Positions 1 to 64,000 of a stretch of DNA of 64,000 bases are shown piece by piece. The first letter of the stretch is position 1. Each line of letters opens with the position of its first letter. This stretch comes from Sporosarcina sp. E16_8 (GTDB lineage Bacteria > Bacillota > Bacilli > Bacillales_A > Planococcaceae), in contig NZ_JADPRZ010000006.1 of NCBI RefSeq assembly GCF_017347095.1, positions 62,001 through 126,000 on the forward strand, read 5' to 3'. A program made the translations under genes and the position numbers. The notes beneath the pieces were generated by a model, which did not search any database, had not been told where the DNA came from, and saw only the letters and a program-made list of their open reading frames with translations.

Positions 1-396
1 CTCATGAACAGAGCCGATTTGTTGCTCACGAAGCTGTTGGAATAAATCATCCAAATTATAGCGCTGTTTACGCATTTCCTGCTCTAGTATTATTCCATGT
101 CTAATAATAAGTGTCGGTTCACCATCGACAATGTCTCTGAACTTTTTACTTTTTAATGAAAAATAAGAAGAAACGAGTTGGATAACGAGCAAAACAAGCA
201 TGGGCAGAATAGAGTGCATCAATTTATTATCTGGGGAATCGAGTGCAAATGCTGCAACTTCCGCCATAATTATAAAGACAACAACGTCGATAATTCCAAG
301 CTCACCGACTTCACGTTTCCCCATAATTCGTAAGATAATCAAAATAAGAATATAAAGAAACACAGTCCGGAAACCGATGATTAGTAAATCATTCAT
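1..396 (-). CDS. yrbG: DUF421 (YetF/YrbG-type) membrane protein, C-terminus outside window
   Basis: The N-terminal 132 codons are visible, starting at an ATG at 396 preceded by a GGGAG ribosome site; the 3' part runs off the left edge. The protein opens with hydrophobic segments, then carries the family hallmark GKREVGELGIIDVVVF, a further membrane segment and a soluble part containing DGEPTLIIRHG. This is the usual DUF421 layout of a membrane domain followed by a small soluble domain. The molecular function of the family is not established. In B. subtilis yrbG lies next to yrbF (yajC), as here, which supports the symbol. A terminator separates it from yajC, so it probably has its own promoter. 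Confidence 0.85.
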   Translation of the reverse strand, partial: MNDLLIIGFRTVFLYILILIILRIMGKREVGELGIIDVVVFIIMAEVAAFALDSPDNKLMHSILPMLVLLVIQLVSSYFSLKSKKFRDIVDGEPTLIIRHGIILEQEMRKQRYNLDDLFQQLREQQIGSVHE

Positions 397-465
397 AACT
401 AAGATCTCTCCCTTTTAAGAAAGGATGCCCTTTACCCCAATGCTTGTATACATGCCCATTATCGA

Positions 466-517
466 AAAAGAGGCGATTGCCTGAACGGGAAATTTCCCAC
501 TCAGCCAATCGCCTCTT
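466..517 (-). terminator. Rho-independent terminator after yajC
   Basis: A perfect 12-bp inverted repeat (AAGAGGCGATTG at 468-479 and CAATCGCCTCTT at 506-517) is followed on the minus strand by a run of five T. It sits 17 bp beyond the yajC stop and ends the ruvA-yajC gene run. Confidence 0.85.
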
Positions 518-533
518 CATATACTTAAAATAC

Positions 534-800
534 TTATATTGATTGTGTTACACGTCCTACAGCTTGTCTGTCGAACTGCAGTGTAGTACCTTCAGAAACT
601 TTAAGGAAAACCGATGAATCATCTACAGCATCGATTGTTCCGTGAATGCCGCCGATTGTGATAACCTTATCTCCGCGTTTTAAATCTCCTTGCATCTGCT
701 TCGTCGCTTTCTGTTTCTTTTGCGCCGGCCTGATAAGCAAGAACCACATCACTGCGAACATCGCAACGAATGGTAATAATTGCATAACTCCTCCACTCAT
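534..800 (-). CDS. yajC: Preprotein translocase subunit YajC
   Basis: An 88-residue protein with one N-terminal membrane segment (about residues 5-24, ending FLLIRPAQKKQK) and a short basic and acidic cytoplasmic tail with the conserved GDKVITIGGIHGTI block. This is the typical YajC size and layout. YajC is an accessory subunit of the SecDF-YajC complex, which assists Sec-dependent export. The start ATG at 800 has a strong GGGGGGA site eight to nine bases upstream. It follows tgt by about 40 bp, as in most Firmicutes, and is probably the last gene of the ruvAB-queA-tgt-yajC run. Confidence 0.92.
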   Translation of the reverse strand: MSGGVMQLLPFVAMFAVMWFLLIRPAQKKQKATKQMQGDLKRGDKVITIGGIHGTIDAVDDSSVFLKVSEGTTLQFDRQAVGRVTQSI

Positions 801-840
801 ATATATATCCCCCCTTCAATCAAGATTCATTATACAAGAT

Positions 841-3031
<2,191 letters not shown>

Positions 3032-3060
3032 CGTCTATAAATTCTCCCTTTATAATTGAA

Positions 3061-4071
3061 TTAGAAATCGTTGTGCTCGGGAACTGGATAGCCAAAATGT
3101 TCGTACGCAAGTCGAGACGCAATCCGCCCACGCGGTGTCCGTTGGATAAAACCGATTTGAAGAAGATACGGTTCATAGACATCTTCGATTGTTACCGACT
3201 CCTCGCCAATACTTGCAGATATCGTATCAATTCCAACAGGCCCGCCACGAAAGCGTTCAATCATTCCTGTGATCAACTTATGGTCAATATGATCAAGACC
3301 ACGTGAATCGACTTGCAGCATTTCTAGCGCTTCATTTGCCATTTCCATTGTAATGCTCCCATTGCCTCTTACTTGTGCATAATCGCGTACACGGCGCAAC
3401 AGGCGGTTTGCAATACGTGGAGTTCCACGAGAACGGCGAGCTATTTCTATTGCGGCCTGTTCGTCAATTGCCACTTCAAATAGGCCTGAGCTACGAACGA
3501 CAATTTCCTTGAGCGGCGCAACATCGTAATACTCGAGTCGAAGTGGAACACCGAATCTATCACGTAGCGGCGCAGATAATGCTCCTGCACGAGTTGTCGC
3601 GCCAATCAGTGTGAATGGCGGCAAATCGAGTCGGATAGACCGCGCAGACGGCCCTTTCCCGACAACGATATCCAAACAGAAATCTTCCATGGCAGGATAC
3701 AGTACTTCTTCGATTGCCCGGTTCAGCCTATGGATTTCATCGATGAATAATACATCCCCCGGTTCGAGAGATGAAACGACCGCTGCGAGATCACCAGGGC
3801 GTTCAATTGCAGGGCCGCTGGTCATTCGAATGTTGACGTCCATCTCATTAGCTATGACGGTTGCGAGTGTCGTCTTTCCTAGACCCGGTGGTCCATACAA
3901 TAGGACATGATCCAAACTTTCGCTACGTCCTTTTGCTGCTTCGATGAAAATACCGAGGTTTTCCTTCACTTTTTCCTGTCCAATATACTGACTCAGATAT
4001 TGCGGTCTAAGCGATTGTTCAAAACGTTCATCGAAATCCGATACTTCTCCCGATATAACTCGTTCCTCCAT
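3061..4071 (-). CDS. ruvB: Holliday junction branch migration DNA helicase RuvB
   Basis: A 336-residue AAA+ motor that drives branch migration of Holliday junctions together with RuvA. Visible are the RuvB opening [20 protein letters not shown], the Walker [12 protein letters not shown], Walker [11 protein letters not shown], sensor residues in [18 protein letters not shown] (arginine finger region), and the C-terminal winged-helix segment ending [17 protein letters not shown] ribosome site precedes the ATG at 4071. It normally abuts ruvA; here a family A repeat separates the two genes by about 195 bp. Confidence 0.96.
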
Positions 4072-4104
4072 TGTCCGCCCCCCTTTCTACTGTTGCTATA
4101 TAGG

Positions 4105-4230
4105 TTAAAATAAAGAATTCCATTGAATTCGCTACGGCGCTCGGGGGATGCCTCCCACCCTGAGCCAGGTAGCTTCGCCACCTGGCTAAGGGCTTCGGCT
4201 ACCCCTTGTAAGGCGCCTTCGCTTAGTTTA
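4105..4230 (+). repeat. Family A dispersed intergenic repeat, copy 1 (long form)
   Basis: This copy opens with the family core CATTGAATTCGCTACGGCGC and continues through GGGGGATGCCTCC to a 3' part ending CCTTGTAAGGCGCCTTCGCT. It contains an internal hairpin, AGCCAGGT paired with ACCTGGCT. Other copies lie at 4898-4976, 8834-8911, 43990-44076 and, inverted, 47793-47917. It sits inside the ruvA-ruvB operon, where it would be transcribed as its complement. No protein is encoded. Origin is unknown; a MITE- or REP-like element is plausible. Confidence 0.75.
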
Positions 4231-4265
4231 AATACGGGACTCAATACTTCAATTTACACATACAA

Positions 4266-4871
4266 TTAACCCTGTTTCAATAATAACCGAAGTGCCATTT
4301 TCATGTATCCTTCTGTATCGAGTTCTTCTTTTTCTAATTTCGGCTTCACTTTCGTCAATTCACGCTGAGAGTAACCGAGTGCTTCTAGTGCAAGTATTGC
4401 TTCATCAAGCGCACCATTTTCAGCCATTGTTAGAAGTGTGACATCATCATCTGGCATATCCATCGCATTAAATAGATCATACAATTTCCCTTTCAAATCG
4501 AGGATCATCTGTCGCGCCGTCTTTTTCCCAACTCCCGGGAATTGTACGAGGAACGCTTCATCCTCCCTTTCAATTGCGCCAATAACTTGTGAAGGGATGC
4601 CGCTAGCAAGTATAGCCAAAGCACCTTTTGGACCAATACCGGATACCGTAATCAATTTCTTGAACAACTCTCGCTGTTCCAGAGATTTGAATCCAAGTAG
4701 CAATTGGATATCTTCACGGACATGTAGATAAGTGAACACTTGCTGGATTTCTTCAGTTTTATGAAAAGCATACGGATTGGGCGTCATGATGAGCCAGCCA
4801 ATCCCACCCTGTTCGAGTGTGATATATTCAGGCGTCACACGTGTGATTCGCCCTTTTATGTAGTCGTACAC
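4266..4871 (-). CDS. ruvA: Holliday junction branch migration complex subunit RuvA
   Basis: A 201-residue protein of standard RuvA size. Domain I (about 1-63) is the OB fold starting MYDYIKGRITRVTPEYITLE. Domain II has tandem helix-hairpin-helix motifs, seen as FKKLITVSGIGPKGALAIL and LVQFPGVGKKTARQMILDL. Domain III (about 150-201) is the RuvB-binding three-helix tail with LEALGYSQRELTKVKP. RuvA binds the four-way junction and loads RuvB. It is the first gene of the ruvA-yajC run. Both flanks carry family A repeats, which is unusual for this normally tight operon. Confidence 0.96.
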   Translation of the reverse strand: MYDYIKGRITRVTPEYITLEQGGIGWLIMTPNPYAFHKTEEIQQVFTYLHVREDIQLLLGFKSLEQRELFKKLITVSGIGPKGALAILASGIPSQVIGAIEREDEAFLVQFPGVGKKTARQMILDLKGKLYDLFNAMDMPDDDVTLLTMAENGALDEAILALEALGYSQRELTKVKPKLEKEELDTEGYMKMALRLLLKQG

Positions 4872-4897
4872 GCTACTCTCCCCCTAAATATATACGT

Positions 4898-4976
4898 AAA
4901 AAATACAGCATTCCATTGAATCCACTGCGGCGCTCAGGGATGCCTCTCGCCTTCGAAAAGCGCCTCCGCTGTTTAT
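4898..4976 (+). repeat. Family A repeat, copy 2 (short form)
   Basis: It has the same core as copy 1 (CATTGAATCCACTGCGGCGC) followed by GGGATGCCTC and a shortened 3' part ending GCGCCTCCGCTGTT; the central hairpin part is missing. It lies directly upstream of the ruvA start, so it would be in the ruvA promoter or 5' leader. The rest of 4977-5060 shows nothing recognisable. Confidence 0.65.
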
Positions 4977-5060
4977 ATAGTTATTCATACATTCAACTTT
5001 ATATAGAATCGATTATACCATACGAACGCACTTTCTACTCTTAATTGAGGTCGACCCACA

Positions 5061-5099
5061 AAAGAAAAGATGACCGCTTTGTCGGCGGCCATCGGTCAT
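5061..5099 (-). terminator. Probable terminator after the KinB-like kinase
   Basis: A 7-bp stem (ATGACCG at 5070-5076 and CGGTCAT at 5093-5099) is followed on the minus strand by CTTTTCTTTT. It lies about 60 bp beyond the kinase stop and separates that gene from ruvA. Confidence 0.6.
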
Positions 5100-5160
5100 T
5101 CACTCACATTGATCTAGGTTACGCTTATCATAGCAACTACCACACTATTTATCAATACAG

Positions 5161-6396
5161 TTACACCGGTATGTATAATAGAAAAGTTGTTCCCTTCCCT
5201 ACTGTACTTTTCACTTTAATTTCCCCTTTAACATTCCTGATTGTGCTATAAACCATGAACATTCCAAGGCCGGTTCCTTCTTTTTTTGTAGAATAATAAG
5301 GTTTTCCCATTTGTGAAATCCCTTCTCTTGTCATGCCGCTCCCGCTATCTTGGATTTTTATTAAGATGTTCTGCTTGTGTTCCGACACATCAACACTAAG
5401 CTTGCCGCCGTGGTCTTGCATCGACTCTATTCCATTCTTAACCAAATTAATGAGGCATTGCTGCATTTGGTTTTCATCATATGTTGTTTTTAGTGTATTT
5501 GTTAAACGAACTAGGATTTCAACTCGATTCTTCTTCGCATACGGTTGCATGATATTCTCGACGTACTTTACATCTTTTGCAAAATCAGAGAAAACCATAT
5601 TTTCACTTTGCGGTTTCGAAAACGTTAAAAAGTCACTGACGATGTTTTCTGCCCGCCTTAATTCTTGCAACGAAAATTCAATATATATTTTTTCATCAGC
5701 GGTAATCGTTTTAGACTCATTTAACAGTTGGAGAAACCCTCCTGTTACAGTAAGTGGATTTCTGATTTCATGAGCAATACTTGCCGAAAAGTGGCTAACG
5801 TCTCTCATTCTTTCTGCTTGCACATACATTTCGCGTCTTTTGACATTAGAGACAATTTTCTCAATTAAAGCCATTAGAACAAAAACTGCCACTAGGTGAG
5901 TACTAAGCGTATAAAATACTAAGTACCAAAATTCGCTTGTCAGTTTCGGGAATTTAAAGCTCAACGTGAAAAAATAATACGTCATAGTAAGAAAAGTGAC
6001 GCATGCCGCATAAAAAATTCGCCACCGAGAGTTTTGTTGCAAAAATCTCGCACTTAATAACGGTACCAAAATAAGGACTCCCGTCGAAAGAGCAAGCGAC
6101 TGAAAAACACCATCTCCGCCGATAAAGAACCGATAAGCATTTAGAACGATATAAAGTGGAAACGCCATTTTGTGTCCACCGAAAAGGGCGACAATAATAA
6201 ATGGAATATATCTTAAATCAACGATATACCCTAACTCCAATTTAACTGGGAACGCCATACAAAAAATCAGCGTCACAGAAGCGAGTAAAACAAGCAGATA
6301 TTTATTGAATTTAGTTAATCTATTTTCAAAGAATATTACAGCAATTAGAATCGGAAAGAGTAAAAACAAAAAGTTCAATAATAATGTTTCAATCAA
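5161..6396 (-). CDS. KinB-like sporulation sensor histidine kinase
   Basis: A membrane-bound histidine kinase of about 411 residues. The N-terminal half holds roughly six hydrophobic segments resembling the 5TM-LYT sensor type (DLRYIPFIIVALFGG). The kinase core follows, with H box FSASIAHEIRNPLT, N box LINLVKNGIESM, G1 DSGSGM and G2 GTGLGMFM. KinB of B. subtilis has the same layout and feeds phosphate to Spo0F in the sporulation phosphorelay; this role is inferred. The TTG at 6396 is chosen because AGGAG lies seven bases upstream of it; an in-frame GTG at 6414 would place that site inside the gene. No partner response regulator is adjacent, as expected for a phosphorelay kinase. Confidence 0.8.
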   Translation of the reverse strand: MIETLLLNFLFLLFPILIAVIFFENRLTKFNKYLLVLLASVTLIFCMAFPVKLELGYIVDLRYIPFIIVALFGGHKMAFPLYIVLNAYRFFIGGDGVFQSLALSTGVLILVPLLSARFLQQNSRWRIFYAACVTFLTMTYYFFTLSFKFPKLTSEFWYLVFYTLSTHLVAVFVLMALIEKIVSNVKRREMYVQAERMRDVSHFSASIAHEIRNPLTVTGGFLQLLNESKTITADEKIYIEFSLQELRRAENIVSDFLTFSKPQSENMVFSDFAKDVKYVENIMQPYAKKNRVEILVRLTNTLKTTYDENQMQQCLINLVKNGIESMQDHGGKLSVDVSEHKQNILIKIQDSGSGMTREGISQMGKPYYSTKKEGTGLGMFMVYSTIRNVKGEIKVKSTVGKGTTFLLYIPV

Positions 6397-6532
6397 AAGA
6401 AATCTCCTTCCCACGACCCTTATTACCTAATTATTATTTCGCTAGATGTACAGACACCATTAGATTGTACACTAGTTTACAGATCTATATGTATATTTTT
6501 TTCACTGGTCATCTACCCTCAAAAATAATAAA

Positions 6533-6579
6533 TATCCATCCACCATAAGAATGAAAACCATTCTTATGGTGGATGGATA
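6533..6579 (-). terminator. Long perfect hairpin terminator after the APH-fold kinase
   Basis: A perfect 21-bp inverted repeat (6533-6553 and 6559-6579) has a 5-base AAAAC loop. On the minus strand it is followed by a T-rich tract (TTATTATTTTTG). It lies about 90 bp downstream of the gene ending at 6670. The remaining 6397-6532 and 6580-6669 hold no gene. Confidence 0.75.
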
Positions 6580-6669
6580 AGTAGAATGAATCCTATTTAG
6601 AGGGATTAATTTTAGTCTTCCGTTTCGAGTTACTCTATCACGCTAAAAGCCCGACGATTACCTTTTCCA

Positions 6670-7539
6670 CTAAGTGTTTATCCGTTCTACATCATACCAT
6701 AGTTTTGGCCAATGTGAGAGTGCAGACTCGGTAAAGGGGATCAATTGCTTCGCCTGTCTTTCTCTTCTAGACGGTGACAACGTAAAAAAATGAAGCCATT
6801 CACGAAGTATCTCATTCGGAAATAGAAGCAGTGTCTTGGAAGCATGATCTAATCTTCGCAGCGATGGCTGTTCATCAAACAGAAAATCAATGTCATAGCC
6901 GATTTGTGGTAGCACCCGATGAATCCAGAGCGCAATTTCAGTACCAGCCGGTCCCGTACTCGCTAGATCGAAATCAATGAAACGGATGACGCCATCTCTA
7001 TCTCGCAAGATATTATGATGGACGACATCACCGTGAAGCAATGTACCATTCAGATTGTCTCTATAGGTTTTCTTCACTGCACTAATCGCGTTTAATGCAT
7101 AAAACAGGATTTCATCGACAAGGCCTTTTTCAATATACGCCTCACAAGCCCCGCTAACTTCACGGAAACGACTTATCCGTTCTTCCCACTTCGCGATAAG
7201 TGGATACGGATGCAAATAAGGTGAGGCGTGCCAGTCGAGTTGTGCTTTGGTTTCATGAAGTGCATGGAGAGCAGCAAGTGTATCCGTCCGATCTGCCCTT
7301 TTCTTAAAGTTTACCGATTTTGCGCCATCCAACCACGGCTGAACAAACGTCAATTGATTTTCTTGGGGCATGACATCTACAATATGTGGAAAAGAAACAG
7401 AATGAAGGGCATCATGTACACGTTGTACTTTCATTGCGGTGGAGTTGGAGTGATATCGCTTCACCGAAAAGCGTTTGCCATCTTTCTCTAATTTCCACAC
7501 ATTATCTTTTATTTTTTCTAATTTCCCATCCAGCGCCAT
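6670..7539 (-). CDS. APH-fold phosphotransferase (CotS/YsxE-like) next to safA
   Basis: A 289-residue protein of the aminoglycoside phosphotransferase and choline kinase fold. The Brenner-type catalytic loop LLHGDVVHHNIL (about residues 167-178) and the metal-binding IDFDLAS are intact, so an active kinase is plausible. No signal peptide is seen. Similar proteins in Bacillus (CotS, CotI, YsxE, YutH) are spore-coat-associated kinases. Its position 7 bp downstream of the SafA-like gene suggests co-expression in the mother cell and a coat-related role, which is inference. A 21-bp hairpin terminator follows. The substrate is unknown. Confidence 0.75.
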   Translation of the reverse strand: MALDGKLEKIKDNVWKLEKDGKRFSVKRYHSNSTAMKVQRVHDALHSVSFPHIVDVMPQENQLTFVQPWLDGAKSVNFKKRADRTDTLAALHALHETKAQLDWHASPYLHPYPLIAKWEERISRFREVSGACEAYIEKGLVDEILFYALNAISAVKKTYRDNLNGTLLHGDVVHHNILRDRDGVIRFIDFDLASTGPAGTEIALWIHRVLPQIGYDIDFLFDEQPSLRRLDHASKTLLLFPNEILREWLHFFTLSPSRRERQAKQLIPFTESALSHWPKLWYDVERINT

Positions 7540-7546
7540 ATGCCGA

Positions 7547-8686
7547 TCAATACGCTCCGAACCAGTTGGAACCTTGATTAGGAGGCATTCCAGAATATGG
7601 TGTTGCCTGTTGCATGCAAGTAGGGCAATTGCATGGATGGCCGTAAAAGAGCGGAATCATCATTTGCTGGTGGTGATGATGATGCTGTTGTTGGTGATGC
7701 TGCGGACCTTCGCAACCACAGCCACAACCTTGTTGATGACCTGGGTGCTGCATAGGGTAACCGAACTGTGCGGGACTCCATTGCCCTTGTAGAGCTGGTG
7801 ATATAGCCTGCGGTACGTAACCCGGCCCAGGTGGACACGGAGCAGGCGGTTGCAAGTCAAACTCTGGTGATGCTTCATGCATAAATTCTGGTGAACACTC
7901 GACTGGTTGCATAACCATTTCGGCCGTTTCTTCAAACATGAAATCAGGCGATTCGAGCAACTGCCACCCTTCTACCATAGGTATTCCTAAAGGAGATGTT
8001 GCAGGTCCTTGGCCAGAGAAAATCGGTGATTCTTGTTCATACATCGGAAATTGCGTCGATGGTAAAGGCATTGGTGGTTCTGGTCTTGGCATCGCTTGAA
8101 TTTGCCCTGAATGCATGAATGGGAAACAGTCTGCGTCAAAAATCGGCATCCATCCACATGGAATACCTATCATCGGATGCATTGGCATTGGCATTGGCAT
8201 CGGCATTGGCATTTGCGCCTGCGGAGGCGCTGGCATTGGTGTCGGCGTCGGTAATGGTATCGGAGCCGGTGTTGGTTTAGATGGTGGTACTGGCGTTGGT
8301 GGTCTTGGTGTTGGCATTGGCGGTCTCGGAACTGGTGCTGGCGGTCTTGGTGTTGGTGGTTTCGGTGTTGGTGGTCTCGGTACCGGTTTCATCGGTTCCT
8401 TCCCGTGTTCGGGATGCTTGATATGGTCGGGATGCTTGACATGTTCCGGTTGTTTGACGTGTTCCGGATGTTTGACATGTTCCGGGTGCTTGACGTGTTC
8501 CGGGTGCTTGACATGCTCATTCGTTCCGTGATGCTGTCTTTTTGGCAAGAAAATTTTCATTCCAGGCACGATATAATCTGGATTTGCAAGATGCGCATTC
8601 ACCCGCTTTAAATCTTCAAACGGGATACCGTATTGACGCGCAATCTTCCAAAGCGTATCCCCTTTTACAACAATATGGACTTCCAC
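7547..8686 (-). CDS. safA: SafA-like LysM spore coat morphogenetic protein
   Basis: A 379-residue protein. Residues 1-49 form a LysM domain (VKGDTLWKIARQYGIPF ... PGMKIFLP), which in SafA binds cortex peptidoglycan. Seven hexapeptide repeats of the type EHVKHP follow (about residues 58-99), then a proline-rich stretch of PRPPTP and MPMPMP repeats, and a C-terminal half rich in Pro, Met, Gln and Glu. The tail carries a CGCGC cluster, a histidine/glutamine run and CNCPTC, suggesting metal binding or disulfide cross-linking. The GTG start at 8686 has GGGGGAA upstream. The position between the ruv and phe genes matches safA of B. subtilis. The low-complexity region is unusually expanded. Confidence 0.75.
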   Translation of the reverse strand: MEVHIVVKGDTLWKIARQYGIPFEDLKRVNAHLANPDYIVPGMKIFLPKRQHHGTNEHVKHPEHVKHPEHVKHPEHVKQPEHVKHPDHIKHPEHGKEPMKPVPRPPTPKPPTPRPPAPVPRPPMPTPRPPTPVPPSKPTPAPIPLPTPTPMPAPPQAQMPMPMPMPMPMHPMIGIPCGWMPIFDADCFPFMHSGQIQAMPRPEPPMPLPSTQFPMYEQESPIFSGQGPATSPLGIPMVEGWQLLESPDFMFEETAEMVMQPVECSPEFMHEASPEFDLQPPAPCPPGPGYVPQAISPALQGQWSPAQFGYPMQHPGHQQGCGCGCEGPQHHQQQHHHHHQQMMIPLFYGHPCNCPTCMQQATPYSGMPPNQGSNWFGAY

Positions 8687-8775
8687 TTAAAAATTTCCCC
8701 CTTCCGTCAATCCATCGTATGAACGGACGCCCGTCTGTGTGACGCTCCTCTTTAACGAGATATCCTCTCTTGCCA

Positions 8776-8803
8776 TGTATATGCGGCAGTGGGTGGTTTA
8801 TTC
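8776..8803 (-). promoter_or_regulatory. Candidate sigma-E-type promoter for safA
   Basis: On the minus strand GAATAAA (8797-8803) and CATATACA (8776-8783) are separated by 13 bp, about 90 bp upstream of the safA start. They partly resemble the sigma-E -35 and -10 elements (KMATATT and CATACAHT), but the spacing is one base short and the -10 is imperfect. B. subtilis safA has a sigma-E promoter. Confidence 0.35.
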
Positions 8804-8833
8804 TAAAGAAAAGCTGGGGGTGGAAACTATATA

Positions 8834-8911
8834 TGTTGAAATAAAGAATTTCATTGAATCCGTTTCGGCGCTTAGGGATTCCTCCTGCCATATGCCAAGT
8901 GGTATCGCTCC
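8834..8911 (+). repeat. Family A repeat, copy 3, fused to family B copy 1
   Basis: It contains AATTTCATTGAATCCGTTTC and GGCGCTTAGGGATTCCTCC, a diverged family A core, and ends where family B begins. It is the first of three repeat-type elements filling the gene-free 8687-9543 interval. Confidence 0.6.
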
Positions 8912-9246
8912 TGTTAATTAACCATTTTTTCGCATAAATTACTCGTGAGAAGGGCTTGATGACCTTCATTTTCACTGGACTAGTTTCGGCCCGCTAACGG
9001 CTAGCTATTCATGACAGATTTACTGAGTGGATCCTAGTGTGTCTAGAAGCGACTCCGTCACTTCTAGACACACTCTTTTCAGTCACACTGTTGTGAATAG
9101 TTGCCAGTCGCGCTCCTACACTATTCAAGTGAAAAATGCAGTTGTTTTGGAAGAAAAGAGTAGATGACTTTCTATAGAGTTTGTAAGTGCCCGAAGATGC
9201 AATTTCGGGCACTTTAGCACTTTGTACAATGTGTTCCTTGTTTACT
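8912..9246. repeat. Family B dispersed repeat, copy 1 (about 334 bp)
   Basis: It aligns without large gaps to 52261-52594, with roughly three quarters or more of positions identical by eye. Shared blocks include TTTTCACTGGAC, CTAGAAG-GACTCCGTCA, TCAAGTGAAAAATGCAGTT and AAGTGCCCGAAGATGCAATT. It contains two hairpins. The first is a 14-bp stem, AGTGTGTCTAGAAG with its complement, followed by CTTTTC. The second is AAGTGCCCGAA paired with TTCGGGCACTT. Short minus-strand reading frames exist in both copies but are not coherent over the element. Function and mobility are unknown. Confidence 0.8.
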
Positions 9247-9299
9247 TCTATATATTCGGCACTACTTATTTAGAATTAACTAGGTGGCATACCTCACCT

Positions 9300-9440
9300 G
9301 TATAACGAACAAATCTAGCGAAGAAGCGACAAGTGTGAGCCGAAGCAATAAGACTTAGGAGGGATGCAGTTCAATCCCTCCCTAGTGTTCTTCTGGCGGG
9401 CTTATTGCGTAAGGCCATCACCAAGCGACTAAGCGGTGTT
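9300..9440. other. Nested inverted-repeat element of unknown function (family C-like)
   Basis: An outer pair GCAATAAG (9345-9352) and CTTATTGC (9401-9408) encloses an inner hairpin GGAGGGA (9358-9364) and TCCCTCC (9375-9382). A third small stem CACC/GGTG follows near 9420-9435. The ATAAGAC ... CTTAT layout resembles the long hairpin at 50917-51013. No open reading frame is supported. The rest of 9441-9527 shows nothing. Confidence 0.4.
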
Positions 9441-9527
9441 GGAAGTACATTCTATTTGTTAAGTGCCGACTATATAGTCATTAATTCACTATTTACAGGA
9501 AATTGCCGAAGTGATTTATTGCCCAAT

Positions 9528-9566
9528 AAAAAAACCATCACGGTCATATTGAATGACGTGACGGTA
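9528..9566 (-). terminator. Terminator overlapping the pheA stop
   Basis: An imperfect 13-14-bp stem (9535-9547 with 9553-9565) is followed on the minus strand by seven T (9528-9534). The stem overlaps the last codons of pheA. Confidence 0.8.
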
Positions 9567-10434
9567 GTTGGTCGTACATGAAATATGAACCGAATGAGCG
9601 AGCAGTACAATTCAGTGCGACGAGTTCTTCCATAGCACCTTTCATCATTGGGTGTTCTTCGGATTCCATTACATCGATAATGAAGAAGTAATTGCCGAGT
9701 CCTGTTTTTAAGGGCCTTGATTCAATTTTACTTAAATTGAGTCTGCGCCATGCAAAAACGGATAAAACCTGGTGCAGGACACCTGAACGGTCATCTTCTG
9801 GTAGTTTTACCATTAATGTCGTTTTTAGTTTTGCAGAATGACCATTTGTTTCCAAACTTTCTTTTCGCAGGGATAATACCACGAATCGCGTATGGTTAAA
9901 ATGAAAATCGTGAATATTCTCTTCTGCGATATGTAAACCATATTTTTCAGCCGCCAGCTTGTTTCCGATTGCCGCAACCTTCACATCTGGGTTTTCGGAA
10001 ATAAATTTGGCAGCCGCCGCCGTGGAAGTCGTCTGGATAAGCGGAACACGACGGTAATGGTACTGCAAATATTTATGGCACTGAGCAAGAGCATGGGGAT
10101 GGGAATTAATGGATTCCATTTCGGCGATAAAAGGCACTTGCTTTTTATTGACCATAAGATGCTGTTCTATTGGTATCGAAATTTCAGCGTTGATGAACAA
10201 ATCTGCCCCATGGAACAGGTAATCGATGGTCATCGGAACGGATCCTTCCAACGCGTTTTCAAGTGGAACAATCGCATAGACGACACGCCCTTCTGCCACA
10301 GCCTCTATACAATCCGGTATCGTAGGGTGAGGTATCAATCCCGAAGTTCCAAAAAGAGTGCTTGCCGCAACGTGCGTGAATGATGCTTCCGGCCCCAAAT
10401 AAGCGACAGTAGGCGTATACCTTTCATTTCCCAT
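9544..10434 (-). CDS. pheA: Prephenate dehydratase
   Basis: A 296-residue monofunctional enzyme that converts prephenate to phenylpyruvate in phenylalanine synthesis. The catalytic domain (about 1-190) has AYLGPEASFTHVAA, the VPLENALEGSV segment and the active-site TTSTAAAAKF. The C-terminal ACT domain (about 205-290) carries LHQVLSVFAWRRLNLSKIES and RPLKTGLGNYFFI, the phenylalanine feedback site. There is no chorismate mutase domain, as usual in Bacillales. It follows pheB by 15 bp, so the two are co-transcribed. Confidence 0.94.
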   Translation of the reverse strand: MGNERYTPTVAYLGPEASFTHVAASTLFGTSGLIPHPTIPDCIEAVAEGRVVYAIVPLENALEGSVPMTIDYLFHGADLFINAEISIPIEQHLMVNKKQVPFIAEMESINSHPHALAQCHKYLQYHYRRVPLIQTTSTAAAAKFISENPDVKVAAIGNKLAAEKYGLHIAEENIHDFHFNHTRFVVLSLRKESLETNGHSAKLKTTLMVKLPEDDRSGVLHQVLSVFAWRRLNLSKIESRPLKTGLGNYFFIIDVMESEEHPMMKGAMEELVALNCTARSFGSYFMYDQLPSRHSI

Positions 10435-10449
10435 ACTATAATCCCCCCA

Positions 10450-10905
10450 TCAGAGTGCACCTGAACTGATTAAGACAACCGAATCGACAAAGTCAGGTGA
10501 TTTCAACCGTTGCAGGAACTCTTCCATTTTTATGATCATTTCTGTCACATCGAGTGACAAGGTAATATTAGCCCTTGCTTGAACAGGAATCGTTTGATGA
10601 ATTGTCAAGACATTACATTTTGACTCCGAGACGATCTGCAACAATGTCGCTAGCGATCCTTTCCGGTCTTCAAGCTGAATGAAAATCGTCAGGATACGCT
10701 CACGTGCAATTGATTCGAACGGGTAAACAGTATCTCGGTATTTATAAAATGCACTACGGGATAATCCTACCCTTTTTGTTGCATCTTGTATCGTCGATTC
10801 CTCTCCGCTCGCTAAAAGCCGTTTCGCTTCTAACATTTTCAGCATCGATTCCGTCAGTACGTCTTCCCTTACAAGATAAAACTGACCTTCCCCCAACTGT
10901 TTCAT
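10450..10905 (-). CDS. pheB: ACT-domain protein PheB (UPF0735)
   Basis: A 151-residue protein with an N-terminal helix-turn-helix-like segment (about 20-60: TIQDATKRVGLSRSAFYKYRD) and a C-terminal ACT domain (ILTIFIQLEDRKGSLATLLQ). The name is historical; it is not a proven chorismate mutase, and an amino-acid-sensing role is inferred. The ATG at 10905 is preferred because GGGGGA lies six bases upstream. An in-frame ATG at 10938 has no ribosome site. The order obg-pheB-pheA is that of B. subtilis. Confidence 0.9.
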   Translation of the reverse strand: MKQLGEGQFYLVREDVLTESMLKMLEAKRLLASGEESTIQDATKRVGLSRSAFYKYRDTVYPFESIARERILTIFIQLEDRKGSLATLLQIVSESKCNVLTIHQTIPVQARANITLSLDVTEMIIKMEEFLQRLKSPDFVDSVVLISSGAL

Positions 10906-10962
10906 AGGATATCCCCCTTCGTGCGTACCATTAGTCATTTTTTAGTCATTCATACGAGCTGA

Positions 10963-12255
10963 TTAATCTACGAATTCAAATTCGAAGTCAAGAAGTCGCA
11001 CTGTATCTCCGTCTTTCGCGCCACGTTTACGAAGTTCATCATCTACGCCCATACCACGCAATTGTCTAGCGAATTTACGAACCGATTGATCAAAGTTAAA
11101 GTCCGTCATCCTGAACAGACGCTCAACTGTATAGCCCGACAATACGAATGCACCGTCATCATCACGTGCAACTTTAAACAACTCTGCTTCTCCATCATAT
11201 TTGTACAGAACTGAGTTCTCTTTGTCTTCGTCCTCAATCTCGTGCATTGGGAATTCAGGAGTTGTTTCAAGTAAATCCGCAACCGCATGTAGAAGTCCGT
11301 CAAGTCCAGTTCTTGTAAGTGCTGAAGTTGGGAAGATCAGTGCATTGCTGTCATTCAGTTTTTCCTTGAAGACTTTGAGATTCTCTTCCGCTTCAGGCAT
11401 GTCCATTTTATTTGCAACAATGATTTGCGGACGTTCTGTCAAACGCATATTGTATTGTTCTAATTCTTCATTGATTGTCAGGAAATCCTCGTATGGCTCT
11501 CGCCCCTCAAGGCCGGACATATCAATCACATGGATGACGACGCGTGTCCGCTCGATGTGGCGTAAGAACTGATGACCTAGACCGACACCTTGGTGCGCTC
11601 CTTCAATCAATCCTGGAAGGTCAGCGAGCACGAAGCCGCGATGATCATCCGTTTCAACCATACCCAAATTCGGAACTAGCGTTGTAAAATGATAATCTGC
11701 AATTTTCGGTTTTGCAGCGGAAACAACAGATAATAGTGTCGATTTCCCTACGCTCGGGAAGCCAACAAGGCCTGCATCCGCTAGCACTTTCAATTCCAGG
11801 TTAATTTCTTTATTAGCGCCCGGCTCACCTTTTTCAGATAGTTCAGGTGCAGGGTTTGACGGAGTCGCAAATCGGCTATTCCCGCGTCCACCACGTCCAC
11901 CTTTAGCAATGACAGCTGTCTGACCGTGCTCAACGAGGTCAGCGATGATTGAACCATCCTCTGCGTCTGTCACAATCGTACCAGGAGGAACTTTGACGAC
12001 TACATCGGTCGCGTTTTTCCCGTGCATATTTTTACTTCCACCGTGCTCACCGCGCGGCGCCTTGAAATGACGTTGGTAACGGAAATCCATTAGTGTCCGC
12101 AATCCTTCATCCACGATGAAAACAACGCTAGCACCTTGTCCTCCATCACCACCGGCTGGGCCACCATATGCGATATACTTTTCCCGACGGAAAGCAACCA
12201 TTCCATCACCACCGTCGCCGCCTTTTACATAAATCTTTACGTGATCGACAAACAT
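10963..12255 (-). CDS. obgE: Obg family GTPase
   Basis: A 430-residue GTPase. The glycine-rich Obg fold occupies about 1-158 ([20 protein letters not shown]). The G domain (about 159-330) has [23 protein letters not shown] and NKMDMPEA. The C-terminal OCT domain ends in the acidic FEFEFVD. Obg acts in late 50S ribosome assembly and the stress response, and in B. subtilis is needed for Spo0A activation. It sits 11 bp downstream of spo0B, the conserved arrangement. Confidence 0.95.
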
Positions 12256-12266
12256 TTATTTTCCTC

Positions 12267-12791
12267 CTATTGTCCACTGATTGTGAACGTCCATTGATTT
12301 TGTGAAATTATTTCTTCAATCGTAAAATTTCCATCCGCTATCGGTGCGGGAAGTCTATTTCCCATCTGACCATGCACCGTAATCGTAATTGACCAACTTT
12401 CGGCTGATGCCTGCACATCGATCTGTGTTTCATATTCAGAAGTCGGGTCCAATGTTTTTTCGGCTTCACTAAACAGTCGTTCTAAATAAGTTACAACTTC
12501 CGTATCGTCGGATTTTCGGATTCCGGATGCTATCGTGCACGTCATCGTCTTAGTAAACGCACCGTATAGCCAGTCGAACGTAGTAAGCCATGTCTCAACG
12601 GCTGGAAGTCCCAGCCTTTCTAACAATGCCACTTCACGCATACGATCGGTCGCTTCCAAGATTTTTTGTTTTGCTTCCGGTAATTTATCAAGATCGATAT
12701 AGAGCAAGACTAATTGAAGTTCATTTAAAAAATCATGTCTTGCAAATTTCAGCGCTTCCGCCGTGGTAAGTTTATTGTTCCCCATTCCCAT
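12267..12791 (-). CDS. spo0B: Sporulation initiation phosphotransferase Spo0B
   Basis: A 174-residue protein of normal Spo0B length. The phosphoacceptor helix reads ALKFARHDFLNELQLVLLYI, with His about residue 19 in the RHDFLNELQL motif. The C-terminal half has a degenerate kinase-like fold without nucleotide-binding boxes, as in Spo0B. It passes phosphate from Spo0F to Spo0A in the phosphorelay. Sequence outside the histidine helix is poorly conserved, so the call also relies on its place directly upstream of obg and downstream of the L27 gene. The ATG two codons later (12785) may be the real start. Confidence 0.85.
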   Translation of the reverse strand: MGMGNNKLTTAEALKFARHDFLNELQLVLLYIDLDKLPEAKQKILEATDRMREVALLERLGLPAVETWLTTFDWLYGAFTKTMTCTIASGIRKSDDTEVVTYLERLFSEAEKTLDPTSEYETQIDVQASAESWSITITVHGQMGNRLPAPIADGNFTIEEIISQNQWTFTISGQ

Positions 12792-12894
12792 TCACCGCCA
12801 ACAATTTTCATGTATACAGTATAGCATCTATATACCTTACTTCGCTATTTGCGGCAAGCACAGAAAAATATGATTTCTTTCTGTGTCTAAAAAA

Positions 12895-12930
12895 AGAAAA
12901 AAAGGACTGCACATTCGTATGCAGTCCTTT
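12895..12930 (-). terminator. Terminator after rpmA
   Basis: A perfect 11-bp stem (AAAGGACTGCA at 12901-12911 and TGCAGTCCTTT at 12920-12930) is followed on the minus strand by TTTTTTCTTTTTTT. It ends the rplU-prp-rpmA operon before spo0B. Confidence 0.9.
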
Positions 12931-12944
12931 CTGTCGTACGTATA

Positions 12945-13235
12945 TTAAGCTTCCTGAGCTTCAGGGTATACGCTAACTTTCTTTTTGTCGCGACCAAAAC
13001 GTTCGAAACGAACGACGCCGTCAACTTTTGCAAAAAGAGTATCGTCACCACCGAGACCGACGTTTTCACCTGGATGAATTTTCGTTCCGCGCTGACGATA
13101 AAGGATTGAGCCGCCAGTAACAAACTGTCCGTCCGCGCGTTTTGCGCCAAGACGTTTCGAGTGTGAGTCACGACCGTTCCGAGTAGAACCTACCCCTTTT
13201 TTCGATGCGAAAAACTGGAGATCTAAACGTAGCAT
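12945..13235 (-). CDS. rpmA: Ribosomal protein L27 precursor (bL27)
   Basis: A 96-residue protein starting [18 protein letters not shown] at the ATG at 13235, with GGAGG eight bases upstream; a GTG 9 bases earlier is inferior. The N-terminal LRLDLQFF extension before ASKKG is the Firmicutes-type leader removed by the Prp protease, whose gene lies immediately upstream. The body [18 protein letters not shown] is typical L27. It is a 50S protein whose N-terminus reaches the peptidyl transferase centre. Confidence 0.95.
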
Positions 13236-13250
13236 GTATGCCACCTCCTA

Positions 13251-13577
13251 CTATTTAAGAATAATTTTTATATGTTGCCCATAGTCATTTTCAATCGTCT
13301 GCAACGAAACAATCATTGCCTTTACAATCAACTGTGTATCGTGATCATTTTCTTCAGTTTCCGGAAAACTGACTTTCAAATATCCACTCTCAGATCCTTG
13401 TTGAATCTCAGGGGTTTTGCCTGTAAGTGCAATGATTGCATTGACAGCACCAAATGATACTGCTGATGCAGCTGCACAGACAAGGTCTTTTCCGTATTCT
13501 GCGAAATTGGCGTGGCCTGTCATCTCAAAAGAGTTGATACGGCCGGATGATTGTTTCTTGATGATGATTTTGATCAT
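13251..13577 (-). CDS. prp: Ribosomal-processing cysteine protease Prp (YsxB)
   Basis: A 108-residue protein with the family motifs GHANFAEYGKDLVCAAASAV; the His of GHA and the Cys of LVCAA are the catalytic pair. Prp cleaves the N-terminal leader of L27. It lies between rplU and rpmA with gaps of 6 and about 15 bp, the conserved order, so enzyme and substrate are made from one transcript. Confidence 0.93.
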   Translation of the reverse strand: MIKIIIKKQSSGRINSFEMTGHANFAEYGKDLVCAAASAVSFGAVNAIIALTGKTPEIQQGSESGYLKVSFPETEENDHDTQLIVKAMIVSLQTIENDYGQHIKIILK

Positions 13578-13583
13578 GCCGGC

Positions 13584-13892
13584 TTACAGGTTAATACCGT
13601 CAATGACGATTTTAGTGTATGGCTGACGATGACCTTGTTTTTTGTGATAGTTCTTTTTCGGCTTGTATTTGAAAACCGTGATTTTTTTAGCACGACCCTG
13701 TTTAACAACAGTTCCTGTAACTGTAGCACCTTCCACGAATGGAACGCCTACTTTCACGTCTTCTCCACCTACGAATAGAACTCTGTTGAAAGTGACAACT
13801 TCGTCAGCTTCACCAGCTACTTTTTCAATGTAGATTTCCTGGCCTTTTTCAACTTTAATCTGTTTTCCACCAGTTTCAATAATTGCGTACAT
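13584..13892 (-). CDS. rplU: Ribosomal protein L21 (bL21)
   Basis: A 102-residue protein, normal for bL21. It begins [20 protein letters not shown] and ends with the basic [17 protein letters not shown] segment that contacts 23S rRNA. It is first in the rplU-prp-rpmA operon. The upstream leader has the features of the L21 autoregulatory RNA. Confidence 0.97.
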
Positions 13893-13905
13893 ACTTGCAC
13901 CTCCT

Positions 13906-13995
13906 CTATAATTACAGACTCGCCTTCCAAGGTGATCCGTACGGATACTTGTACCTTTTCAGCGCGGTTGCAGCACGGGTGCTACAAACATTAAC
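13906..13995 (-). ncRNA. L21 leader (autoregulatory 5' UTR of rplU)
   Basis: Between rplU and spoIVFB the minus strand holds a hairpin GTAGCACCCGTGCTGC, a conserved-looking CAACCGCGCTGAAAAGGTAC segment and a second dyad ATCCGTACGGAT, before the rplU ribosome site GAGGAGG. Location and layout match the L21 leader known in Bacillales, where L21 is thought to repress its own operon. Assignment is from memory of that family. Confidence 0.6.
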
Positions 13996-14021
13996 ATTTG
14001 AATTTTAACACGTATATTTTA

Positions 14022-14633
14022 TTACGTCAACCTATTTAATTTCATTTCTGCAAATGCCTTTTCATATTTTCGGAATCGGAATGCGAAAATGTTTTGTAGC
14101 AGGAGGAACGTTGCTAGAAGAATATAAGGCAATGTCTTAGGTAAATCAGTTGCTAACAGGAAAATACCAGCGCAAAGAAAGACAATAGAATGGAGTAAAA
14201 AGAGCGTGCGTGTGCGATAAACGGAACCCTCTGTTTCGAGCAGCGCACATATTGCCTGTCCACCATCGAGCGGTAAAATGGGAAGTAAGTTAAGTATTAG
14301 CAAGGCAACTTGGATCCGGATAACTTGATCGTTACCCGGAAATGGAATCCATATTGCGAGTAAAAGTACTAACAGTGTCGCCAGAGGACCGCTGAGCGCT
14401 ACAAGGAGACGATCTCTTCTTGGTGCCATATGTTTATTCCAAATGACGATTTCGCCACCGTATGGCATGATTGTACAGGATCTAATGCGCATTCCAGTGA
14501 GATAGGCAGTAAGGAGATGACCGGCTTCATGAATCAGAAGCGAAATAAAAATAATGGCATAGATCGAAATACTGCCGGTCACTATTAAAATAAAAAAGAA
14601 AGGTAGGAGAACAGGATGGAGCCTAAATTTCAT
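14022..14633 (-). CDS. spoIVFB: Intramembrane site-2 metalloprotease SpoIVFB
   Basis: A 203-residue polytopic membrane protease. The zinc motif HEAGHLL (about residues 35-41) and the second active-site segment NLLPILPLDGGQ (about 122-133) lie in separate hydrophobic segments, as in the S2P family. SpoIVFB cleaves pro-sigma-K in the outer forespore membrane. At 203 residues it is shorter than the B. subtilis protein (about 288); the C-terminal CBS domain appears to be absent. It overlaps the spoIVFA stop by ATGA, indicating translational coupling. Confidence 0.88.
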   Translation of the reverse strand: MKFRLHPVLLPFFFILIVTGSISIYAIIFISLLIHEAGHLLTAYLTGMRIRSCTIMPYGGEIVIWNKHMAPRRDRLLVALSGPLATLLVLLLAIWIPFPGNDQVIRIQVALLILNLLPILPLDGGQAICALLETEGSVYRTRTLFLLHSIVFLCAGIFLLATDLPKTLPYILLATFLLLQNIFAFRFRKYEKAFAEMKLNRLT

Positions 14634-15334
14634 TGTTCCCCGCCCGAAAGATATGCCGGCAAAAGTGATGCATCCATTTTCACCCCATCACGCTTCACCT
14701 TCAGATAAATCGCCTCCTCACCCATTAACCCCAGCGTGTCCCCTTTTTTCACAGCTGTATACGGCAGTTTGGTAAATGTTCCGACGTAACCATACGTCAC
14801 TTCATCCCCACTATCATATAACACCGTGATGGTTTTCCCCGATTCACGAGTGAAACCTGTAAAAATGACAAGCCCGCTCTCTTGCGCATCAATCGCCAAT
14901 GGCTGTGAATAGGATACAATCACACCTTCTTTATATGGCTGCATTGATTCATACGCAGAAAAAGGGTTTTCCTTATGTGGATCTGCCATGACCGCCACTT
15001 TATCAGCCCCAGGATCATTAATCATCGTCGCAACCCATTTCTTCATCGCCATAAAGTCCTTGCCAGACGTGACATACTGCGTAACAGGTTCCCGTATTAC
15101 CCCTGCATCCTCCAACTTCGCCACACCTATCACCCCGAGCGTCAACACAATCGCCACCATCCACTTCGTTCTCCATTTCAACCGGTCACACCACCCGTTT
15201 TTTTTAGTATATGACGGAGCTGACGGGAATAGTATGGGCGGTTGGTTAGAATTAGTGACAGTGAATTTTGTATCGTTTGATTTCTGCGAGCGAATTTGGG
15301 TGATGAATACCCGTGCGTTCATCTTTCGTTGCAA
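14630..15334 (-). CDS. spoIVFA: SpoIVFA, regulator of the SpoIVFB protease
   Basis: About 234 residues: a cytoplasmic N-terminus, one membrane segment (about 55-75, WMVAIVLTLGVIGVAKL) and an extracytoplasmic LytM/M23-like domain (YGYVGTFTKLPYTAVKKGDT) lacking the peptidase metal residues. In B. subtilis SpoIVFA tethers SpoIVFB to BofA and is cleaved by SpoIVB to release sigma-K processing. The start is uncertain: TTG at 15334 falls inside a 20-bp repeat unit and has no clear ribosome site; an ATG at 15322 is an alternative. It directly precedes spoIVFB. Confidence 0.82.
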   Translation of the reverse strand: MQRKMNARVFITQIRSQKSNDTKFTVTNSNQPPILFPSAPSYTKKNGWCDRLKWRTKWMVAIVLTLGVIGVAKLEDAGVIREPVTQYVTSGKDFMAMKKWVATMINDPGADKVAVMADPHKENPFSAYESMQPYKEGVIVSYSQPLAIDAQESGLVIFTGFTRESGKTITVLYDSGDEVTYGYVGTFTKLPYTAVKKGDTLGLMGEEAIYLKVKRDGVKMDASLLPAYLSGGEQ

Positions 15335-15445
15335 CTTTACGATTCTAATTGCAACTAGTGAGTTTTAACTGCAACTAGTAGATTCTAATTGCAACTTTCG
15401 AATTCTAACTGCAACTAGTCAAACCTAATTGCAAACCCCCTATTT
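15331..15445. repeat. 20-bp-period GCAACT repeat array, distal side of the NERD gene
   Basis: GCAACT recurs exactly every 20 bp at 15331, 15351, 15371, 15391 and 15411, with a degenerate sixth unit (GCAAAC) at 15431. Each unit ends in TAATT or TAACT; the middle 8-9 bases vary. It occupies the gap between the NERD gene stop and the spoIVFA start. The same type of array lies on the other side of that gene. Confidence 0.85.
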
Positions 15446-15451
15446 CAACAA

Positions 15452-16450
15452 CTACTTTTTCAATTCTTCCCGAATGAATTCCGATAATAGATGTTTTTCA
15501 TCGTTAATTTGAAATAATCGATACCTTGCCTTCACTTTTTTTATTTCAGCATTATTAGTAAGCACACGTATCGCAAAGTAGATGGAGTTGTGCTGCATGA
15601 AATCAATCGCACTTCTACTCGTAATTTCCGGCCCAAATAGTAACCGATATTCCTGCAGGGTATTGAGGTGAGCATCACGCGATTCCTCTCCACATTTTCC
15701 ACAACACCATCGCGAATGTTTTCTTAACATTGGAATGTAATTGCATCCCGGACATCTGACCCCTTTTTTCACTTTATCAACCGAAACATTATAATAGTCA
15801 ACGATACTTACTAGTTTTTCCGGCCTGTCTTCAGCCAATAGCTCCAATGCCAAACGTTTGCATGTTTCACTTGGTACCACACGTTTAGTCTGGTCTTCTA
15901 AAAGTTCAATATACTCGACCAGCGAATCAAGCGGAATCGTTTTCCACTTTTCCGATGCTTGCATAACAATACCCGCACGGCTAACGAATACGATAAGTCC
16001 CTTGGCGGACATCTCAATTCCTTTGTCTCGAAGGAAAGAATCGATAATAGTTGTCGACCGACTCAGCTGCGCTTCCGGGTTCCTCATTCCTTCCTTTTTC
16101 CCTTCGTCGTTCAGCCTATAAAAATGTTTATTAACGGGATCAAAATAAAATTCCCCCCGCATATTTTTTATTTCTATTACCAAAATGAAATTGGGATGAA
16201 TAAGTATTGTGTCAATCTGAACTCTCTTTTTTCCAACCTTGATAGTCAAATTCTGCAAAACGTAATAGGGCATCTTCAGTTCAAGCTCTTCTAAAAAATT
16301 ATCAACCCTTAATTCACCCGCAAATCCCGCACGACAATTTTTATAATCAGACTTGATTCTTTTAAACATTTCATCAGATTCCGATATACGTGAAACAAGC
16401 GACGCTAGCCCTGCAAAAGTCCCTGAAATACCTCGTTTTTTAATAATCAA
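15452..16450 (-). CDS. NERD nuclease-related-domain protein with zinc ribbon
   Basis: A 332-residue protein. Residues about 40-160 form a NERD domain: AGFAGELRVDNFL, the QIDTILIHPNFILVIEIKN strand pair typical of this PD-(D/E)XK-like fold, and a following conserved Gln/Arg region (AQLSRSTTIIDSFL). Near residues 233-260 CPGC and CGKCG form a probable zinc ribbon. No signal peptide or membrane segment is seen. The TTG start at 16450 has GGAGGAG upstream. NERD proteins are widespread in Bacillales and of unknown role; a DNA-processing function is inferred from the fold. This gene breaks the normal minD-spoIVFA contact and is bracketed by 20-bp-period arrays, suggesting insertion as a unit. Confidence 0.8.
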   Translation of the reverse strand: MIIKKRGISGTFAGLASLVSRISESDEMFKRIKSDYKNCRAGFAGELRVDNFLEELELKMPYYVLQNLTIKVGKKRVQIDTILIHPNFILVIEIKNMRGEFYFDPVNKHFYRLNDEGKKEGMRNPEAQLSRSTTIIDSFLRDKGIEMSAKGLIVFVSRAGIVMQASEKWKTIPLDSLVEYIELLEDQTKRVVPSETCKRLALELLAEDRPEKLVSIVDYYNVSVDKVKKGVRCPGCNYIPMLRKHSRWCCGKCGEESRDAHLNTLQEYRLLFGPEITSRSAIDFMQHNSIYFAIRVLTNNAEIKKVKARYRLFQINDEKHLLSEFIREELKK

Positions 16451-16541
16451 TCAAAATCTCCTCCTATTTTGACTTTCTCATTGAAAAAGTATCGATTTCT
16501 AACTTAAATCACGTAACCCCATTCATTTACTATCGCTAATT

Positions 16542-16630
16542 GCAACTCTCCATGTTTAATTGCAACTCTTGAAACGTAATTGCAACTTTGCACTTTTAAT
16601 TGCAACTTCCGAATTGTAATTTCAACTCTC
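16542..16630. repeat. 20-bp-period GCAACT repeat array, upstream side of the NERD gene
   Basis: GCAACT recurs every 20 bp at 16542, 16562, 16582 and 16602, with a degenerate unit (TCAACT) at 16622. Units end TTTAATT or GTAATT. It has the same unit, orientation and period as 15331-15445. It lies between the minD terminator and the NERD gene start. Confidence 0.85.
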
Positions 16631-16667
16631 AACCACCCAAACTCTCCACCCCCAACTAGAATTCCTC

Positions 16668-16702
16668 AAAAAACCCCCAACACAAAAAATATGTGTCAGG
16701 GG
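16668..16702 (-). terminator. Terminator after minD
   Basis: A stem CCCCAACACA (16675-16684) pairing with TGTGTCAGGGG (16692-16702, one bulge) is followed on the minus strand by GTTTTTTG. It ends the mreBCD-minCD transcript. Confidence 0.8.
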
Positions 16703-16709
16703 TTTGGGG

Positions 16710-17507
16710 TTATTTCACAAATATCGATTTAAGTTTACCGAAGAATCCAGGTTTTCCAGTAGTAAGTGACATGAGCGGTACTGATTCACCGAGGATACGG
16801 CGTGCAATGTTGCGATAGCCAATTGCTGCAGGGTTCGCTGGATCCATGACGACGGGCTCTCCTTTGTTCGAGGAGGTGATAACGTTCTCGTCATCTAAGA
16901 TGATGCCGAGCAAGTCGATAGATAAATGCGTTGTAATATCGTTGACATCAAGCGCATCTCCGCTATTCATGAGGTGCCGCCTGATGCGGTTGATGATTAG
17001 TTTCGGAGGTTCAATGTCTTCCTGTTCAAGCAAACCAATGATTCTATCAGCGTCACGGACGGCCGAAATTTCAGGTGTCGTGACAACAATGGCACGGTCT
17101 GCGCCGGCAATGGCGTTTTTAAAACCTTGTTCAATTCCAGCCGGACAGTCAATTAGTATATAATCATAATCCCGTTTCAGTTCAGTAACCAGGTTTTTCA
17201 TCTGTTCAGGATTTATTGCATTTTTATCAGTAGTCTGAGCAGCCGGCAATAAAAAGAGTCCATCTTCAAAACGTTTATCCTTCACCAGTGCCTGTTGAAC
17301 TTTGCAGCGACCTTCAATGACATCCACTAAATCGTAGATGATACGGTTTTCAAGGCCGAGAATGACGTCAAGATTACGGAGGCCGATATCAGTGTCAATT
17401 AGACACACTTTTTTCCCTTGGAGAGCCAGTGCAGTTCCAAGATTTGCGGATGTCGTCGTCTTGCCGACACCGCCTTTACCAGATGTTATTACGATTGCTT
17501 CTCCCAA
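16710..17507 (-). CDS. minD: Septum site-determining ATPase MinD
   Basis: A 265-residue deviant Walker ATPase that recruits MinC to the membrane to block polar division. It begins GEAIVITSGKGGVGKTTT with the deviant Walker A and signature lysine; VCLIDTDIGLRNLDVILG is the switch region. The C-terminal LMSLTTGKPGFFGKLKSIFV is the amphipathic membrane-targeting helix. The TTG at 17507 is chosen because AGGAGG lies seven bases upstream and the protein then matches B. subtilis MinD in length. Upstream in-frame codons overlap minC. Confidence 0.96.
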   Translation of the reverse strand: MGEAIVITSGKGGVGKTTTSANLGTALALQGKKVCLIDTDIGLRNLDVILGLENRIIYDLVDVIEGRCKVQQALVKDKRFEDGLFLLPAAQTTDKNAINPEQMKNLVTELKRDYDYILIDCPAGIEQGFKNAIAGADRAIVVTTPEISAVRDADRIIGLLEQEDIEPPKLIINRIRRHLMNSGDALDVNDITTHLSIDLLGIILDDENVITSSNKGEPVVMDPANPAAIGYRNIARRILGESVPLMSLTTGKPGFFGKLKSIFVK

Positions 17508-17508
17508 A

Positions 17509-18180
17509 CTAGCTTCCTCCTTTGAATGATGACAGACCAGGCCGAAGAATCCGGAGTTCCTGCAGACGATCGATGGCGATGAAGCCGTTCGGATGCAAAT
17601 AAGCACATTCCATTTCCGGTTGTTCCGACAAAATCGTTAACTCATCCGTCATCGTTTCCATTTTGTCCGCGATAATAAGATGTGTTGCTTCAAGCCAAGA
17701 AGCCGCGATAACAGCCTTCGCATTGCCGCTCGAACCTGCATGAGCGATTCCTTTTAGTCTACCAAGGACATAGATGCTGCCGGCAGCGACGACGCGGCCG
17801 TTGGGATTTACATCTCCAATGACAACGAGGTCCCCTTCCGCCTGCACAACTTGACCCGATCTCACGATGCCGATGTAGGTTTCGGATTGGTTTTCAAGTA
17901 CTTTTCTATTGGATTCTTCCATCGTGATAACATCACTTTGGATTTTTGATACGCGTAAATTTGGAGAATCGTGAATCGCGTTCATAATTTCCCGCAATTC
18001 TTCTTCATTGCAATAGCGGTTGCCAGTATGAACCTGTACTTCCGCAAGCCCCTCCAAGCCGTCTTCGTCCACTTTTTTACGGAGTTCGGCAATCATGTCC
18101 GAATAAGCGCATTTGTCGTCAAGCCGAAGAACAAGACCGTCCTTTGTCCCTTTTATCGTTACATATTGCTGTTTCGTCAA
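17509..18180 (-). CDS. minC: Septum site-determining protein MinC
   Basis: A FtsZ-assembly inhibitor of about 223 residues. The N-terminal domain begins TKQQYVTIKGTKDGLVLRLD. The C-terminal beta-helix domain has VRSGQVVQAEGDLVVIGDVN and RLKGIAHAGSSGNAKAVIAA. The TTG at 18180 is preferred over GTG at 18189: GGGGTGA lies six bases upstream, and the N-terminus then matches the B. subtilis TKKQQYVTIKG start. The stop lies 2 bp before the minD start, so translation is probably coupled. Confidence 0.93.
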   Translation of the reverse strand: MTKQQYVTIKGTKDGLVLRLDDKCAYSDMIAELRKKVDEDGLEGLAEVQVHTGNRYCNEEELREIMNAIHDSPNLRVSKIQSDVITMEESNRKVLENQSETYIGIVRSGQVVQAEGDLVVIGDVNPNGRVVAAGSIYVLGRLKGIAHAGSSGNAKAVIAASWLEATHLIIADKMETMTDELTILSEQPEMECAYLHPNGFIAIDRLQELRILRPGLSSFKGGS

Positions 18181-18202
18181 TTGCGTCACCCCGCACTTTC
18201 TT

Positions 18203-18727
18203 TTACAAAGTTTCGCCTTGTCGCTCTATTACTCTTTTAAAAATTAGAGTTTTGAAAAACCAGCCAAACATACCAACGAAAATTGAGTTGGCAATTATCG
18301 TCGGAATAAGTCTCCCTGTAATGAATTCATCCAAGCCAATAGATGTCAATGAAACGAGACTTGCGAAAAAGTATGATAGTACTTCAAGCACGATAATCAG
18401 AAGTAGCGCCAGGAACATCACCGTTACAATATGGCGATGGATTTGGCGAATAATTAGTGTTGCAATAAAGCAAATCAAAGGATAAAGAAATGCATATAAT
18501 CCAATAATATCAATATGGTACATATCATACAAGAGTCCAAGCACAATTCCGTAAATGAATGCATGTTTTCTACTGTAATAGACAGCTATAAAGATAAGGT
18601 ACACGATAACAAACCGCGGAACAAGTGTATAGCTATCATTTCCAATGTTCACCGGTGAAAACAGGCTAAATACAGGCTCCAGGAAAAACAACAAGACGGC
18701 AATAAGAGGGATGATGGACCGGATCAT
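18203..18727 (-). CDS. mreD: Rod shape-determining membrane protein MreD
   Basis: A 174-residue, strongly hydrophobic protein with about five membrane segments, including RKHAFIYGIVLGLLYDMYHI, typical of MreD. It is part of the elongasome with MreB, MreC and RodA. It overlaps the mreC stop by ATGA and is followed by minC, the standard Bacillus arrangement. Confidence 0.92.
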   Translation of the reverse strand: MIRSIIPLIAVLLFFLEPVFSLFSPVNIGNDSYTLVPRFVIVYLIFIAVYYSRKHAFIYGIVLGLLYDMYHIDIIGLYAFLYPLICFIATLIIRQIHRHIVTVMFLALLLIIVLEVLSYFFASLVSLTSIGLDEFITGRLIPTIIANSIFVGMFGWFFKTLIFKRVIERQGETL

Positions 18728-19611
18728 GATCCATCTTCCCCCTCAGTATCTGCTGAGCCGTCTCCGTCTGTTCCCTCAACAATTGATGAGCGCTTCGCAA
18801 TGATGACATGATCCAACAACGAAAAGTCCGCTGCAGGACGGATATACGCCAACTTCGTCAGTCCATAATCATCTGTAGACACTTCTGTTACTTCTCCTAT
18901 TAAAAGCCCTTTCGGAAAAATACCACCAAGACCAGATGTTATAACTTTCTGTCCGACTTTAACTTCGAAGCTAGAGTCAATCCTTTTCATGATGAGCTCG
19001 CTGCGTTTACGGTCGTACCCTTCGATAAGTCCGTAAGTCTTTTCACCTGCAACAACCGCAGCAACACGGAAATTACGATTTTCAGTCGACAATAACTCAA
19101 CTGTGGAAGTAAACTTTGTAACAAGTACAACTTTCCCAACCAGGCCATTCGCTGTAATGACCGCCATATTCTTTTTAATGCCGTGTTCTTCGCCCTTGTC
19201 GATGATGATTTTCTCTTCCCACTGATCAGGGTTCCGCGAAATGACCGTTGCCTGAACCGGGTCATACACACGTAAATCATCCTTTTTACCTACAATTTCG
19301 AGCAAACGTTCATTTTCCGCTTTAACATCCGCCAACTCTGCTTGTCCAGAGGCGTATTCACTTAATCTTACTTTTAAATGTTTGTTTTCTTCGTATGTAT
19401 TCAAAATCCCATCAATATTCCCAATGACGTTTGTTATGTAAAGCGCCGGCTTCGAGAATAGTGATTGCCCGAAGCCGACGACATCTTTCACAACTTGTTC
19501 TGGAAGGGAGGCATTCTGCCGGTCTTTGAGGGAGAATGAAATTAATGCCACAAGGATAATGACGCCCACGAGCAGTAATATCAAACGTTTATTCGAAAAA
19601 AATCGCGGCAT
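18724..19611 (-). CDS. mreC: Rod shape-determining protein MreC
   Basis: A 295-residue bitopic protein. One N-terminal membrane segment (about 9-28, LILLLVGVIILVALISF) precedes a coiled-coil (about 60-110) and the beta-barrel domain (VISRNPDQWEEKIIIDKGEE, NGLVGKVVLVTKFTSTVELL). The C-terminal tail is acidic and low-complexity (DGDGSADTEGEDGS). MreC links cytoplasmic MreB to periplasmic-side cell wall synthesis. It lies between mreB and mreD. Confidence 0.94.
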   Translation of the reverse strand: MPRFFSNKRLILLLVGVIILVALISFSLKDRQNASLPEQVVKDVVGFGQSLFSKPALYITNVIGNIDGILNTYEENKHLKVRLSEYASGQAELADVKAENERLLEIVGKKDDLRVYDPVQATVISRNPDQWEEKIIIDKGEEHGIKKNMAVITANGLVGKVVLVTKFTSTVELLSTENRNFRVAAVVAGEKTYGLIEGYDRKRSELIMKRIDSSFEVKVGQKVITSGLGGIFPKGLLIGEVTEVSTDDYGLTKLAYIRPAADFSLLDHVIIAKRSSIVEGTDGDGSADTEGEDGS

Positions 19612-19630
19612 TGCCCATGTCCTCCCTTAC

Positions 19631-20647
19631 TTATCTACCTTGCATTTTTTTGATCAATTCAAAATTATCAAGTGCTTTACCTGTACCGATGGCAACACAA
19701 TCGAGTGGATCTTCAGCTATGAATACAGGCATTTGCGTTTCATCAGAAATGACTTTATCAAGATTCTGAAGCAATGCACCACCACCTGTTAGCACGATTC
19801 CGCGTTCCATAACATCCGAAGATAGTTCTGGAGGTGTTGTTTCAAGTGTTTTCTTCACACCATCTATGATTTGTGCAATTGACTCACGCAATGCTTCTGC
19901 GATTTCATCTGAAGAGATTTCGATTGTTTTCGGCAGACCAGTCAAAAGATCGCGTCCACGAATCTCCATCTTCTGTGTATCGCCAATTACTTTTGCAGAA
20001 CCAATTTCAATTTTAATAGCTTCTGCAGTCCGTTCACCGATAGTCAAATTATACATTTTGCGGATATAGCTAATAATCGCGCCGTCCATTGTGTCGCCAC
20101 CGACACGGATTGACTCGCTTGTTACGATGCCGCCAAGTGAAATGACTGCAACTTCTGTTGTACCGCCACCTATATCGACGACCATACTACCAGTAGGTTC
20201 CCAAACAGGTAGATTTGCGCCAATCGCAGCTGCAAACGGTTCTTCAATCGTAAATGCTTCTTTCGCACCGGCTTGACGTGAAGCATCAATAACCGCACGC
20301 TGTTCAACGGAAGTAATTCCGTAAGGCACACAAATTAGGACGTTCGGCTTTTTCCAGGCTCCGCCTGCCGCTTTCGTCGCTTCTTTCATGTAGTGCTCAA
20401 TCATAGCCGTCGTAATTTCGAAATCAGCGATAACGCCGTCTTTCATCGGGCGTGTTGCCACGATAGATCCAGGTGTACGACCAATCATATTTCTCGCAGC
20501 GCTACCGACTGCTACAATTTCACCAGTATGTGTATTTTTCGCTACTACTGAAGGCTCTCTGAGGACAATGCCTTTTCCTTTGATGAAAACTAATGTATTT
20601 GCTGTGCCGAGGTCAATCCCGACATCTCTAGATCCAAATCCAAACAA
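19631..20647 (-). CDS. mreB: Rod shape-determining actin homologue MreB
   Basis: A 338-residue bacterial actin. The phosphate-1 motif reads [17 protein letters not shown], phosphate-2 [19 protein letters not shown] and the adenosine motif [15 protein letters not shown]. It forms membrane filaments directing lateral wall synthesis. The start is TTG at 20647 with AAAGGAAG upstream. A TATACT at 20706-20711 (minus strand) may be its -10 box, with no good -35. It heads the mreBCD-minCD operon. Confidence 0.96.
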
Positions 20648-20793
20648 ATGTGTTCTTCCTTTCTGCTAAACCGTTAATTACGGCATTCATGAAATCATAC
20701 ACCATAGTATAACGGATAGAAGAGCAAATTCACAGTGTCACATGTACCCTGATTCATTTTTCGTGCCATTCGAGCCATTATTTCAGAATATAT

Positions 20794-20942
20794 TCACATA
20801 TAGCCCTTCTCTTTCAGGCTTAAAAACTGGTGATCTCCGATGATAACGTGGTCGAGGACTTCAATGCCCATAATTGAGCCCGCTTCAATAAGTCTCTTCG
20901 TCACTTCGATATCTTCTGGAGATGGTGAGGGGTTTCCGCTCG
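20794..20942 (-). CDS. radC: radC, 3' exon (RadC/JAMM-domain C-terminus)
   Basis: This is the second exon of radC, separated from the first by a group II intron. It encodes [20 protein letters not shown] and ends [13 protein letters not shown], the standard RadC C-terminus. Joining 23735 to 20942 gives [15 protein letters not shown] in frame, exactly the family consensus. The split codon is CCG (Pro): C from exon 1 and CG from exon 2. Confidence 0.9.
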
Positions 20943-20989
20943 ATAGCAATAGGTAAGGTTTTGATGTAATCTTCGCCTTTTCCCCTGCT

Positions 20990-21027
20990 CCACACCGTGC
21001 ATGCAACTTTCATCGCACACGGCGTTC
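20990..21027 (-). ncRNA. Group II intron domain V
   Basis: The minus strand reads CGCCGTGTGCGATGAAAG followed by TTGCATGCACGG, a hairpin with the GAAA-type loop and a CGC catalytic triad, close to the canonical domain V. It is followed within about 50 bases by the intron 3' end. Confidence 0.8.
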
Positions 21028-21083
21028 CATCGTTTGTCATCTATTTCATTTACCTCAATCTTGCATTAAATTATATCCATTCC

Positions 21084-23006
21084 CTAGGTTGTTTGTTTAA
21101 TTTCTTCTTTGCCAACTAATAATCGTAGATTGTTCACTTTCTTGATTTGTTCCTTATTTAATTTCAAAAGTTCAAGATAGCTATGGATAGTATCTTTTTC
21201 TGTGGCGTGAATCAGCCGATGAATATCTCTAGTAATCAATACTAGATTGGAATATCTATCGTCTTTCGTCAGACTCCATAATTGTTTATGGTGACAATCC
21301 ATTTCCGTCAGAATTAACTCTTCCCCTAATACAGCACATTTTCCTTTTTGAGCAACGAACTGCGATATTCGATTATCATTAAACTCTATCGTTGCCCGTT
21401 CGTTAATGACAGGATGCTTCCTAATCCATTGAACTTGCCAGTTTGGAACCGACTTTTGTTCTTTATGCATTAGTTTCCGTCCCTTAACGGTGAATTTATT
21501 AACACCATTTTTGTGCATTAACGCTGTTTTGGTTTTAATAAACCCTATAGGAATAAGAGGATATCCATTTATATATCTTGTCATTTCCGATTTTAAGTAA
21601 GGCTTCAAACCTTGGTCTTTAATTACATAGTTGGTTGTTTTCCTTAATGAGAACTGTCTTAACCGATGGCGTTCTACTAGTGTTAGTTGGTATTGTATTG
21701 GCATCAAACTTGCATTTACTTGCGTTGCGATTTGATAATAATTATGAATGCCAATGACCATACTATTGTAGATTTGAACATTTTTGATTAATGCCGTTCC
21801 GTTAGGTGCTTTTTGCATAAGTTTGATATGGTCTTTGAGTTGTTTCTTAATCCTCATTCGCGCTTTTTCTGCTATATGTGATTGACAGACATAATTCTTA
21901 CGACCCAAACGGTCATATCCTTTTCGTTCCATTTTCAGTTCAAAGCCAAGAAATTCGCTACTCTCTTTTTTAAGATTCGTAATTCTAGATTTCTCTTCTG
22001 ATATGGGAAGGTTTAACCGTTCCTCTAGCCACATTTTACTTGCCGTAAATATTTTTTCAGCATTTGAACGTGTTGTCGTAAAGATTTTAAAGTCGTCAGC
22101 GTAGCGAACAATATACATTTCTTTTAGTTTGGATGTTTCCCTCAGCTGTCTGTATCTATATTGATGGCTATACAGTCCCGTTTTCTTAATAAGGTAGTCG
22201 TTGATATTACGACATTTCTTACTTTCCCATTGATTAGCTATCCACCAATCGAATTCATTTAAATTGATATTCGCTAACAAAGGAGAAAGTATTCCTCCTT
22301 GTGGTGTCCCTTTTGTTGGATATACAGTTTTTCCATTAGGCAAAACAATTGGTGCTTTGAGCATTTTCCGAAGTATAACAAGTAATTGTTTATCCTGGAT
22401 GCCCATCGTCCATATTTGTTGCATAAGTTTTGAATGTTTCACTTCATCAAAGAAGCCTTTGATATCCACATCCACTACGTATTGCATTTTGCTCCTGCTT
22501 ATCCGAACAGCACATGCGGAAATTGCATTTTCCGCTGATTTAGTGGGTCGAAAACCGAAACTGTATTTATAGAATTTAGCCTCGCATATCGGTTCCAAAA
22601 CTTGTAGAATGCATTGTTGCGCTACTCGATCCCACATAGAGGGAATTCCTAACGGTCTAGTCTTTCCATTAGGTTTTGGTATTTCCACACGTCTTACTTT
22701 CCGAGGATTGTATTTAGCGAATCTTTTCCTCACAATTTCAATGAATTCATTTGTACTCAACTTTTCAATGTCATTGATTGTGACTTTATCTACTCCAGCT
22801 GTCGCACTCCCGTTGTTTCGCTTGATATTGCGATAAGCGAGAAGGATATTATCATCTGAAGTAATAATAGACATTAGATTCGTCAACTTTTGATTTTCTT
22901 TACTTTTTGCAAAAAGCATATCAAAGGTTTCTGTCATGCCGTAGTATTCTGCATGTCGTAACCTCGTATTTTTCATTCTAGGGATTTTCTTATAATTTTC
23001 TTTCAA
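21084..23006 (-). CDS. Group II intron reverse transcriptase/maturase with HNH endonuclease
   Basis: A 640-residue intron-encoded protein. The RT domain (about 60-390) has RRVEIPKPNGKTRPLGIPSM, GFRPTKSAENAI, the GTPQGGILSPLLANI block and the catalytic YADD in VRYADDFKIF. The maturase X domain follows (about 410-520). The C-terminus (about 565-615) is an HNH-type endonuclease with CAVLGEELILTEMDCHHKQL and LITRDIHRLIHA. It promotes splicing and retrohoming. The TTG at 23006 has no clear ribosome site; the ATG at 22976 is an alternative start. The reading frame is uninterrupted, suggesting recent activity. Confidence 0.9.
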   Translation of the reverse strand: MKENYKKIPRMKNTRLRHAEYYGMTETFDMLFAKSKENQKLTNLMSIITSDDNILLAYRNIKRNNGSATAGVDKVTINDIEKLSTNEFIEIVRKRFAKYNPRKVRRVEIPKPNGKTRPLGIPSMWDRVAQQCILQVLEPICEAKFYKYSFGFRPTKSAENAISACAVRISRSKMQYVVDVDIKGFFDEVKHSKLMQQIWTMGIQDKQLLVILRKMLKAPIVLPNGKTVYPTKGTPQGGILSPLLANINLNEFDWWIANQWESKKCRNINDYLIKKTGLYSHQYRYRQLRETSKLKEMYIVRYADDFKIFTTTRSNAEKIFTASKMWLEERLNLPISEEKSRITNLKKESSEFLGFELKMERKGYDRLGRKNYVCQSHIAEKARMRIKKQLKDHIKLMQKAPNGTALIKNVQIYNSMVIGIHNYYQIATQVNASLMPIQYQLTLVERHRLRQFSLRKTTNYVIKDQGLKPYLKSEMTRYINGYPLIPIGFIKTKTALMHKNGVNKFTVKGRKLMHKEQKSVPNWQVQWIRKHPVINERATIEFNDNRISQFVAQKGKCAVLGEELILTEMDCHHKQLWSLTKDDRYSNLVLITRDIHRLIHATEKDTIHSYLELLKLNKEQIKKVNNLRLLVGKEEIKQTT

Positions 23007-23734
23007 GGTCTATCACGCTCCATTTCTGGCCCGTGACCTTTTTAGTCATACGAGAATCCTTGAGGTGATTGAGTTGAAATAAATTTGACTAAACGACTTG
23101 AGGCTGTTGCTTCATTTCCATTACAGAAACTTCAAAGCTCATGCCTCTACTCTCACTATCACAAAAGAAAGTTATAGACGAATCCTTTCCTTCCTACCAC
23201 TTCATCGAGTGTATACTCTCCATGTTAATAGCTTTCCACGTTCCCTTAACTCTATCCATGTCTTAACTTAGGTGCTAGCTCTTGCCTGGCGTCCTCTCCA
23301 CCGCCTGTAACGGTGCATGAAGCTTTCGAAACCACCATAGGTACTCGCCCACGGAACGCACTTGATTCTTTCATCAAGCCCACTCATTTCTAAGTGCTCG
23401 CCACTTACAGACATTTCATTCGCTAGTTCGTCAGTGTTTTACCACATTCTCACCATATCAAGTTTTTTATGACTCCCGACCTATCGGTTGCACCAACCAC
23501 CTCTGGTTAGCTTTCGGTTACCAAATGGCACTACGACAACTTTCAGCCGACTTTACCGAGCTTCACACCCTATTCTTATATACACTCGAATAGCGCATGT
23601 CGGAGTATCAGAGTAGGCATTTCAAGGCGTTACCCCATCATTCTACCTATCGAGTTAAGAGTTCACGACTCTCTTACAGTCTTTTGGACTTTCAGACAGC
23701 GTGCGTAACCTTTTCAGTTACGAACATGTCACAC

Positions 23735-24260
23735 GATGATTATGCGCCACTATGATTGACGCCGCGGATCGTTTTACTGCCTCACGAAAAATTTCGCGTG
23801 GATGAACTATGCTTGAGTTCAAGCTACCGATAAAAATAGTCTGTTTATGAAGGACTTCATTTTTAACATTCATAAATAGCACAACGAAATGTTCTTGATT
23901 GAGTGAGGCCATATCCGTCATTAGATAAGCAGCCGCATCTTCCGGGGACCTTATCGTATACCGCCCCTCTGAGTGCTTACGATACATCCGCTTGCCAATC
24001 TCTGCGGCAGCAAGAATTTGAACAGCCTTCGCCTGACCAACTCCTTTTACCAGCATCAGTTCTTCAATTGTAGCGTCTTTCAAGTCTTGGATTTTATCGA
24101 ATGAAGATAGAATCCGGTTGGCAAGAATGAGAACAGATTCCTGTTTTGTACCTGTACGTAACAATATTGCAACTAACTCTTGGTTGGATAAACTTTCCGC
24201 ACCTTGCCTGATGAGTCGCTCGCGTGGCCTGTCCGCTATATGTACGTCGCGAATCATCAT
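23735..24260 (-). CDS. radC: radC, 5' exon (RadC family protein N-terminus)
   Basis: It encodes the RadC helix-hairpin-helix part (RPRERLIRQGAESLSNQELV, ELMLVKGVGQAKAVQILAA) and the start of the JAMM domain up to SIIVAHNH, where the intron interrupts the HxH motif. The ATG at 24260 fits family alignments but lacks a ribosome site; a GTG at 24296, overlapping maf, has a weak one. Spliced length is about 224 residues. RadC (YsxA) function is not established despite the name. It follows maf, as in B. subtilis. Confidence 0.87.
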
Positions 24261-24273
24261 TTTGTGTTGAAGA

Positions 24274-24888
24274 TCAATTGTCAATGAATGATACACCGCC
24301 CTTCAATTCCATAAAGGCCAGCTCCCGCATATGCTCCGTCAACTTTGCAATCGGTAAACCCATAACATTGTAATAATCACCATCAATTTTTTCGACCAAT
24401 AATGCGCCAGCCGTCTGAATACCGTATCCGCCAGCCTTGTCCATCGGATCCCCAGATTCTACATATGCGTTGATCAACCTATCGTCGAGTTCACGGAAGG
24501 TAACCTTTGTCTCAACGGAAAATGTGCGTAACTCATCATCCATAAATAACCCGACGCCCGTTATGACTGTATGCGTTTTACTAGACAGCTCCTTTAAAAA
24601 CGCTTGCGCTTGTTCTTTACTCTCGGGTTTCGAATATAATTTTCCTTCATGCACAACAATCGTATCCGCTCCTATTACGATACAATCGGGATTATCATTC
24701 GCTACTACCTGTGTTTTCATCGCAGCAAGTTGCCGTGCATAGCCTTCAAAATCATCTTTTTCTACAACTAAATCCTCTGACACATTGCTCGGCACAATTG
24801 TAAATGGAAAGCCAAGCAAACTTAGAATCTCTCTCCGGCGCGGAGATGCTGATGCTAGAATAACTGGTTTAACAACTGTAAATTTCAT
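24274..24888 (-). CDS. maf: Maf family nucleotide pyrophosphatase
   Basis: A 204-residue protein with the Maf signature VILASASPRRREILSLLGFP and downstream SDPxDK-type block GDPMDKAGGYGIQTAGA, plus VIGADTIVVHEGKLYSKP. Maf proteins hydrolyse dTTP/UTP-type or modified nucleotides and in B. subtilis affect septation. The ATG at 24888 has AAGGGGGA about seven bases upstream; the longer frame to 24987 is unlikely. It lies between spoIIB and radC, the conserved order. Confidence 0.93.
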   Translation of the reverse strand: MKFTVVKPVILASASPRRREILSLLGFPFTIVPSNVSEDLVVEKDDFEGYARQLAAMKTQVVANDNPDCIVIGADTIVVHEGKLYSKPESKEQAQAFLKELSSKTHTVITGVGLFMDDELRTFSVETKVTFRELDDRLINAYVESGDPMDKAGGYGIQTAGALLVEKIDGDYYNVMGLPIAKLTEHMRELAFMELKGGVSFIDN

Positions 24889-24983
24889 TAGTATTTCCCC
24901 CTTTAGCCAATCATACTGGATAAAGGGGTTTGTGAAAATTGTCTCAATATCTTCAAAACTCAAATCCGACCCCTTTTCAAGCC

Positions 24984-25631
24984 TCAAAAAGTGATTTTAA
25001 CGCAGTTTTCTGTATGTGAGTACTGGGAAAGAAGATGCAATCTGACGATACGTAAATCCTTCGTAAACACTGTAATAGCGGTGATATTCTTGTAAAAACC
25101 TTTTGTCTTTTCATCCTCTTTCCCTTCCTTTTTAGTATCGTCCAAATTATTAATTTCGGCTATTTCTGTTTGCATGAGGACCTCGCGCAATTTCCCTGCA
25201 CCGATTGCCCCGCAGGATGAGGTATCTGCCCTGAACGTTTTCCGATACGTACCTTCAGATTCACTGGAGTCAATGTCATTTTCCGTCAATCCAACAGCGC
25301 TCCAAACTAAGTATTTATCGCCCGCCTTTATGACGGCCGCTTTTGATAGTGTTGGATCCTCTGCAATAAATAGGGATGCAGATTCCTTGGATGAGAATGC
25401 ACCATGTTGTTTCGCAAATAATTGTAACGGCTCTTCATCAGGCTTTGCTGAATTTTCAACAGCTGCTGGACCCGATGCTGCTAACTCTTTGCCGCTCGTC
25501 TTGACATCATCTTTCCCTTTGGTCCCAACAAGTAGTAGACCAATCACCGCAACAGCTGCGACACCTATGAGGACACCGTGAAGCATCGCCATGAAGACTG
25601 TCACTTTTGAGTAGCGTTTTCCGAATTTCAT
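24984..25631 (-). CDS. spoIIB: SpoIIB-like stage II sporulation membrane protein
   Basis: A 215-residue protein with a short cytoplasmic N-terminus, one membrane segment (about 13-35, MAMLHGVLIGVAAVAVIGLL), a low-complexity Ala/Glu linker and an extracytoplasmic domain with SPOR-like spacing (AKQHGAFSSKESASLFI). SpoIIB of B. subtilis helps septal peptidoglycan thinning at engulfment. Similarity is weak by eye; position between comC and maf is exactly that of spoIIB, which carries the call. The ATG at 25631 has GGGGTGG upstream. Confidence 0.72.
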   Translation of the reverse strand: MKFGKRYSKVTVFMAMLHGVLIGVAAVAVIGLLLVGTKGKDDVKTSGKELAASGPAAVENSAKPDEEPLQLFAKQHGAFSSKESASLFIAEDPTLSKAAVIKAGDKYLVWSAVGLTENDIDSSESEGTYRKTFRADTSSCGAIGAGKLREVLMQTEIAEINNLDDTKKEGKEDEKTKGFYKNITAITVFTKDLRIVRLHLLSQYSHTENCVKITF

Positions 25632-25732
25632 TACTGACCACCCCGTTTTAAGTTTATCTAGCGCCTAAGTGCTCAGGCCATAAGTTTGCCCTAACCAAGG
25701 TGCTTTTATGTTTAACCGTATCAGAATGAACG

Positions 25733-25764
25733 TGAAAAAGAACAAGACGTATGTCGCCTTGTTC
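25733..25764 (-). terminator. Terminator after comC
   Basis: A 7-bp stem GAACAAG (25740-25746) and CTTGTTC (25758-25764) is followed on the minus strand by TTTTT. It lies just beyond the prepilin peptidase stop and ends the transcript arriving from the pilus operon or comC. Confidence 0.75.
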
Positions 25765-25780
25765 CAATAAATTTATCGAC

Positions 25781-26536
25781 TTAATAGAATAGATTGCCAT
25801 ACCAACCGACAAAATCAGCTCCCCAGAAGTAAGCAATGACAGCAGCCACCGCAATTGAGGGACCGAATGGGATAGGTGTTTTTCGTCCTTGCCCTGTCCG
25901 TTTCAATACGATTATCCCAACAATAGACCCGATAAATGCCGCTAAAAACAGCGTCACGAGCGTATTCGTTGTACCCAGCACAAGCCCGATAACGAAGAAT
26001 AATTTGATATCCCCACCACCCATGCCCCCTTTCGACACGACCGCGATTAGATAGAGGACTCCGAAGCCCACCAGAGCCCCGAGCAGGCTATCCCACCACG
26101 GCTCTAGATGAATGAACAGCCGAAGCCCAAGCAAGACGACAGCGAACGGTAACAGCACCTTATTAGGGATAAGCATATAGGCGATGTCCGACACCGTAAT
26201 GATGACAAGAAGCGACATGAACAAAATGGCGATAAATAATTCGCCGCTAAATCCGAGCATCGCGTAACTTAACACAAATAAAATCCCCGTCACCAACTCC
26301 ATGATTGGATAAATCGGGCTGATTTTCGTACCACATCCCCTACATGTACCTTGTAGAAATAGATAAGAAAAGACTGGAATTAGATCGACAACACCTAATT
26401 TCCGATCACAGATGGTGCAGTGTGAAGGAGGCGAAACAATTGACTCCTTCTTTGGCACACGTAATCCGACAACATTGAAAAATGATCCTAATACAATACC
26501 GTATAGGAAAAAGAAAACACCAATACTAATTCCCAT
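25781..26536 (-). CDS. comC: Type IV prepilin leader peptidase/methylase
   Basis: A 251-residue A24 aspartic protease with about eight membrane segments. The N-terminal cytoplasmic loop has CTICDRKLGVVDLIP and CRGCGTKISPIYP, the paired CxxC zinc site. Catalytic aspartates are in VSDIAYMLIPNKV and GGMGGGDIKLFF. It cleaves and N-methylates prepilins such as those encoded at 30795 and 45105-47752. Placement near spoIIB and folC corresponds to comC of B. subtilis; here it sits at the end of a full type IV pilus locus, so it likely serves pilus assembly as well as competence. Confidence 0.93.
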   Translation of the reverse strand: MGISIGVFFFLYGIVLGSFFNVVGLRVPKKESIVSPPSHCTICDRKLGVVDLIPVFSYLFLQGTCRGCGTKISPIYPIMELVTGILFVLSYAMLGFSGELFIAILFMSLLVIITVSDIAYMLIPNKVLLPFAVVLLGLRLFIHLEPWWDSLLGALVGFGVLYLIAVVSKGGMGGGDIKLFFVIGLVLGTTNTLVTLFLAAFIGSIVGIIVLKRTGQGRKTPIPFGPSIAVAAVIAYFWGADFVGWYGNLFY

Positions 26537-26548
26537 GCAATCCTCCTT

Positions 26549-28140
26549 CTACTGTTTATCTACTAGGTCTATTTTGGCCGCCCTCCGCGTCCTTCTAGAC
26601 TTTTCCTTATTTTCATACATTTTCACATCAGCCAATTGAAATAGCTCATCGAATTGGCTTGCCTCAACTGAATAAAAAGCAACCCCGATACTTGGCTCAA
26701 TTTCCAACACAAAGTCATTTCCAACAAACGGATTGGCTGCGAATTCATCGAGTAAAACATCCACCCAATCATCCACCGCTTGATCCGTTGGGTATTCCTC
26801 GAGGAAAATGACGAATTCATCGCCGCCAAAACGTGCGACAATGTCACTTTCTCCTGTTATTTTCATCAAAATGGATGCTGTATGCTTCAACACTTGATCG
26901 CCGACGGCATGTCCATATGTATCATTGATCGCTTTAAATCGATTTAAATCAATGAGCACAACCGCTGTCCCATTCGTTGACTCAACGGGCAAAGCTTTAA
27001 TCTTCCCTCTACTTCAGCAACGAAAAACGCTCGGTTGTAAATAGTAGTTAGCGCATCATGATAGGCTAAATGCTGAACAAGCTGCTTACTTTCCAATTCC
27101 TCGGTCACATTACGACAAATCAAATAATAAAAGACATCCTCATCCACTTTCAACAGCGATGCATCCAGCGAAAAATAGAGGTATTCATCCTGGGCTGTGT
27201 TCATAATTTTAATGGGGTAATCTCTGATGGTCACTTCTTTTTCCAACTGCTCACTTAATCGAAGAAGTTGCTGTCTATTCGTTGTCACTTTAAAATAATC
27301 GATAAAAATGAAACCTTCTCTAACTTGGGGCCCGAGCTCAATAGCCGCATTGTTATTGTACTCCAATACTTCCCACTGATCATTCGTAATAATGATAGAT
27401 ACCGGACTTAAGTTGAACAGTTCTTTATATCTTCTCGTAACGGAAGGTAATAACTGAAAACGCAAAACGGAAATGGATAGGAATCCGGTAAACACAATGC
27501 CGGATAGTAGATATGGATAGGGAGGTAAGAATCTGCCATAATTCGGATAACCCAAAATGACTGTCAAAATGAGCATACTTATCATTCCCACCATTAAAAC
27601 TTGAATGGATTTACGTTTTCTGAACGAAGTCGCGTGCTTCATCCCATTCCATAAAGTGGCAACCATAAGAATTAATATTACATTTGATAGGATCAGCTTC
27701 ATATAATAGGACTTGCTAAAAATCTGCGAGTACCATATGCCATTTTGAATAAATTCAGTGTTATCCACGACATTGACATTCATTACCGTTAAAATGATGA
27801 CGATTACGACAGGAACGTAAAAGAGATATGGATAGAAGAGTATACGAAAACGCTCGTACATTTTCGTCGTATGAATAAAAAAGTGGAATAAAATAGCTGA
27901 CGTCAATAACCTAATTTGGTAAAAAAACATGCCGACCATCCAAGCACTAGAAGACAATGGCAATAAATGCCGAATAAATTCTTCAAGAAACAGCAGACAA
28001 TACGTAAAACTAAATGCCACCATTAACTTATGTTCCAAACGTCGAGGGCTTTGCGCCAACACCATACAGCCTATTCCGAAAATTACAAAGGCAGGAACCA
28101 TATACACTAGTAGATAAATACCAAGTTGTTGAGTTTGCAA
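26549..28140 (-). pseudogene. 7TM-PAS-GGDEF diguanylate cyclase, frameshifted in the GGDEF domain
   Basis: Two overlapping frames together encode one protein. The first (28140 to about 26998) has seven membrane segments, a PAS-like domain (SPVSIIITNDQWEVLEYNN) and the GGDEF start [20 protein letters not shown]. The second continues [20 protein letters not shown] with an intact RFGGDEF motif. Adding one base to the AAA run at 26996-26998 reconnects GRLK with ALPVEST. The TTG at 28140 has GAGGTGG upstream. It is either a recent pseudogene, a slippage site or a sequencing error. It lies between pilO and comC, linking c-di-GMP to pili. Confidence 0.8.
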
Positions 28141-28295
28141 GTGTCCCACCTCTTTCGGCAACTAAAACCTAAAAGGAGAAATCGTTTTGATTTCCCCCAG
28201 ACCGTTGTGAAACTTCGCAGCACCTAGCACCAGCTACTAAAAATTATACTACTTTTCAAAAATAAAAGAAATAAATAGTTTGCCAGTTTTAAATA

Positions 28296-28335
28296 GAAAA
28301 AACCGGCGCAAGCTCTAGGGGCAACTTGTTCCGGT
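28296..28335 (-). terminator. Terminator after the pil operon
   Basis: A stem ACCGG (28302-28306) and CCGGT (28331-28335) with an inner CAAG/CTTG extension is followed on the minus strand by TTTTTTCT. It lies about 120 bp beyond pilO. The rest of the gene-free 28141-28457 has only a 7-bp TTGGTCC/GGACCAA pair near 28379-28420. Confidence 0.65.
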
Positions 28336-28457
28336 CATATGTCGTGCAAGGGAAAGGCAGTGAATACATTCATTCATTTTGGTCCTTACATTCAAAACCT
28401 GTGAAGATAGGGACCAAACCAATGCCTAAAGGAAGAACCAGATTGTAAGCATAACCG

Positions 28458-29141
28458 TCATTCGAATTCTCCCGCTTCCGTTCCATCATTGAAAGGTGTC
28501 GGATCTATTTTCTCACTTGATGGCGGTGCATTTGTTTTCGGTGCCTCATGTTGTAAATTCACTAAATCGGGACGATAAAAAGCAGAAAACGACACGGTCA
28601 TTTCAATTATCTCTTTTGAAGCTTCCTCATCGCGAATTTCCTGAGGCATGTTAAAACGAATCGAATCTATAATGAAAATACGTTCCATCTTTTCAATTTC
28701 ATCGACAAATTTTTCAATTCCTATGTATGAATCAGATTGAAGAACAACTTCGGTTAACAATTGATTGACGTTTTCAACCAATTCAGGCGGATTTTCAATC
28801 AGGAATTCACCCTGCGTAAACGTTATATCCTTTACTGTTGCGCCTGATTTTATTTCCGCTTTGCCGATTTGAAGCACAACAGCATCTTCCAGTGACTTTG
28901 TAGGAACTTTACGTTGCAATGGCTGAGAACTGGCAGCATCGGTTTTTCTGTTCGATGCTGATTGCTTTAGGAGTGCAAAATAGACATCGCGTTCATTGGA
29001 AGTCGTAAGCTTTATTTGCTCATTCGTTTCTTTAGCGGGCGTATAGACTTTAACATACGAATAGGCTGCAATGGAGAGTAAAAGTAAAACGGATAAGACG
29101 ACAAGGGCAATCTCCTTTTGACGTTTAGTCCAATTAGTCAC
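28458..29141 (-). CDS. pilO: Type IV pilus assembly protein PilO-like
   Basis: About 227 residues: a short cytoplasmic N-terminus, one membrane segment (about 12-32, EIALVVLSVLLLLSIAAYSY), then an extracytoplasmic alpha/beta domain and an acidic proline-rich tail. PilO forms the PilM-PilN-PilO alignment complex. The GTG at 29141 has AGGGGG nine bases upstream; ATG at 29150 and TTG at 29159 overlap that site. It overlaps the pilN stop. Assignment rests on topology and its place as third gene after pilM and pilN. Confidence 0.8.
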   Translation of the reverse strand: MTNWTKRQKEIALVVLSVLLLLSIAAYSYVKVYTPAKETNEQIKLTTSNERDVYFALLKQSASNRKTDAASSQPLQRKVPTKSLEDAVVLQIGKAEIKSGATVKDITFTQGEFLIENPPELVENVNQLLTEVVLQSDSYIGIEKFVDEIEKMERIFIIDSIRFNMPQEIRDEEASKEIIEMTVSFSAFYRPDLVNLQHEAPKTNAPPSSEKIDPTPFNDGTEAGEFE

Positions 29142-29778
29142 TCGATTCATCCCCCTCAACCGTGCTAGGCACTTCTTCTATCTCTTCCGTTGTTCCAGCT
29201 GTCCCTTCGGCTACAATTCGATGATCAATAAATTGTATGGAATACGTCGCAAGATAACGCGGCAGAACTTCCGTCGAATCACTGCCTTCTTCATCCGATT
29301 CTTCATCAATTACGACTGAATCTAAATGGATTTCTGAAACGGAAGGAGACGATTTCAAACGGGTGAAATAATAAGCACTTTCCGGTTTTGAATCGAACTG
29401 GATTGAAACTGTCGCTAAATTGGGCCCAGTAAAGTCAAATGTTTGAAAAAAACCGCGTTCAGGTAATAACACGATTAGTTCGTGCAATAGAGGTACAGTA
29501 TCATACTGATACTCTTCTGCCCATCCAACAGTTGTGGCTAACACTGTTTTCTCGTCGCCCGATTCAGAGTGTTGAAGTTCAGCACGAATTTCCTCTTGAC
29601 TCGCTTGAAGAGAAGTTAGCTGACTTTCAAGCGTTGCACTTTCACTAACAAGACTGTTTGTCAGCATGAGCGTGACAATATATACAAGAATAGCGGTGCC
29701 TATGATAGCCAGTGCTCCAACGAGAAGTTGTGAACGATCCTTCTCTCTTTCTGGCAATAGATTTATATCGACTAGCAT
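29134..29778 (-). CDS. pilN: Type IV pilus assembly protein PilN-like
   Basis: A 214-residue bitopic protein. It begins MLVDINLLPEREKDRSQLLV, and the INLLPxR motif is the conserved PilN segment that docks onto PilM. A membrane helix (about 20-42) and a coiled-coil (about 48-70) follow, then a ferredoxin-like domain and an acidic tail. It follows pilM by 2 bp. Confidence 0.87.
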   Translation of the reverse strand: MLVDINLLPEREKDRSQLLVGALAIIGTAILVYIVTLMLTNSLVSESATLESQLTSLQASQEEIRAELQHSESGDEKTVLATTVGWAEEYQYDTVPLLHELIVLLPERGFFQTFDFTGPNLATVSIQFDSKPESAYYFTRLKSSPSVSEIHLDSVVIDEESDEEGSDSTEVLPRYLATYSIQFIDHRIVAEGTAGTTEEIEEVPSTVEGDESSD

Positions 29779-29780
29779 AT

Positions 29781-30740
29781 CTACACCTCTTTCAATGCCA
29801 ACCCAATTGTCCGGTTAAAGCGTGCTGGTATTTCTTCCCCGTTTGCTAAATGTAAGGGTTCTTTAACCAATACATCCGCTTTGATGGCAAGGCGATCTCT
29901 GATGACAGAAAGTAACTCATTCATCCGGCTGTATTCGCCGTTCACAAGAAGATGCGTGATAGACGCCGCCCCATTCCACAAATTATAACGATAAAAGTTA
30001 ATGAGTTTTTCAAGTTCCATGACAATTGTCGAAGGCGTCACAATGCCCGTATCACTCGTAAAATCCCGAACGACAGATAAATCAGTAGAATTTTCAAGAT
30101 CGACTGGTCTCATGAAGAGCGGATAATGCTCATGAAAAATAGAAACGGTCAACTTTCCATGTGTTAAATCCGCCAAAAGGATATGCTCTTTACCTGATAA
30201 TTTGTGTTGTTTGAACGCCAGACGGTACAAGGCAAGTGGAGTAATATCAGCTTTCAACGGATCAAGTTTCACTTCTTTCAGGACATCTTCATAACGGTCA
30301 AGTACGCCTTCTTTTGACGCAATAATAATCGCTTCGTTTGTTTCAGTGTTCGGTTTATAAGGGACAACGTCAAAGACCGGATCATCAAAAGGAAGATACA
30401 GCGTAGAGCCGATTTCAATGAAGAAATAGCCTTTCAATTCGTCAGCCATGACATCCATGGGGTAGGGAACTTTGCGGATAATAACATATTGATCCGGGGC
30501 GAGGAATTGGACGGATCGATTGGAGATTCCCCACTGTCCGACAGCCCCGTCCAAAATCGTCACAAGTGTTTCCGAATCGACAATCTTCCCCTCGACAACG
30601 ACGTTCGGAGGAAGTAGTACTTCCTCCGCAACATCAATGACGAGCGGTTCAATAGACTTCAACCGAACGAACCGAACTGCATCTTCTTCAATTGTCATGG
30701 ATTCGGTGCGCTTGCGGCGGGTGAATATGGACATGGGCAT
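29781..30740 (-). CDS. pilM: Type IV pilus assembly ATPase-fold protein PilM
   Basis: A 319-residue cytoplasmic protein of the FtsA/actin-like PilM family, with segments EEDAVRFVRLKSIEPLVIDV, LADLTHGKLTVSIFHEHYPL and the C-terminal IGLALKEV. It forms the inner-face ring that binds the PilN tail. The ATG at 30740 has AGGAG six bases upstream. It starts the pilMNO group after the major pilin gene. Confidence 0.85.
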   Translation of the reverse strand: MPMSIFTRRKRTESMTIEEDAVRFVRLKSIEPLVIDVAEEVLLPPNVVVEGKIVDSETLVTILDGAVGQWGISNRSVQFLAPDQYVIIRKVPYPMDVMADELKGYFFIEIGSTLYLPFDDPVFDVVPYKPNTETNEAIIIASKEGVLDRYEDVLKEVKLDPLKADITPLALYRLAFKQHKLSGKEHILLADLTHGKLTVSIFHEHYPLFMRPVDLENSTDLSVVRDFTSDTGIVTPSTIVMELEKLINFYRYNLWNGAASITHLLVNGEYSRMNELLSVIRDRLAIKADVLVKEPLHLANGEEIPARFNRTIGLALKEV

Positions 30741-30794
30741 GAACAGCTCCTAACTTTACAGACTATACAACAGATACAGACATCAATTTGCTAT

Positions 30795-31241
30795 TTATTC
30801 ACTAATTGTCTTATCACCGTCCGATGTTCCCTTAACTTTATCTTTATTAATTCCTGTAATTGTGGCCTTTGTAAATGTAATTTTCTTTGTTCCAGAAAAT
30901 TCTATAGCAGCTGTAGTTAACAAATTTTCACCTTTAGCAACTGGTGCTACAGAAGCCGTTCCTGGAATTTTTCCAAGACTATCTAGATAACCTTCACTTT
31001 CTAATATAGTTGCTGTAACAGCATCTGTGGCTGTTGGATCTTCAACAAAGTATAGATTGGCTGCACTTAAAACATTTAGTGCATCAGCTTTAACTGCATT
31101 ATATTTACTATTTTCAATAACTCCACCAATCGCTGGAATCGCAATCGCCGCAATAATCCCCAAAATAACAATAACCGCCAATAGCTCGACAAGCGTTAAT
31201 CCTTTTTCATTGTTTAAACGTTTCTGTATAAATTTCTTCAT
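30795..31241 (-). CDS. pilA: Type IV major prepilin (ComGC/PilA-like)
   Basis: A 148-residue prepilin. The leader MKKFIQKRLNNEKG is cleaved before LTLVELLAVIVILGIIAAIA, with Glu at +5 of the mature protein, the class III/IVa pattern. The globular part (about 55-148) is Ala/Thr-rich with no cysteine. The ATG at 31241 has GGGAGG upstream; the longer frame to 31262 is disfavoured. Its place between pilC and pilM suggests the major subunit of the pilus encoded here. Confidence 0.88.
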   Translation of the reverse strand: MKKFIQKRLNNEKGLTLVELLAVIVILGIIAAIAIPAIGGVIENSKYNAVKADALNVLSAANLYFVEDPTATDAVTATILESEGYLDSLGKIPGTASVAPVAKGENLLTTAAIEFSGTKKITFTKATITGINKDKVKGTSDGDKTISE

Positions 31242-31371
31242 GTGTAATTCCTCCCTTTTCATTGTCGCATTTTGCTTACCTCTTCAGTATACCTCAATAA
31301 AAGTAATATGAAACTAGTAATTTATTAAAAACTATGTCGTTTTTACTAATATTAGAAATTACCCCTACCAT

Positions 31372-32577
31372 TCAGTCTATATTATTAAATATTTCGAACA
31401 TCGGCATCATTATCGCAAGGACTATAGTCCCGACTAATCCAGCTAATAAGACAATCATCAATGGTTCAATTAGCGCTTTCAATCGATCCGTCGCAGCTTC
31501 CACTTCTTTCTCGTAGAAATCGGCAACTTTCGCCAACATCGCGTCCAGCGACCCCGTTTGCTCGCCAATCGCAATCATATGTGGAATTAGCGGAGGAAAT
31601 GCCCAATGCCCGTTCATCGGTTCAGTCAACGAACCGCCACGTTCCAACGACTCTCGCGATCTTGCAATCACGCGCGAAATAACTTCATTTTCGACTACCT
31701 TTTCCGTCATGGACATGGCTTGTAAAATTGGTACGGAACTGGCAAACAATGAACTCAACGTCCGTGTCATTGTTGCCAGGACGGATTTCTTCATGATGTC
31801 ACCGAAAATAGGAAGCCTCAAAAGAAATGTATCGAGCAAAAACTTTCCTTCTTTATTACTCTTCATCATCCAAATACCACCAACAACTAACAATGCGAAT
31901 AATACGAGTAAGTACCAATATGTGGTCACAAATTCACTCGCGTTCATCACGAAACGCGTAATCCAAGGCAACTCTCCCCCAAAACTAGCAAACATGTCAA
32001 CAAACATCGGCACAATCGTCGTCAATAGAAAGATAACAACCCCAATTGCGAGTACTGCAACAATCAACGGATAAGACATGGCTGAAACTACTTTTTGTCT
32101 CAATTGATGTGATTTCTCAAAATGGTCAGCAAGACGGTCAAGTGAATCATCGATTGTCCCTGACATCTCTCCAGCCCGCACCATATTCACAACGATCGGT
32201 TCAAATGCTTTTGGATGCTTTATAAACGCCTCGGATAATGAGCCGCCTCCACGCAAATCATCGTTCACAGTGACGAGAATCTTTTGAAACGGTTTTGATT
32301 CGACTTGCAAGGCAAGAATTCGGATTGCATCAATGATTGTAACCCCTGCACGAAGAAGCGTTGAAAATTGACGGAGGAACATGATTAAATGTTCTCGTTT
32401 CACGGGTTTTCCAATGACAATATCTTTTGTCAGCGCCGTTTCCGCCTGGGCAGTCATGTTAGTTACTCGAATCCCCTGGCTTTTTAGCTTAATAGCAGCT
32501 TCACGCTTGTCCACTGCAACGATTACACCTGAACGAATGGATTTAGCGTCGCGTCCTTCATATTTAAACCGAGCCAT
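31372..32577 (-). CDS. pilC: Type IV pilus inner-membrane platform protein PilC
   Basis: A 401-residue T2SSF-family protein. It begins ARFKYEGRDAKSIRSGVIVA, and has two cytoplasmic T2SSF domains with FLRQFSTLLRAGVTIIDAIR and the repeat TRTLSSLFASSVPILQAMSM. Three membrane segments are placed as usual; the last is VLLAGLVGTIVLAIMMPMFE. It is the platform on which PilB and PilT act. It follows pilT by 2 bp. Confidence 0.94.
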   Translation of the reverse strand: MARFKYEGRDAKSIRSGVIVAVDKREAAIKLKSQGIRVTNMTAQAETALTKDIVIGKPVKREHLIMFLRQFSTLLRAGVTIIDAIRILALQVESKPFQKILVTVNDDLRGGGSLSEAFIKHPKAFEPIVVNMVRAGEMSGTIDDSLDRLADHFEKSHQLRQKVVSAMSYPLIVAVLAIGVVIFLLTTIVPMFVDMFASFGGELPWITRFVMNASEFVTTYWYLLVLFALLVVGGIWMMKSNKEGKFLLDTFLLRLPIFGDIMKKSVLATMTRTLSSLFASSVPILQAMSMTEKVVENEVISRVIARSRESLERGGSLTEPMNGHWAFPPLIPHMIAIGEQTGSLDAMLAKVADFYEKEVEAATDRLKALIEPLMIVLLAGLVGTIVLAIMMPMFEIFNNID

Positions 32578-32579
32578 CG

Positions 32580-33617
32580 CTACTCATCCCCTTCCAAATA
32601 CGGCATAGCAGTGTCATATGAAATGATTCCTTTGTCGAGGAAGGTCTGGACGGTCGATGCCATCATATGCATACCTGCTGCACGATTTGTCTGGATGATG
32701 GAGGGAATTTGATGAACTTTCTCCGTTCGAATTAAGTTCGCAATTGCAGGATTATTAACCATCACTTCTGTCGCAGCCCTTCTCCCTTTTCGATCTGCGG
32801 TTTGGAATAAGCGCTGCGAAATGACGGCTGTTAGCACACCCGCTAGCTGTACTCGGATTTGAGATTGCTGCCCATGTGGAAATACGTCAATAATCCTGTC
32901 AATTGTAGAAGCCGCACTCCAAGTATGCAGCGTCGCTAACACGAGGTGACCCGTTTCTGCAGCAGTGATTGCTGTCGAAATCGTTTCTAGGTCACGCATT
33001 TCACCGACAAGAATGACATCAGGATCTTGCCGCAGCGCCGCTCGTACACCTGATGTAAACGAAGCCGTATCAAACCCGACTTCCCGCTGATCAATAATTG
33101 AGGTGCCATGCACATGCATGTACTCTATCGGATCTTCCAGCGTAATAATATGTTTTCGCATCGTTTCATTCATGTATTTTATCATTGCTGCAAGTGTCGT
33201 CGATTTACCCGATCCTGTTGGCCCCGTCACAAGGATGAGTCCCTGAGGAGTATGCGCCAACTTCTTCAATGTATCGGGCAATTGGAGATCATCGATTGTT
33301 GGAATTTTTGTTGGAATCGTCCGAAAAGCAAGCGAGACCGATCCGCGTTGTTGAAATGCATTAACACGGAACCGCGCGACCCCAGGAACTTCATAAGAAT
33401 AATCGATCTGACCATGTTCTATAAAGTCAGGATACAATTTATCGGGAATCGTAATTTGTGCAACTGATTCTGTGAAAGGATTAGTAACCACCAATTCGCC
33501 ATACCGTTTCAAATCGCCATGCACTCTGAATACAGGTGGCACTCCAACTGTAAGATGGACATCTGAAGCACTAAATTCAAACGCTATCTTTAGCAGCTCA
33601 TCAATCTCATTTTTCAA
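32580..33617 (-). CDS. pilT: Twitching motility retraction ATPase PilT
   Basis: A 345-residue hexameric ATPase. Walker A is LVTGPTGSGKSTTLAAM, the Asp box TLEDPIEYMH, Walker B VILVGEMRDLETI, and the retraction-specific C-terminal part includes AIANLIRTEKVHQIPSIIQ, close to the AIRNLIRE motif of PilT. It powers pilus retraction, so the pilus is predicted to be dynamic. A TTG start at 33617 has GGGGGA upstream. Confidence 0.94.
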   Translation of the reverse strand: MKNEIDELLKIAFEFSASDVHLTVGVPPVFRVHGDLKRYGELVVTNPFTESVAQITIPDKLYPDFIEHGQIDYSYEVPGVARFRVNAFQQRGSVSLAFRTIPTKIPTIDDLQLPDTLKKLAHTPQGLILVTGPTGSGKSTTLAAMIKYMNETMRKHIITLEDPIEYMHVHGTSIIDQREVGFDTASFTSGVRAALRQDPDVILVGEMRDLETISTAITAAETGHLVLATLHTWSAASTIDRIIDVFPHGQQSQIRVQLAGVLTAVISQRLFQTADRKGRRAATEVMVNNPAIANLIRTEKVHQIPSIIQTNRAAGMHMMASTVQTFLDKGIISYDTAMPYLEGDE

Positions 33618-33628
33618 AAATAATCCCC

Positions 33629-35287
33629 CTATTCAATCAATGCGACGCGCAATACTTCTTCTGTCGTCGTAATCCCTTGTTTCACTTTCAACAAACCATC
33701 GTCCATTAAAAACACGGTCTTATTGCGAATGGCAATTCCCCTTAATTGTGCAGAAGAACCGCCCCTATTTATAACGTCCCGCATGTCATCATCCAATACG
33801 AGCACTTCATGAATTGCAATCCGCCCCCGGTAACCGGTCAAATTACAAACCGCGCAGCCAGAACCTCTCATCACTTTTTCAATCGTAATACCACGCTTCG
33901 CAAAAATTTCGATTTCACGACTCGTTGCCGCCATTTCCCGTCCGCAATCTCTGCACACTCGTCTGATAAGCCTTTGCGCAATAACTGCGTTTAACGATGA
34001 CGTAACTAGAAACGGTTCAACCCCCATGTCGAGCATTCTTGTAACGGTAGCAATAGAGTCATTCGTATGGATGGTGCTGAGGACTAAGTGACCGGTTAAC
34101 GAAGCTCGAATCGCTATCTCAACCGTTTCCCGGTCCCGTATTTCCCCAACCATAACGATATCGGGGTCTTGCCTTAAGATTGATCGAAGTCCGGCCGCAA
34201 ATGTCAATCCAACATTCGGATTGACTTGAATCTGATTTACCCCAGCTAACTGGTACTCGACTGGATCCTCAACCGTAATGATATTGACTTCCTCGGTATT
34301 CAATTTATTGAGCGCAGCATAGAGCGTCGACGATTTACCTGATCCGGTAGGGCCTGAAATTAGGACAATGCCACTCGGTTTCTCAATTTGTTCAAGGAAG
34401 CGTTCTAGATTCAAGCGATTAAATCCTAATTTCGTTAAATCATTTAATGAACTGCTTAAATCCAGAATTCGCATAACAATTTTTTCACCATAAACCGTGG
34501 GTAACGTGGAGACACGAAGATCGATCGGCCTGAAATCCACGTTCGTCTTAATCCGACCATCCTGAGGTATCCGGTGTTCCGTTATGTCCAAATTCGCCAT
34601 AATTTTTATGCGCGCACTAATCATCGCTTGCATATGTTTCGGTAAAAAACGTTCCGATTTCAGCATGCCATCTATTCGAAAACGGATGGCAACCTGGTGT
34701 TCCTGAGGATCAAAATGGATATCACTCGCCTTTTGCGTAATAGCTGAAGACATCAACTGATTGACCAACCGAACAATTGGTGAATCCAAATCCGTCAACT
34801 CGTCTTGCTGCTCCAATTGTTCAGGCGTCTGCTCCATAAAGAGCTCATCAAATGATTCCTCATCATAATACTTAGAGATTGTTCGCATAATATCGTCTTT
34901 TGAAGCAATTGCAGTTTCAATATGAAATCCAGTGGAAAGCCTTAAATCGTCCACAGTTATATAATCCATCGGGTCGGACATCGCCACGAATAGTCTATCC
35001 CCATCAGCTTTTAGGGGTACAATTAAATTACGTTTGGCGAATTCTTTCGGCACAACATTAAATAACTTCGGATCGAAAGGATATCTAAAAAGATTGACGT
35101 GAGGAATACCTAATTGGAATTCCAACACTTCAATAAGTTGCTGTTCTGTAATAAATCCGTGTTGGAGGAGCGCATCGCCGAGTTTTAGATCTCTTGGTTT
35201 TTCACTTAATGTTGTTTGCAGTTGTTCATTCGTGAGTAGACCGGACTCGACGAGCAAGTCACCGAGTCTTTTGCGTGTTGTCGTCAT
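33629..35287 (-). CDS. pilB: Type IV pilus extension ATPase PilB with MshEN-like N-terminus
   Basis: A 552-residue assembly ATPase. Residues about 1-65 contain two RLGDLLVESGLLTNEQL-type motifs (the second KLGDALLQHGFITEQQLIEV), the MshEN signature that in other PilB/MshE proteins binds c-di-GMP. The core has Walker A LISGPTGSGKSSTLY, Asp box TVEDPVEYQL, Walker B IVMVGEIRDRETV and the zinc-binding CRDC and CAVC pairs. It is the first pilus engine gene in the operon. Regulation by c-di-GMP is inferred from the motif and the nearby GGDEF genes. Confidence 0.93.
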   Translation of the reverse strand: MTTTRKRLGDLLVESGLLTNEQLQTTLSEKPRDLKLGDALLQHGFITEQQLIEVLEFQLGIPHVNLFRYPFDPKLFNVVPKEFAKRNLIVPLKADGDRLFVAMSDPMDYITVDDLRLSTGFHIETAIASKDDIMRTISKYYDEESFDELFMEQTPEQLEQQDELTDLDSPIVRLVNQLMSSAITQKASDIHFDPQEHQVAIRFRIDGMLKSERFLPKHMQAMISARIKIMANLDITEHRIPQDGRIKTNVDFRPIDLRVSTLPTVYGEKIVMRILDLSSSLNDLTKLGFNRLNLERFLEQIEKPSGIVLISGPTGSGKSSTLYAALNKLNTEEVNIITVEDPVEYQLAGVNQIQVNPNVGLTFAAGLRSILRQDPDIVMVGEIRDRETVEIAIRASLTGHLVLSTIHTNDSIATVTRMLDMGVEPFLVTSSLNAVIAQRLIRRVCRDCGREMAATSREIEIFAKRGITIEKVMRGSGCAVCNLTGYRGRIAIHEVLVLDDDMRDVINRGGSSAQLRGIAIRNKTVFLMDDGLLKVKQGITTTEEVLRVALIE

Positions 35288-35313
35288 GCTGTCCCCCCAT
35301 TTCCAACCGATAA

Positions 35314-36639
35314 TTAGTTAATGATATTTCCACCTTTATCATACTGAATATCAGGTGTTTTTCCCTCTTCATTGCCATCAGAATCCTGTCCTTGTGACGG
35401 ATGAGTACCAGACAGTGGATTTGATCGATCGCCGGAATCTATTGGATTCCCCAGCGAATCGACGGTGCCAATATCATTACTTCCTGTACCCCCAGTCTGC
35501 GTTAAATCTTTCTTTAATGGCTGTAGTTCTATTTTAGGCAGTGGTGCATAGAAATCGGATGCTATCATTTCATCCACTACTACCACCCCTTCATATGAAA
35601 TGGTTCGATGAACTTCTACTTCCATCCCTTTACGACCTTCATCTACAATACGTATTTGTCCGTTTGGCACGAATGCACTAAACTGTTTGACCGTTTTTTG
35701 CTCATATGATTGGATTTGGTCAATATAAGGCTGATAAGAATAAAGCAACGGCATGCCTGTAATGGACGATTGGATTGTTCCACCTACGGATGCAAGAGAA
35801 AGCCTGAAAACTGTTTTATTTGGATTGGTGAAAATGAAATTCAGTCCGAGTTTTTCATTTATTGCCGCTTCGAATCCCGGTTCCGCAGATGACGCTAGCG
35901 TACTGCCGATATTTCGTTCATCTACAACAAAGTTTGTTTGCAATATTGTCGCGTAAAGAACAGATGCAAGCACTGTTAATTCCTCATCAGACACGACACC
36001 AATCTCCTTACTTTGAATAAAATCAGCTAAAGAAAACGTTGCAAAAGAGGCAATTTCCGCACCATTTAATGCATTGATTAAATTCATCAACGAAGACGAG
36101 GGCTCTGTTACTGCAATTGACGAGGTTGCGATTTCTATTTCTGTGAAGTCCGAGTAGTCTGTAATGTGAACATTAAGTGGCATAATACCTGTTTCTAACT
36201 GCCGTTCGATACCAGTTGCAATCGATTGAATACTGTCCTCACTAAACAAAATTGAAGTGAACTGCTGTGTCAGAATCGTTCGAAGTCCATCGACTGAAAC
36301 TGTTGCGACAATCGGATTTTCTTTCCCTGAATTTGATTGTTCGACCGTTTTTTCAACGTCGAAAGTAACTACTTCTGGAGGCAATGCAACAGTAATATCC
36401 TGATAAGTTAAATCGACTGCAAAATCCGTTTGAAGTGTACTGAAATCTGATTTCAGTTTCTCTTTCACTGCTGGTTCTTTTTGTCTCGAGATGTCGAAAG
36501 GACCGACAAAGGTTTGATCCCCAAAATTCTTTGATGACCCATTAGAAAAAGCGAGGGCACCAACAGATGAAAATCCGTAAAAAACGAGCGTCGACGTCAA
36601 GACTATGATAAACGTATTTAAGAATCCTTTACTTCCCAT
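35314..36639 (-). CDS. VanW/G5-like extracytoplasmic protein at the head of the pil operon
   Basis: About 441 residues. An N-terminal signal or anchor (about 5-30, FLNTFIIVLTSTLVFYGFSS) is followed by a long extracytoplasmic region. The middle part (LNFIFTNPNKTVFRLSLASV) resembles VanW family sequence and the segment IRIVDEGRKGMEVEVHRTIS a G5 domain; the tail is Gly/Ser/Asp-rich. The ATG at 36639 has AGGAGGG upstream; the longer frame is disfavoured. It overlaps the preceding gene by 11 bp, so it belongs to the pilus transcript. A cell-wall-associated accessory role is inferred. The VanW assignment is moderate. Confidence 0.55.
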   Translation of the reverse strand: MGSKGFLNTFIIVLTSTLVFYGFSSVGALAFSNGSSKNFGDQTFVGPFDISRQKEPAVKEKLKSDFSTLQTDFAVDLTYQDITVALPPEVVTFDVEKTVEQSNSGKENPIVATVSVDGLRTILTQQFTSILFSEDSIQSIATGIERQLETGIMPLNVHITDYSDFTEIEIATSSIAVTEPSSSLMNLINALNGAEIASFATFSLADFIQSKEIGVVSDEELTVLASVLYATILQTNFVVDERNIGSTLASSAEPGFEAAINEKLGLNFIFTNPNKTVFRLSLASVGGTIQSSITGMPLLYSYQPYIDQIQSYEQKTVKQFSAFVPNGQIRIVDEGRKGMEVEVHRTISYEGVVVVDEMIASDFYAPLPKIELQPLKKDLTQTGGTGSNDIGTVDSLGNPIDSGDRSNPLSGTHPSQGQDSDGNEEGKTPDIQYDKGGNIIN

Positions 36640-37093
36640 CAGAACCCTCCTTTCTATCGTAATACTCACTCTGCTCGCTTTCAATTTCTTCTCGATTTGC
36701 GCTCATCCATTGATTCAAACCATCCTCGATTGGTTCCATCGAGAAATCAATATCCTTGTCGACTGACGCTGCTAGTTCTTCATTCGCATCGATACGTGTA
36801 GAGTGGATAATTTCACGAGGGATATCTTTTACCACGGGGTGTTCAGAAACAGTTACTGCTTCCGGTTCAGACCGCTTGTCCAGCAAAACTGAAACAGCGA
36901 ATGCAAGTCCAAACATCGCCACTAGGACATAGGGAGGATCAAATATACGTTGCATCACAAGACCTATAAAAGATATACATAATCCGGCAATCGTTCCCAA
37001 TACAAACCGATTACTTATTCTTTTCCGACGAACTATATATATTAATATAGGAAGGGCTAGAATTGCAGCTACTAATAGAATGATATATTCCAA
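36629..37093 (-). CDS. Membrane protein of unknown function, first gene of the pil operon
   Basis: A 154-residue protein not recognised. Residues 1-70 contain three hydrophobic segments (YIILLVAAILALPILIYIV, FVLGTIAGLCISFIGLVM, PPYVLVAMFGLAFAVSVLL). The rest is a hydrophilic acidic cytoplasmic-type tail. It is translationally coupled to the VanW-like gene and sits immediately upstream of pilB in the same direction, so a pilus-related function is possible. No obvious promoter was found in the 237 bp upstream, which holds only the terminator at 37261-37286. Confidence 0.65.
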   Translation of the reverse strand: MEYIILLVAAILALPILIYIVRRKRISNRFVLGTIAGLCISFIGLVMQRIFDPPYVLVAMFGLAFAVSVLLDKRSEPEAVTVSEHPVVKDIPREIIHSTRIDANEELAASVDKDIDFSMEPIEDGLNQWMSANREEIESEQSEYYDRKEGSDGK

Positions 37094-37260
37094 TATGCGG
37101 TCTCCCCTTACTCATTTAATGATTGATATTTTATTTTAAATTAAGAACAAAATAATTGTGGTAAACTTACAATGTTTATTTATTGACTTCTCATTACTAT
37201 TATCATAGACTTCACACAGTTTGTCACGGTAAAATTTGTCGAACAGTAGAAAGGATACAT

Positions 37261-37286
37261 AAAAAAGACCGGTTTCCCGGTCTTTT
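37261..37286 (-). terminator. Bidirectional-type terminator between GGDEF genes and pil operon
   Basis: A perfect stem AAAAAGACCGG/CCGGTCTTTTT with a TTTC loop works in either direction by its A and T flanks. It lies about 45 bp beyond the GGDEF gene ending at 37331 and isolates it from the pil operon. Confidence 0.88.
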
Positions 37287-37330
37287 TCTTAAAATGAATT
37301 TTATGGAATTAGATTTTCATTGATTTAGAT

Positions 37331-39076
37331 TCATAATGTTTCGATTAATTCCTTTCCATAAATCCCGACTTTATTCCTTCCAGCTTGCTTGCCACCTATG
37401 TACATTGCTCGGTCGGCATTACGCAACAGCTCTTTCGCATCTCCTGCATCCTCAGGAACACAAGCAACGCCAATACTAACAGTCATATGGATATCAACAG
37501 GCTCGCGCTCTTTAGATAGATCTGGAATGATTCGGAACGCAGATGATTCCACTTCTCTACGAATTTCTTCAGCGAGTTTGGCAGTTTCACGTTTCCCGTA
37601 ATTCGGCAAGACGATGACGAATTCTTCCCCTCCATATCGTGAAAGTGTTGCTTCGACTGGAACAAATGATTCAAGCAGTCTAGCAAGTGCCTTAAGAAGG
37701 TCATTCCCACTCTGATGTCCATATGTATCATTAATCGATTTAAAATGGTCGATATCTAGCATTAAAACTGAAAGCGAATTTATTTCCCCTATATGAAATC
37801 GGATGATTTCTTCGTCCAATTTTGAATTGAGGTAGCGGAAGTTATGCAAACCGGTCAAACCACACCGTACACTTTGCTCAACAGTCTTTTCGTAATAGCG
37901 TGCCTTCACTAATGAAATTGCAAAGTATCCAGTTAGAACGTCAACGATTTTCATTTCCAGCGCCTGAAATACATTTTTCCGCCTGGAAGTTAGTATAAGA
38001 AACCCTTCCGTTTTCTGATTTCGCTTGATTGGAGCGGTCATGACACTTTCTACTCTTTGTAGAAATTCGAAGTTATTTAGTACCATTGCTTCCTTTTTAG
38101 TCGCAAAAATTTTTGGATTGTCTATATCCAATCCATCATCCACAGTCTTTTTCAGTTTGAATGAAAGTCCATTCACTTTTTTTGTAATAACCCCATATTC
38201 TGAAGCCATCAACGTTATCAAATGCTCCCCATTTCTTAGGTCCAGGACATAAGCATTATCATAAGGGACCACATCTTTCAGTTTTTCGATGAACGTCCGA
38301 ATCACGTCTTCAAAGCCAAGGCGCTCGGCAAGTTCGCGCCCGATAATACCGGCAGAAGAAAGTTTGTCATTCAAATTATCGGACCGATTATACATTCTTG
38401 CAATTAATAAAACAAGAAGGAACGGGATGCCAATCAAAAGGATTGCATTATTACCAAAGTGGCCATTTAGAAAATAAAGGGTAATGCTGAACGGTAGTAA
38501 AATCATTGTAGAAGCAAAATCCCATAGAACAAATTTTTCCTTCAAAGAATATATGCCGAGTTCAAAATATAAATAGACTTGCATCAAAACACTATTAATA
38601 GTCGTATAACTAATGGCATAAATAAGTCCGAATAAGCAGATGTTCAAAAAATCCGTCGAACCAATTTCTCCACCTGCAAAATGAAATAAAGTTCCGCTCG
38701 CTAGTGAGATGAGTGTGAAGATTATCGAATTCACGCAAAAACGATGCAAAAGTGGCAAATCTGATTTCGTGCTCAATACTAGTATAAGCATTGCAATTTG
38801 CGTGAAAACCAACTCCGTAAATACCCCGTATTGAAAAAAAATAGTGAATGTAATCCAACGTTCAAATGAAACCGTAATATTGTTTAATTGCAAAGGCATT
38901 GTCATCGTCACGAATAGCAGTGCGAACAAAATGCTCAGATTCAACCATTCTATTTCTCTTGAAGGAAATAAAGTGAATGCAAGAAAGATGCCGAGAGGAA
39001 CGATACCAATCCACGTAATAAAGGAAATAATCTGAAATCTTATAGATATCACCAACTCCACGGCACTTCCTTTCAT
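37331..39076 (-). CDS. Membrane GAF-GGDEF diguanylate cyclase, paralogue 1
   Basis: A 581-residue protein. The N-terminal half (about 1-225) has about eight membrane segments and a GGEIGSTDF loop. A GAF-like domain (about 250-395) precedes a GGDEF domain (about 400-575) with LTGLHNFRYLNSKLDEEI, SVLMLDIDHFKSINDTYGHQ and an intact RYGGEEFVIVL signature, so c-di-GMP synthesis is predicted. No RxxD inhibitory site precedes GGEEF. It is adjacent and similar throughout to the gene at 39081, indicating tandem duplication. Both sit just upstream of the pilus operon. Confidence 0.88.
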   Translation of the reverse strand: MKGSAVELVISIRFQIISFITWIGIVPLGIFLAFTLFPSREIEWLNLSILFALLFVTMTMPLQLNNITVSFERWITFTIFFQYGVFTELVFTQIAMLILVLSTKSDLPLLHRFCVNSIIFTLISLASGTLFHFAGGEIGSTDFLNICLFGLIYAISYTTINSVLMQVYLYFELGIYSLKEKFVLWDFASTMILLPFSITLYFLNGHFGNNAILLIGIPFLLVLLIARMYNRSDNLNDKLSSAGIIGRELAERLGFEDVIRTFIEKLKDVVPYDNAYVLDLRNGEHLITLMASEYGVITKKVNGLSFKLKKTVDDGLDIDNPKIFATKKEAMVLNNFEFLQRVESVMTAPIKRNQKTEGFLILTSRRKNVFQALEMKIVDVLTGYFAISLVKARYYEKTVEQSVRCGLTGLHNFRYLNSKLDEEIIRFHIGEINSLSVLMLDIDHFKSINDTYGHQSGNDLLKALARLLESFVPVEATLSRYGGEEFVIVLPNYGKRETAKLAEEIRREVESSAFRIIPDLSKEREPVDIHMTVSIGVACVPEDAGDAKELLRNADRAMYIGGKQAGRNKVGIYGKELIETL

Positions 39077-39080
39077 TAAT

Positions 39081-40802
39081 TCATTTCACATATTCAGCAA
39101 CCCTATTGCGCCCTGCCTGCTTCGCACCTAAATATAGTGCACGATCCGCATTTCGCAGTAATGTCATCGCTTCATCTGTATCTAAAGGAGATGACGAAAC
39201 ACCGATACTGGACGTAATATGGACGACAAGCGGATACTTATCCTCGACTAGATCTGGAATTATGGTGAAATCATGGCTACCAATTTCAGCGCGAAGTTTT
39301 TCTGCGAACTCGACGGCTTCAGCTTTCGCAATACCTGGTAAAATGTAGACGAACTCTTCTCCTCCATAGCGGCCAACTGTCCCGCCAGTAGGTAGTGCAA
39401 CTTCAAGTTTCTTAGCAAACAGATAAAGTATGTCGTTCCCACTTTGATGTCCATAAGTGTCATTCACTTGTTTAAAATAATCAATATCAAGCATAACGAC
39501 TGAAAGATTGTTTATTTCGTTGTTTTTAAGCCTGTCCATTTCATACGTTAACCGTTCCTCAAGATACCTGTAGTTATAAAGCCCGGTTAACGCACAACGC
39601 TCATTCTTTGCAACTGCCTCTTGCATATAACGTGCTTTTTCCACTGAAACAGTGAAATAGGAACATAGTAAGTCTAAGATTTTCAATTGATAGCCATCAA
39701 AGAATGATTTCTTATCTGAGGCTAAAAACAAAACTGACTCAATTTTCTGGTTCCGTGAAATTGGGACACATAGTATACTTTGCATTCCATTAGGTGAATA
39801 ATCTTTTGAAACCAATTCCCACTCTTTCCTTTCCGAATAGATGATTGGCTTATTCTGTTCAAGAACTGATCCCGCAATTCCTTGGCCCGCGGATAGAAGG
39901 GCAAAATCAATGTCAATGAATTTTTCATGTTCATAGGAACGGATGAGCTCAAGCCAACCATCCTGATGGTCAAATAAATACGTATAATCTGCATTGAACA
40001 TGGTCGAAACTTTCATAACAAATTGGTCAATTACAGCCTTTTCCGTTAATAATTCTGAAAGGCCGTTACCAATGTCCCCCGCTTGCCGCAAATCAATATT
40101 GATTCTTTCCGAATTGTTATAAAGGCGGATAATTATTGAAATAAAGAAAAAAGGAATTCCTATTAATAAAAAAGATCCTGCTCCAACAAATTTCAGTAAA
40201 TAATAGAACGTAAGCGACAAGGGCAGAACAACAAGAATCATCGCATAGTCAACCAATAGATCTTTTGAAAAGAAAGGCGAGTTAACTTTTTTGTAAACCG
40301 CATATATTCTCAGCACTATGTCATTGAATACTGTATGGATGAATTGATAGCAGAATACCGCAATGATTACTGGCCAAAATTCAATAGAGCCGATTTCCCC
40401 ACCCACCCTATCAAAAACGACAGCAGCGATAATCGATAAAAAGATAAACAGTGTCGAGTTAATGAAAAAACGTTGTAGCAATGGTAACTTACTCGGCGAT
40501 GACATAAGGATTGCAAGAATTGAAATTTGCATGACGATTATTTCAATAAAGAGTCCATACATTAAAAAAGCGGGCACAGTCACCCAGAGAACCAGGAATA
40601 TCGGTATACCGTTCCTTAACATCGGATAGTAGGTTGTGAGGAATCCGAATACTATAAAAACCACCATGTACATCCAGTTTACTTGCACTGGAGGATAATT
40701 CAAAAAAACATAAATCAATCCAGTTGGAACCGTCAGTAACCACAAAATGAAATAACGCATAGTGGACTTATATACAACCTTCACTTCATTATCCACTCCC
40801 AA
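39081..40802 (-). CDS. Membrane GAF-GGDEF diguanylate cyclase, paralogue 2
   Basis: A 573-residue protein of the same architecture as its neighbour: about eight membrane segments (GGEIGSIEF loop conserved), a GAF-like domain (about 245-390) and a GGDEF domain with LTGLYNYRYLEERLTYEMDR, SVVMLDIDYFKQVNDTYGHQ and RYGGEEFVYIL. No RxxD inhibitory site is present. The TTG at 40802 has no well-spaced ribosome site; a GTG slightly downstream preceded by GGGAG is an alternative. Four bp separate it from paralogue 1, so they are co-transcribed. The sensed signal is unknown. Confidence 0.87.
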   Translation of the reverse strand: MGVDNEVKVVYKSTMRYFILWLLTVPTGLIYVFLNYPPVQVNWMYMVVFIVFGFLTTYYPMLRNGIPIFLVLWVTVPAFLMYGLFIEIIVMQISILAILMSSPSKLPLLQRFFINSTLFIFLSIIAAVVFDRVGGEIGSIEFWPVIIAVFCYQFIHTVFNDIVLRIYAVYKKVNSPFFSKDLLVDYAMILVVLPLSLTFYYLLKFVGAGSFLLIGIPFFFISIIIRLYNNSERINIDLRQAGDIGNGLSELLTEKAVIDQFVMKVSTMFNADYTYLFDHQDGWLELIRSYEHEKFIDIDFALLSAGQGIAGSVLEQNKPIIYSERKEWELVSKDYSPNGMQSILCVPISRNQKIESVLFLASDKKSFFDGYQLKILDLLCSYFTVSVEKARYMQEAVAKNERCALTGLYNYRYLEERLTYEMDRLKNNEINNLSVVMLDIDYFKQVNDTYGHQSGNDILYLFAKKLEVALPTGGTVGRYGGEEFVYILPGIAKAEAVEFAEKLRAEIGSHDFTIIPDLVEDKYPLVVHITSSIGVSSSPLDTDEAMTLLRNADRALYLGAKQAGRNRVAEYVK

Positions 40803-40891
40803 ATAAATAAGTCAGAAAAAATAGAAGTAACCAAAAGTTTATCAGACCAAAACGGGTTTGTCACTATTATCCAAAATAATTCCCCTGCTAA

Positions 40892-42112
40892 TTAACCCAT
40901 TCCATAGTCCATTAGACTACTCAATAGATACAAGGAACCTGTTACTATTCTCTTTGTATCACTCTCCGTTACTAGTATTATAGTATTACCTTCAGTCGTT
41001 GTCACCTTTTTATCTCCATGGTGGCAATATTTCATTAATTGATCACCAGTAGCCGCTTGAGGATGGGGAAACGTCAAGAACGTGAATGATGCCGCAACCG
41101 GGATGAGCTCATCTAGCGTTTTCTCGATGTCTTTCCCTTTCAGCATCCCTATCACAAAGTCCACTTTCTCACCCGGGAATTCCGAGCGAATTGTGGCTGC
41201 TAATACTTTTGCAGCTGCTGGATTATGTGCCCCGTCCATAAATACACCAGGTGAAACCTCTTGGAAACGATGTGCCAGCTGCGTTGTAGCGACTCCCTTA
41301 GAGACCGCTTGTTGAGTAAGCTTGATGCCCGCCACAAGAAGTGATTGAATGGCAACCGCGGCATTCACACCTTGGTGAGGCCCTTTCATCTTTCGCCCAG
41401 CTAGCTGGAACGTTTCAGTTCCTTTAAATAGATCATCCTTCATAGTAAATTGCTCACCGTACATGAAAAACGGGCTACCTTGCTGATTCGAAATAGCGCG
41501 GATGACCTTGAGTGCTTCCTCTTCAAGTAACGGCCCTGTTACGACAGGAATCCCCTGTTTTATAATGCCCCCCTTATGCCTTGCCACTTCCGCAACAGTC
41601 GTTCCTAGAAACGCAGTATGATCAAGCGCTATTGAAGTAATAACCGAAACAAGTGGTGTCACGACATTCGTACTGTCCAGCAATCCACCCATCCCTGTTT
41701 CGAGTAAAACATAATCGGGCTCAAGTCGTCTAAACGTTGTAAATGCAGCAACAGTTAGCAATTCGAAATCTGTTAGGAACCCGCTCAATCCAACTTCCTT
41801 CATCGCCTTAAATGATTTATCTAATTCCTCTTCCGTTATCTTTTCGCCATTCATACGTATCTGATCATGAATGTCGATAATTGCGGGCGACGAAAAAACA
41901 CCCGTCGACAATCCATGTTCCTTCAAAATTGCTTCCATAAATGCAATCGTAGAACCTTTTCCATTCGTCCCTGTTACATGGATGACTTGCAATTGTTTTT
42001 CGGGACTATCCATTTTTACAAGCGCTTCCTGCACTGCCTCCAGACCTGGCTTAATAGAGTCATCACTATCAATTCCCCATCGTTTTTTATATACATTCAT
42101 TTTTGGAATCAA
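40892..42112 (-). CDS. folC: Folylpolyglutamate synthase/dihydrofolate synthase
   Basis: A 406-residue Mur-ligase-type enzyme. It has the P-loop IHVTGTNGKGSTIAFMEAIL, the SSPAIIDIHDQIRMNG segment, LETGMGGLLDSTNVV and the C-terminal MDGAHNPAAAKVL. It adds glutamate to dihydropteroate and folates. The TTG at 42112 has GGAGGG six bases upstream. In B. subtilis folC sits between valS and comC; here pilus, GGDEF and ATP-grasp genes have been inserted on both sides. Confidence 0.94.
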   Translation of the reverse strand: MIPKMNVYKKRWGIDSDDSIKPGLEAVQEALVKMDSPEKQLQVIHVTGTNGKGSTIAFMEAILKEHGLSTGVFSSPAIIDIHDQIRMNGEKITEEELDKSFKAMKEVGLSGFLTDFELLTVAAFTTFRRLEPDYVLLETGMGGLLDSTNVVTPLVSVITSIALDHTAFLGTTVAEVARHKGGIIKQGIPVVTGPLLEEEALKVIRAISNQQGSPFFMYGEQFTMKDDLFKGTETFQLAGRKMKGPHQGVNAAVAIQSLLVAGIKLTQQAVSKGVATTQLAHRFQEVSPGVFMDGAHNPAAAKVLAATIRSEFPGEKVDFVIGMLKGKDIEKTLDELIPVAASFTFLTFPHPQAATGDQLMKYCHHGDKKVTTTEGNTIILVTESDTKRIVTGSLYLLSSLMDYGMG

Positions 42113-42174
42113 AACTATCCCTCCGTATGTTAGAATCTAGTTAGAAAAAGTATATCATTCCCGGAGGGTTCCTA

Positions 42175-43041
42175 ATGCAAAGTTGTTGGGTTATTTATAA
42201 TGGAAGTTTGACAAGTGATAAATTCAAGGATCAGGCTGAACTGATGAAAGAGGCTGCGGAACGTGCGGGTGTATGCACTGAACTTAAGAAGAACTATGAA
42301 GTGATGATGAATTTGGATACGATTTTAGAGAATCGTCCCGATTTCGTTATATTTCTAGATAAAGATATTCTTCTCGCTAATTTCCTGAAAAACTCGGGAA
42401 TCCCTGTTTTCAACGATCCCGATGTCATTGAAACATGTGATAATAAAGCGATACAATATCTTGAACTTTCAAAGCAAGGCATTGCGATGCCCGAAACAAT
42501 TATTGCACCAAAAGTGTATCCAAATTTCACAATTAAGGATTCAGACTACTATGAACAAGTGCTGGCACGTCTAGGACTACCGATGATCATTAAAGAAGGC
42601 CATGGTTCATTTGGCATGAAAGTGTATTTGATTGAAACGGAAAAGCAGTTTTATGAAAAAACGGATGAATTGCGTGGCATCGACTACGTATTTCAGAAAT
42701 TCATCGCCACAAGCAGGGGGCGTGATATCCGGGTAAATATCGTCGGGGGTGAAATTGTAGCGGCAATGTACCGTCACTCTGAAACTGATTTCCGTGCGAA
42801 TATTACGAATGGCGGTGTGGCGACAGTAATCGAACTATCACACCAACAAAAAACGTTAGCGATACAAGCTGCCCACGCTGTCGGTGCAGAGTTTGCGGGC
42901 GTCGACTTATTATTCGGTGACAATGAAGAGCCCCTCGTCTGCGAGGTCAATGCGGCCGCCCATATCCGTAATATTTACAATGTGACTGGGATTAATGTAG
43001 CAGATGCGATGATTGCGTATATTTTAAGGAAACTTGAATGA
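42175..43041 (+). CDS. RimK-like ATP-grasp ligase, first of a coupled pair
   Basis: A 288-residue ATP-grasp protein. The nucleotide-binding part has NKAIQYLELSKQGIAMPETI and MIIKEGHGSFGMKVYLI; the ligase core continues FQKFIATSRGRDIRVNIVGG and ends in the metal-binding LVCEVNAAAHIRNIYNVTG. This is the RimK/LysX pattern, in which a carboxylate is activated as acyl phosphate and joined to an amine, often an amino acid. The ATG has GGAGGG six bases upstream. It is divergent from folC and overlaps the next gene by ATGA. The substrate cannot be told from sequence; peptide or poly-amino-acid tailing is possible. Confidence 0.8.
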   Translation: MQSCWVIYNGSLTSDKFKDQAELMKEAAERAGVCTELKKNYEVMMNLDTILENRPDFVIFLDKDILLANFLKNSGIPVFNDPDVIETCDNKAIQYLELSKQGIAMPETIIAPKVYPNFTIKDSDYYEQVLARLGLPMIIKEGHGSFGMKVYLIETEKQFYEKTDELRGIDYVFQKFIATSRGRDIRVNIVGGEIVAAMYRHSETDFRANITNGGVATVIELSHQQKTLAIQAAHAVGAEFAGVDLLFGDNEEPLVCEVNAAAHIRNIYNVTGINVADAMIAYILRKLE

Positions 43042-43835
43042 AGGGATATGTTTATTATTCAAAGGCTGAATCAGTGAGGAATCATCTGTTTATTGATGAT
43101 TTGATAATCGAATCTGAAAAACTTGGGATTGAGCTCCGATTATTAACTGGGGATGAACGGCCCGATTCGAATACTGATTTCATTCTTTTCCGGGATCGGG
43201 ATACTGGTCGAGCTTTCCAGTTTGAAAGGGATGGTTTAAGGCTATTTAATCGTGCTGAAGTAAATCGGATTGCGAATGATAAATTACAGACATTTGAACT
43301 GGCTACCCTGCTCGGTATTCCTGCCGTTCCGACAAATAGAATTCTTTCTATTGATGAAATCAGTTCCTATCCTTGTGTATTGAAAACGGTCGATGGTCAT
43401 GGAGGGAACGAAGTTTTTCTTTGTACATCTGCTGCAGACACGAAGTTGTTTTTCACCAAATTCCACGACCGAAAACTAATTGTCCAACCCTTCATCGAAT
43501 CCGGCGCCCGAGATATACGCGTATTTATGATTGGCAATGAAGTTGTCGGAGCTGTAAAACGCACCGGCAACGGGTCATTCAAATCAAATTATACGCTTGG
43601 TGGTTCCGTCGAAAAATACATACTATCTAGCTGGCAGGAAAAAGATGCCAAAACTATTTCCTTAGCAATAAAAAGTGATTATGTCGGAATTGACTTCTTG
43701 TTGTTGCCAAATGGCAGATGGATGTTGAATGAGATTGAGGATCCTGTTGGGGCGCGATCACTGTATATAACGCATGAGTTTTCGGTGGCTGGGGAATTAA
43801 TGAGGTATATTAAGAGGAAGCTTTCCAAGGATTAA
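43038..43835 (+). CDS. RimK-like ATP-grasp ligase, second of a coupled pair
   Basis: A 265-residue ATP-grasp protein. Recognisable are NDKLQTFELATLLGIPAVPT, CVLKTVDGHGGNEVFLC, IVQPFIESGARDIRVFMIGN and a C-terminal RWMLNEIEDPVGARSLY, where NEIED replaces the usual ExN metal motif and is likely still functional. It is shorter than typical RimK (about 300). It overlaps its partner by 4 bp, so both are made together and may form a heteromer or act in sequence. A long hairpin terminator follows. No precursor peptide gene was seen next to the pair. Confidence 0.78.
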   Translation: MKGYVYYSKAESVRNHLFIDDLIIESEKLGIELRLLTGDERPDSNTDFILFRDRDTGRAFQFERDGLRLFNRAEVNRIANDKLQTFELATLLGIPAVPTNRILSIDEISSYPCVLKTVDGHGGNEVFLCTSAADTKLFFTKFHDRKLIVQPFIESGARDIRVFMIGNEVVGAVKRTGNGSFKSNYTLGGSVEKYILSSWQEKDAKTISLAIKSDYVGIDFLLLPNGRWMLNEIEDPVGARSLYITHEFSVAGELMRYIKRKLSKD

Positions 43836-43882
43836 TTAGTGACAAGTATTTGGGAAACATAAAGACAAACTCCATGAGTAAA

Positions 43883-43928
43883 CATGCAAAAGCTCAGACA
43901 TCTTCGTAGATGTCTGAGCTTTTGCATG
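43883..43928 (+). terminator. Terminator after the ATP-grasp pair
   Basis: A perfect 21-bp stem (43883-43903 and 43908-43928) with a TCGT loop is followed by ATATTTTAATT. It lies about 50 bp after the second ligase. The remaining 43929-44251 contains a family A repeat and two short GTGACTG-CAC motifs but no gene. Confidence 0.85.
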
Positions 43929-43989
43929 ATATTTTAATTGAGTAAGTGGTATTAAGAATGGCATCCGAGTGACTGACACCATGGATGAA

Positions 43990-44076
43990 GTTGAGATACA
44001 GATTCCCTTCCAATCCGCTGCGGCGCTTGGGGGATGCCTCCCGCCATAAGCCTGTAAGGCGCCTTCGCTCGATTTT
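43990..44076 (+). repeat. Family A repeat, copy 4
   Basis: It contains CCAATCCGCTGCGGCGCTTG, GGGGATGCCTCCCGCC and CCTGTAAGGCGCCTTCGCTC. These match both ends of copy 1 with the central hairpin missing. It is intergenic, downstream of the ATP-grasp pair. Confidence 0.75.
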
Positions 44077-44251
44077 CGCTTCTAGTCATATGTTTAATAT
44101 ATATTCGTTAACCTAAAGACAGATAGAATTCCAAAGCTGTTTTTAGCCAGAGAACTCATTATAATTGAATTGTGAGAGTGACTGGCACTAAAAATTAATT
44201 TGTTCTCGTCTAAGTTCCCAGTAACTCCAATGAATTTATGACATAAACATC

Positions 44252-44710
44252 TTACCATTTAATAATCTTGGACTCTTTAAGAATCTCAAAATCCTCAGAA
44301 ACCAAAATTACTTTGTCTACCTTATACTTCGAATCTAATGTCTTATCATTGAAATAAGACAAAATGCCACCCATATAGTTGTGTGCTTTCCCATCAAAGC
44401 TTTCCCCCTTAGATTGCACAACAAAAACCCTACCACTTTCATTAATAGTGGCAGATGAGCCTGATATTGAATCATACCAAGTTGTTTCGAAAACACTTCC
44501 GAAGTTTAGATACATATACTGATCCACTTCTTTTTTAATGAAGGCTTCTAAGTTCGGCTGCGATCCATCACTTCTTAGCTCACTATAAGGATCTCGAGTA
44601 TAAATTGTGTCGTTAGCAAAAAAAGTGCTCGACTCGAAACTATTCGTACTCAGGTAAATTGCTGCAATTGTAATAATTACGATAATGAGTGCATGGTGTC
44701 TTTTCTTCAC
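44252..44710 (-). CDS. Small secreted or membrane-anchored protein of unknown function
   Basis: A 152-residue protein not recognised. It starts MKKRHHALIIVIITIAAIYL, a positively charged N-terminus with one hydrophobic helix, suggesting an anchor or signal peptide. The mature part is hydrophilic, lacks cysteines and ends KILKESKIIKW-like (EILKESKIIKW). It lies about 400 bp downstream of the minor pilin cluster in the same direction but beyond its terminator. Base composition is AT-rich like the minor pilin genes. A surface role is possible; no function can be assigned. Confidence 0.6.
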   Translation of the reverse strand: MKKRHHALIIVIITIAAIYLSTNSFESSTFFANDTIYTRDPYSELRSDGSQPNLEAFIKKEVDQYMYLNFGSVFETTWYDSISGSSATINESGRVFVVQSKGESFDGKAHNYMGGILSYFNDKTLDSKYKVDKVILVSEDFEILKESKIIKW

Positions 44711-44960
44711 AATAACTTCCTCCGAATTTCATTATTCTGTAAGTTATTTATGAGAATACTATAGATCTTTCAAGGATAGCTTGAGTGACCCCCAGCATCC
44801 GGGATTAACTAAATATTTTATATGTACTAGGAATATTAGGAATGACATCCAATTGCCTGTCACCACTGCCCTCCGACAACGTTCTTCACGTTGCCATAAT
44901 ACAAACTCAGTAACAGGGCAAACGGTGACTCGCACCGGAGATTAAAAAGCTCAGTTGAAA

Positions 44961-45009
44961 AGGTGCCAGGTTATAAAATGATTTAGAATTGCTACACAAC
45001 CTGGCACCT
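44961..45009 (-). terminator. Terminator after the minor pilin cluster
   Basis: A perfect 12-bp stem AGGTGCCAGGTT (44961-44972) and AACCTGGCACCT (44998-45009) is followed on the minus strand by TTTTC. It lies about 95 bp beyond the last gene. The rest of 44711-45104 has no gene; it carries scattered GTG-CTGGCACC-type motifs, and an AACACCAT/ATGGTGTT pair near 45068-45100. Confidence 0.65.
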
Positions 45010-45104
45010 CGCACTCTATGCAATGCTGGTTGGCGCCTCTTGCAAATATTAACCTTCTATTCTTAAAATTCGTAAACACCATTGAATTATATTAAAATAT
45101 GGTG

Positions 45105-46781
45105 TTATTTATAATCTACTTTTTCTGTAATAGGTTTGTATTTATACCAGTCAATCAAGTTAGGCACTACCGTTGATTCTTGGTTCTGAATATCCGGAGT
45201 CTTTGGATATTCTATTTTTAATGTAAAACTACATTTTTCATTATATTCTTTTTGTGATAATTTAATAATACTGTTATTTGACTTATTCGAAGTGTTCAAG
45301 TAAAATACTTTACTTCCTAGCATATTGAGATCTCTAACTTCAAAGTTTTCTGTACAGTAAGTGGAGTTTTGTAATTCCAAAACATCAATCTTGGTAGACT
45401 TAGTTATGACTATTGAATTTCCAACTTTAATCTTTACTGGTGAGCTGAAAGTCTGGCCAACTTTTAATACTGAATGATCAAATTCCGAGGGAGTATTTAT
45501 TTTCAAATAATCTCCTATTACCACCTCTGATTTTTGTAGTTTCAAAGATTGGGGTGAATCTAAATAAGAGTTCACTTTCATTTTTGTATCTTGAAATTCC
45601 CCGCCAGTATTTAGTTTTAAATAATCTCCAATAATTATTTCAGAATCCCTTATACTTAATCTGGAAGGTGCATCTAAGTATTTACCAACCTTAAGAGAAG
45701 ATGATTCTAGATTTCCACCACTATTAAACTTCATAAATCCTCCTACAGTAAGTTGAGTTTTATGAATTATAATGGAGTTTGGTGTATTGAAATCTGTGCC
45801 TACCTGCATGATAGAGTCTAGTATCTTACTACCTGAACTAGATGCGAGGTAAGATTTCCCAATCAAAACATTTGATTTTTCAAAGTGAATTGTCCCCGTA
45901 TCTTTAAAGTCGCCACCTATAAAGGCAGAAGAGTCATGTATCTTTGAACCTCCATATTTACTTATATTCCCATCAACAAATAACTTGGATTTTTGTACGT
46001 CTAAAAAGCTACCATTCGTATAAGCTTTCATGCGAAAATAAGAATCCTGTATTTTCAAGTCTTTATATCCAGAATAATCACCATCTAAATACACAACAGA
46101 CATTTTTGAAATAGACTCTAAATCGGATGTTTTGTTCGTCGGATACAAACATTTTTCATCTGTAATATGCGTTAACTTTTCACATGTTTTTGTGGGCTTT
46201 ATAACATCTTCACCCTTATCAGTACTAGGAGTAATATTAGGTATAAAAAAAACCATTTGAAACATCAGCTCTTCACTCTTTTTTTCCTTGTCATTTCCAT
46301 TCTCCTTCTCACCTATTACATCTCCTGTAAAAGTAATTTTACGATTTCCATTTTTAAGTTGTTCTTCATTGATTCTTTTAGTTAGAAGTCTATGATAGTA
46401 TTTATCAGTCATCCTGACTGGTCCTAATTCCATCATTTCATTTGCTTTATTATCAATTTTATCCATTAAATCACTCACCAAAAAGTCCTGGATTCCTTGA
46501 TAATTTATAGGATTATCTTTACCATTTTTCGCATCTTGGACTTTTTTCTCTAACAATCTCTGTAGTTCATCTCCATCATATTCTTTTTTTAATTCCCACG
46601 TATAATAGTCTATACCTGATTCAGCAGACACGACGACTAGATTATTTTCATCAAGCGTTTTTTCTTGTGTAGCGTTACTTAACGCACCATGCATAAAAAC
46701 GGCCGTTATTACAGTGATAAATACAATCGCAAATAAAACGATAAGTAGAGCATACCCTTTTTCATTGTTTTGCTTTTTCAT
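45105..46781 (-). CDS. Pilin-like protein with a solenoid-type repeat domain (PilX position)
   Basis: A 558-residue protein. The N-terminus KKQNNEKGYALLIVLFAIVF looks like a prepilin leader with cleavage after Gly and a pilin helix, but the +5 residue is not Glu (YALLI), as in ComGG or PilX-type minor pilins. A helical region follows (about 60-180). Residues about 228-495 contain roughly thirteen tandem units of about 19 residues with the pattern xxVGxYLxxxxxLxIxxS (for example SLKVGKYLDAPSRLSIRDS), strongly suggesting a beta-solenoid. Cysteines lie outside the best repeats. It is third in the minor pilin cluster and is a candidate pilus-tip adhesin, by inference. Confidence 0.75.
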   Translation of the reverse strand: MKKQNNEKGYALLIVLFAIVFITVITAVFMHGALSNATQEKTLDENNLVVVSAESGIDYYTWELKKEYDGDELQRLLEKKVQDAKNGKDNPINYQGIQDFLVSDLMDKIDNKANEMMELGPVRMTDKYYHRLLTKRINEEQLKNGNRKITFTGDVIGEKENGNDKEKKSEELMFQMVFFIPNITPSTDKGEDVIKPTKTCEKLTHITDEKCLYPTNKTSDLESISKMSVVYLDGDYSGYKDLKIQDSYFRMKAYTNGSFLDVQKSKLFVDGNISKYGGSKIHDSSAFIGGDFKDTGTIHFEKSNVLIGKSYLASSSGSKILDSIMQVGTDFNTPNSIIIHKTQLTVGGFMKFNSGGNLESSSLKVGKYLDAPSRLSIRDSEIIIGDYLKLNTGGEFQDTKMKVNSYLDSPQSLKLQKSEVVIGDYLKINTPSEFDHSVLKVGQTFSSPVKIKVGNSIVITKSTKIDVLELQNSTYCTENFEVRDLNMLGSKVFYLNTSNKSNNSIIKLSQKEYNEKCSFTLKIEYPKTPDIQNQESTVVPNLIDWYKYKPITEKVDYK

Positions 46782-46803
46782 CTAATTAACCCCCTTCTTC
46801 CGT

Positions 46804-47295
46804 TTAATCTGGATCAACAAAATCGATTATATAACGGGAGATTGTAGTAGGCACTTCAACACGTTTTTCTTCATTATTTCTTTTAATCACAGGATCGATG
46901 ACCATAAAATCTTTGAGTTCCAAATTATCCTTTGGAGATGTATATGCCTTGTCAATATAAGGAGATTCTCCACTGTCTTTAAGCCGGTATTTAAATTGAT
47001 TACTGATTACCTTATTATATTTCGGTATGCTATTGCCTATATCATCCATACATTCCGCAACTTTAACTTTGTCACGAATAATTGTCAATTTATATTTGTA
47101 GCAATGCCGATGAACTTGTTGTAATTCAGCAATAATATAGTTTGCTTCTTGCTGTAATCGCAGACTAGAAGTTTCTGAAATATTAAACTTAGTAGCAATT
47201 GAAACAGTCGTCCAAATAATTCCTGTGATTAATGTCATAATGATAAGGGTAGCAAGTACTTCCACTAAAGTCATTCCATCTTCATTTTTCAGCAT
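46804..47295 (-). CDS. Minor prepilin, PilW/ComGF-like
   Basis: A 163-residue protein with the prepilin motif NEDGMTLVEVLATLIIMTLI: cleavage after Gly, Glu at +5, then the hydrophobic assembly helix. The C-terminal domain (about 50-163) is hydrophilic with two cysteines (HRHCYKY and VAECMDD) that may form a disulfide. It lies between the PilV-like gene and the repeat protein with short gaps, so the three are co-transcribed. It should be processed by the peptidase at 25781. Confidence 0.78.
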   Translation of the reverse strand: MLKNEDGMTLVEVLATLIIMTLITGIIWTTVSIATKFNISETSSLRLQQEANYIIAELQQVHRHCYKYKLTIIRDKVKVAECMDDIGNSIPKYNKVISNQFKYRLKDSGESPYIDKAYTSPKDNLELKDFMVIDPVIKRNNEEKRVEVPTTISRYIIDFVDPD

Positions 47296-47308
47296 GACAA
47301 TCCCTCCT

Positions 47309-47752
47309 CTACTCTAACTTTAGATAACCAAACGTTTCACTGTTTAATTTACCATCCTTCTCTACTTTGATATGAATTTTGTATAGCTTAGGTATTCTAG
47401 AAGTCTCGCCCGCACCACTACAAGTCTGGAACTGTGTATCGTAGCAATCCACTAGGATATCATAGTTGCCTTCAGACAAATCATATGTTTCGAAAAAGTA
47501 AGGACTCTTACTATTCATAATCCTTTTATCAGGATTTAATCGAGTAGGTGCACCCTTTAACTTTGTTAATTCTTGCTTAGCGATGTTCATCGTCACCAAT
47601 TTTGTCTCTGTCCTATTATTAATATTATTCATCTGAGGGAATATCGACATGAATCCAATAAACACAATACCTATAATAACAAGTGCGGCCAACACTTCAA
47701 CCAGTGTCAGTCCACCTTCCCCCATACCCCTCTTCAGTTTAAACTTCCCCAT
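47309..47752 (-). CDS. Minor prepilin, PilV-like
   Basis: About 147 residues with the prepilin motif GEGGLTLVEVLAALVIIGIV (Gly cleavage, Glu at +5). The soluble part has two cysteines (ILVDCYDTQFQTCSGAGE), likely a disulfide loop. The ATG at 47752 is preferred because AAAAGGA lies eight bases upstream; ATG at 47770 has none. It is first in the three-gene minor pilin cluster. The PilV, PilW, PilX-like order parallels minor pilin sets that prime pilus assembly in other bacteria. Confidence 0.8.
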   Translation of the reverse strand: MGKFKLKRGMGEGGLTLVEVLAALVIIGIVFIGFMSIFPQMNNINNRTETKLVTMNIAKQELTKLKGAPTRLNPDKRIMNSKSPYFFETYDLSEGNYDILVDCYDTQFQTCSGAGETSRIPKLYKIHIKVEKDGKLNSETFGYLKLE

Positions 47753-47792
47753 ATCTATCATCCTTTTCATTCGTACTATTAATGCCTATCCA

Positions 47793-47917
47793 AACCAAGC
47801 GAAGGTGCCTTACATGGGGTAGCAGAATTCCTAAGACTGACGGCGAAGCTGTCTGGCTTAGGGCTGGAGGCATCCCCTAGCGTCCTAGCGAATTCAATAG
47901 GATTCTCTATTTCAAGT
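47793..47917 (-). repeat. Family A repeat, copy 5 (inverted, long form)
   Basis: Read on the minus strand it gives CTATTGAATTCGCTAGGACG, GGGGATGCCTCC, CTAAGCCAGACAGCTTCGCC and CCATGTAAGGCACCTTCGCT, matching copy 1 over its full length. It is the only copy in reverse orientation. The remainder of the gene-free 47918-48193 shows no other feature. Confidence 0.75.
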
Positions 47918-48193
47918 TATATAATTGGAACATTTTGTAGAAAATCAAAATAATGAGTAACAAAGAATTCTCATCCATTCCTTTACTCCTATAAAACCGA
48001 TATATTCTTAATATTTCACAGACTCATATAAACCTATACTACCACATTTAGCGATTTTTAATCAAAGTTAAATTAACAGTTATTCAGTTTACTAAGCACT
48101 ATGTATAAGCTAAATGGAAAACCGCACAGGCGTTTTTCGACAGAACAATGACCGATAATTTCTTCATGACCCCCACGGCAAATTTATCAAAAC

Positions 48194-48224
48194 AAAAAGA
48201 CCCTATCGCAATCGGGTCTTTTCG
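48194..48224 (-). terminator. Terminator after valS
   Basis: A stem AAAAGACCC (48196-48204) and GGGTCTTTT (48215-48223) is followed on the minus strand by TGTTTTG. It lies 10 bp beyond the valS stop. Confidence 0.85.
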
Positions 48225-48232
48225 TTTTAAAA

Positions 48233-50881
48233 TCAGATTTCCTTCAATTCCTGCATACGACGCTCTACCGCCGCGTATTTTTCTAGATAGTCACTTTCTT
48301 TAGCTCGCTCTTCTGCTACTACAGCTTCAGGAGCTTTTGACATGAAGCGTTCGTTTGCTAGTTTGCCTTGAACGCGTTTCACTTCGCCTTGCCATTTCGC
48401 AAGTTCTTTTGTCAGGCGTGCAAGCTCTTCGTCGATGTTCAGCAAACCTTCCAGTGGTAAGAACAGTTCTGCTCCAGTAACGACCGCTGACATCGATTTG
48501 CCTGGTGCTGTGATGTTGTTGCCTAGCGTTAGCGTCTCAGGGTTACAGAAACGTTCGATGTAGCTACGATTCGCTTCTAGCACGGCTACAGTTGCATCGT
48601 CTTTAGCTGAAATGTAAAGTGGAACTTTTTTGCTTAATGGTGTATTTACTTCTGCGCGGATATTACGTACTGCGCGGATGATATCCATCAGCAGTTTCAT
48701 ATCTGTTGCACGCGTTTTATCAGTTAGCGCAGGATCTGCAACCGGCCATGCAGCGATTGTAATTGATTCGCCTTCATGCGGTAAGTTCTGCCAGATTTCT
48801 TCTGTGATAAACGGCATGAACGGGTGTAATAGACGCATCGTATTATCGAGTACGTATGCCAGTACAGAACGCGTCATTTTCTTAGCTGTTTCATCTTCAC
48901 CGTATAGTGGCAGTTTTGCCATTTCGATATACCAGTCACAGAAATCATCCCAGATGAAGTTATAGAGTGCACGGCCAACTTCGCCGAACTCATAGCGATC
49001 TGCAAGTTTTGTTACTTGGTCGATTGTTTCATTCAAACGTGTCAAGATCCATGCATCTGCTACGGATTTTTCACCCGTTAGATCGATTTCTTCGTAGGTC
49101 ATGCCATCCATGTTCATTAATGCGAAACGAGAGGCATTCCAGATTTTATTGGCAAAGTTCCAGATCGCTTCAACTTTCTCAGTCGAGTAGCGAAGATCCT
49201 GCCCTGGCGATGAACCAGTTGACAAGAAGTAGCGCAATGCATCCGCACCGTATTTTTCAATAACATCCATCGGGTCGACGCCGTTACCAAGTGATTTAGA
49301 CATTTTACGGCCATCTTCTGCACGTACGAGTCCGTGAATTAAGACGTCTTTAAATGGACGCTGATCTGTGAATTCGATTCCTTGGAAAATCATCCGAGAT
49401 ACCCAGAAGAAGATGATGTCATAGCCTGTTACAAGTGCATCAGTTGGGTAATAGCGTTTGAATTCTTCGTTGTCGAGATCCGGCCAACCCATTGTAGAAA
49501 ACGGCCATAACGCAGATGAGAACCATGTATCAAGAACGTCATTGTCCTGACTCCAGTTTTCGCTGTCAGCAGGCGCTTCATGGCCAACATGTATTTCACC
49601 CGTTTCGTTGTGGTACCAAGCCGGGATGCGGTGGCCCCACCAAAGTTGACGCGAGATACACCAGTCATGGACATTTTCCATCCATGTTAAATACGTTTTT
49701 TCAAAACGGTCTGGTACAAAGTTTACTTTGCCATCCGCTTCTTGTAACTTAATCGCTTCATTAGCTAGCGGCTGCATTTTTACGAACCATTGTGTTGATA
49801 AATACGGTTCAACGACAGCACCACTGCGTTCTGAGTGACCGACAGAATGATTATGTTCTTCAATATTGAATAGAACAGCCATCTCCTGCAAGTCTTTAAC
49901 GATTTCTTTACGGCATTCGAAGCGATCCATTCCTTCGTATTTACCGGCAAGCTTATTCATTGAACCATCTTCATTCATCACAAGGATACGTGGAAGATTA
50001 TGGCGATTACCAATTTCAAAGTCATTCGGGTCATGTGCAGGTGTAATTTTCACGGCGCCGCTTCCAAATTCCATGTCGACGTAATCATCTGCAATAATCG
50101 GAATTTCACGGCCAACAATCGGTAATTTCACCGTTTTGCCGATTAAATGCTTGTAGCGCTCATCTTCAGGGTGGACTGCAACTGCAGTATCCCCAAGCAT
50201 TGTTTCAGGTCGAGTTGTCGCAATTTCGATACTTCCTGTTCCGTCTGCCAGTGGGTAACGCATATGATAGAAAGCACCCTGTATGTCTTTATGGATGACT
50301 TCGATATCAGAAATAGCTGTTTTCGTTGCAGGATCCCAGTTGATAATGTATTCGCCACGGTAGATAAGCCCTTTGTTATAGAGTTTAACGAAAACTTCCT
50401 GTACAGCTTTCGAAAGTCCTTCATCCAGGGTAAATCGTTCACGTGTGTAGTCAAGACCCAAACCAAGTTTCGCCCATTGCTCACGAATATGTCCTGCGTA
50501 CTCGTCTTTCCATTTCCATGTTTCTTCAACAAATTTTTCACGGCCTAAATCATAACGTGTCGTTCCTTCTTCACGAAGTTTTGCTTCTACGCGAGCCTGT
50601 GTCGCGATTCCCGCGTGGTCCATTCCTGGAAGCCATAGTGCATCATAGCCTTGCATACGTTTCATACGCGTCATGATGTCTTGTAGCGTTGTATCCCATG
50701 CGTGGCCTAGGTGAAGTTTACCTGTGACGTTCGGCGGTGGAATAACAATTGTATAGGGCGTTTTATCGCTTTCAGGTTGTGCTTCAAAGTACTTCCCTTT
50801 CAGCCACCATTCGTAACGACCTGCTTCAATTGTCTGTGGATCATATTTCGTCGGCATCGACGTGTTGTTTTCTGTTGACAT
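48233..50881 (-). CDS. valS: Valyl-tRNA synthetase
   Basis: An 882-residue class I synthetase. The HIGH-type motif is [12 protein letters not shown], the KMSKS motif [19 protein letters not shown], and the C-terminal coiled-coil arm [20 protein letters not shown] is present. It charges tRNA-Val and edits threonine. The ATG at 50881 has GGAGG seven bases upstream; the longer frame to 50977 reads through the family C hairpin and is rejected. Expression is predicted to be controlled by the upstream T-box. Confidence 0.96.
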
Positions 50882-50916
50882 GTTGTTTCCTCCTTTATTT
50901 TGAAGAGAAAAGTGGT

Positions 50917-51013
50917 AGCGGCCGTTCAGACGCGACAGGCATAAGACGTAACGGCAAAGCGGCGCATTTTGCCGCATAGCTGGAACGGCTTATGACCCAA
51001 GCGTCTGGCCGCT
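50917..51013. repeat. Family C long stem-loop inserted in the valS leader
   Basis: Outer arms AGCGGCC-GTT-CAGACGC (50917-50933) and GCGTCTGGCCGCT (51001-51013) pair almost completely. Inside are GCATAAG/CTTATG and a GC-rich apical hairpin around GCGGCGCATTTTGCCGC. It lies between the T-box terminator and the valS ribosome site, so it would be part of the valS mRNA leader. A similar ATAAGAC...CTTAT layout occurs at 9345-9408. Confidence 0.65.
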
Positions 51014-51050
51014 AAAACTAGACACTTCGAAAAGTGTTAAAAATGAACAC

Positions 51051-51280
51051 AAAAAAACTCCTATCGCCTTAAAGGACGAAGGAGCTGTTCGCGGTACCAC
51101 CTTTATTCGTGCACACAAAAGAACTGTGCACCTCAAACTTCGATAACGGCTTCAAACCGGCTTCCGCTACTACGTTCAAAAAATGTTTTTTCTTTTTGAA
51201 CACCCTTTCACGGAAACTGCTCATGGGTTACATTCAGTAAATAATCGACAGGTCCTTTCAGCACTCGAACCCTCTCTTTA
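51051..51280 (-). promoter_or_regulatory. T-box riboswitch controlling valS
   Basis: The minus strand contains the T-box sequence AATAAAGGTGGTACCGCG (51090-51107) followed by a terminator stem, CTCCT (51058-51062) with AGGAG (51080-51084), and a run of seven T at 51051-51057. Upstream, Stem I starts near AGAGAGGGTT and closes with AACCC; a GTA triplet just before that closure is a likely valine specifier. Uncharged tRNA-Val should allow readthrough into valS. Confidence 0.88.
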
Positions 51281-51387
51281 GTCTAATCCATTTACGTACT
51301 ATCCCAATCATCGCATCCATATGCAATTGCAATAATTGTAACGGAATAACCGGTTGCTCGTCAAGTATATAACGAAAGGATTGTGTC

Positions 51388-51579
51388 ATGCGTAGAGGAT
51401 ATAACCCTTATTTACTTCCTCCCTGGCTTCGAAGATGTCGATTTTACTGTAGAGGGATCATTATCCCAATTTGTATCTTTCAATTGATACGATTATTGAT
51501 CGTGCCAACTACAGGCGATTTTCTTCTGTTATGTTTACTCTGTGGTTTAGCTTTCGTTCTTTACAAAAACATCATTTGA
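51388..51579 (+). CDS. Small hydrophobic protein of unknown function
   Basis: A 63-residue frame beginning MRRGYNPYLLPPWLRRCRFY and containing two hydrophobic segments (GIIIPICIFQLIRLLIV and FLLLCLLCGLAFVLY). AAAGGA lies eight bases upstream of the ATG. It runs divergently from valS and its last 33 bp overlap the 3' end of the SpoVID-like gene on the other strand. A GAATA and TATATAA pair 17 bp apart upstream faintly resembles a forespore sigma-G promoter. The composition and ribosome site suggest a real small membrane protein, but nothing else supports it. Confidence 0.45.
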   Translation: MRRGYNPYLLPPWLRRCRFYCRGIIIPICIFQLIRLLIVPTTGDFLLLCLLCGLAFVLYKNII

Positions 51580-52122
51580 ACGGTAGGCTGTTGTCGATAC
51601 GCCATCTGTGAGCTCCGCAATGAACGACAGCACTTCGTCCAGCTCGTCTAACGGAGTGCTGTTAATTGCTACTAGCGGCGTCGCAACTACTACTTGCACT
51701 TCCTCAGGTTGTTCCACTAGGACAACTGCTTCTGTGTACGTACATTCTACATTCCAGACAACTCCGTAAGTACCTTGTCCGTCCGATTTACCTGTTGCAT
51801 GCGTTGTTACAATCTCCAGCGGACTCTCTGCGATTGAAGGCAAGTCAATATTTAGCGGTACTGCATATTCAAAATATCCGTCTTTGCCATCCACTTCGAC
51901 ATCGTCAATGAGGATAAATGAATCGTCCCACTCCACCGCCCGTAGCCCTTCATCAAATTCGATATTCGCCGCAATATGATAAATGCCTGTCAACCGGACC
52001 GCATCTTCCGTTCGCTCTTCAGTATATCTTGGCGTAACTGTGACTGACTGTACCCCAGTCGGTACGCCAGCATGTTCCGGGAAATAAAAATTTTCTTGCA
52101 TTGACCACTGTTTTTTCTCCAT
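51547..52122 (-). CDS. spoVID: SpoVID-like spore coat protein lacking a LysM domain
   Basis: A 191-residue acidic protein. It resembles the N-terminal domain of SpoVID (QENFYFPEHAGVPTGVQSVT, YEA-free beta-rich body with VRLTGIYHIAANIEFDEG and YFEYAVPLNIDLPS) but is far shorter than B. subtilis SpoVID (about 575) and has no C-terminal LysM. The call rests on its position between hemL and valS, where spoVID lies, and on the sigma-E-type promoter in front. SpoVID drives coat encasement and binds SafA. The ATG at 52122 has AAGGAGG upstream. Confidence 0.6.
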   Translation of the reverse strand: MEKKQWSMQENFYFPEHAGVPTGVQSVTVTPRYTEERTEDAVRLTGIYHIAANIEFDEGLRAVEWDDSFILIDDVEVDGKDGYFEYAVPLNIDLPSIAESPLEIVTTHATGKSDGQGTYGVVWNVECTYTEAVVLVEQPEEVQVVVATPLVAINSTPLDELDEVLSFIAELTDGVSTTAYRSNDVFVKNES

Positions 52123-52154
52123 ACATGTTCCCTCCTTCTATTCCTTCACAAACA

Positions 52155-52183
52155 ATTGTATGCGCGGTATGGTTGCAATAGAA
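52155..52183 (-). promoter_or_regulatory. Sigma-E-type promoter of the SpoVID-like gene
   Basis: On the minus strand a perfect -10 CATACAAT (52155-52162) lies 14 bp from TTCTATT (52177-52183), which matches five of seven bases of the sigma-E -35 consensus KMATATT. It is about 33 bp upstream of the start codon. B. subtilis spoVID is transcribed by sigma-E. Confidence 0.6.
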
Positions 52184-52203
52184 GAATAAATCGATCGAAC
52201 GCA

Positions 52204-52245
52204 AATATCCTCCGACCTGTAAACCAGTCGAAGGATATTGTTTTT
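52204..52245 (+). terminator. Plus-strand terminator upstream of the SpoVID-like gene
   Basis: AATATCCT-C-CGAC (52204-52216) pairs with GTCG-A-AGGATATT (ending 52239) and is followed on the plus strand by GTTTTT. The only plus-strand gene candidate before it is the small frame at 51388-51579, 630 bp away. Confidence 0.55.
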
Positions 52246-52260
52246 ATTAAAACCATGTCT

Positions 52261-52594
52261 GTTGATTAAGCATTTATCCGCATAAAATACAGGTGAGTAG
52301 GGCTTGGGAAAATCCGTTTTCACTGGACCATTTCCGGCTCGCTTTCGGCGAAATATTCATGACATGTTTACCGAGGGGGCATGTGTGTCTAGAAGTGACT
52401 CCGTCAATTCTAGACACACTCTTTTCAGTAATACTATCGCGAATAGTTGCCTGTCGCGTTCCTACAATGTTCAAGTGAAAAATGCAGTTATGTTTGAAAG
52501 AATCGAATAGATGACTTTCTATTGGAATTGTAAGTGCCCGAAGATGCAATTTCGGGTACTCTTGCACGTTGTACAATGCGTTTCTTGCTTACTT
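52261..52594. repeat. Family B dispersed repeat, copy 2 (about 334 bp)
   Basis: It aligns along its whole length with 8912-9246. Both hairpins are kept: GTGTGTCTAGAA with TTCTAGACACAC, and GTGCCCGAA with TTCGGGTAC, where one C-to-T change turns a G-C pair into G-U. It fills part of the gene-free 52184-53037 interval between the SpoVID-like gene and hemL. Confidence 0.8.
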
Positions 52595-52683
52595 TTAGTA
52601 AACTTTATGTATCTAATTATGTGATATCCACCAGAAAGTGACACTTCTTTAATGAAAAAGGGAAAAACCATAGAGAAAGCATC

Positions 52684-52715
52684 AGCCGCCAAAATTGCAT
52701 CTTTGGCGGCTTTTA
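52684..52715 (+). terminator. Plus-strand terminator-like hairpin
   Basis: A perfect 10-bp stem AGCCGCCAAA (52684-52693) and TTTGGCGGCT (52702-52711) is followed by TTTTA on the plus strand. No plus-strand gene precedes it; it may belong to a transcript from family B. Confidence 0.5.
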
Positions 52716-52831
52716 TCCAGATCGTTGCCCCTCTGTTCTTTCGTCCCACTAAGCCTTAGCACTTCGTATACTTACCCATTTGGAGCAGGGCGGATGAAGG
52801 ACTACCATACGATTACTGGGAAAACGGATTA

Positions 52832-52854
52832 GGGATGCGACAATGTCGCATCCC
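52832..52854. other. Short perfect hairpin downstream of hemL
   Basis: GGGATGCGAC and GTCGCATCCC form a 10-bp stem with a 3-base loop. It is about 180 bp beyond the hemL stop and has no T-run close on either side. No other terminator is evident for the hem operon. The stretch 52855-53037 contains no gene. Confidence 0.45.
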
Positions 52855-53037
52855 TACACGTCCAGACATCTCGATAATCGTAATGAAGTCATTCAATCCA
52901 AAGCAATCCAAATCCAACTATACACCTAGCACACAGTGTTTGATCAAGTTATATGCTGGTTACCTTGGTTAATCAACAGACGTGTAGTAAAACACACATA
53001 AATGTCAAGTTCGTTTTTGAATTGACTTGTCACTTTT

Positions 53038-54330
53038 TTAAGCACGAAGTTTAGCAAATACCGTATGGAACGCTTCAACCGTCTTCTCAATATGCGTTTC
53101 TGTATGCGCAGTCGATAGGAACATGCCTTCAAACTGTGATGGTGGAAGGAAGATACCTTCTTCCGCCATCAAGCGGTAGTAATCCGCGAACAATTCAAGG
53201 TCAGCTGTTTTTGCATTGTCGTAATTCGACACTTTTTCATTTGTGAAGAAAAAGCCAATCATCGAACCTGCACGGTTTACTGTGTGCGGGATATCAAACT
53301 TTTTAGCTGCTGCACGGAAACCGGCTTCTAGCTGATCACCAAGTTTGATGAAATGGTCATATGAAGCGGGCGTTAATTTTTTCAACGTTTCAATTCCTGC
53401 AGTCATTGCAAGTGGATTTCCTGATAAAGTTCCTGCCTGATAAATCATTCCTGCAGGAGCCATGTTTTCCATAATTTCACGTTTACCGCCATATGCGCCA
53501 ACAGGAAGTCCACCGCCAATTACTTTTCCGAGACATGTAATGTCCGGAGTGACACCGTAATAACCTTGTGCGCAATTGTAACCCACGCGGAAGCCAGTCA
53601 TTACTTCATCAAAAATAAGAAGCGTGCCGTTGTTCTCTGTCAACTCACGCAGTCCTTCAAGGAAACCTGGTTCAGGTGGGACAACACCCATATTACCTGC
53701 GACAGGCTCTACAATGATTGCTGCTAAATCGTCACCGAATTCTTGAATTGCGACTTTAATGCTCTCTAAGTCGTTATAAGGAACAGTGATTGTGTTTTTC
53801 GCAACCGATTCAGGCACACCCGGGCTATCTGGTAGACCAAGTGTTGCAACGCCAGAACCCGCTTTAATGAGCAACGAGTCTGCGTGACCGTGGTAACAGC
53901 CTTCGAATTTCAAAATCTTATTACGACCTGTGTAACCGCGTGCTAAACGCAGTGCACTCATCGTAGCCTCCGTACCGGATGACACCATACGAATCATTTC
54001 AATTGAAGGAACGCGTTCAATAACGAGTTGCGCAAGTTCATTTTCCGCTAATGTCGGCGCACCAAAGCTTGCTCCAGTTTCTGCAACGCGCTTAATGCCG
54101 TCAACTACGTCTGGATCAGAATGGCCGTGAATAAGAGGACCCCAAGATAGTACATAATCGATATACTCGTTGCCATCGATGTCTGTAATGATAGCGCCTT
54201 TTCCACATTGCATGAAAATCGGGTCCATATTGACAGATTTGAATGCACGAACAGGAGAGTTTACTCCACCTGGCATAAGATTTACCGCTTCTGCAAATGC
54301 TTGTTTCGACTTTTCATAATTTCTACCCAA
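53038..54330 (-). CDS. hemL: Glutamate-1-semialdehyde 2,1-aminomutase
   Basis: A 430-residue PLP enzyme that makes 5-aminolevulinate. Motifs are [35 protein letters not shown], the [16 protein letters not shown] segment and the PLP lysine in [16 protein letters not shown]. Length is normal. The TTG at 54330 follows the hemB stop directly with GGAGGAG upstream. It is the last gene of the hemAXCDBL operon. Confidence 0.96.
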
Positions 54331-55311
54331 TTAGTTCTCCTCCAGCCAGCGTGCCGCATCTTTCGCATGGTACGTCATAATTAGATCTGCACCCGCACGC
54401 TTCATACTTGTCAACGTTTCAAGAACAATCGCTTTTTCATCAATCCAGCCATTTTGCGCTGCTGCTTTAACCATGGCATATTCGCCACTCACATTGTACG
54501 CGACTACTGGCAATGTAAAATTGTCTTTGACATCACGCATGATATCTAGATACGACAGCGCCGGTTTAACAATCAGGAAGTCAGCACCTTCCGCAACATC
54601 CGATTCTGCTTCACGCATTGCTTCTAGGCGGTTTGCTGGATCCATCTGATACGTCTTCCGATCGCCTGATTTAGGGGAAGATTCTGCTGCGTCACGAAAA
54701 GGTCCGTAATAAGCAGAGGCATATTTCACCGCATAGGACATGATCGGAATATCTTCAAAACCAGCCGCATCTAATCCCTGACGAATAGCTGCAACAAAAC
54801 CGTCCATCATATTGGATGGTGCAATGATGTCTGCTCCCGCTTTCGCTTGACTTACCGCAGTACGCGCCAGTAGTTCTAGTGACGGGTCGTTTAGTACTTT
54901 GCCGCCTTCTAGAACGCCGCAATGCCCATGGTCTGTAAATTGGCACAGGCAAGTGTCTGCGATGACAATAAGTTCAGGATAACGTTCTTTCGCTAAACGA
55001 GTGGCTTTTTGGACAATCCCTTGATCAGAATAAGCTTCCGATCCCCTATCATCTTTCGTTGCAGGAAGACCAAATAAAATGATCGATGGAATTCCAAGTG
55101 ACACGACTTCATCGAGTTCAATTGCAAAATGGTCGAGTGATTTCTGGAACACCCCTGGCATAGAAGCGATTGGATTATTGATGTCTTCCCCGTCTATGAC
55201 AAAAATCGGGTAGATAAAGTCCTCTTTCCTCAAGACAGTTTCTCTTACCATAGATCGTAATGTATTTGATGTACGCAAACGTCTGTTGCGTCTGAATTGT
55301 AAAGTATCCAC
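54331..55311 (-). CDS. hemB: Delta-aminolevulinic acid dehydratase (porphobilinogen synthase)
   Basis: A 326-residue enzyme that condenses two aminolevulinates. It has the metal-binding [17 protein letters not shown], Schiff-base lysines in [20 protein letters not shown] and [13 protein letters not shown]. The spacing to hemD is 2 bp and to hemL zero, so it is tightly coupled within the operon. Confidence 0.96.
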
Positions 55312-55313
55312 TA

Positions 55314-56072
55314 TTACCCTTCCTTTCGACTCGCCAATTTCTCGACGAGATCCATAAGTGTATATGTATCAGGTCTAACATGAACGGTCGCACCAACTTC
55401 TAGCAACGCTTTTTCCGTCACATGTCCGATGGCCCCGATTGTAAAACCGTTCCAACCTGTCCGCGGGGCTACTTCTTCAGCAAAAATTTCAACTGCCGAG
55501 GGACTTGCGAATAATACGCTCAACCGTTGTTGTTGTTTCAATAAATTTACGAGCGAATCGATGGAGTCAGTTGCACGTTCCGTCTTATAAACTGTCCATT
55601 CATCCACTTCAAAAGGAAGTTCCTCTTTGATGGTGACGCCCGCAATAGATCCACGCAGAAAAAGAATGCGTCGGATATCCGTTTCAGCTGGATTAAATTC
55701 CTTTACGAATGTATCTGCACTAAACACGGTCGGGATGAAATCAACTGTAAAACCAATTTTTTCAAGTGCTTCTGCAGTCCGAGTGCCTACCGCTGCTATT
55801 TTTGCCGGAATTGATTCCGAAGCAACACCATGACGAATCAGTTTAGCACCAAACGCTGCAACCGCACTTTGACTTGTGAATATTAACCAATCATACATCG
55901 GACAAGCGGCCAAACGAAGTTCATCTGTCTGTTCCACTAACTCCTCCACTTGAATAAGTGGTAATGAAACAGGCGTCCCTCCGTAGCGCTTCACCAATTC
56001 AAAGACATCTTCAGATTTAGGTGTCCCTGTAAAGATAACTGTTTCAGCTAACAGCGGTTGACGATCATGCAT
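55314..56072 (-). CDS. hemD: Uroporphyrinogen-III synthase
   Basis: A 252-residue protein that cyclises hydroxymethylbilane with ring D inversion. The family is poorly conserved; visible are [20 protein letters not shown], the [13 protein letters not shown] motif and [18 protein letters not shown]. It overlaps the hemC stop by 8 bp and precedes hemB, as in B. subtilis. Confidence 0.92.
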
Positions 56073-56994
56073 CCATATCCGCCTTCACTTTCTCAATCAC
56101 TTCTGAAGCCCCTTCAGCACGCAGTATTTTTGCAACCTCCATACCCGCTTCAACAGGGTCCGCACTCGAGAAAGTCTTTTTAAATACTTGTTTTGCATCA
56201 GGAGAAGCAATATAGCCCGTAAACTCAACTTCGCTACCGTTATATTGCGCAAATCCGGCAATCGGAACTTGGCATGAGCCATCCATTTCAGTTAGGAAAG
56301 TACGCTCTGCTTCAACTTCTATCCATGTTTTTTCATCCGTTAATTTCGCAAGTTCTGCAAGCAGCTCTTTATCGTCAAAACGGCATTCAATTGCCAATGC
56401 CCCTTGTCCTACAGCTGGAATACAATCTTCAACAGACATGTATTCAGTAGTTACATCCGCACTCCAGCCCATTCGTTTCATACCGGCAGCCGCAAGGAGA
56501 ATCGCATCGTATTCACCGTCAACCATTTTCTTCAGACGTGTATCGATATTGCCGCGAATCCATTGAATGTCAAGATCCGGACGCAGAAGTAGTAATTGTG
56601 AACTGCGGCGTAAACTAGACGTCCCTACTATAGCTCCTACCGGTAAGTCCATGAATTTCACATGACCATTTGAAATGAATGCATCACGCGCATCTTCACG
56701 AGGAGGAATACAACCGATAACAAGCCCTTCAGGCAGAACAGCTGGCATGTCTTTCATGCTATGTACTGCAAAATCGATTTCCTTATCAAATAATGCCTGC
56801 TCAATCTCTTTTACGAAGAGCCCCTTACCGCCAACTTTCGACAACATTACATCTAGGATTTGATCGCCTTTCGTAACGATTTCTTTCACTTCGAATTCAA
56901 ACGGAGCACCGGCAGCTTTCAACTGATCTATAAACCAGTTTGTTTGCGTCAATGCTAGTTTACTTCTTCTTGAACCTACGATAATTTTTCTCAT
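56065..56994 (-). CDS. hemC: Porphobilinogen deaminase (hydroxymethylbilane synthase)
   Basis: A 309-residue enzyme polymerising four porphobilinogens. It begins [20 protein letters not shown] and contains [40 protein letters not shown], and the cofactor-binding cysteine in [15 protein letters not shown]. It is separated from hemX by about 250 bp, unlike the compact B. subtilis operon. Confidence 0.96.
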
Positions 56995-57019
56995 ATTAAT
57001 TAATCCAACCTTTCTTAAT

Positions 57020-57125
57020 CAACTATGCTAAAGCATAGTTGTGTCCAAATCCAGTAAAGTAGTTAGCCTAAGAACAGCGCATCCTTGCGACAACAAGGAG
57101 GAATGAAAATCAATTTCTCCTTGTT
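57020..57125. other. Two inverted repeats in the widened hemC-hemX gap
   Basis: A 10-bp dyad CAACTATGCT/AGCATAGTTG (57020-57041, 2-base centre) and a 9-bp stem AACAAGGAG/CTCCTTGTT (57092-57100 and 57117-57125). Neither is followed by a clear T-run on the minus strand. They may be intercistronic processing or attenuation structures. Nothing else is seen in 56995-57241. Confidence 0.4.
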
Positions 57126-57241
57126 AAATGACCTGCATCACCCAGACCCGAGCTTGCTCGATAAATCCCCTCGAAAATTCTGTGGCATCCGTCTAATGCT
57201 TTAACTAGTACAACTGAGGTTTGAAACCGACCTGTATTTAG

Positions 57242-58072
57242 TTATAACCAGAAATGGAACTCAGATAATTTACTTCCAAGGAAAAAATTGATGATAACAA
57301 ATAGGAATGCGAATACGTTAGCCCATGCAAAGTCATTTCCTGTTAGCTTGCCACTTCGCTTCAAGAATAATACAGATCCATAAATGGCAAGAAGGACAAA
57401 TGAGCCGATAATCTTCATATCAAAAAATGACCATACATCAAGTGCAACAATTGCCCACTGCATGCCAAGGATTAGACTGACTAACAGAAATGGAATACCT
57501 GTATAAAGAGATGCTTTCATACCTATCTCTGTTTGATGAAGTGAAGGAAGCCTGTTAAATTGTTTCGACCATTTCTTTTTCTTCAAAACTTTATAGACAA
57601 GAAGATAAAGAATCGAAAAAACGAATGACATTGCAAATGCCGCATAGGATAAGATTGCAAATGTAATATGGATGAATAGCAGCTCCGACATAAGCGATTC
57701 CCCTATCGGTGACTGCTCAATTTGTACAGGTCCGAATGTATGTATCGTCATAAAGATGAACCCAATCACATTTAAGAAAAAGACGGTGTGACTGACTTTG
57801 TAAAACAGATGCAAGACAATTGATAAGGTAATCAAAAGCCAAGCATAAAAATAAATTCCCTCAAAAAGAGTTAGTATAGGGAACCTTTGCCATTCAATAA
57901 TATACATTACAAGAAAGAATGTTTGTAGAAAGTAAACGATGGTTAGAATCCAAAAAGCGCTTCGATGTGCAAATGTATCCTTATTCAAGTAATCTATAAA
58001 ATAAAAAACAAGACTTACTGCATAAAGCACGACCATCACTTCATGCAGCCTCGCCATTATCATATCAGCCAT
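57242..58072 (-). CDS. hemX: HemX, membrane protein regulating HemA level
   Basis: A 276-residue protein with eight membrane segments and a CcsA-like core (ELLFIHITFAILSYAAFAMS). The length equals that of B. subtilis HemX, which lowers the amount of glutamyl-tRNA reductase; a cytochrome c assembly relationship is suggested by the fold. It is the second gene of the hem operon. Confidence 0.9.
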   Translation of the reverse strand: MADMIMARLHEVMVVLYAVSLVFYFIDYLNKDTFAHRSAFWILTIVYFLQTFFLVMYIIEWQRFPILTLFEGIYFYAWLLITLSIVLHLFYKVSHTVFFLNVIGFIFMTIHTFGPVQIEQSPIGESLMSELLFIHITFAILSYAAFAMSFVFSILYLLVYKVLKKKKWSKQFNRLPSLHQTEIGMKASLYTGIPFLLVSLILGMQWAIVALDVWSFFDMKIIGSFVLLAIYGSVLFLKRSGKLTGNDFAWANVFAFLFVIINFFLGSKLSEFHFWL

Positions 58073-58103
58073 GATAACTTCTCTGCCTTTCCGAACTAAT
58101 AGA

Positions 58104-58147
58104 GGCGTTTCCGCATCTATAGTGTATCACACTGATGCGGAAACGCC
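58104..58147 (-). other. Intercistronic hairpin between hemA and hemX
   Basis: A perfect 14-bp stem GGCGTTTCCGCATC (58104-58117) and GATGCGGAAACGCC (58134-58147) whose loop contains the smaller dyad AGTGT/ACACT. No T-run follows on the minus strand (CTCTATTAG), so partial termination or mRNA processing is more likely than full termination. Confidence 0.6.
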
Positions 58148-58160
58148 CCATTGACAACGT

Positions 58161-59525
58161 TCAATATGCCAAATCCGGTTGTGCCGTCGCATGTCTTTCT
58201 GCTCTGAGCTTTAACCGTTCTTTCGCTTGTTTTGCAAGCATTTCTTTCTCTTTCACAACGTCGTCATCGATGCCGAATATTTGTTGGAAGAGCTCCAGTT
58301 TTTCAACTGATTTTGAATCCATTGCTAGTTCTTTCGCTTGCAAAATGGGGTCTTTCAGTAATTGATTAACAATCGATTTTGTATGTTTGCTCAAGACTTT
58401 TTTCTCACGGTCTGTCAAATCAGGCATTTTATTTTCAATACTCGCCATCGTTTCCATTTGGATACGATGTGCTTTTTGACGAAGTGCCGAAATGACAGGA
58501 ACCACTCCAAGTTGGGCAACCCACTCCTTGAACACGACTATCTCCTGTTCAATCATCAAGCCAATTTCTTCAGCAGCCCGTTTTCTTTCAGCAAGATTCG
58601 CTTCAACAATACCTTGTAAATCATCGATATCATACAGGAATACGTTCGGTAAATCCCCGATACGCGGATCCAAATCACGCGGCACTGCGATATCGACCAT
58701 GAATATTGGTCTTCCCTTACGTAACCGCTCTACTAACTGCATAAGTTCGAAGTCAATAACGAAGTCGGTTGCACCTGTTGAGCTGATCAATACATCCGCT
58801 TCTAGCAGTGTACATTGCAGTTCTTGCATTGATTTCGCGATGCCACCGAATTTATCTGCAAGTGCTTCTGCTTTCGACAGTGTTCTGTTAACAACAGTCA
58901 CTTTACTCGCACCACTTCCGTGCAAGTTCTTAACAGCAAGTTCACCCATTTCGCCCGCTCCGAGAATGGCCACATGTTTTTTATCCAATGTGCCAAAGAT
59001 CTTTTTCCCGAGTTCTACAGCAGCATAGGAAACAGAGACAGCATTATCACCAATTGCAGTTTCAGTATGCGCTTTTTTCGCGAGTGTTACGGCTTGTTTA
59101 AATAACTCATTGAAAAACGTACCTGTCGTACCAATCGTTTGGCCTTCAAGGAAACTGTCCCGCACTTGGCCTAAAATCTGCGTCTCACCAAGAACCATGG
59201 AATCGATACCTGCTGATACGCGCATCAGATGCTCAATCGCACCATCATTTTCCATGATAATAAGATGCGATGAGAATGATTCCAAAGGTATATCGAACCA
59301 TTCAGCTAAGAAGTTTTTCACATAATAACGGCCCGTGTGCAGCTGATCGACAACCGCGTAAATTTCAGTTCGATTACATGTCGATATAATAATATTTTCT
59401 AATATGCTTTTTTGCTGTTGCAATGTTTGCATCGCCTGCGGCAGTTCTGTCTCAATAAATGATAATTTCTCTCTTATTTCAACAGGTGCTGTCCGGTGAT
59501 TGACACCGATTACGATTGTATGCAT
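58161..59525 (-). CDS. hemA: Glutamyl-tRNA reductase
   Basis: A 455-residue enzyme, the same length as in B. subtilis, catalysing the first committed step of heme synthesis. Motifs are [16 protein letters not shown], the catalytic cysteine in [27 protein letters not shown], the NADPH-binding [19 protein letters not shown] and a C-terminal dimerisation domain. The ATG at 59525 is preferred over the longer frame, since [14 protein letters not shown] is the family start. The leader carries an extended -10 promoter and a PerR-box-like site. Confidence 0.95.
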
Positions 59526-59564
59526 CAGGTGTTCACACCTCTCACGTTCTATTTCACGCTTCCT

Positions 59565-59573
59565 ATTATACCA
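59565..59573 (-). promoter_or_regulatory. Extended -10 promoter of hemA
   Basis: The minus strand reads TGGTATAAT, a perfect TGnTATAAT extended -10, about 40 bp upstream of the hemA start. No good -35 hexamer lies 17 bp upstream, as is common for extended -10 promoters. Confidence 0.55.
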
Positions 59574-59641
59574 TATAGCTATCACTTTTCTTACTGGGAA
59601 TTGTGAACAACATATGACTACGAACGGTTAAACGCAACTAT

Positions 59642-59656
59642 TTATAATGATTACAA
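59642..59656. promoter_or_regulatory. PerR-box-like operator upstream of the hem operon
   Basis: TTATAATGATTACAA matches 14 of 15 bases of the PerR consensus TTATAATNATTATAA. The Fur-type consensus fits less well. B. subtilis hemA is PerR-regulated through a similar box. It overlaps a TATAAA on the minus strand with a TTAGAC 15 bp away, a possible second, PerR-controlled hemA promoter. Nothing else is seen between 59657 and the engB terminator. Confidence 0.6.
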
Positions 59657-59844
59657 TCTAAGTCTAACAGCCTTCGAATTCACATGCAATTAATGTGCAA
59701 TCCTAACTCGAATTTAGTGGAACTAGGGTATCCTTCACAACTATTATACGACAAATTAACTAAATTATACGACAGGATAAGAAAAAGATGAACAAATTAT
59801 TAGTGCATACGATTGAATAACTAAACTGTATGCCAGCACACTAT

Positions 59845-59886
59845 AAAAATCCGGAAAACGATGTATATCTCGTCTTCCGGATTTTT
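59845..59886 (-). terminator. Terminator after engB
   Basis: A perfect 12-bp stem AAAAATCCGGAA (59845-59856) and TTCCGGATTTTT (59875-59886), usable in both directions. It separates the lon-engB operon from hemA. Confidence 0.88.
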
Positions 59887-59897
59887 CAATTTTAAAG

Positions 59898-60479
59898 TTA
59901 CATTCTGCTCTCAATTTCTTTCCATGCTTCGTCCATGCCAATTCCTTTTTCAGATGAAAAGACAATTAACGCATCATATGGCCGCATTGCAAGTGTTTCA
60001 CGAACGACTTTTTTATGCTTTTCCCATTTCCCCTTAGGAATCTTGTCCGCTTTCGTCGCAATGATGATTGCAGGCATTTTATTATCTACTAGGAAATCGT
60101 ACATTGCACAATCTTCAGCACTTGGAGCATGGCGTAAATCAACAATTTGAATGACAGCACGAAGTGGTTCCCGTTCAGTCATATATTGTTGAATGAATTT
60201 CCCCCATGTTTCACGAGAAGACTTTGATACTTTCGCATAACCGTATCCCGGTACATCAACGAAAAATACTTGCTCTTCGATTTTATAAAAGTTTAACGTT
60301 TGTGTCTTACCTGGCTTCGAAGAAGTTCGCGCAAGGCTTTTTCTACCTATCATCTTGTTTATGAAAGATGATTTACCGACGTTCGACCGGCCTGCTAATG
60401 CAAATTCCGGATACCCTTCTGTCGGATATTGGTCGGGTCGTACAGCACTCATTATCATTTCTACGTTATTGACTTTCAT
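59898..60479 (-). CDS. engB: Ribosome biogenesis GTPase EngB (YsxC/YihA)
   Basis: A 193-residue GTPase of the EngB family with P-loop [19 protein letters not shown], switch region [26 protein letters not shown] (G3) and [14 protein letters not shown] (G4). It takes part in late 50S assembly. It overlaps the lon stop by ATGA, so it is translationally coupled to lon as in B. subtilis. Confidence 0.95.
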
Positions 60480-62800
60480 TCGGAAGTCTCCTCCAATGCA
60501 ATTTCGAGGACCTCTTCTGCGTCAGAAACAAGTTTAAATGTCATTTCCTCCCGGACGCTTTCTGGAATATCTTCGATGTCGCGCTCATTTTCTTTTGGCA
60601 AGATAATTGTCGTCAAGCCAGCTCGATGGGCACTTAATGTTTTTTCTTTCAAGCCACCAATCGGTAAAACTCTACCGCGCAGTGTAATTTCACCGGTCAT
60701 CCCGACTTCACGGCGTATTGGCCGTTTCGTCAATGCAGAGACCAGTGCTGTAGCAATCGTCACGCCGGCTGATGGACCATCTTTAGGAATTGCGCCTTCA
60801 GGAACGTGGATATGAATATCACACTTTTCATGGAAATCCGGATCAATACCGAACTCCACCGTTTTTGAACGTACGTAAGACAATGCAGTTTGTGCAGACT
60901 CTTTCATAACATCTCCAAGTTTACCGGTCAGGATAAGTTTACCTTTTCCTGGCGATAAAGAAACTTCAATCTGCAATGTATCTCCACCAACTTGTGTATA
61001 AGCAAGTCCTGTCGCTACGCCTATTTGGTTCACCGTCTCCGCCTGTCCATACCTGTATTTCTTTTTACCAATGAGAGATTCAAGTGTTTTAGGACTAACT
61101 GAGATACTTTTCTTCTCACCCGTGACAATCAGTTTCGCAGCTTTACGGCAAATACCTGCAATTTGTCGTTCTAGGCCACGTACACCCGCTTCGCGCGTAT
61201 AATACCTTACAATGTCCTGAATCGCAGGATCATTGATACGCACTTGCGACTTCGTGAGTCCGTGCTCTTTCAACTGTTTCGGTATCAAGTGATTTTTCGC
61301 GATAGAGCGCTTCTCAATTTCCGTGTAACCGGCAATTGAGATGATTTCCATGCGGTCACGAAGCGGTCCTGGAACGGCACTTAAATCATTGGCAGTCGCA
61401 ATGAACAAGACATCCGATAGGTTATAAGGTTCTTCGATGTAATGATCACTGAATTTATCGTTTTGTTCTGGGTCAAGCACCTCAAGCATTGCGGACGATG
61501 GATCCCCCCGGAAGTCATTCGACATCTTATCGATTTCATCCAGTAGGAACACCGGGTTAATCTTACCAGCTTTTTTCATCGCCTGTATAATTCGACCTGG
61601 CATAGCACCGACATAAGTCCGTCTGTGACCGCGAATCTCCGACTCATCGCGGACTCCACCAAGTGAGATTCTAACAAATTTCCTGCCAAGAGATTCTGCA
61701 ATAGATCTAGCTAATGACGTTTTTCCGACACCGGGTGGACCTTCCAGACAAAGAATTGGTCCCCGTAATGAGTTCGTTAACTGACGAACCGCCAAATATT
61801 CAAGAATACGTTCTTTAACTGCTTCTAATCCATCATGGTCGCGATTTAAGATTTCTTCTGAGCGACTAATATCGAGCTGATCTTTTGACGCATCGGACCA
61901 TGGTAACGTTACGAGCCACTCGATATAATTGCGGATGATTCCACTTTCAGCTGCAGCAGACGGTAGTTTTTCATATCTGTCGAGTTCACGCAACGCGGCT
62001 TCCCTAACGCCTTCCGGCATACCGGAACTCTCAATCTGCTCAGTCAAGTCTATAACTTCCAGACCTTTACCGTCTTTATCACCCAGTTCAGTCTGAATTG
62101 CCTTCATCTGCTCACGCAAATAAAACTCTTTTTGCGTTCGCTCCATTGCTTCCCTAACACGTTCATTAATTTTCTTTTCAAGCTTCAGGACTTCTTGTTC
62201 ATTATAAAGTCTACTCATAAGCCATTCAAGGCGTTCATTGACACTTTTTATTTCAAGTACTTCTTGCTTTGCAACCAATTTGAGCGGTAAATGAGAAGCG
62301 ACCGTATCTGCCAGTCTACCAGGCTCTATAATTGAAGCGACAGAGTCATATGTTTCTTCTGTCACTTTTTTCGAGATTTTCGAGTACTTTTTGAAGTATG
62401 TAAGTAGCGTTCTCATTAGCGCTTCAGATTCTGCATCAATTTCCTCATCATCTGGATAACCAATTACTTTAACCACAGGATAAAGATCTGCTTCCTCATA
62501 ATCAGACCATTCTGCACGTTCAATTCCTTCAATAAGTATGCGATACGTCCCGTTTGGTAATTGCGTCATCGATTTAACAAACGCCAATGTCCCTACTTTA
62601 TACAGATCCTCCGGTTCCGGATTTTCTATACTTATATCTTTCTGTGTAGCGAGAAAAATAAGGTTATCTTGTGCGATTGCGTGTTCAATGGCAAATACGG
62701 AGCGCTCTCTTCCAACATCAATATGTAAAACCATCGTAGGGTATACGAGCAGCCCACGAAGCGGCAACAATGGTATATTGTTCAATTCATTAGTTGACAT
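60476..62800 (-). CDS. lon: ATP-dependent protease Lon (LonA)
   Basis: A 774-residue protease. The N-terminal substrate domain begins [20 protein letters not shown]. The AAA+ module has [20 protein letters not shown] and [10 protein letters not shown]. The protease domain has the catalytic serine in [18 protein letters not shown] and the lysine in [20 protein letters not shown]. Length and order are normal for LonA. It starts at 62800 with GGAGGTGA upstream and lies between clpX and engB. Confidence 0.97.
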
Positions 62801-62861
62801 GCGGAAGTCACCTCCATTAATTATGTATATCCAACTTTTGGTTTATTAAAACGTTGAAAAA

Positions 62862-62911
62862 AAGCTGACATCCGAAGAGCGCATTTTCACACGCATCATC
62901 GGAGTCAGCTT
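62862..62911 (-). terminator. Terminator after clpX
   Basis: A long imperfect stem, AAGCTGAC (62862-62869) with GTCAGCTT (62904-62911) and further internal pairs TCCGA/TCGGA and GCGC/TGCG, is followed on the minus strand by TTTTTTT. It isolates clpX from lon. Confidence 0.85.
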
Positions 62912-62924
62912 CATCCTTCAGGCG

Positions 62925-64000
62925 TTACGCCGAGTCTTTCTCATTATCCAGATGAACTCGGGTACCGTCCGCTGTTAAAAGAATTGGATTTGATTGCCCC
63001 AAGACGGAGTCTTTTGTAATGATACACTCAGTCACTTCTTCAAGTGAAGGCAGTTCATACATTACGTCGAGCATGATATTCTCTATGATTGAACGCAGAC
63101 CACGAGCACCTGTTTTTCGTGTAATTGCCTCTTTTGCAATTTCAAGCAAGGCATCATCTTCGAATCGCAGTGCAACATTGTCAAGTCCAAACATTTTTTG
63201 GTATTGTTTCACAATTGCATTTTTCGGCAGCGTCAAAATCTGATACAGTGTATCTTCGCTCAACTGTTCCAAACTCGCAAGAACAGGTAAACGACCTACG
63301 AATTCTGGTATCAAACCAAAACGTTGAAGATCTTCCGGAATCAGTTTAGCAAGGTAAGACTCCTCTTCAATAACCAAGTTCGGCTCAGCACCGAAACCAA
63401 TTACTTTTTGTCCAATACGGCGCTTAATGATCTCTTCGATGCCGTCAAATGCTCCCCCAACAATAAAGAGGATATTCGTCGTATCAATTTGGATAAATTC
63501 TTGATGTGGATGTTTACGACCGCCTTGTGGTGGTACGCTCGCAACTGTCCCTTCAAGAATTTTAAGAAGTGCCTGTTGGACACCTTCCCCTGACACGTCA
63601 CGTGTAATGGACGCATTTTCGGATTTACGCGCAACTTTATCGATTTCATCAATATAGATGATCCCTTTTTCCGCACGATCCACATCGTAATCTGCAGCCT
63701 GAATCAGTTTCAATAGAATATTTTCTACGTCTTCTCCAACATATCCCGCTTCCGTCAAAGATGTAGCATCCGCAATTGCGAAGGGTACGTCGAGGATTCT
63801 AGCAAGTGTTTGAGCAAGTAATGTTTTACCGCTTCCTGTTGGTCCGATTAAGACAATATTGGATTTCGATAGCTCGACATCATCAATCTTACTGTTCGAA
63901 TTAACACGTTTATAGTGATTATAGACAGCGACTGAAAGTGATTTCTTTGCACGGTCCTGTCCGATAAGGTAATCATCGAGTATACTTTGAATTTCTTTCG
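62925..64000 (-). CDS. clpX: ATP-dependent Clp protease ATPase subunit ClpX, N-terminus outside window
   Basis: About 358 codons are visible; the N-terminal zinc-binding domain lies beyond the right edge. The visible part starts [20 protein letters not shown] and has Walker [29 protein letters not shown], Walker [13 protein letters not shown], the [17 protein letters not shown] segment, the ClpP-binding-type IGF loop ([10 protein letters not shown]) and [12 protein letters not shown]. ClpX unfolds substrates for ClpP. Order clpX-lon-engB-hemA matches B. subtilis. Confidence 0.97.

Follow-up and report, generated by a model that had tools for sequence, protein, structure and literature searches.

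A PilX-like minor pilin with a predicted 13-coil beta-solenoid: a likely type IV pilus head, probably exchanged by recombination

A PilX-like minor pilin that carries a predicted solenoid of 13 coils likely caps the type IV pilus of Sporosarcina sp. E16_8 as a binding head; this head is variable, it conflicts with the species tree and it has likely been exchanged by recombination. We put the probability of this reading at about 60%. The protein, here called X, is encoded by a pilX-like gene on a stretch of 64,000 nucleotides (referred to as the window), which also encodes the remaining type IVa pilus system. In related species the head is far more divergent than the motor genes of the pilus and runs against the species tree, which makes a trade of heads between species likely.

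The pilX-like gene and its predicted solenoid

The gene and its parts, with the basis of each assignment in brackets, are:

45105..46781, minus strand: pilX-like gene for a minor pilin of 558 aa with a predicted beta-solenoid head (open reading frame, ATG start, repeats, model)
46755..46781, minus strand: prepilin-like leader, residues 1–9 (sequence; predicted cleavage after Gly9; G9 in 25/25 aligned sequences)
46587..46754, minus strand: helix alpha1, residues 10–65 (models; position +5 is Ile, not Glu)
46242..46400, minus strand: beta meander with three strands in the presumed pilin module, residues 128–180 (DSSP of two models)
45345..46106, minus strand: predicted beta-solenoid of 13 coils, residues 226–479 (repeats and model)
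45231..45356, minus strand: C-terminal cap with Cys476 and Cys517 (both cysteines in 25/25 aligned sequences)
45111..45131, minus strand: C-terminal beta strand, residues 551–557 (DSSP; V555 and Y557 invariant in 25/25)

The N-terminus of X, NEKG/YALLIVLFAIVFITVITAVF, is prepilin-like and has a hydrophobic alpha1 that lacks Glu5. A further cysteine pair, Cys200 and Cys211, stands ahead of the solenoid and is found in 24/25 aligned sequences. We propose that the strand 551–557, which is separate from the solenoid, would close the pilin sheet. None of the Pfam and NCBIfam models recognizes window X above its cut-off. One relative (P0003) carries the source name 'PilX N-terminal'; of the 25 aligned X sequences one matches the GspK profile (E 0.027) and none matches PilX_N at E 0.1. 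Structure searches with the predicted models, including a comparison of the pilin part alone, gave no confirmation of a pilin fold, and profile searches of PDB sequences with X returned nothing useful.

When residues 225–480 of X were compared with themselves, z scores of 9.8 at lag 38, 6.3 at lag 19 and 4.0 at lag 57 were obtained relative to 300 shuffles; this confirms the repeat of 19 residues as well as its alternation in 38-residue pairs. With a register chosen by eye, nine of the 13 coils are 19 residues long and the others measure 18, 20, 20 and 25 residues. In the 19-residue coils (n = 9) positions 5, 7, 11 and 19 are hydrophobic, position 3 is mostly Ser or Thr and position 8 mostly Gly. 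AlphaFold2 folds the repeat block into a parallel beta-solenoid of 13 coils with a pLDDT of ~90 or more. These results bear out what the initial annotation had read from the DNA: a prepilin-type N-terminus, about thirteen 19-residue repeats, their alternation in pairs as a 38-residue duplication (the strongest period here) and, as a prediction, a beta-solenoid, for which it had called for structure modelling. It had also suggested a comparison of repeat number, and relatives indeed differ: the stretch matching residues 228–475 measures 247–249 residues in 8 of the 25 aligned sequences, 281–288 in 11, 317–320 in four, and 144 and 260 residues in one relative each. Its length thus changes mostly by ~35 residues, which corresponds to two coils. 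The calcium-dependent RTX/antifreeze beta-helix (3p4g) carries a GTGND-type calcium motif in each repeat; it resembles the window X solenoid in fold only, and no such motif is present in the repeat table of X.

The pilus locus and the X family

The gene order is valS, pilV, pilW, pilX, with pilX as the last member of a pilV-pilW-pilX trio. The PilV- and PilW-like neighbours that had been claimed for it are both present upstream, and both possess Glu5. The genes pilB, pilT, pilC, pilA, pilM, pilN, pilO and pilD are located on the same strand at a distance of 10–20 kb from pilX:

47309..47770, minus strand: pilV-like minor pilin, Glu5 present (IV_pilin_GFxxxE above cut-off; GspI and PilV below cut-off)
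46804..47295, minus strand: pilW-like minor pilin, Glu5 present (N_methyl above cut-off; weak ComGF-like match)
33629..35287, minus strand: pilB, extension ATPase (T2SSE, MshEN and NF053729 above cut-off; best match TIGR02538 type_IV_pilB, which stays below its cut-off)
32580..33617, minus strand: pilT, retraction ATPase (TIGR01420 above cut-off)
31372..32577, minus strand: pilC, platform protein (GspF/PilC models full length but below cut-off)
30795..31262, minus strand: pilA, presumed major pilin
28458..30740, minus strand: pilM, pilN and pilO (pilM by Pfam above cut-off; pilN and pilO by position)
25781..26536, minus strand: pilD, prepilin peptidase (reading of the sequence and position; no NCBIfam match)

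Some further observations concern the surroundings of these genes. The MshEN domain of PilB is a c-di-GMP-binding motif, and two GGDEF genes recognized by Pfam are located close by (region 37331–40802); together these genes suggest that c-di-GMP may control the pilus. A third GGDEF stretch is visible across two overlapping open reading frames (26549–26992 and 26944–28161), possibly representing a frame break. After pilX, positions 44252–44710 encode a 152-aa protein with a hydrophobic N-terminus that belongs to no Pfam family; tblastn at E 1e-3 against the corresponding regions from four close relatives gave no match. At 20943–23666 a group II intron (two Rfam matches) with a 640-aa reverse-transcriptase-like open reading frame lies between two radC parts; judging from gene names assigned by reading, radC appears to be interrupted by this intron.

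We found 33 homologues of window X, 25 of which were used for the alignment. A PilW-like match is present in 46 of the 68 genomes of the genus. Forty regions were fetched on the basis of a PilW- or X-like match; with a filter of at least 150 aa, an X open reading frame was found in 39/40 of them, and it stands directly after PilV-PilW in 37/40. The 39 X open reading frames range in size from ~379 to 736 aa, and other matches in the genus fall in open frames as short as 326 aa. The initial annotation had considered a protein of this kind unusual in a Gram-positive organism. This is correct in comparison to textbook PilX or ComGG; in the present set, however, X proteins of great length are common, and Thermus ComZ provides a precedent. 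In a sample of 200 genomes of the family 78 have an X match; PilT was detected above cut-off in 77 of these 78 genomes compared with 80 of the 122 that have none. A second sample, labelled 'order', gave an X match in 117 of 250 genomes, but every listed genome is of the same family and many matches cover the N-terminal part only. The other two of the 39 X open reading frames encode second long X proteins of 735 and 688 aa that stand by themselves among unrelated genes, away from pil genes (L103, 6508–8715, and L104, 7043–9109), and G215 has an extra X match resembling these two.

A period of 18–20 or 37–40 residues at z of at least 3 was found in 27/39 X proteins versus 1/103 controls (FolC, ATP-grasp and PilB from the same regions); the other 12/39 have no 19/38 period at this threshold. 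Glu5 is absent in all 40 X proteins (window included) and present in 39/39 PilW and 38/39 PilV proteins. The motif V/I/L-x-Tyr occurs within the last 18 residues in 39/40 X proteins versus 194/2000 control windows, and the number of cysteines is even in 38/40. Since both the period and the even cysteines are kept so widely, selection for the fold is suggested. This argues against the idea that X is a mere priming or capping subunit of the GspK type, its solenoid being a bulky spacer that drifts neutrally under weak constraint. Such a subunit would fit the lack of Glu5 in a trio with two Glu5 pilins, as well as the finding that X is conserved best, among other places, at the beginning of alpha1 and in its C-terminal strand. 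However, neutral drift leaves the tree conflict, the abrupt break in DNA similarity and the presence of another X family in the same slot, all described below, unexplained, and we regard this explanation as unlikely.

Divergence, breakpoints and trees

Within the locus, conservation among related genomes is lowest in the portion of X that follows alpha1. Four relatives in the fetched regions (G217, G209, G211 and G128) have a ValS that is 95–99% identical to that of the window, and the hemL, ATP-grasp, folC and GGDEF genes that they have in common with it are 72–97% identical. In G209, G211 and G128, PilB and PilC are 94–95% identical to the window proteins, PilA 52–60%, PilV 44–47% and PilW 35–42%, and X aligns with window X only partly, at 32–42%. 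In G217, PilV is 88% and PilW 80% identical, and X keeps 51/60 identities in residues 1–60, 39/125 in the next part and 92/355 in the insert. The core pil operon of G217 is itself divergent between conserved neighbours (PilB 61%, PilC 49%, PilM 27%; PilD 87%); its motor genes may have been replaced, too.

Variation of PilA and the tip pilins next to a nearly constant PilB and PilC, as in the three sister genomes, could also arise if pilus phages or kin recognition selected for novelty of the head and adhesion to substrates were secondary. According to an excerpt of PMC11841053, type IV pili serve phages as receptors. Among the titles and abstracts found for Sporosarcina type IV pili, however, there was no phage or kin-recognition study of this genus, and we consider this selection a very improbable main cause.

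A pairwise comparison comprised 75 pairs with a FolC identity of at least 70%, drawn from 35 of 41 gene sets; six sets with FolC, ATP-grasp, PilV, PilW or X missing were left out (G222, G236, G020, G185 and the second loci of G157 and G190). Median identities in these close pairs were 89% for ATP-grasp, 50% for PilV, 43% for PilW, 64% for alpha1 of X and 27% for everything in X behind it; for PilB the median was 93% (64 of the close pairs). The part of X after alpha1 had the lowest identity in 70/75 close pairs, although the heads are nearly kept in some of them (up to 91%). When all 595 pairs were ranked, identity in the rest of X correlated with that of FolC at 0.15, compared with 0.81 for ATP-grasp, and 0.74 for PilB (435 pairs).

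At the DNA level, identity with G217 is 73–96% up to ~46600, inside pilX, and 40–63% from there to ~43920 (150-column blocks); it drops from 84–85% to chance level just past the alpha1 codons. The G217 blocks after alpha1 (41–61%) hardly exceed shuffled (35–53%), reversed (40–53%) and unrelated (35–59%) controls, so that the similarity in this part is at chance level. A short stretch at 44945–44831 reaches 78% (120-column blocks), and ~700 window bases are missing in G217. Compared with G209, the dissimilar region is:

~43800..48150, no strand assigned: stretch with little DNA similarity to G209 and conserved flanks (sliding DNA identity and controls)

A genus-wide ValS search yielded two more genomes with at least 95% identity, G216 (99%) and G210 (97%), both of which had escaped the searches with PilW and X. 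Their PilB is 94–96% identical to that of the window, and the slot after PilV-PilW is occupied by a PilX_N-DUF7305 protein (~480 aa stop-to-stop) that exceeds both Pfam cut-offs (PF14341, PF23981), whereas window X matches neither family. A trio is thus found in the slot in 6/6 genomes with a ValS of at least 95%, four of them with the window X family and two with another. The PilX_N-DUF7305 proteins (L141, 4780–6219; L142, 9806–11245) contain glycine-rich repeats that look beta-solenoid-like by eye.

Some ways of moving the head were considered and rejected. The PilV shufflon of IncI plasmids combines a constant N-terminus with interchangeable C-terminal segments of a tip adhesin. X resembles it in having a constant N-terminus and a probably exchangeable rest, but the gene contains no suitable set of inverted repeats and no recombinase was recognizable among the open reading frames read between valS and folC; the same applies to silent cassettes, and a second copy of the head was not found in the 138-contig genome at E≤1. 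Inverted repeats of 23 nt (44030–44052 and 47855–47877) bound the pilVWX segment and are GC-rich, with another copy at 4144–4166. They were discarded as ends of a mobile cassette and treated as a dispersed repeat because the genome contains 35 copies of their 12-base core, compared with 0 of the reversed control. A movement of the trio as one block was dismissed as well: PilV and PilW identities hardly track those of X.

For the phylogenetic analysis the test group (window, G217, G209, G211 and G128) was defined by ValS identity within the fetched regions, ahead of any tree building; G216 and G210 were kept out of the trees because their X is of the other family. The FolC tree recovers the test group (99). 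The X head rejects it with p-AU 1.6e-13. The group is also rejected by X without the solenoid, i.e. the pilin part after alpha1 (2.8e-4), by the X cap (3.9e-68), by PilW (6.2e-6) and by PilV (2.7e-5). The trees behind these values were built quickly; they have long branches, and that of X includes one suspicious join. Sisterhood of window and G217 is not rejected by the X data (p 0.12). Exchange is thus well supported for the five-genome group and less so for the window-G217 pair, for which it is argued from the sharp break that follows alpha1. PilV and PilW appear to have been exchanged as well, not in step with X.

X could also simply evolve fast, without exchange between species, since saturated divergence may blur trees; the window-G217 grouping, which X does not reject, is consistent with this possibility. 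On the other hand, the head of G217 is nearer to that of G039 (49% identical, FolC 56%) than to that of the window (28%, FolC 81%), the AU rejection was obtained on several separate parts and a Pfam-distinct X family occupies the same site in G216 and G210. We therefore give fast evolution as the sole explanation little credence and favour exchange of the heads.

Known tip pilins and the proposed working of X

The closest comparison is offered by ComZ of Thermus thermophilus (PDB 6QVI), a large pilin with an inserted beta-solenoid for which excerpts of PMC6561018 argue a tip position on the basis of size; an excerpt of PMC8179133 mentions ComZ, too. According to these excerpts ComZ is, like X, large and devoid of Glu5, with a beta-solenoid between a pilin-fold body and a C-terminal strand (an arrangement proposed in the case of X). 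The ComZ solenoid is irregular and comprises ~380 residues, whereas that of X is regular with mostly 19-residue coils; furthermore, ComZ belongs to the competence pilus of a diderm and X to a monoderm pil system with PilT. Foldseek with the X model ranks 6QVI 43rd (E 1.2), and ComZ is absent from the profile search of PDB sequences. Neither GspK nor ComZ appears in the VIA structure rows among the matches listed, which excludes nothing.

In analogy to the proposal for ComZ, X could be a DNA receptor for transformation, its solenoid binding extracellular DNA and the pilus retracting. The two proteins would share the plan of a GspK-like pilin without Glu5 and with an inserted beta-solenoid. The genome contains a separate comG-like locus (ComGA matches below cut-off), which speaks against such a role of X; the com pilus of this organism may be off, though, because a prophage-like element interrupts its comGA-like gene. 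Matches to the two halves of this gene are separated by 39 kb and share one strand (G000:C3:117909-158082, L138-L140), and the element between them encodes a terminase, a portal protein, a tape measure protein, an integrase and a CI-like repressor. In Staphylococcus pseudintermedius, disruption of competence by a prophage is reported to involve comGA as well (PMC7029219). The net charge of the solenoid, which ranges from -11 to +5 among the 25 aligned sequences, does not favour DNA binding, although ComZ has no positive patch either, and DNA reception would leave the strong variability of the head without a reason. We hold this function to be quite unlikely and retain a binding head as the preferred reading.

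GspK-type tip pseudopilins lack Glu5 and are encoded together with minor (pseudo)pilins that possess it. GspK carries a large insert in the pilin sheet, as stated in excerpts of PMC6561018 and PMC8179133; this insert is alpha-helical, whereas the proposed insert of X is a predicted beta-solenoid. PilB (vWA) and PilC (lectin) of Streptococcus sanguinis resemble X in that a binding module (presumed in X) is grafted onto a pilin of a monoderm type IV pilus, with a likely tip position; according to the excerpts of PMC8179133, the module follows the pilin module via a loop, whereas the module of X is suggested to be an insert and has no database signature. Towards G217, the break of X falls within pilX itself, behind the alpha1 codons. 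In the Pseudomonas type IVa pilin island attributed to Giltner et al. 2011, by contrast, it is the minor pilin sets that reportedly differ between strains.

For export, prepilin processing, tip position, ligand, adhesion and the mechanism of exchange we infer the following course. PilD would cut X after Gly9. Lacking Glu5, X would be the first to enter, along with PilV and PilW, and the resulting PilV-PilW-X cap would prime the fibre, by analogy with GspK and ComZ. The conserved C-terminal strand would complete the pilin sheet, leaving the solenoid as an insert held at both ends; because the helix is constant at one end and the strand at the other, the variable module is suggested to be an insert in the pilin fold and not hung on its end. 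The rigid head would touch a surface, a polymer or a neighbouring cell, and PilT would retract the fibre. Recombination between related species would swap heads, with homology provided by the conserved flanks (valS, ATP-grasp) or by the alpha1 codons. A broader model, which we consider about evenly balanced, is that Planococcaceae possess interchangeable heads: a conserved docking helix and a closing strand would hold a solenoid tip that species swap by recombination, either just behind the helix or, at a fixed slot, jointly with PilV and PilW; pilus specificity would then travel between species like a serotype locus.

In titles and abstracts of the literature on beta-solenoid pilins, beta-helix minor pilins and Sporosarcina type IV pili, we found no report of the X family or of its exchange; ComZ is the one beta-solenoid or beta-helix pilin named there. 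The beta-solenoid pilin as a kind is hence already known from ComZ, and what is new is the likely trading of heads. The finding would add another lineage with a beta-solenoid-bearing pilin beside Thermus ComZ, and a case of module exchange within a pilin gene. Determinants of pilus specificity are poorly known in Gram-positive bacteria. Here, one presumed tip head comes in about forty alleles on a near-constant motor, and head swaps could test what the tip binds.
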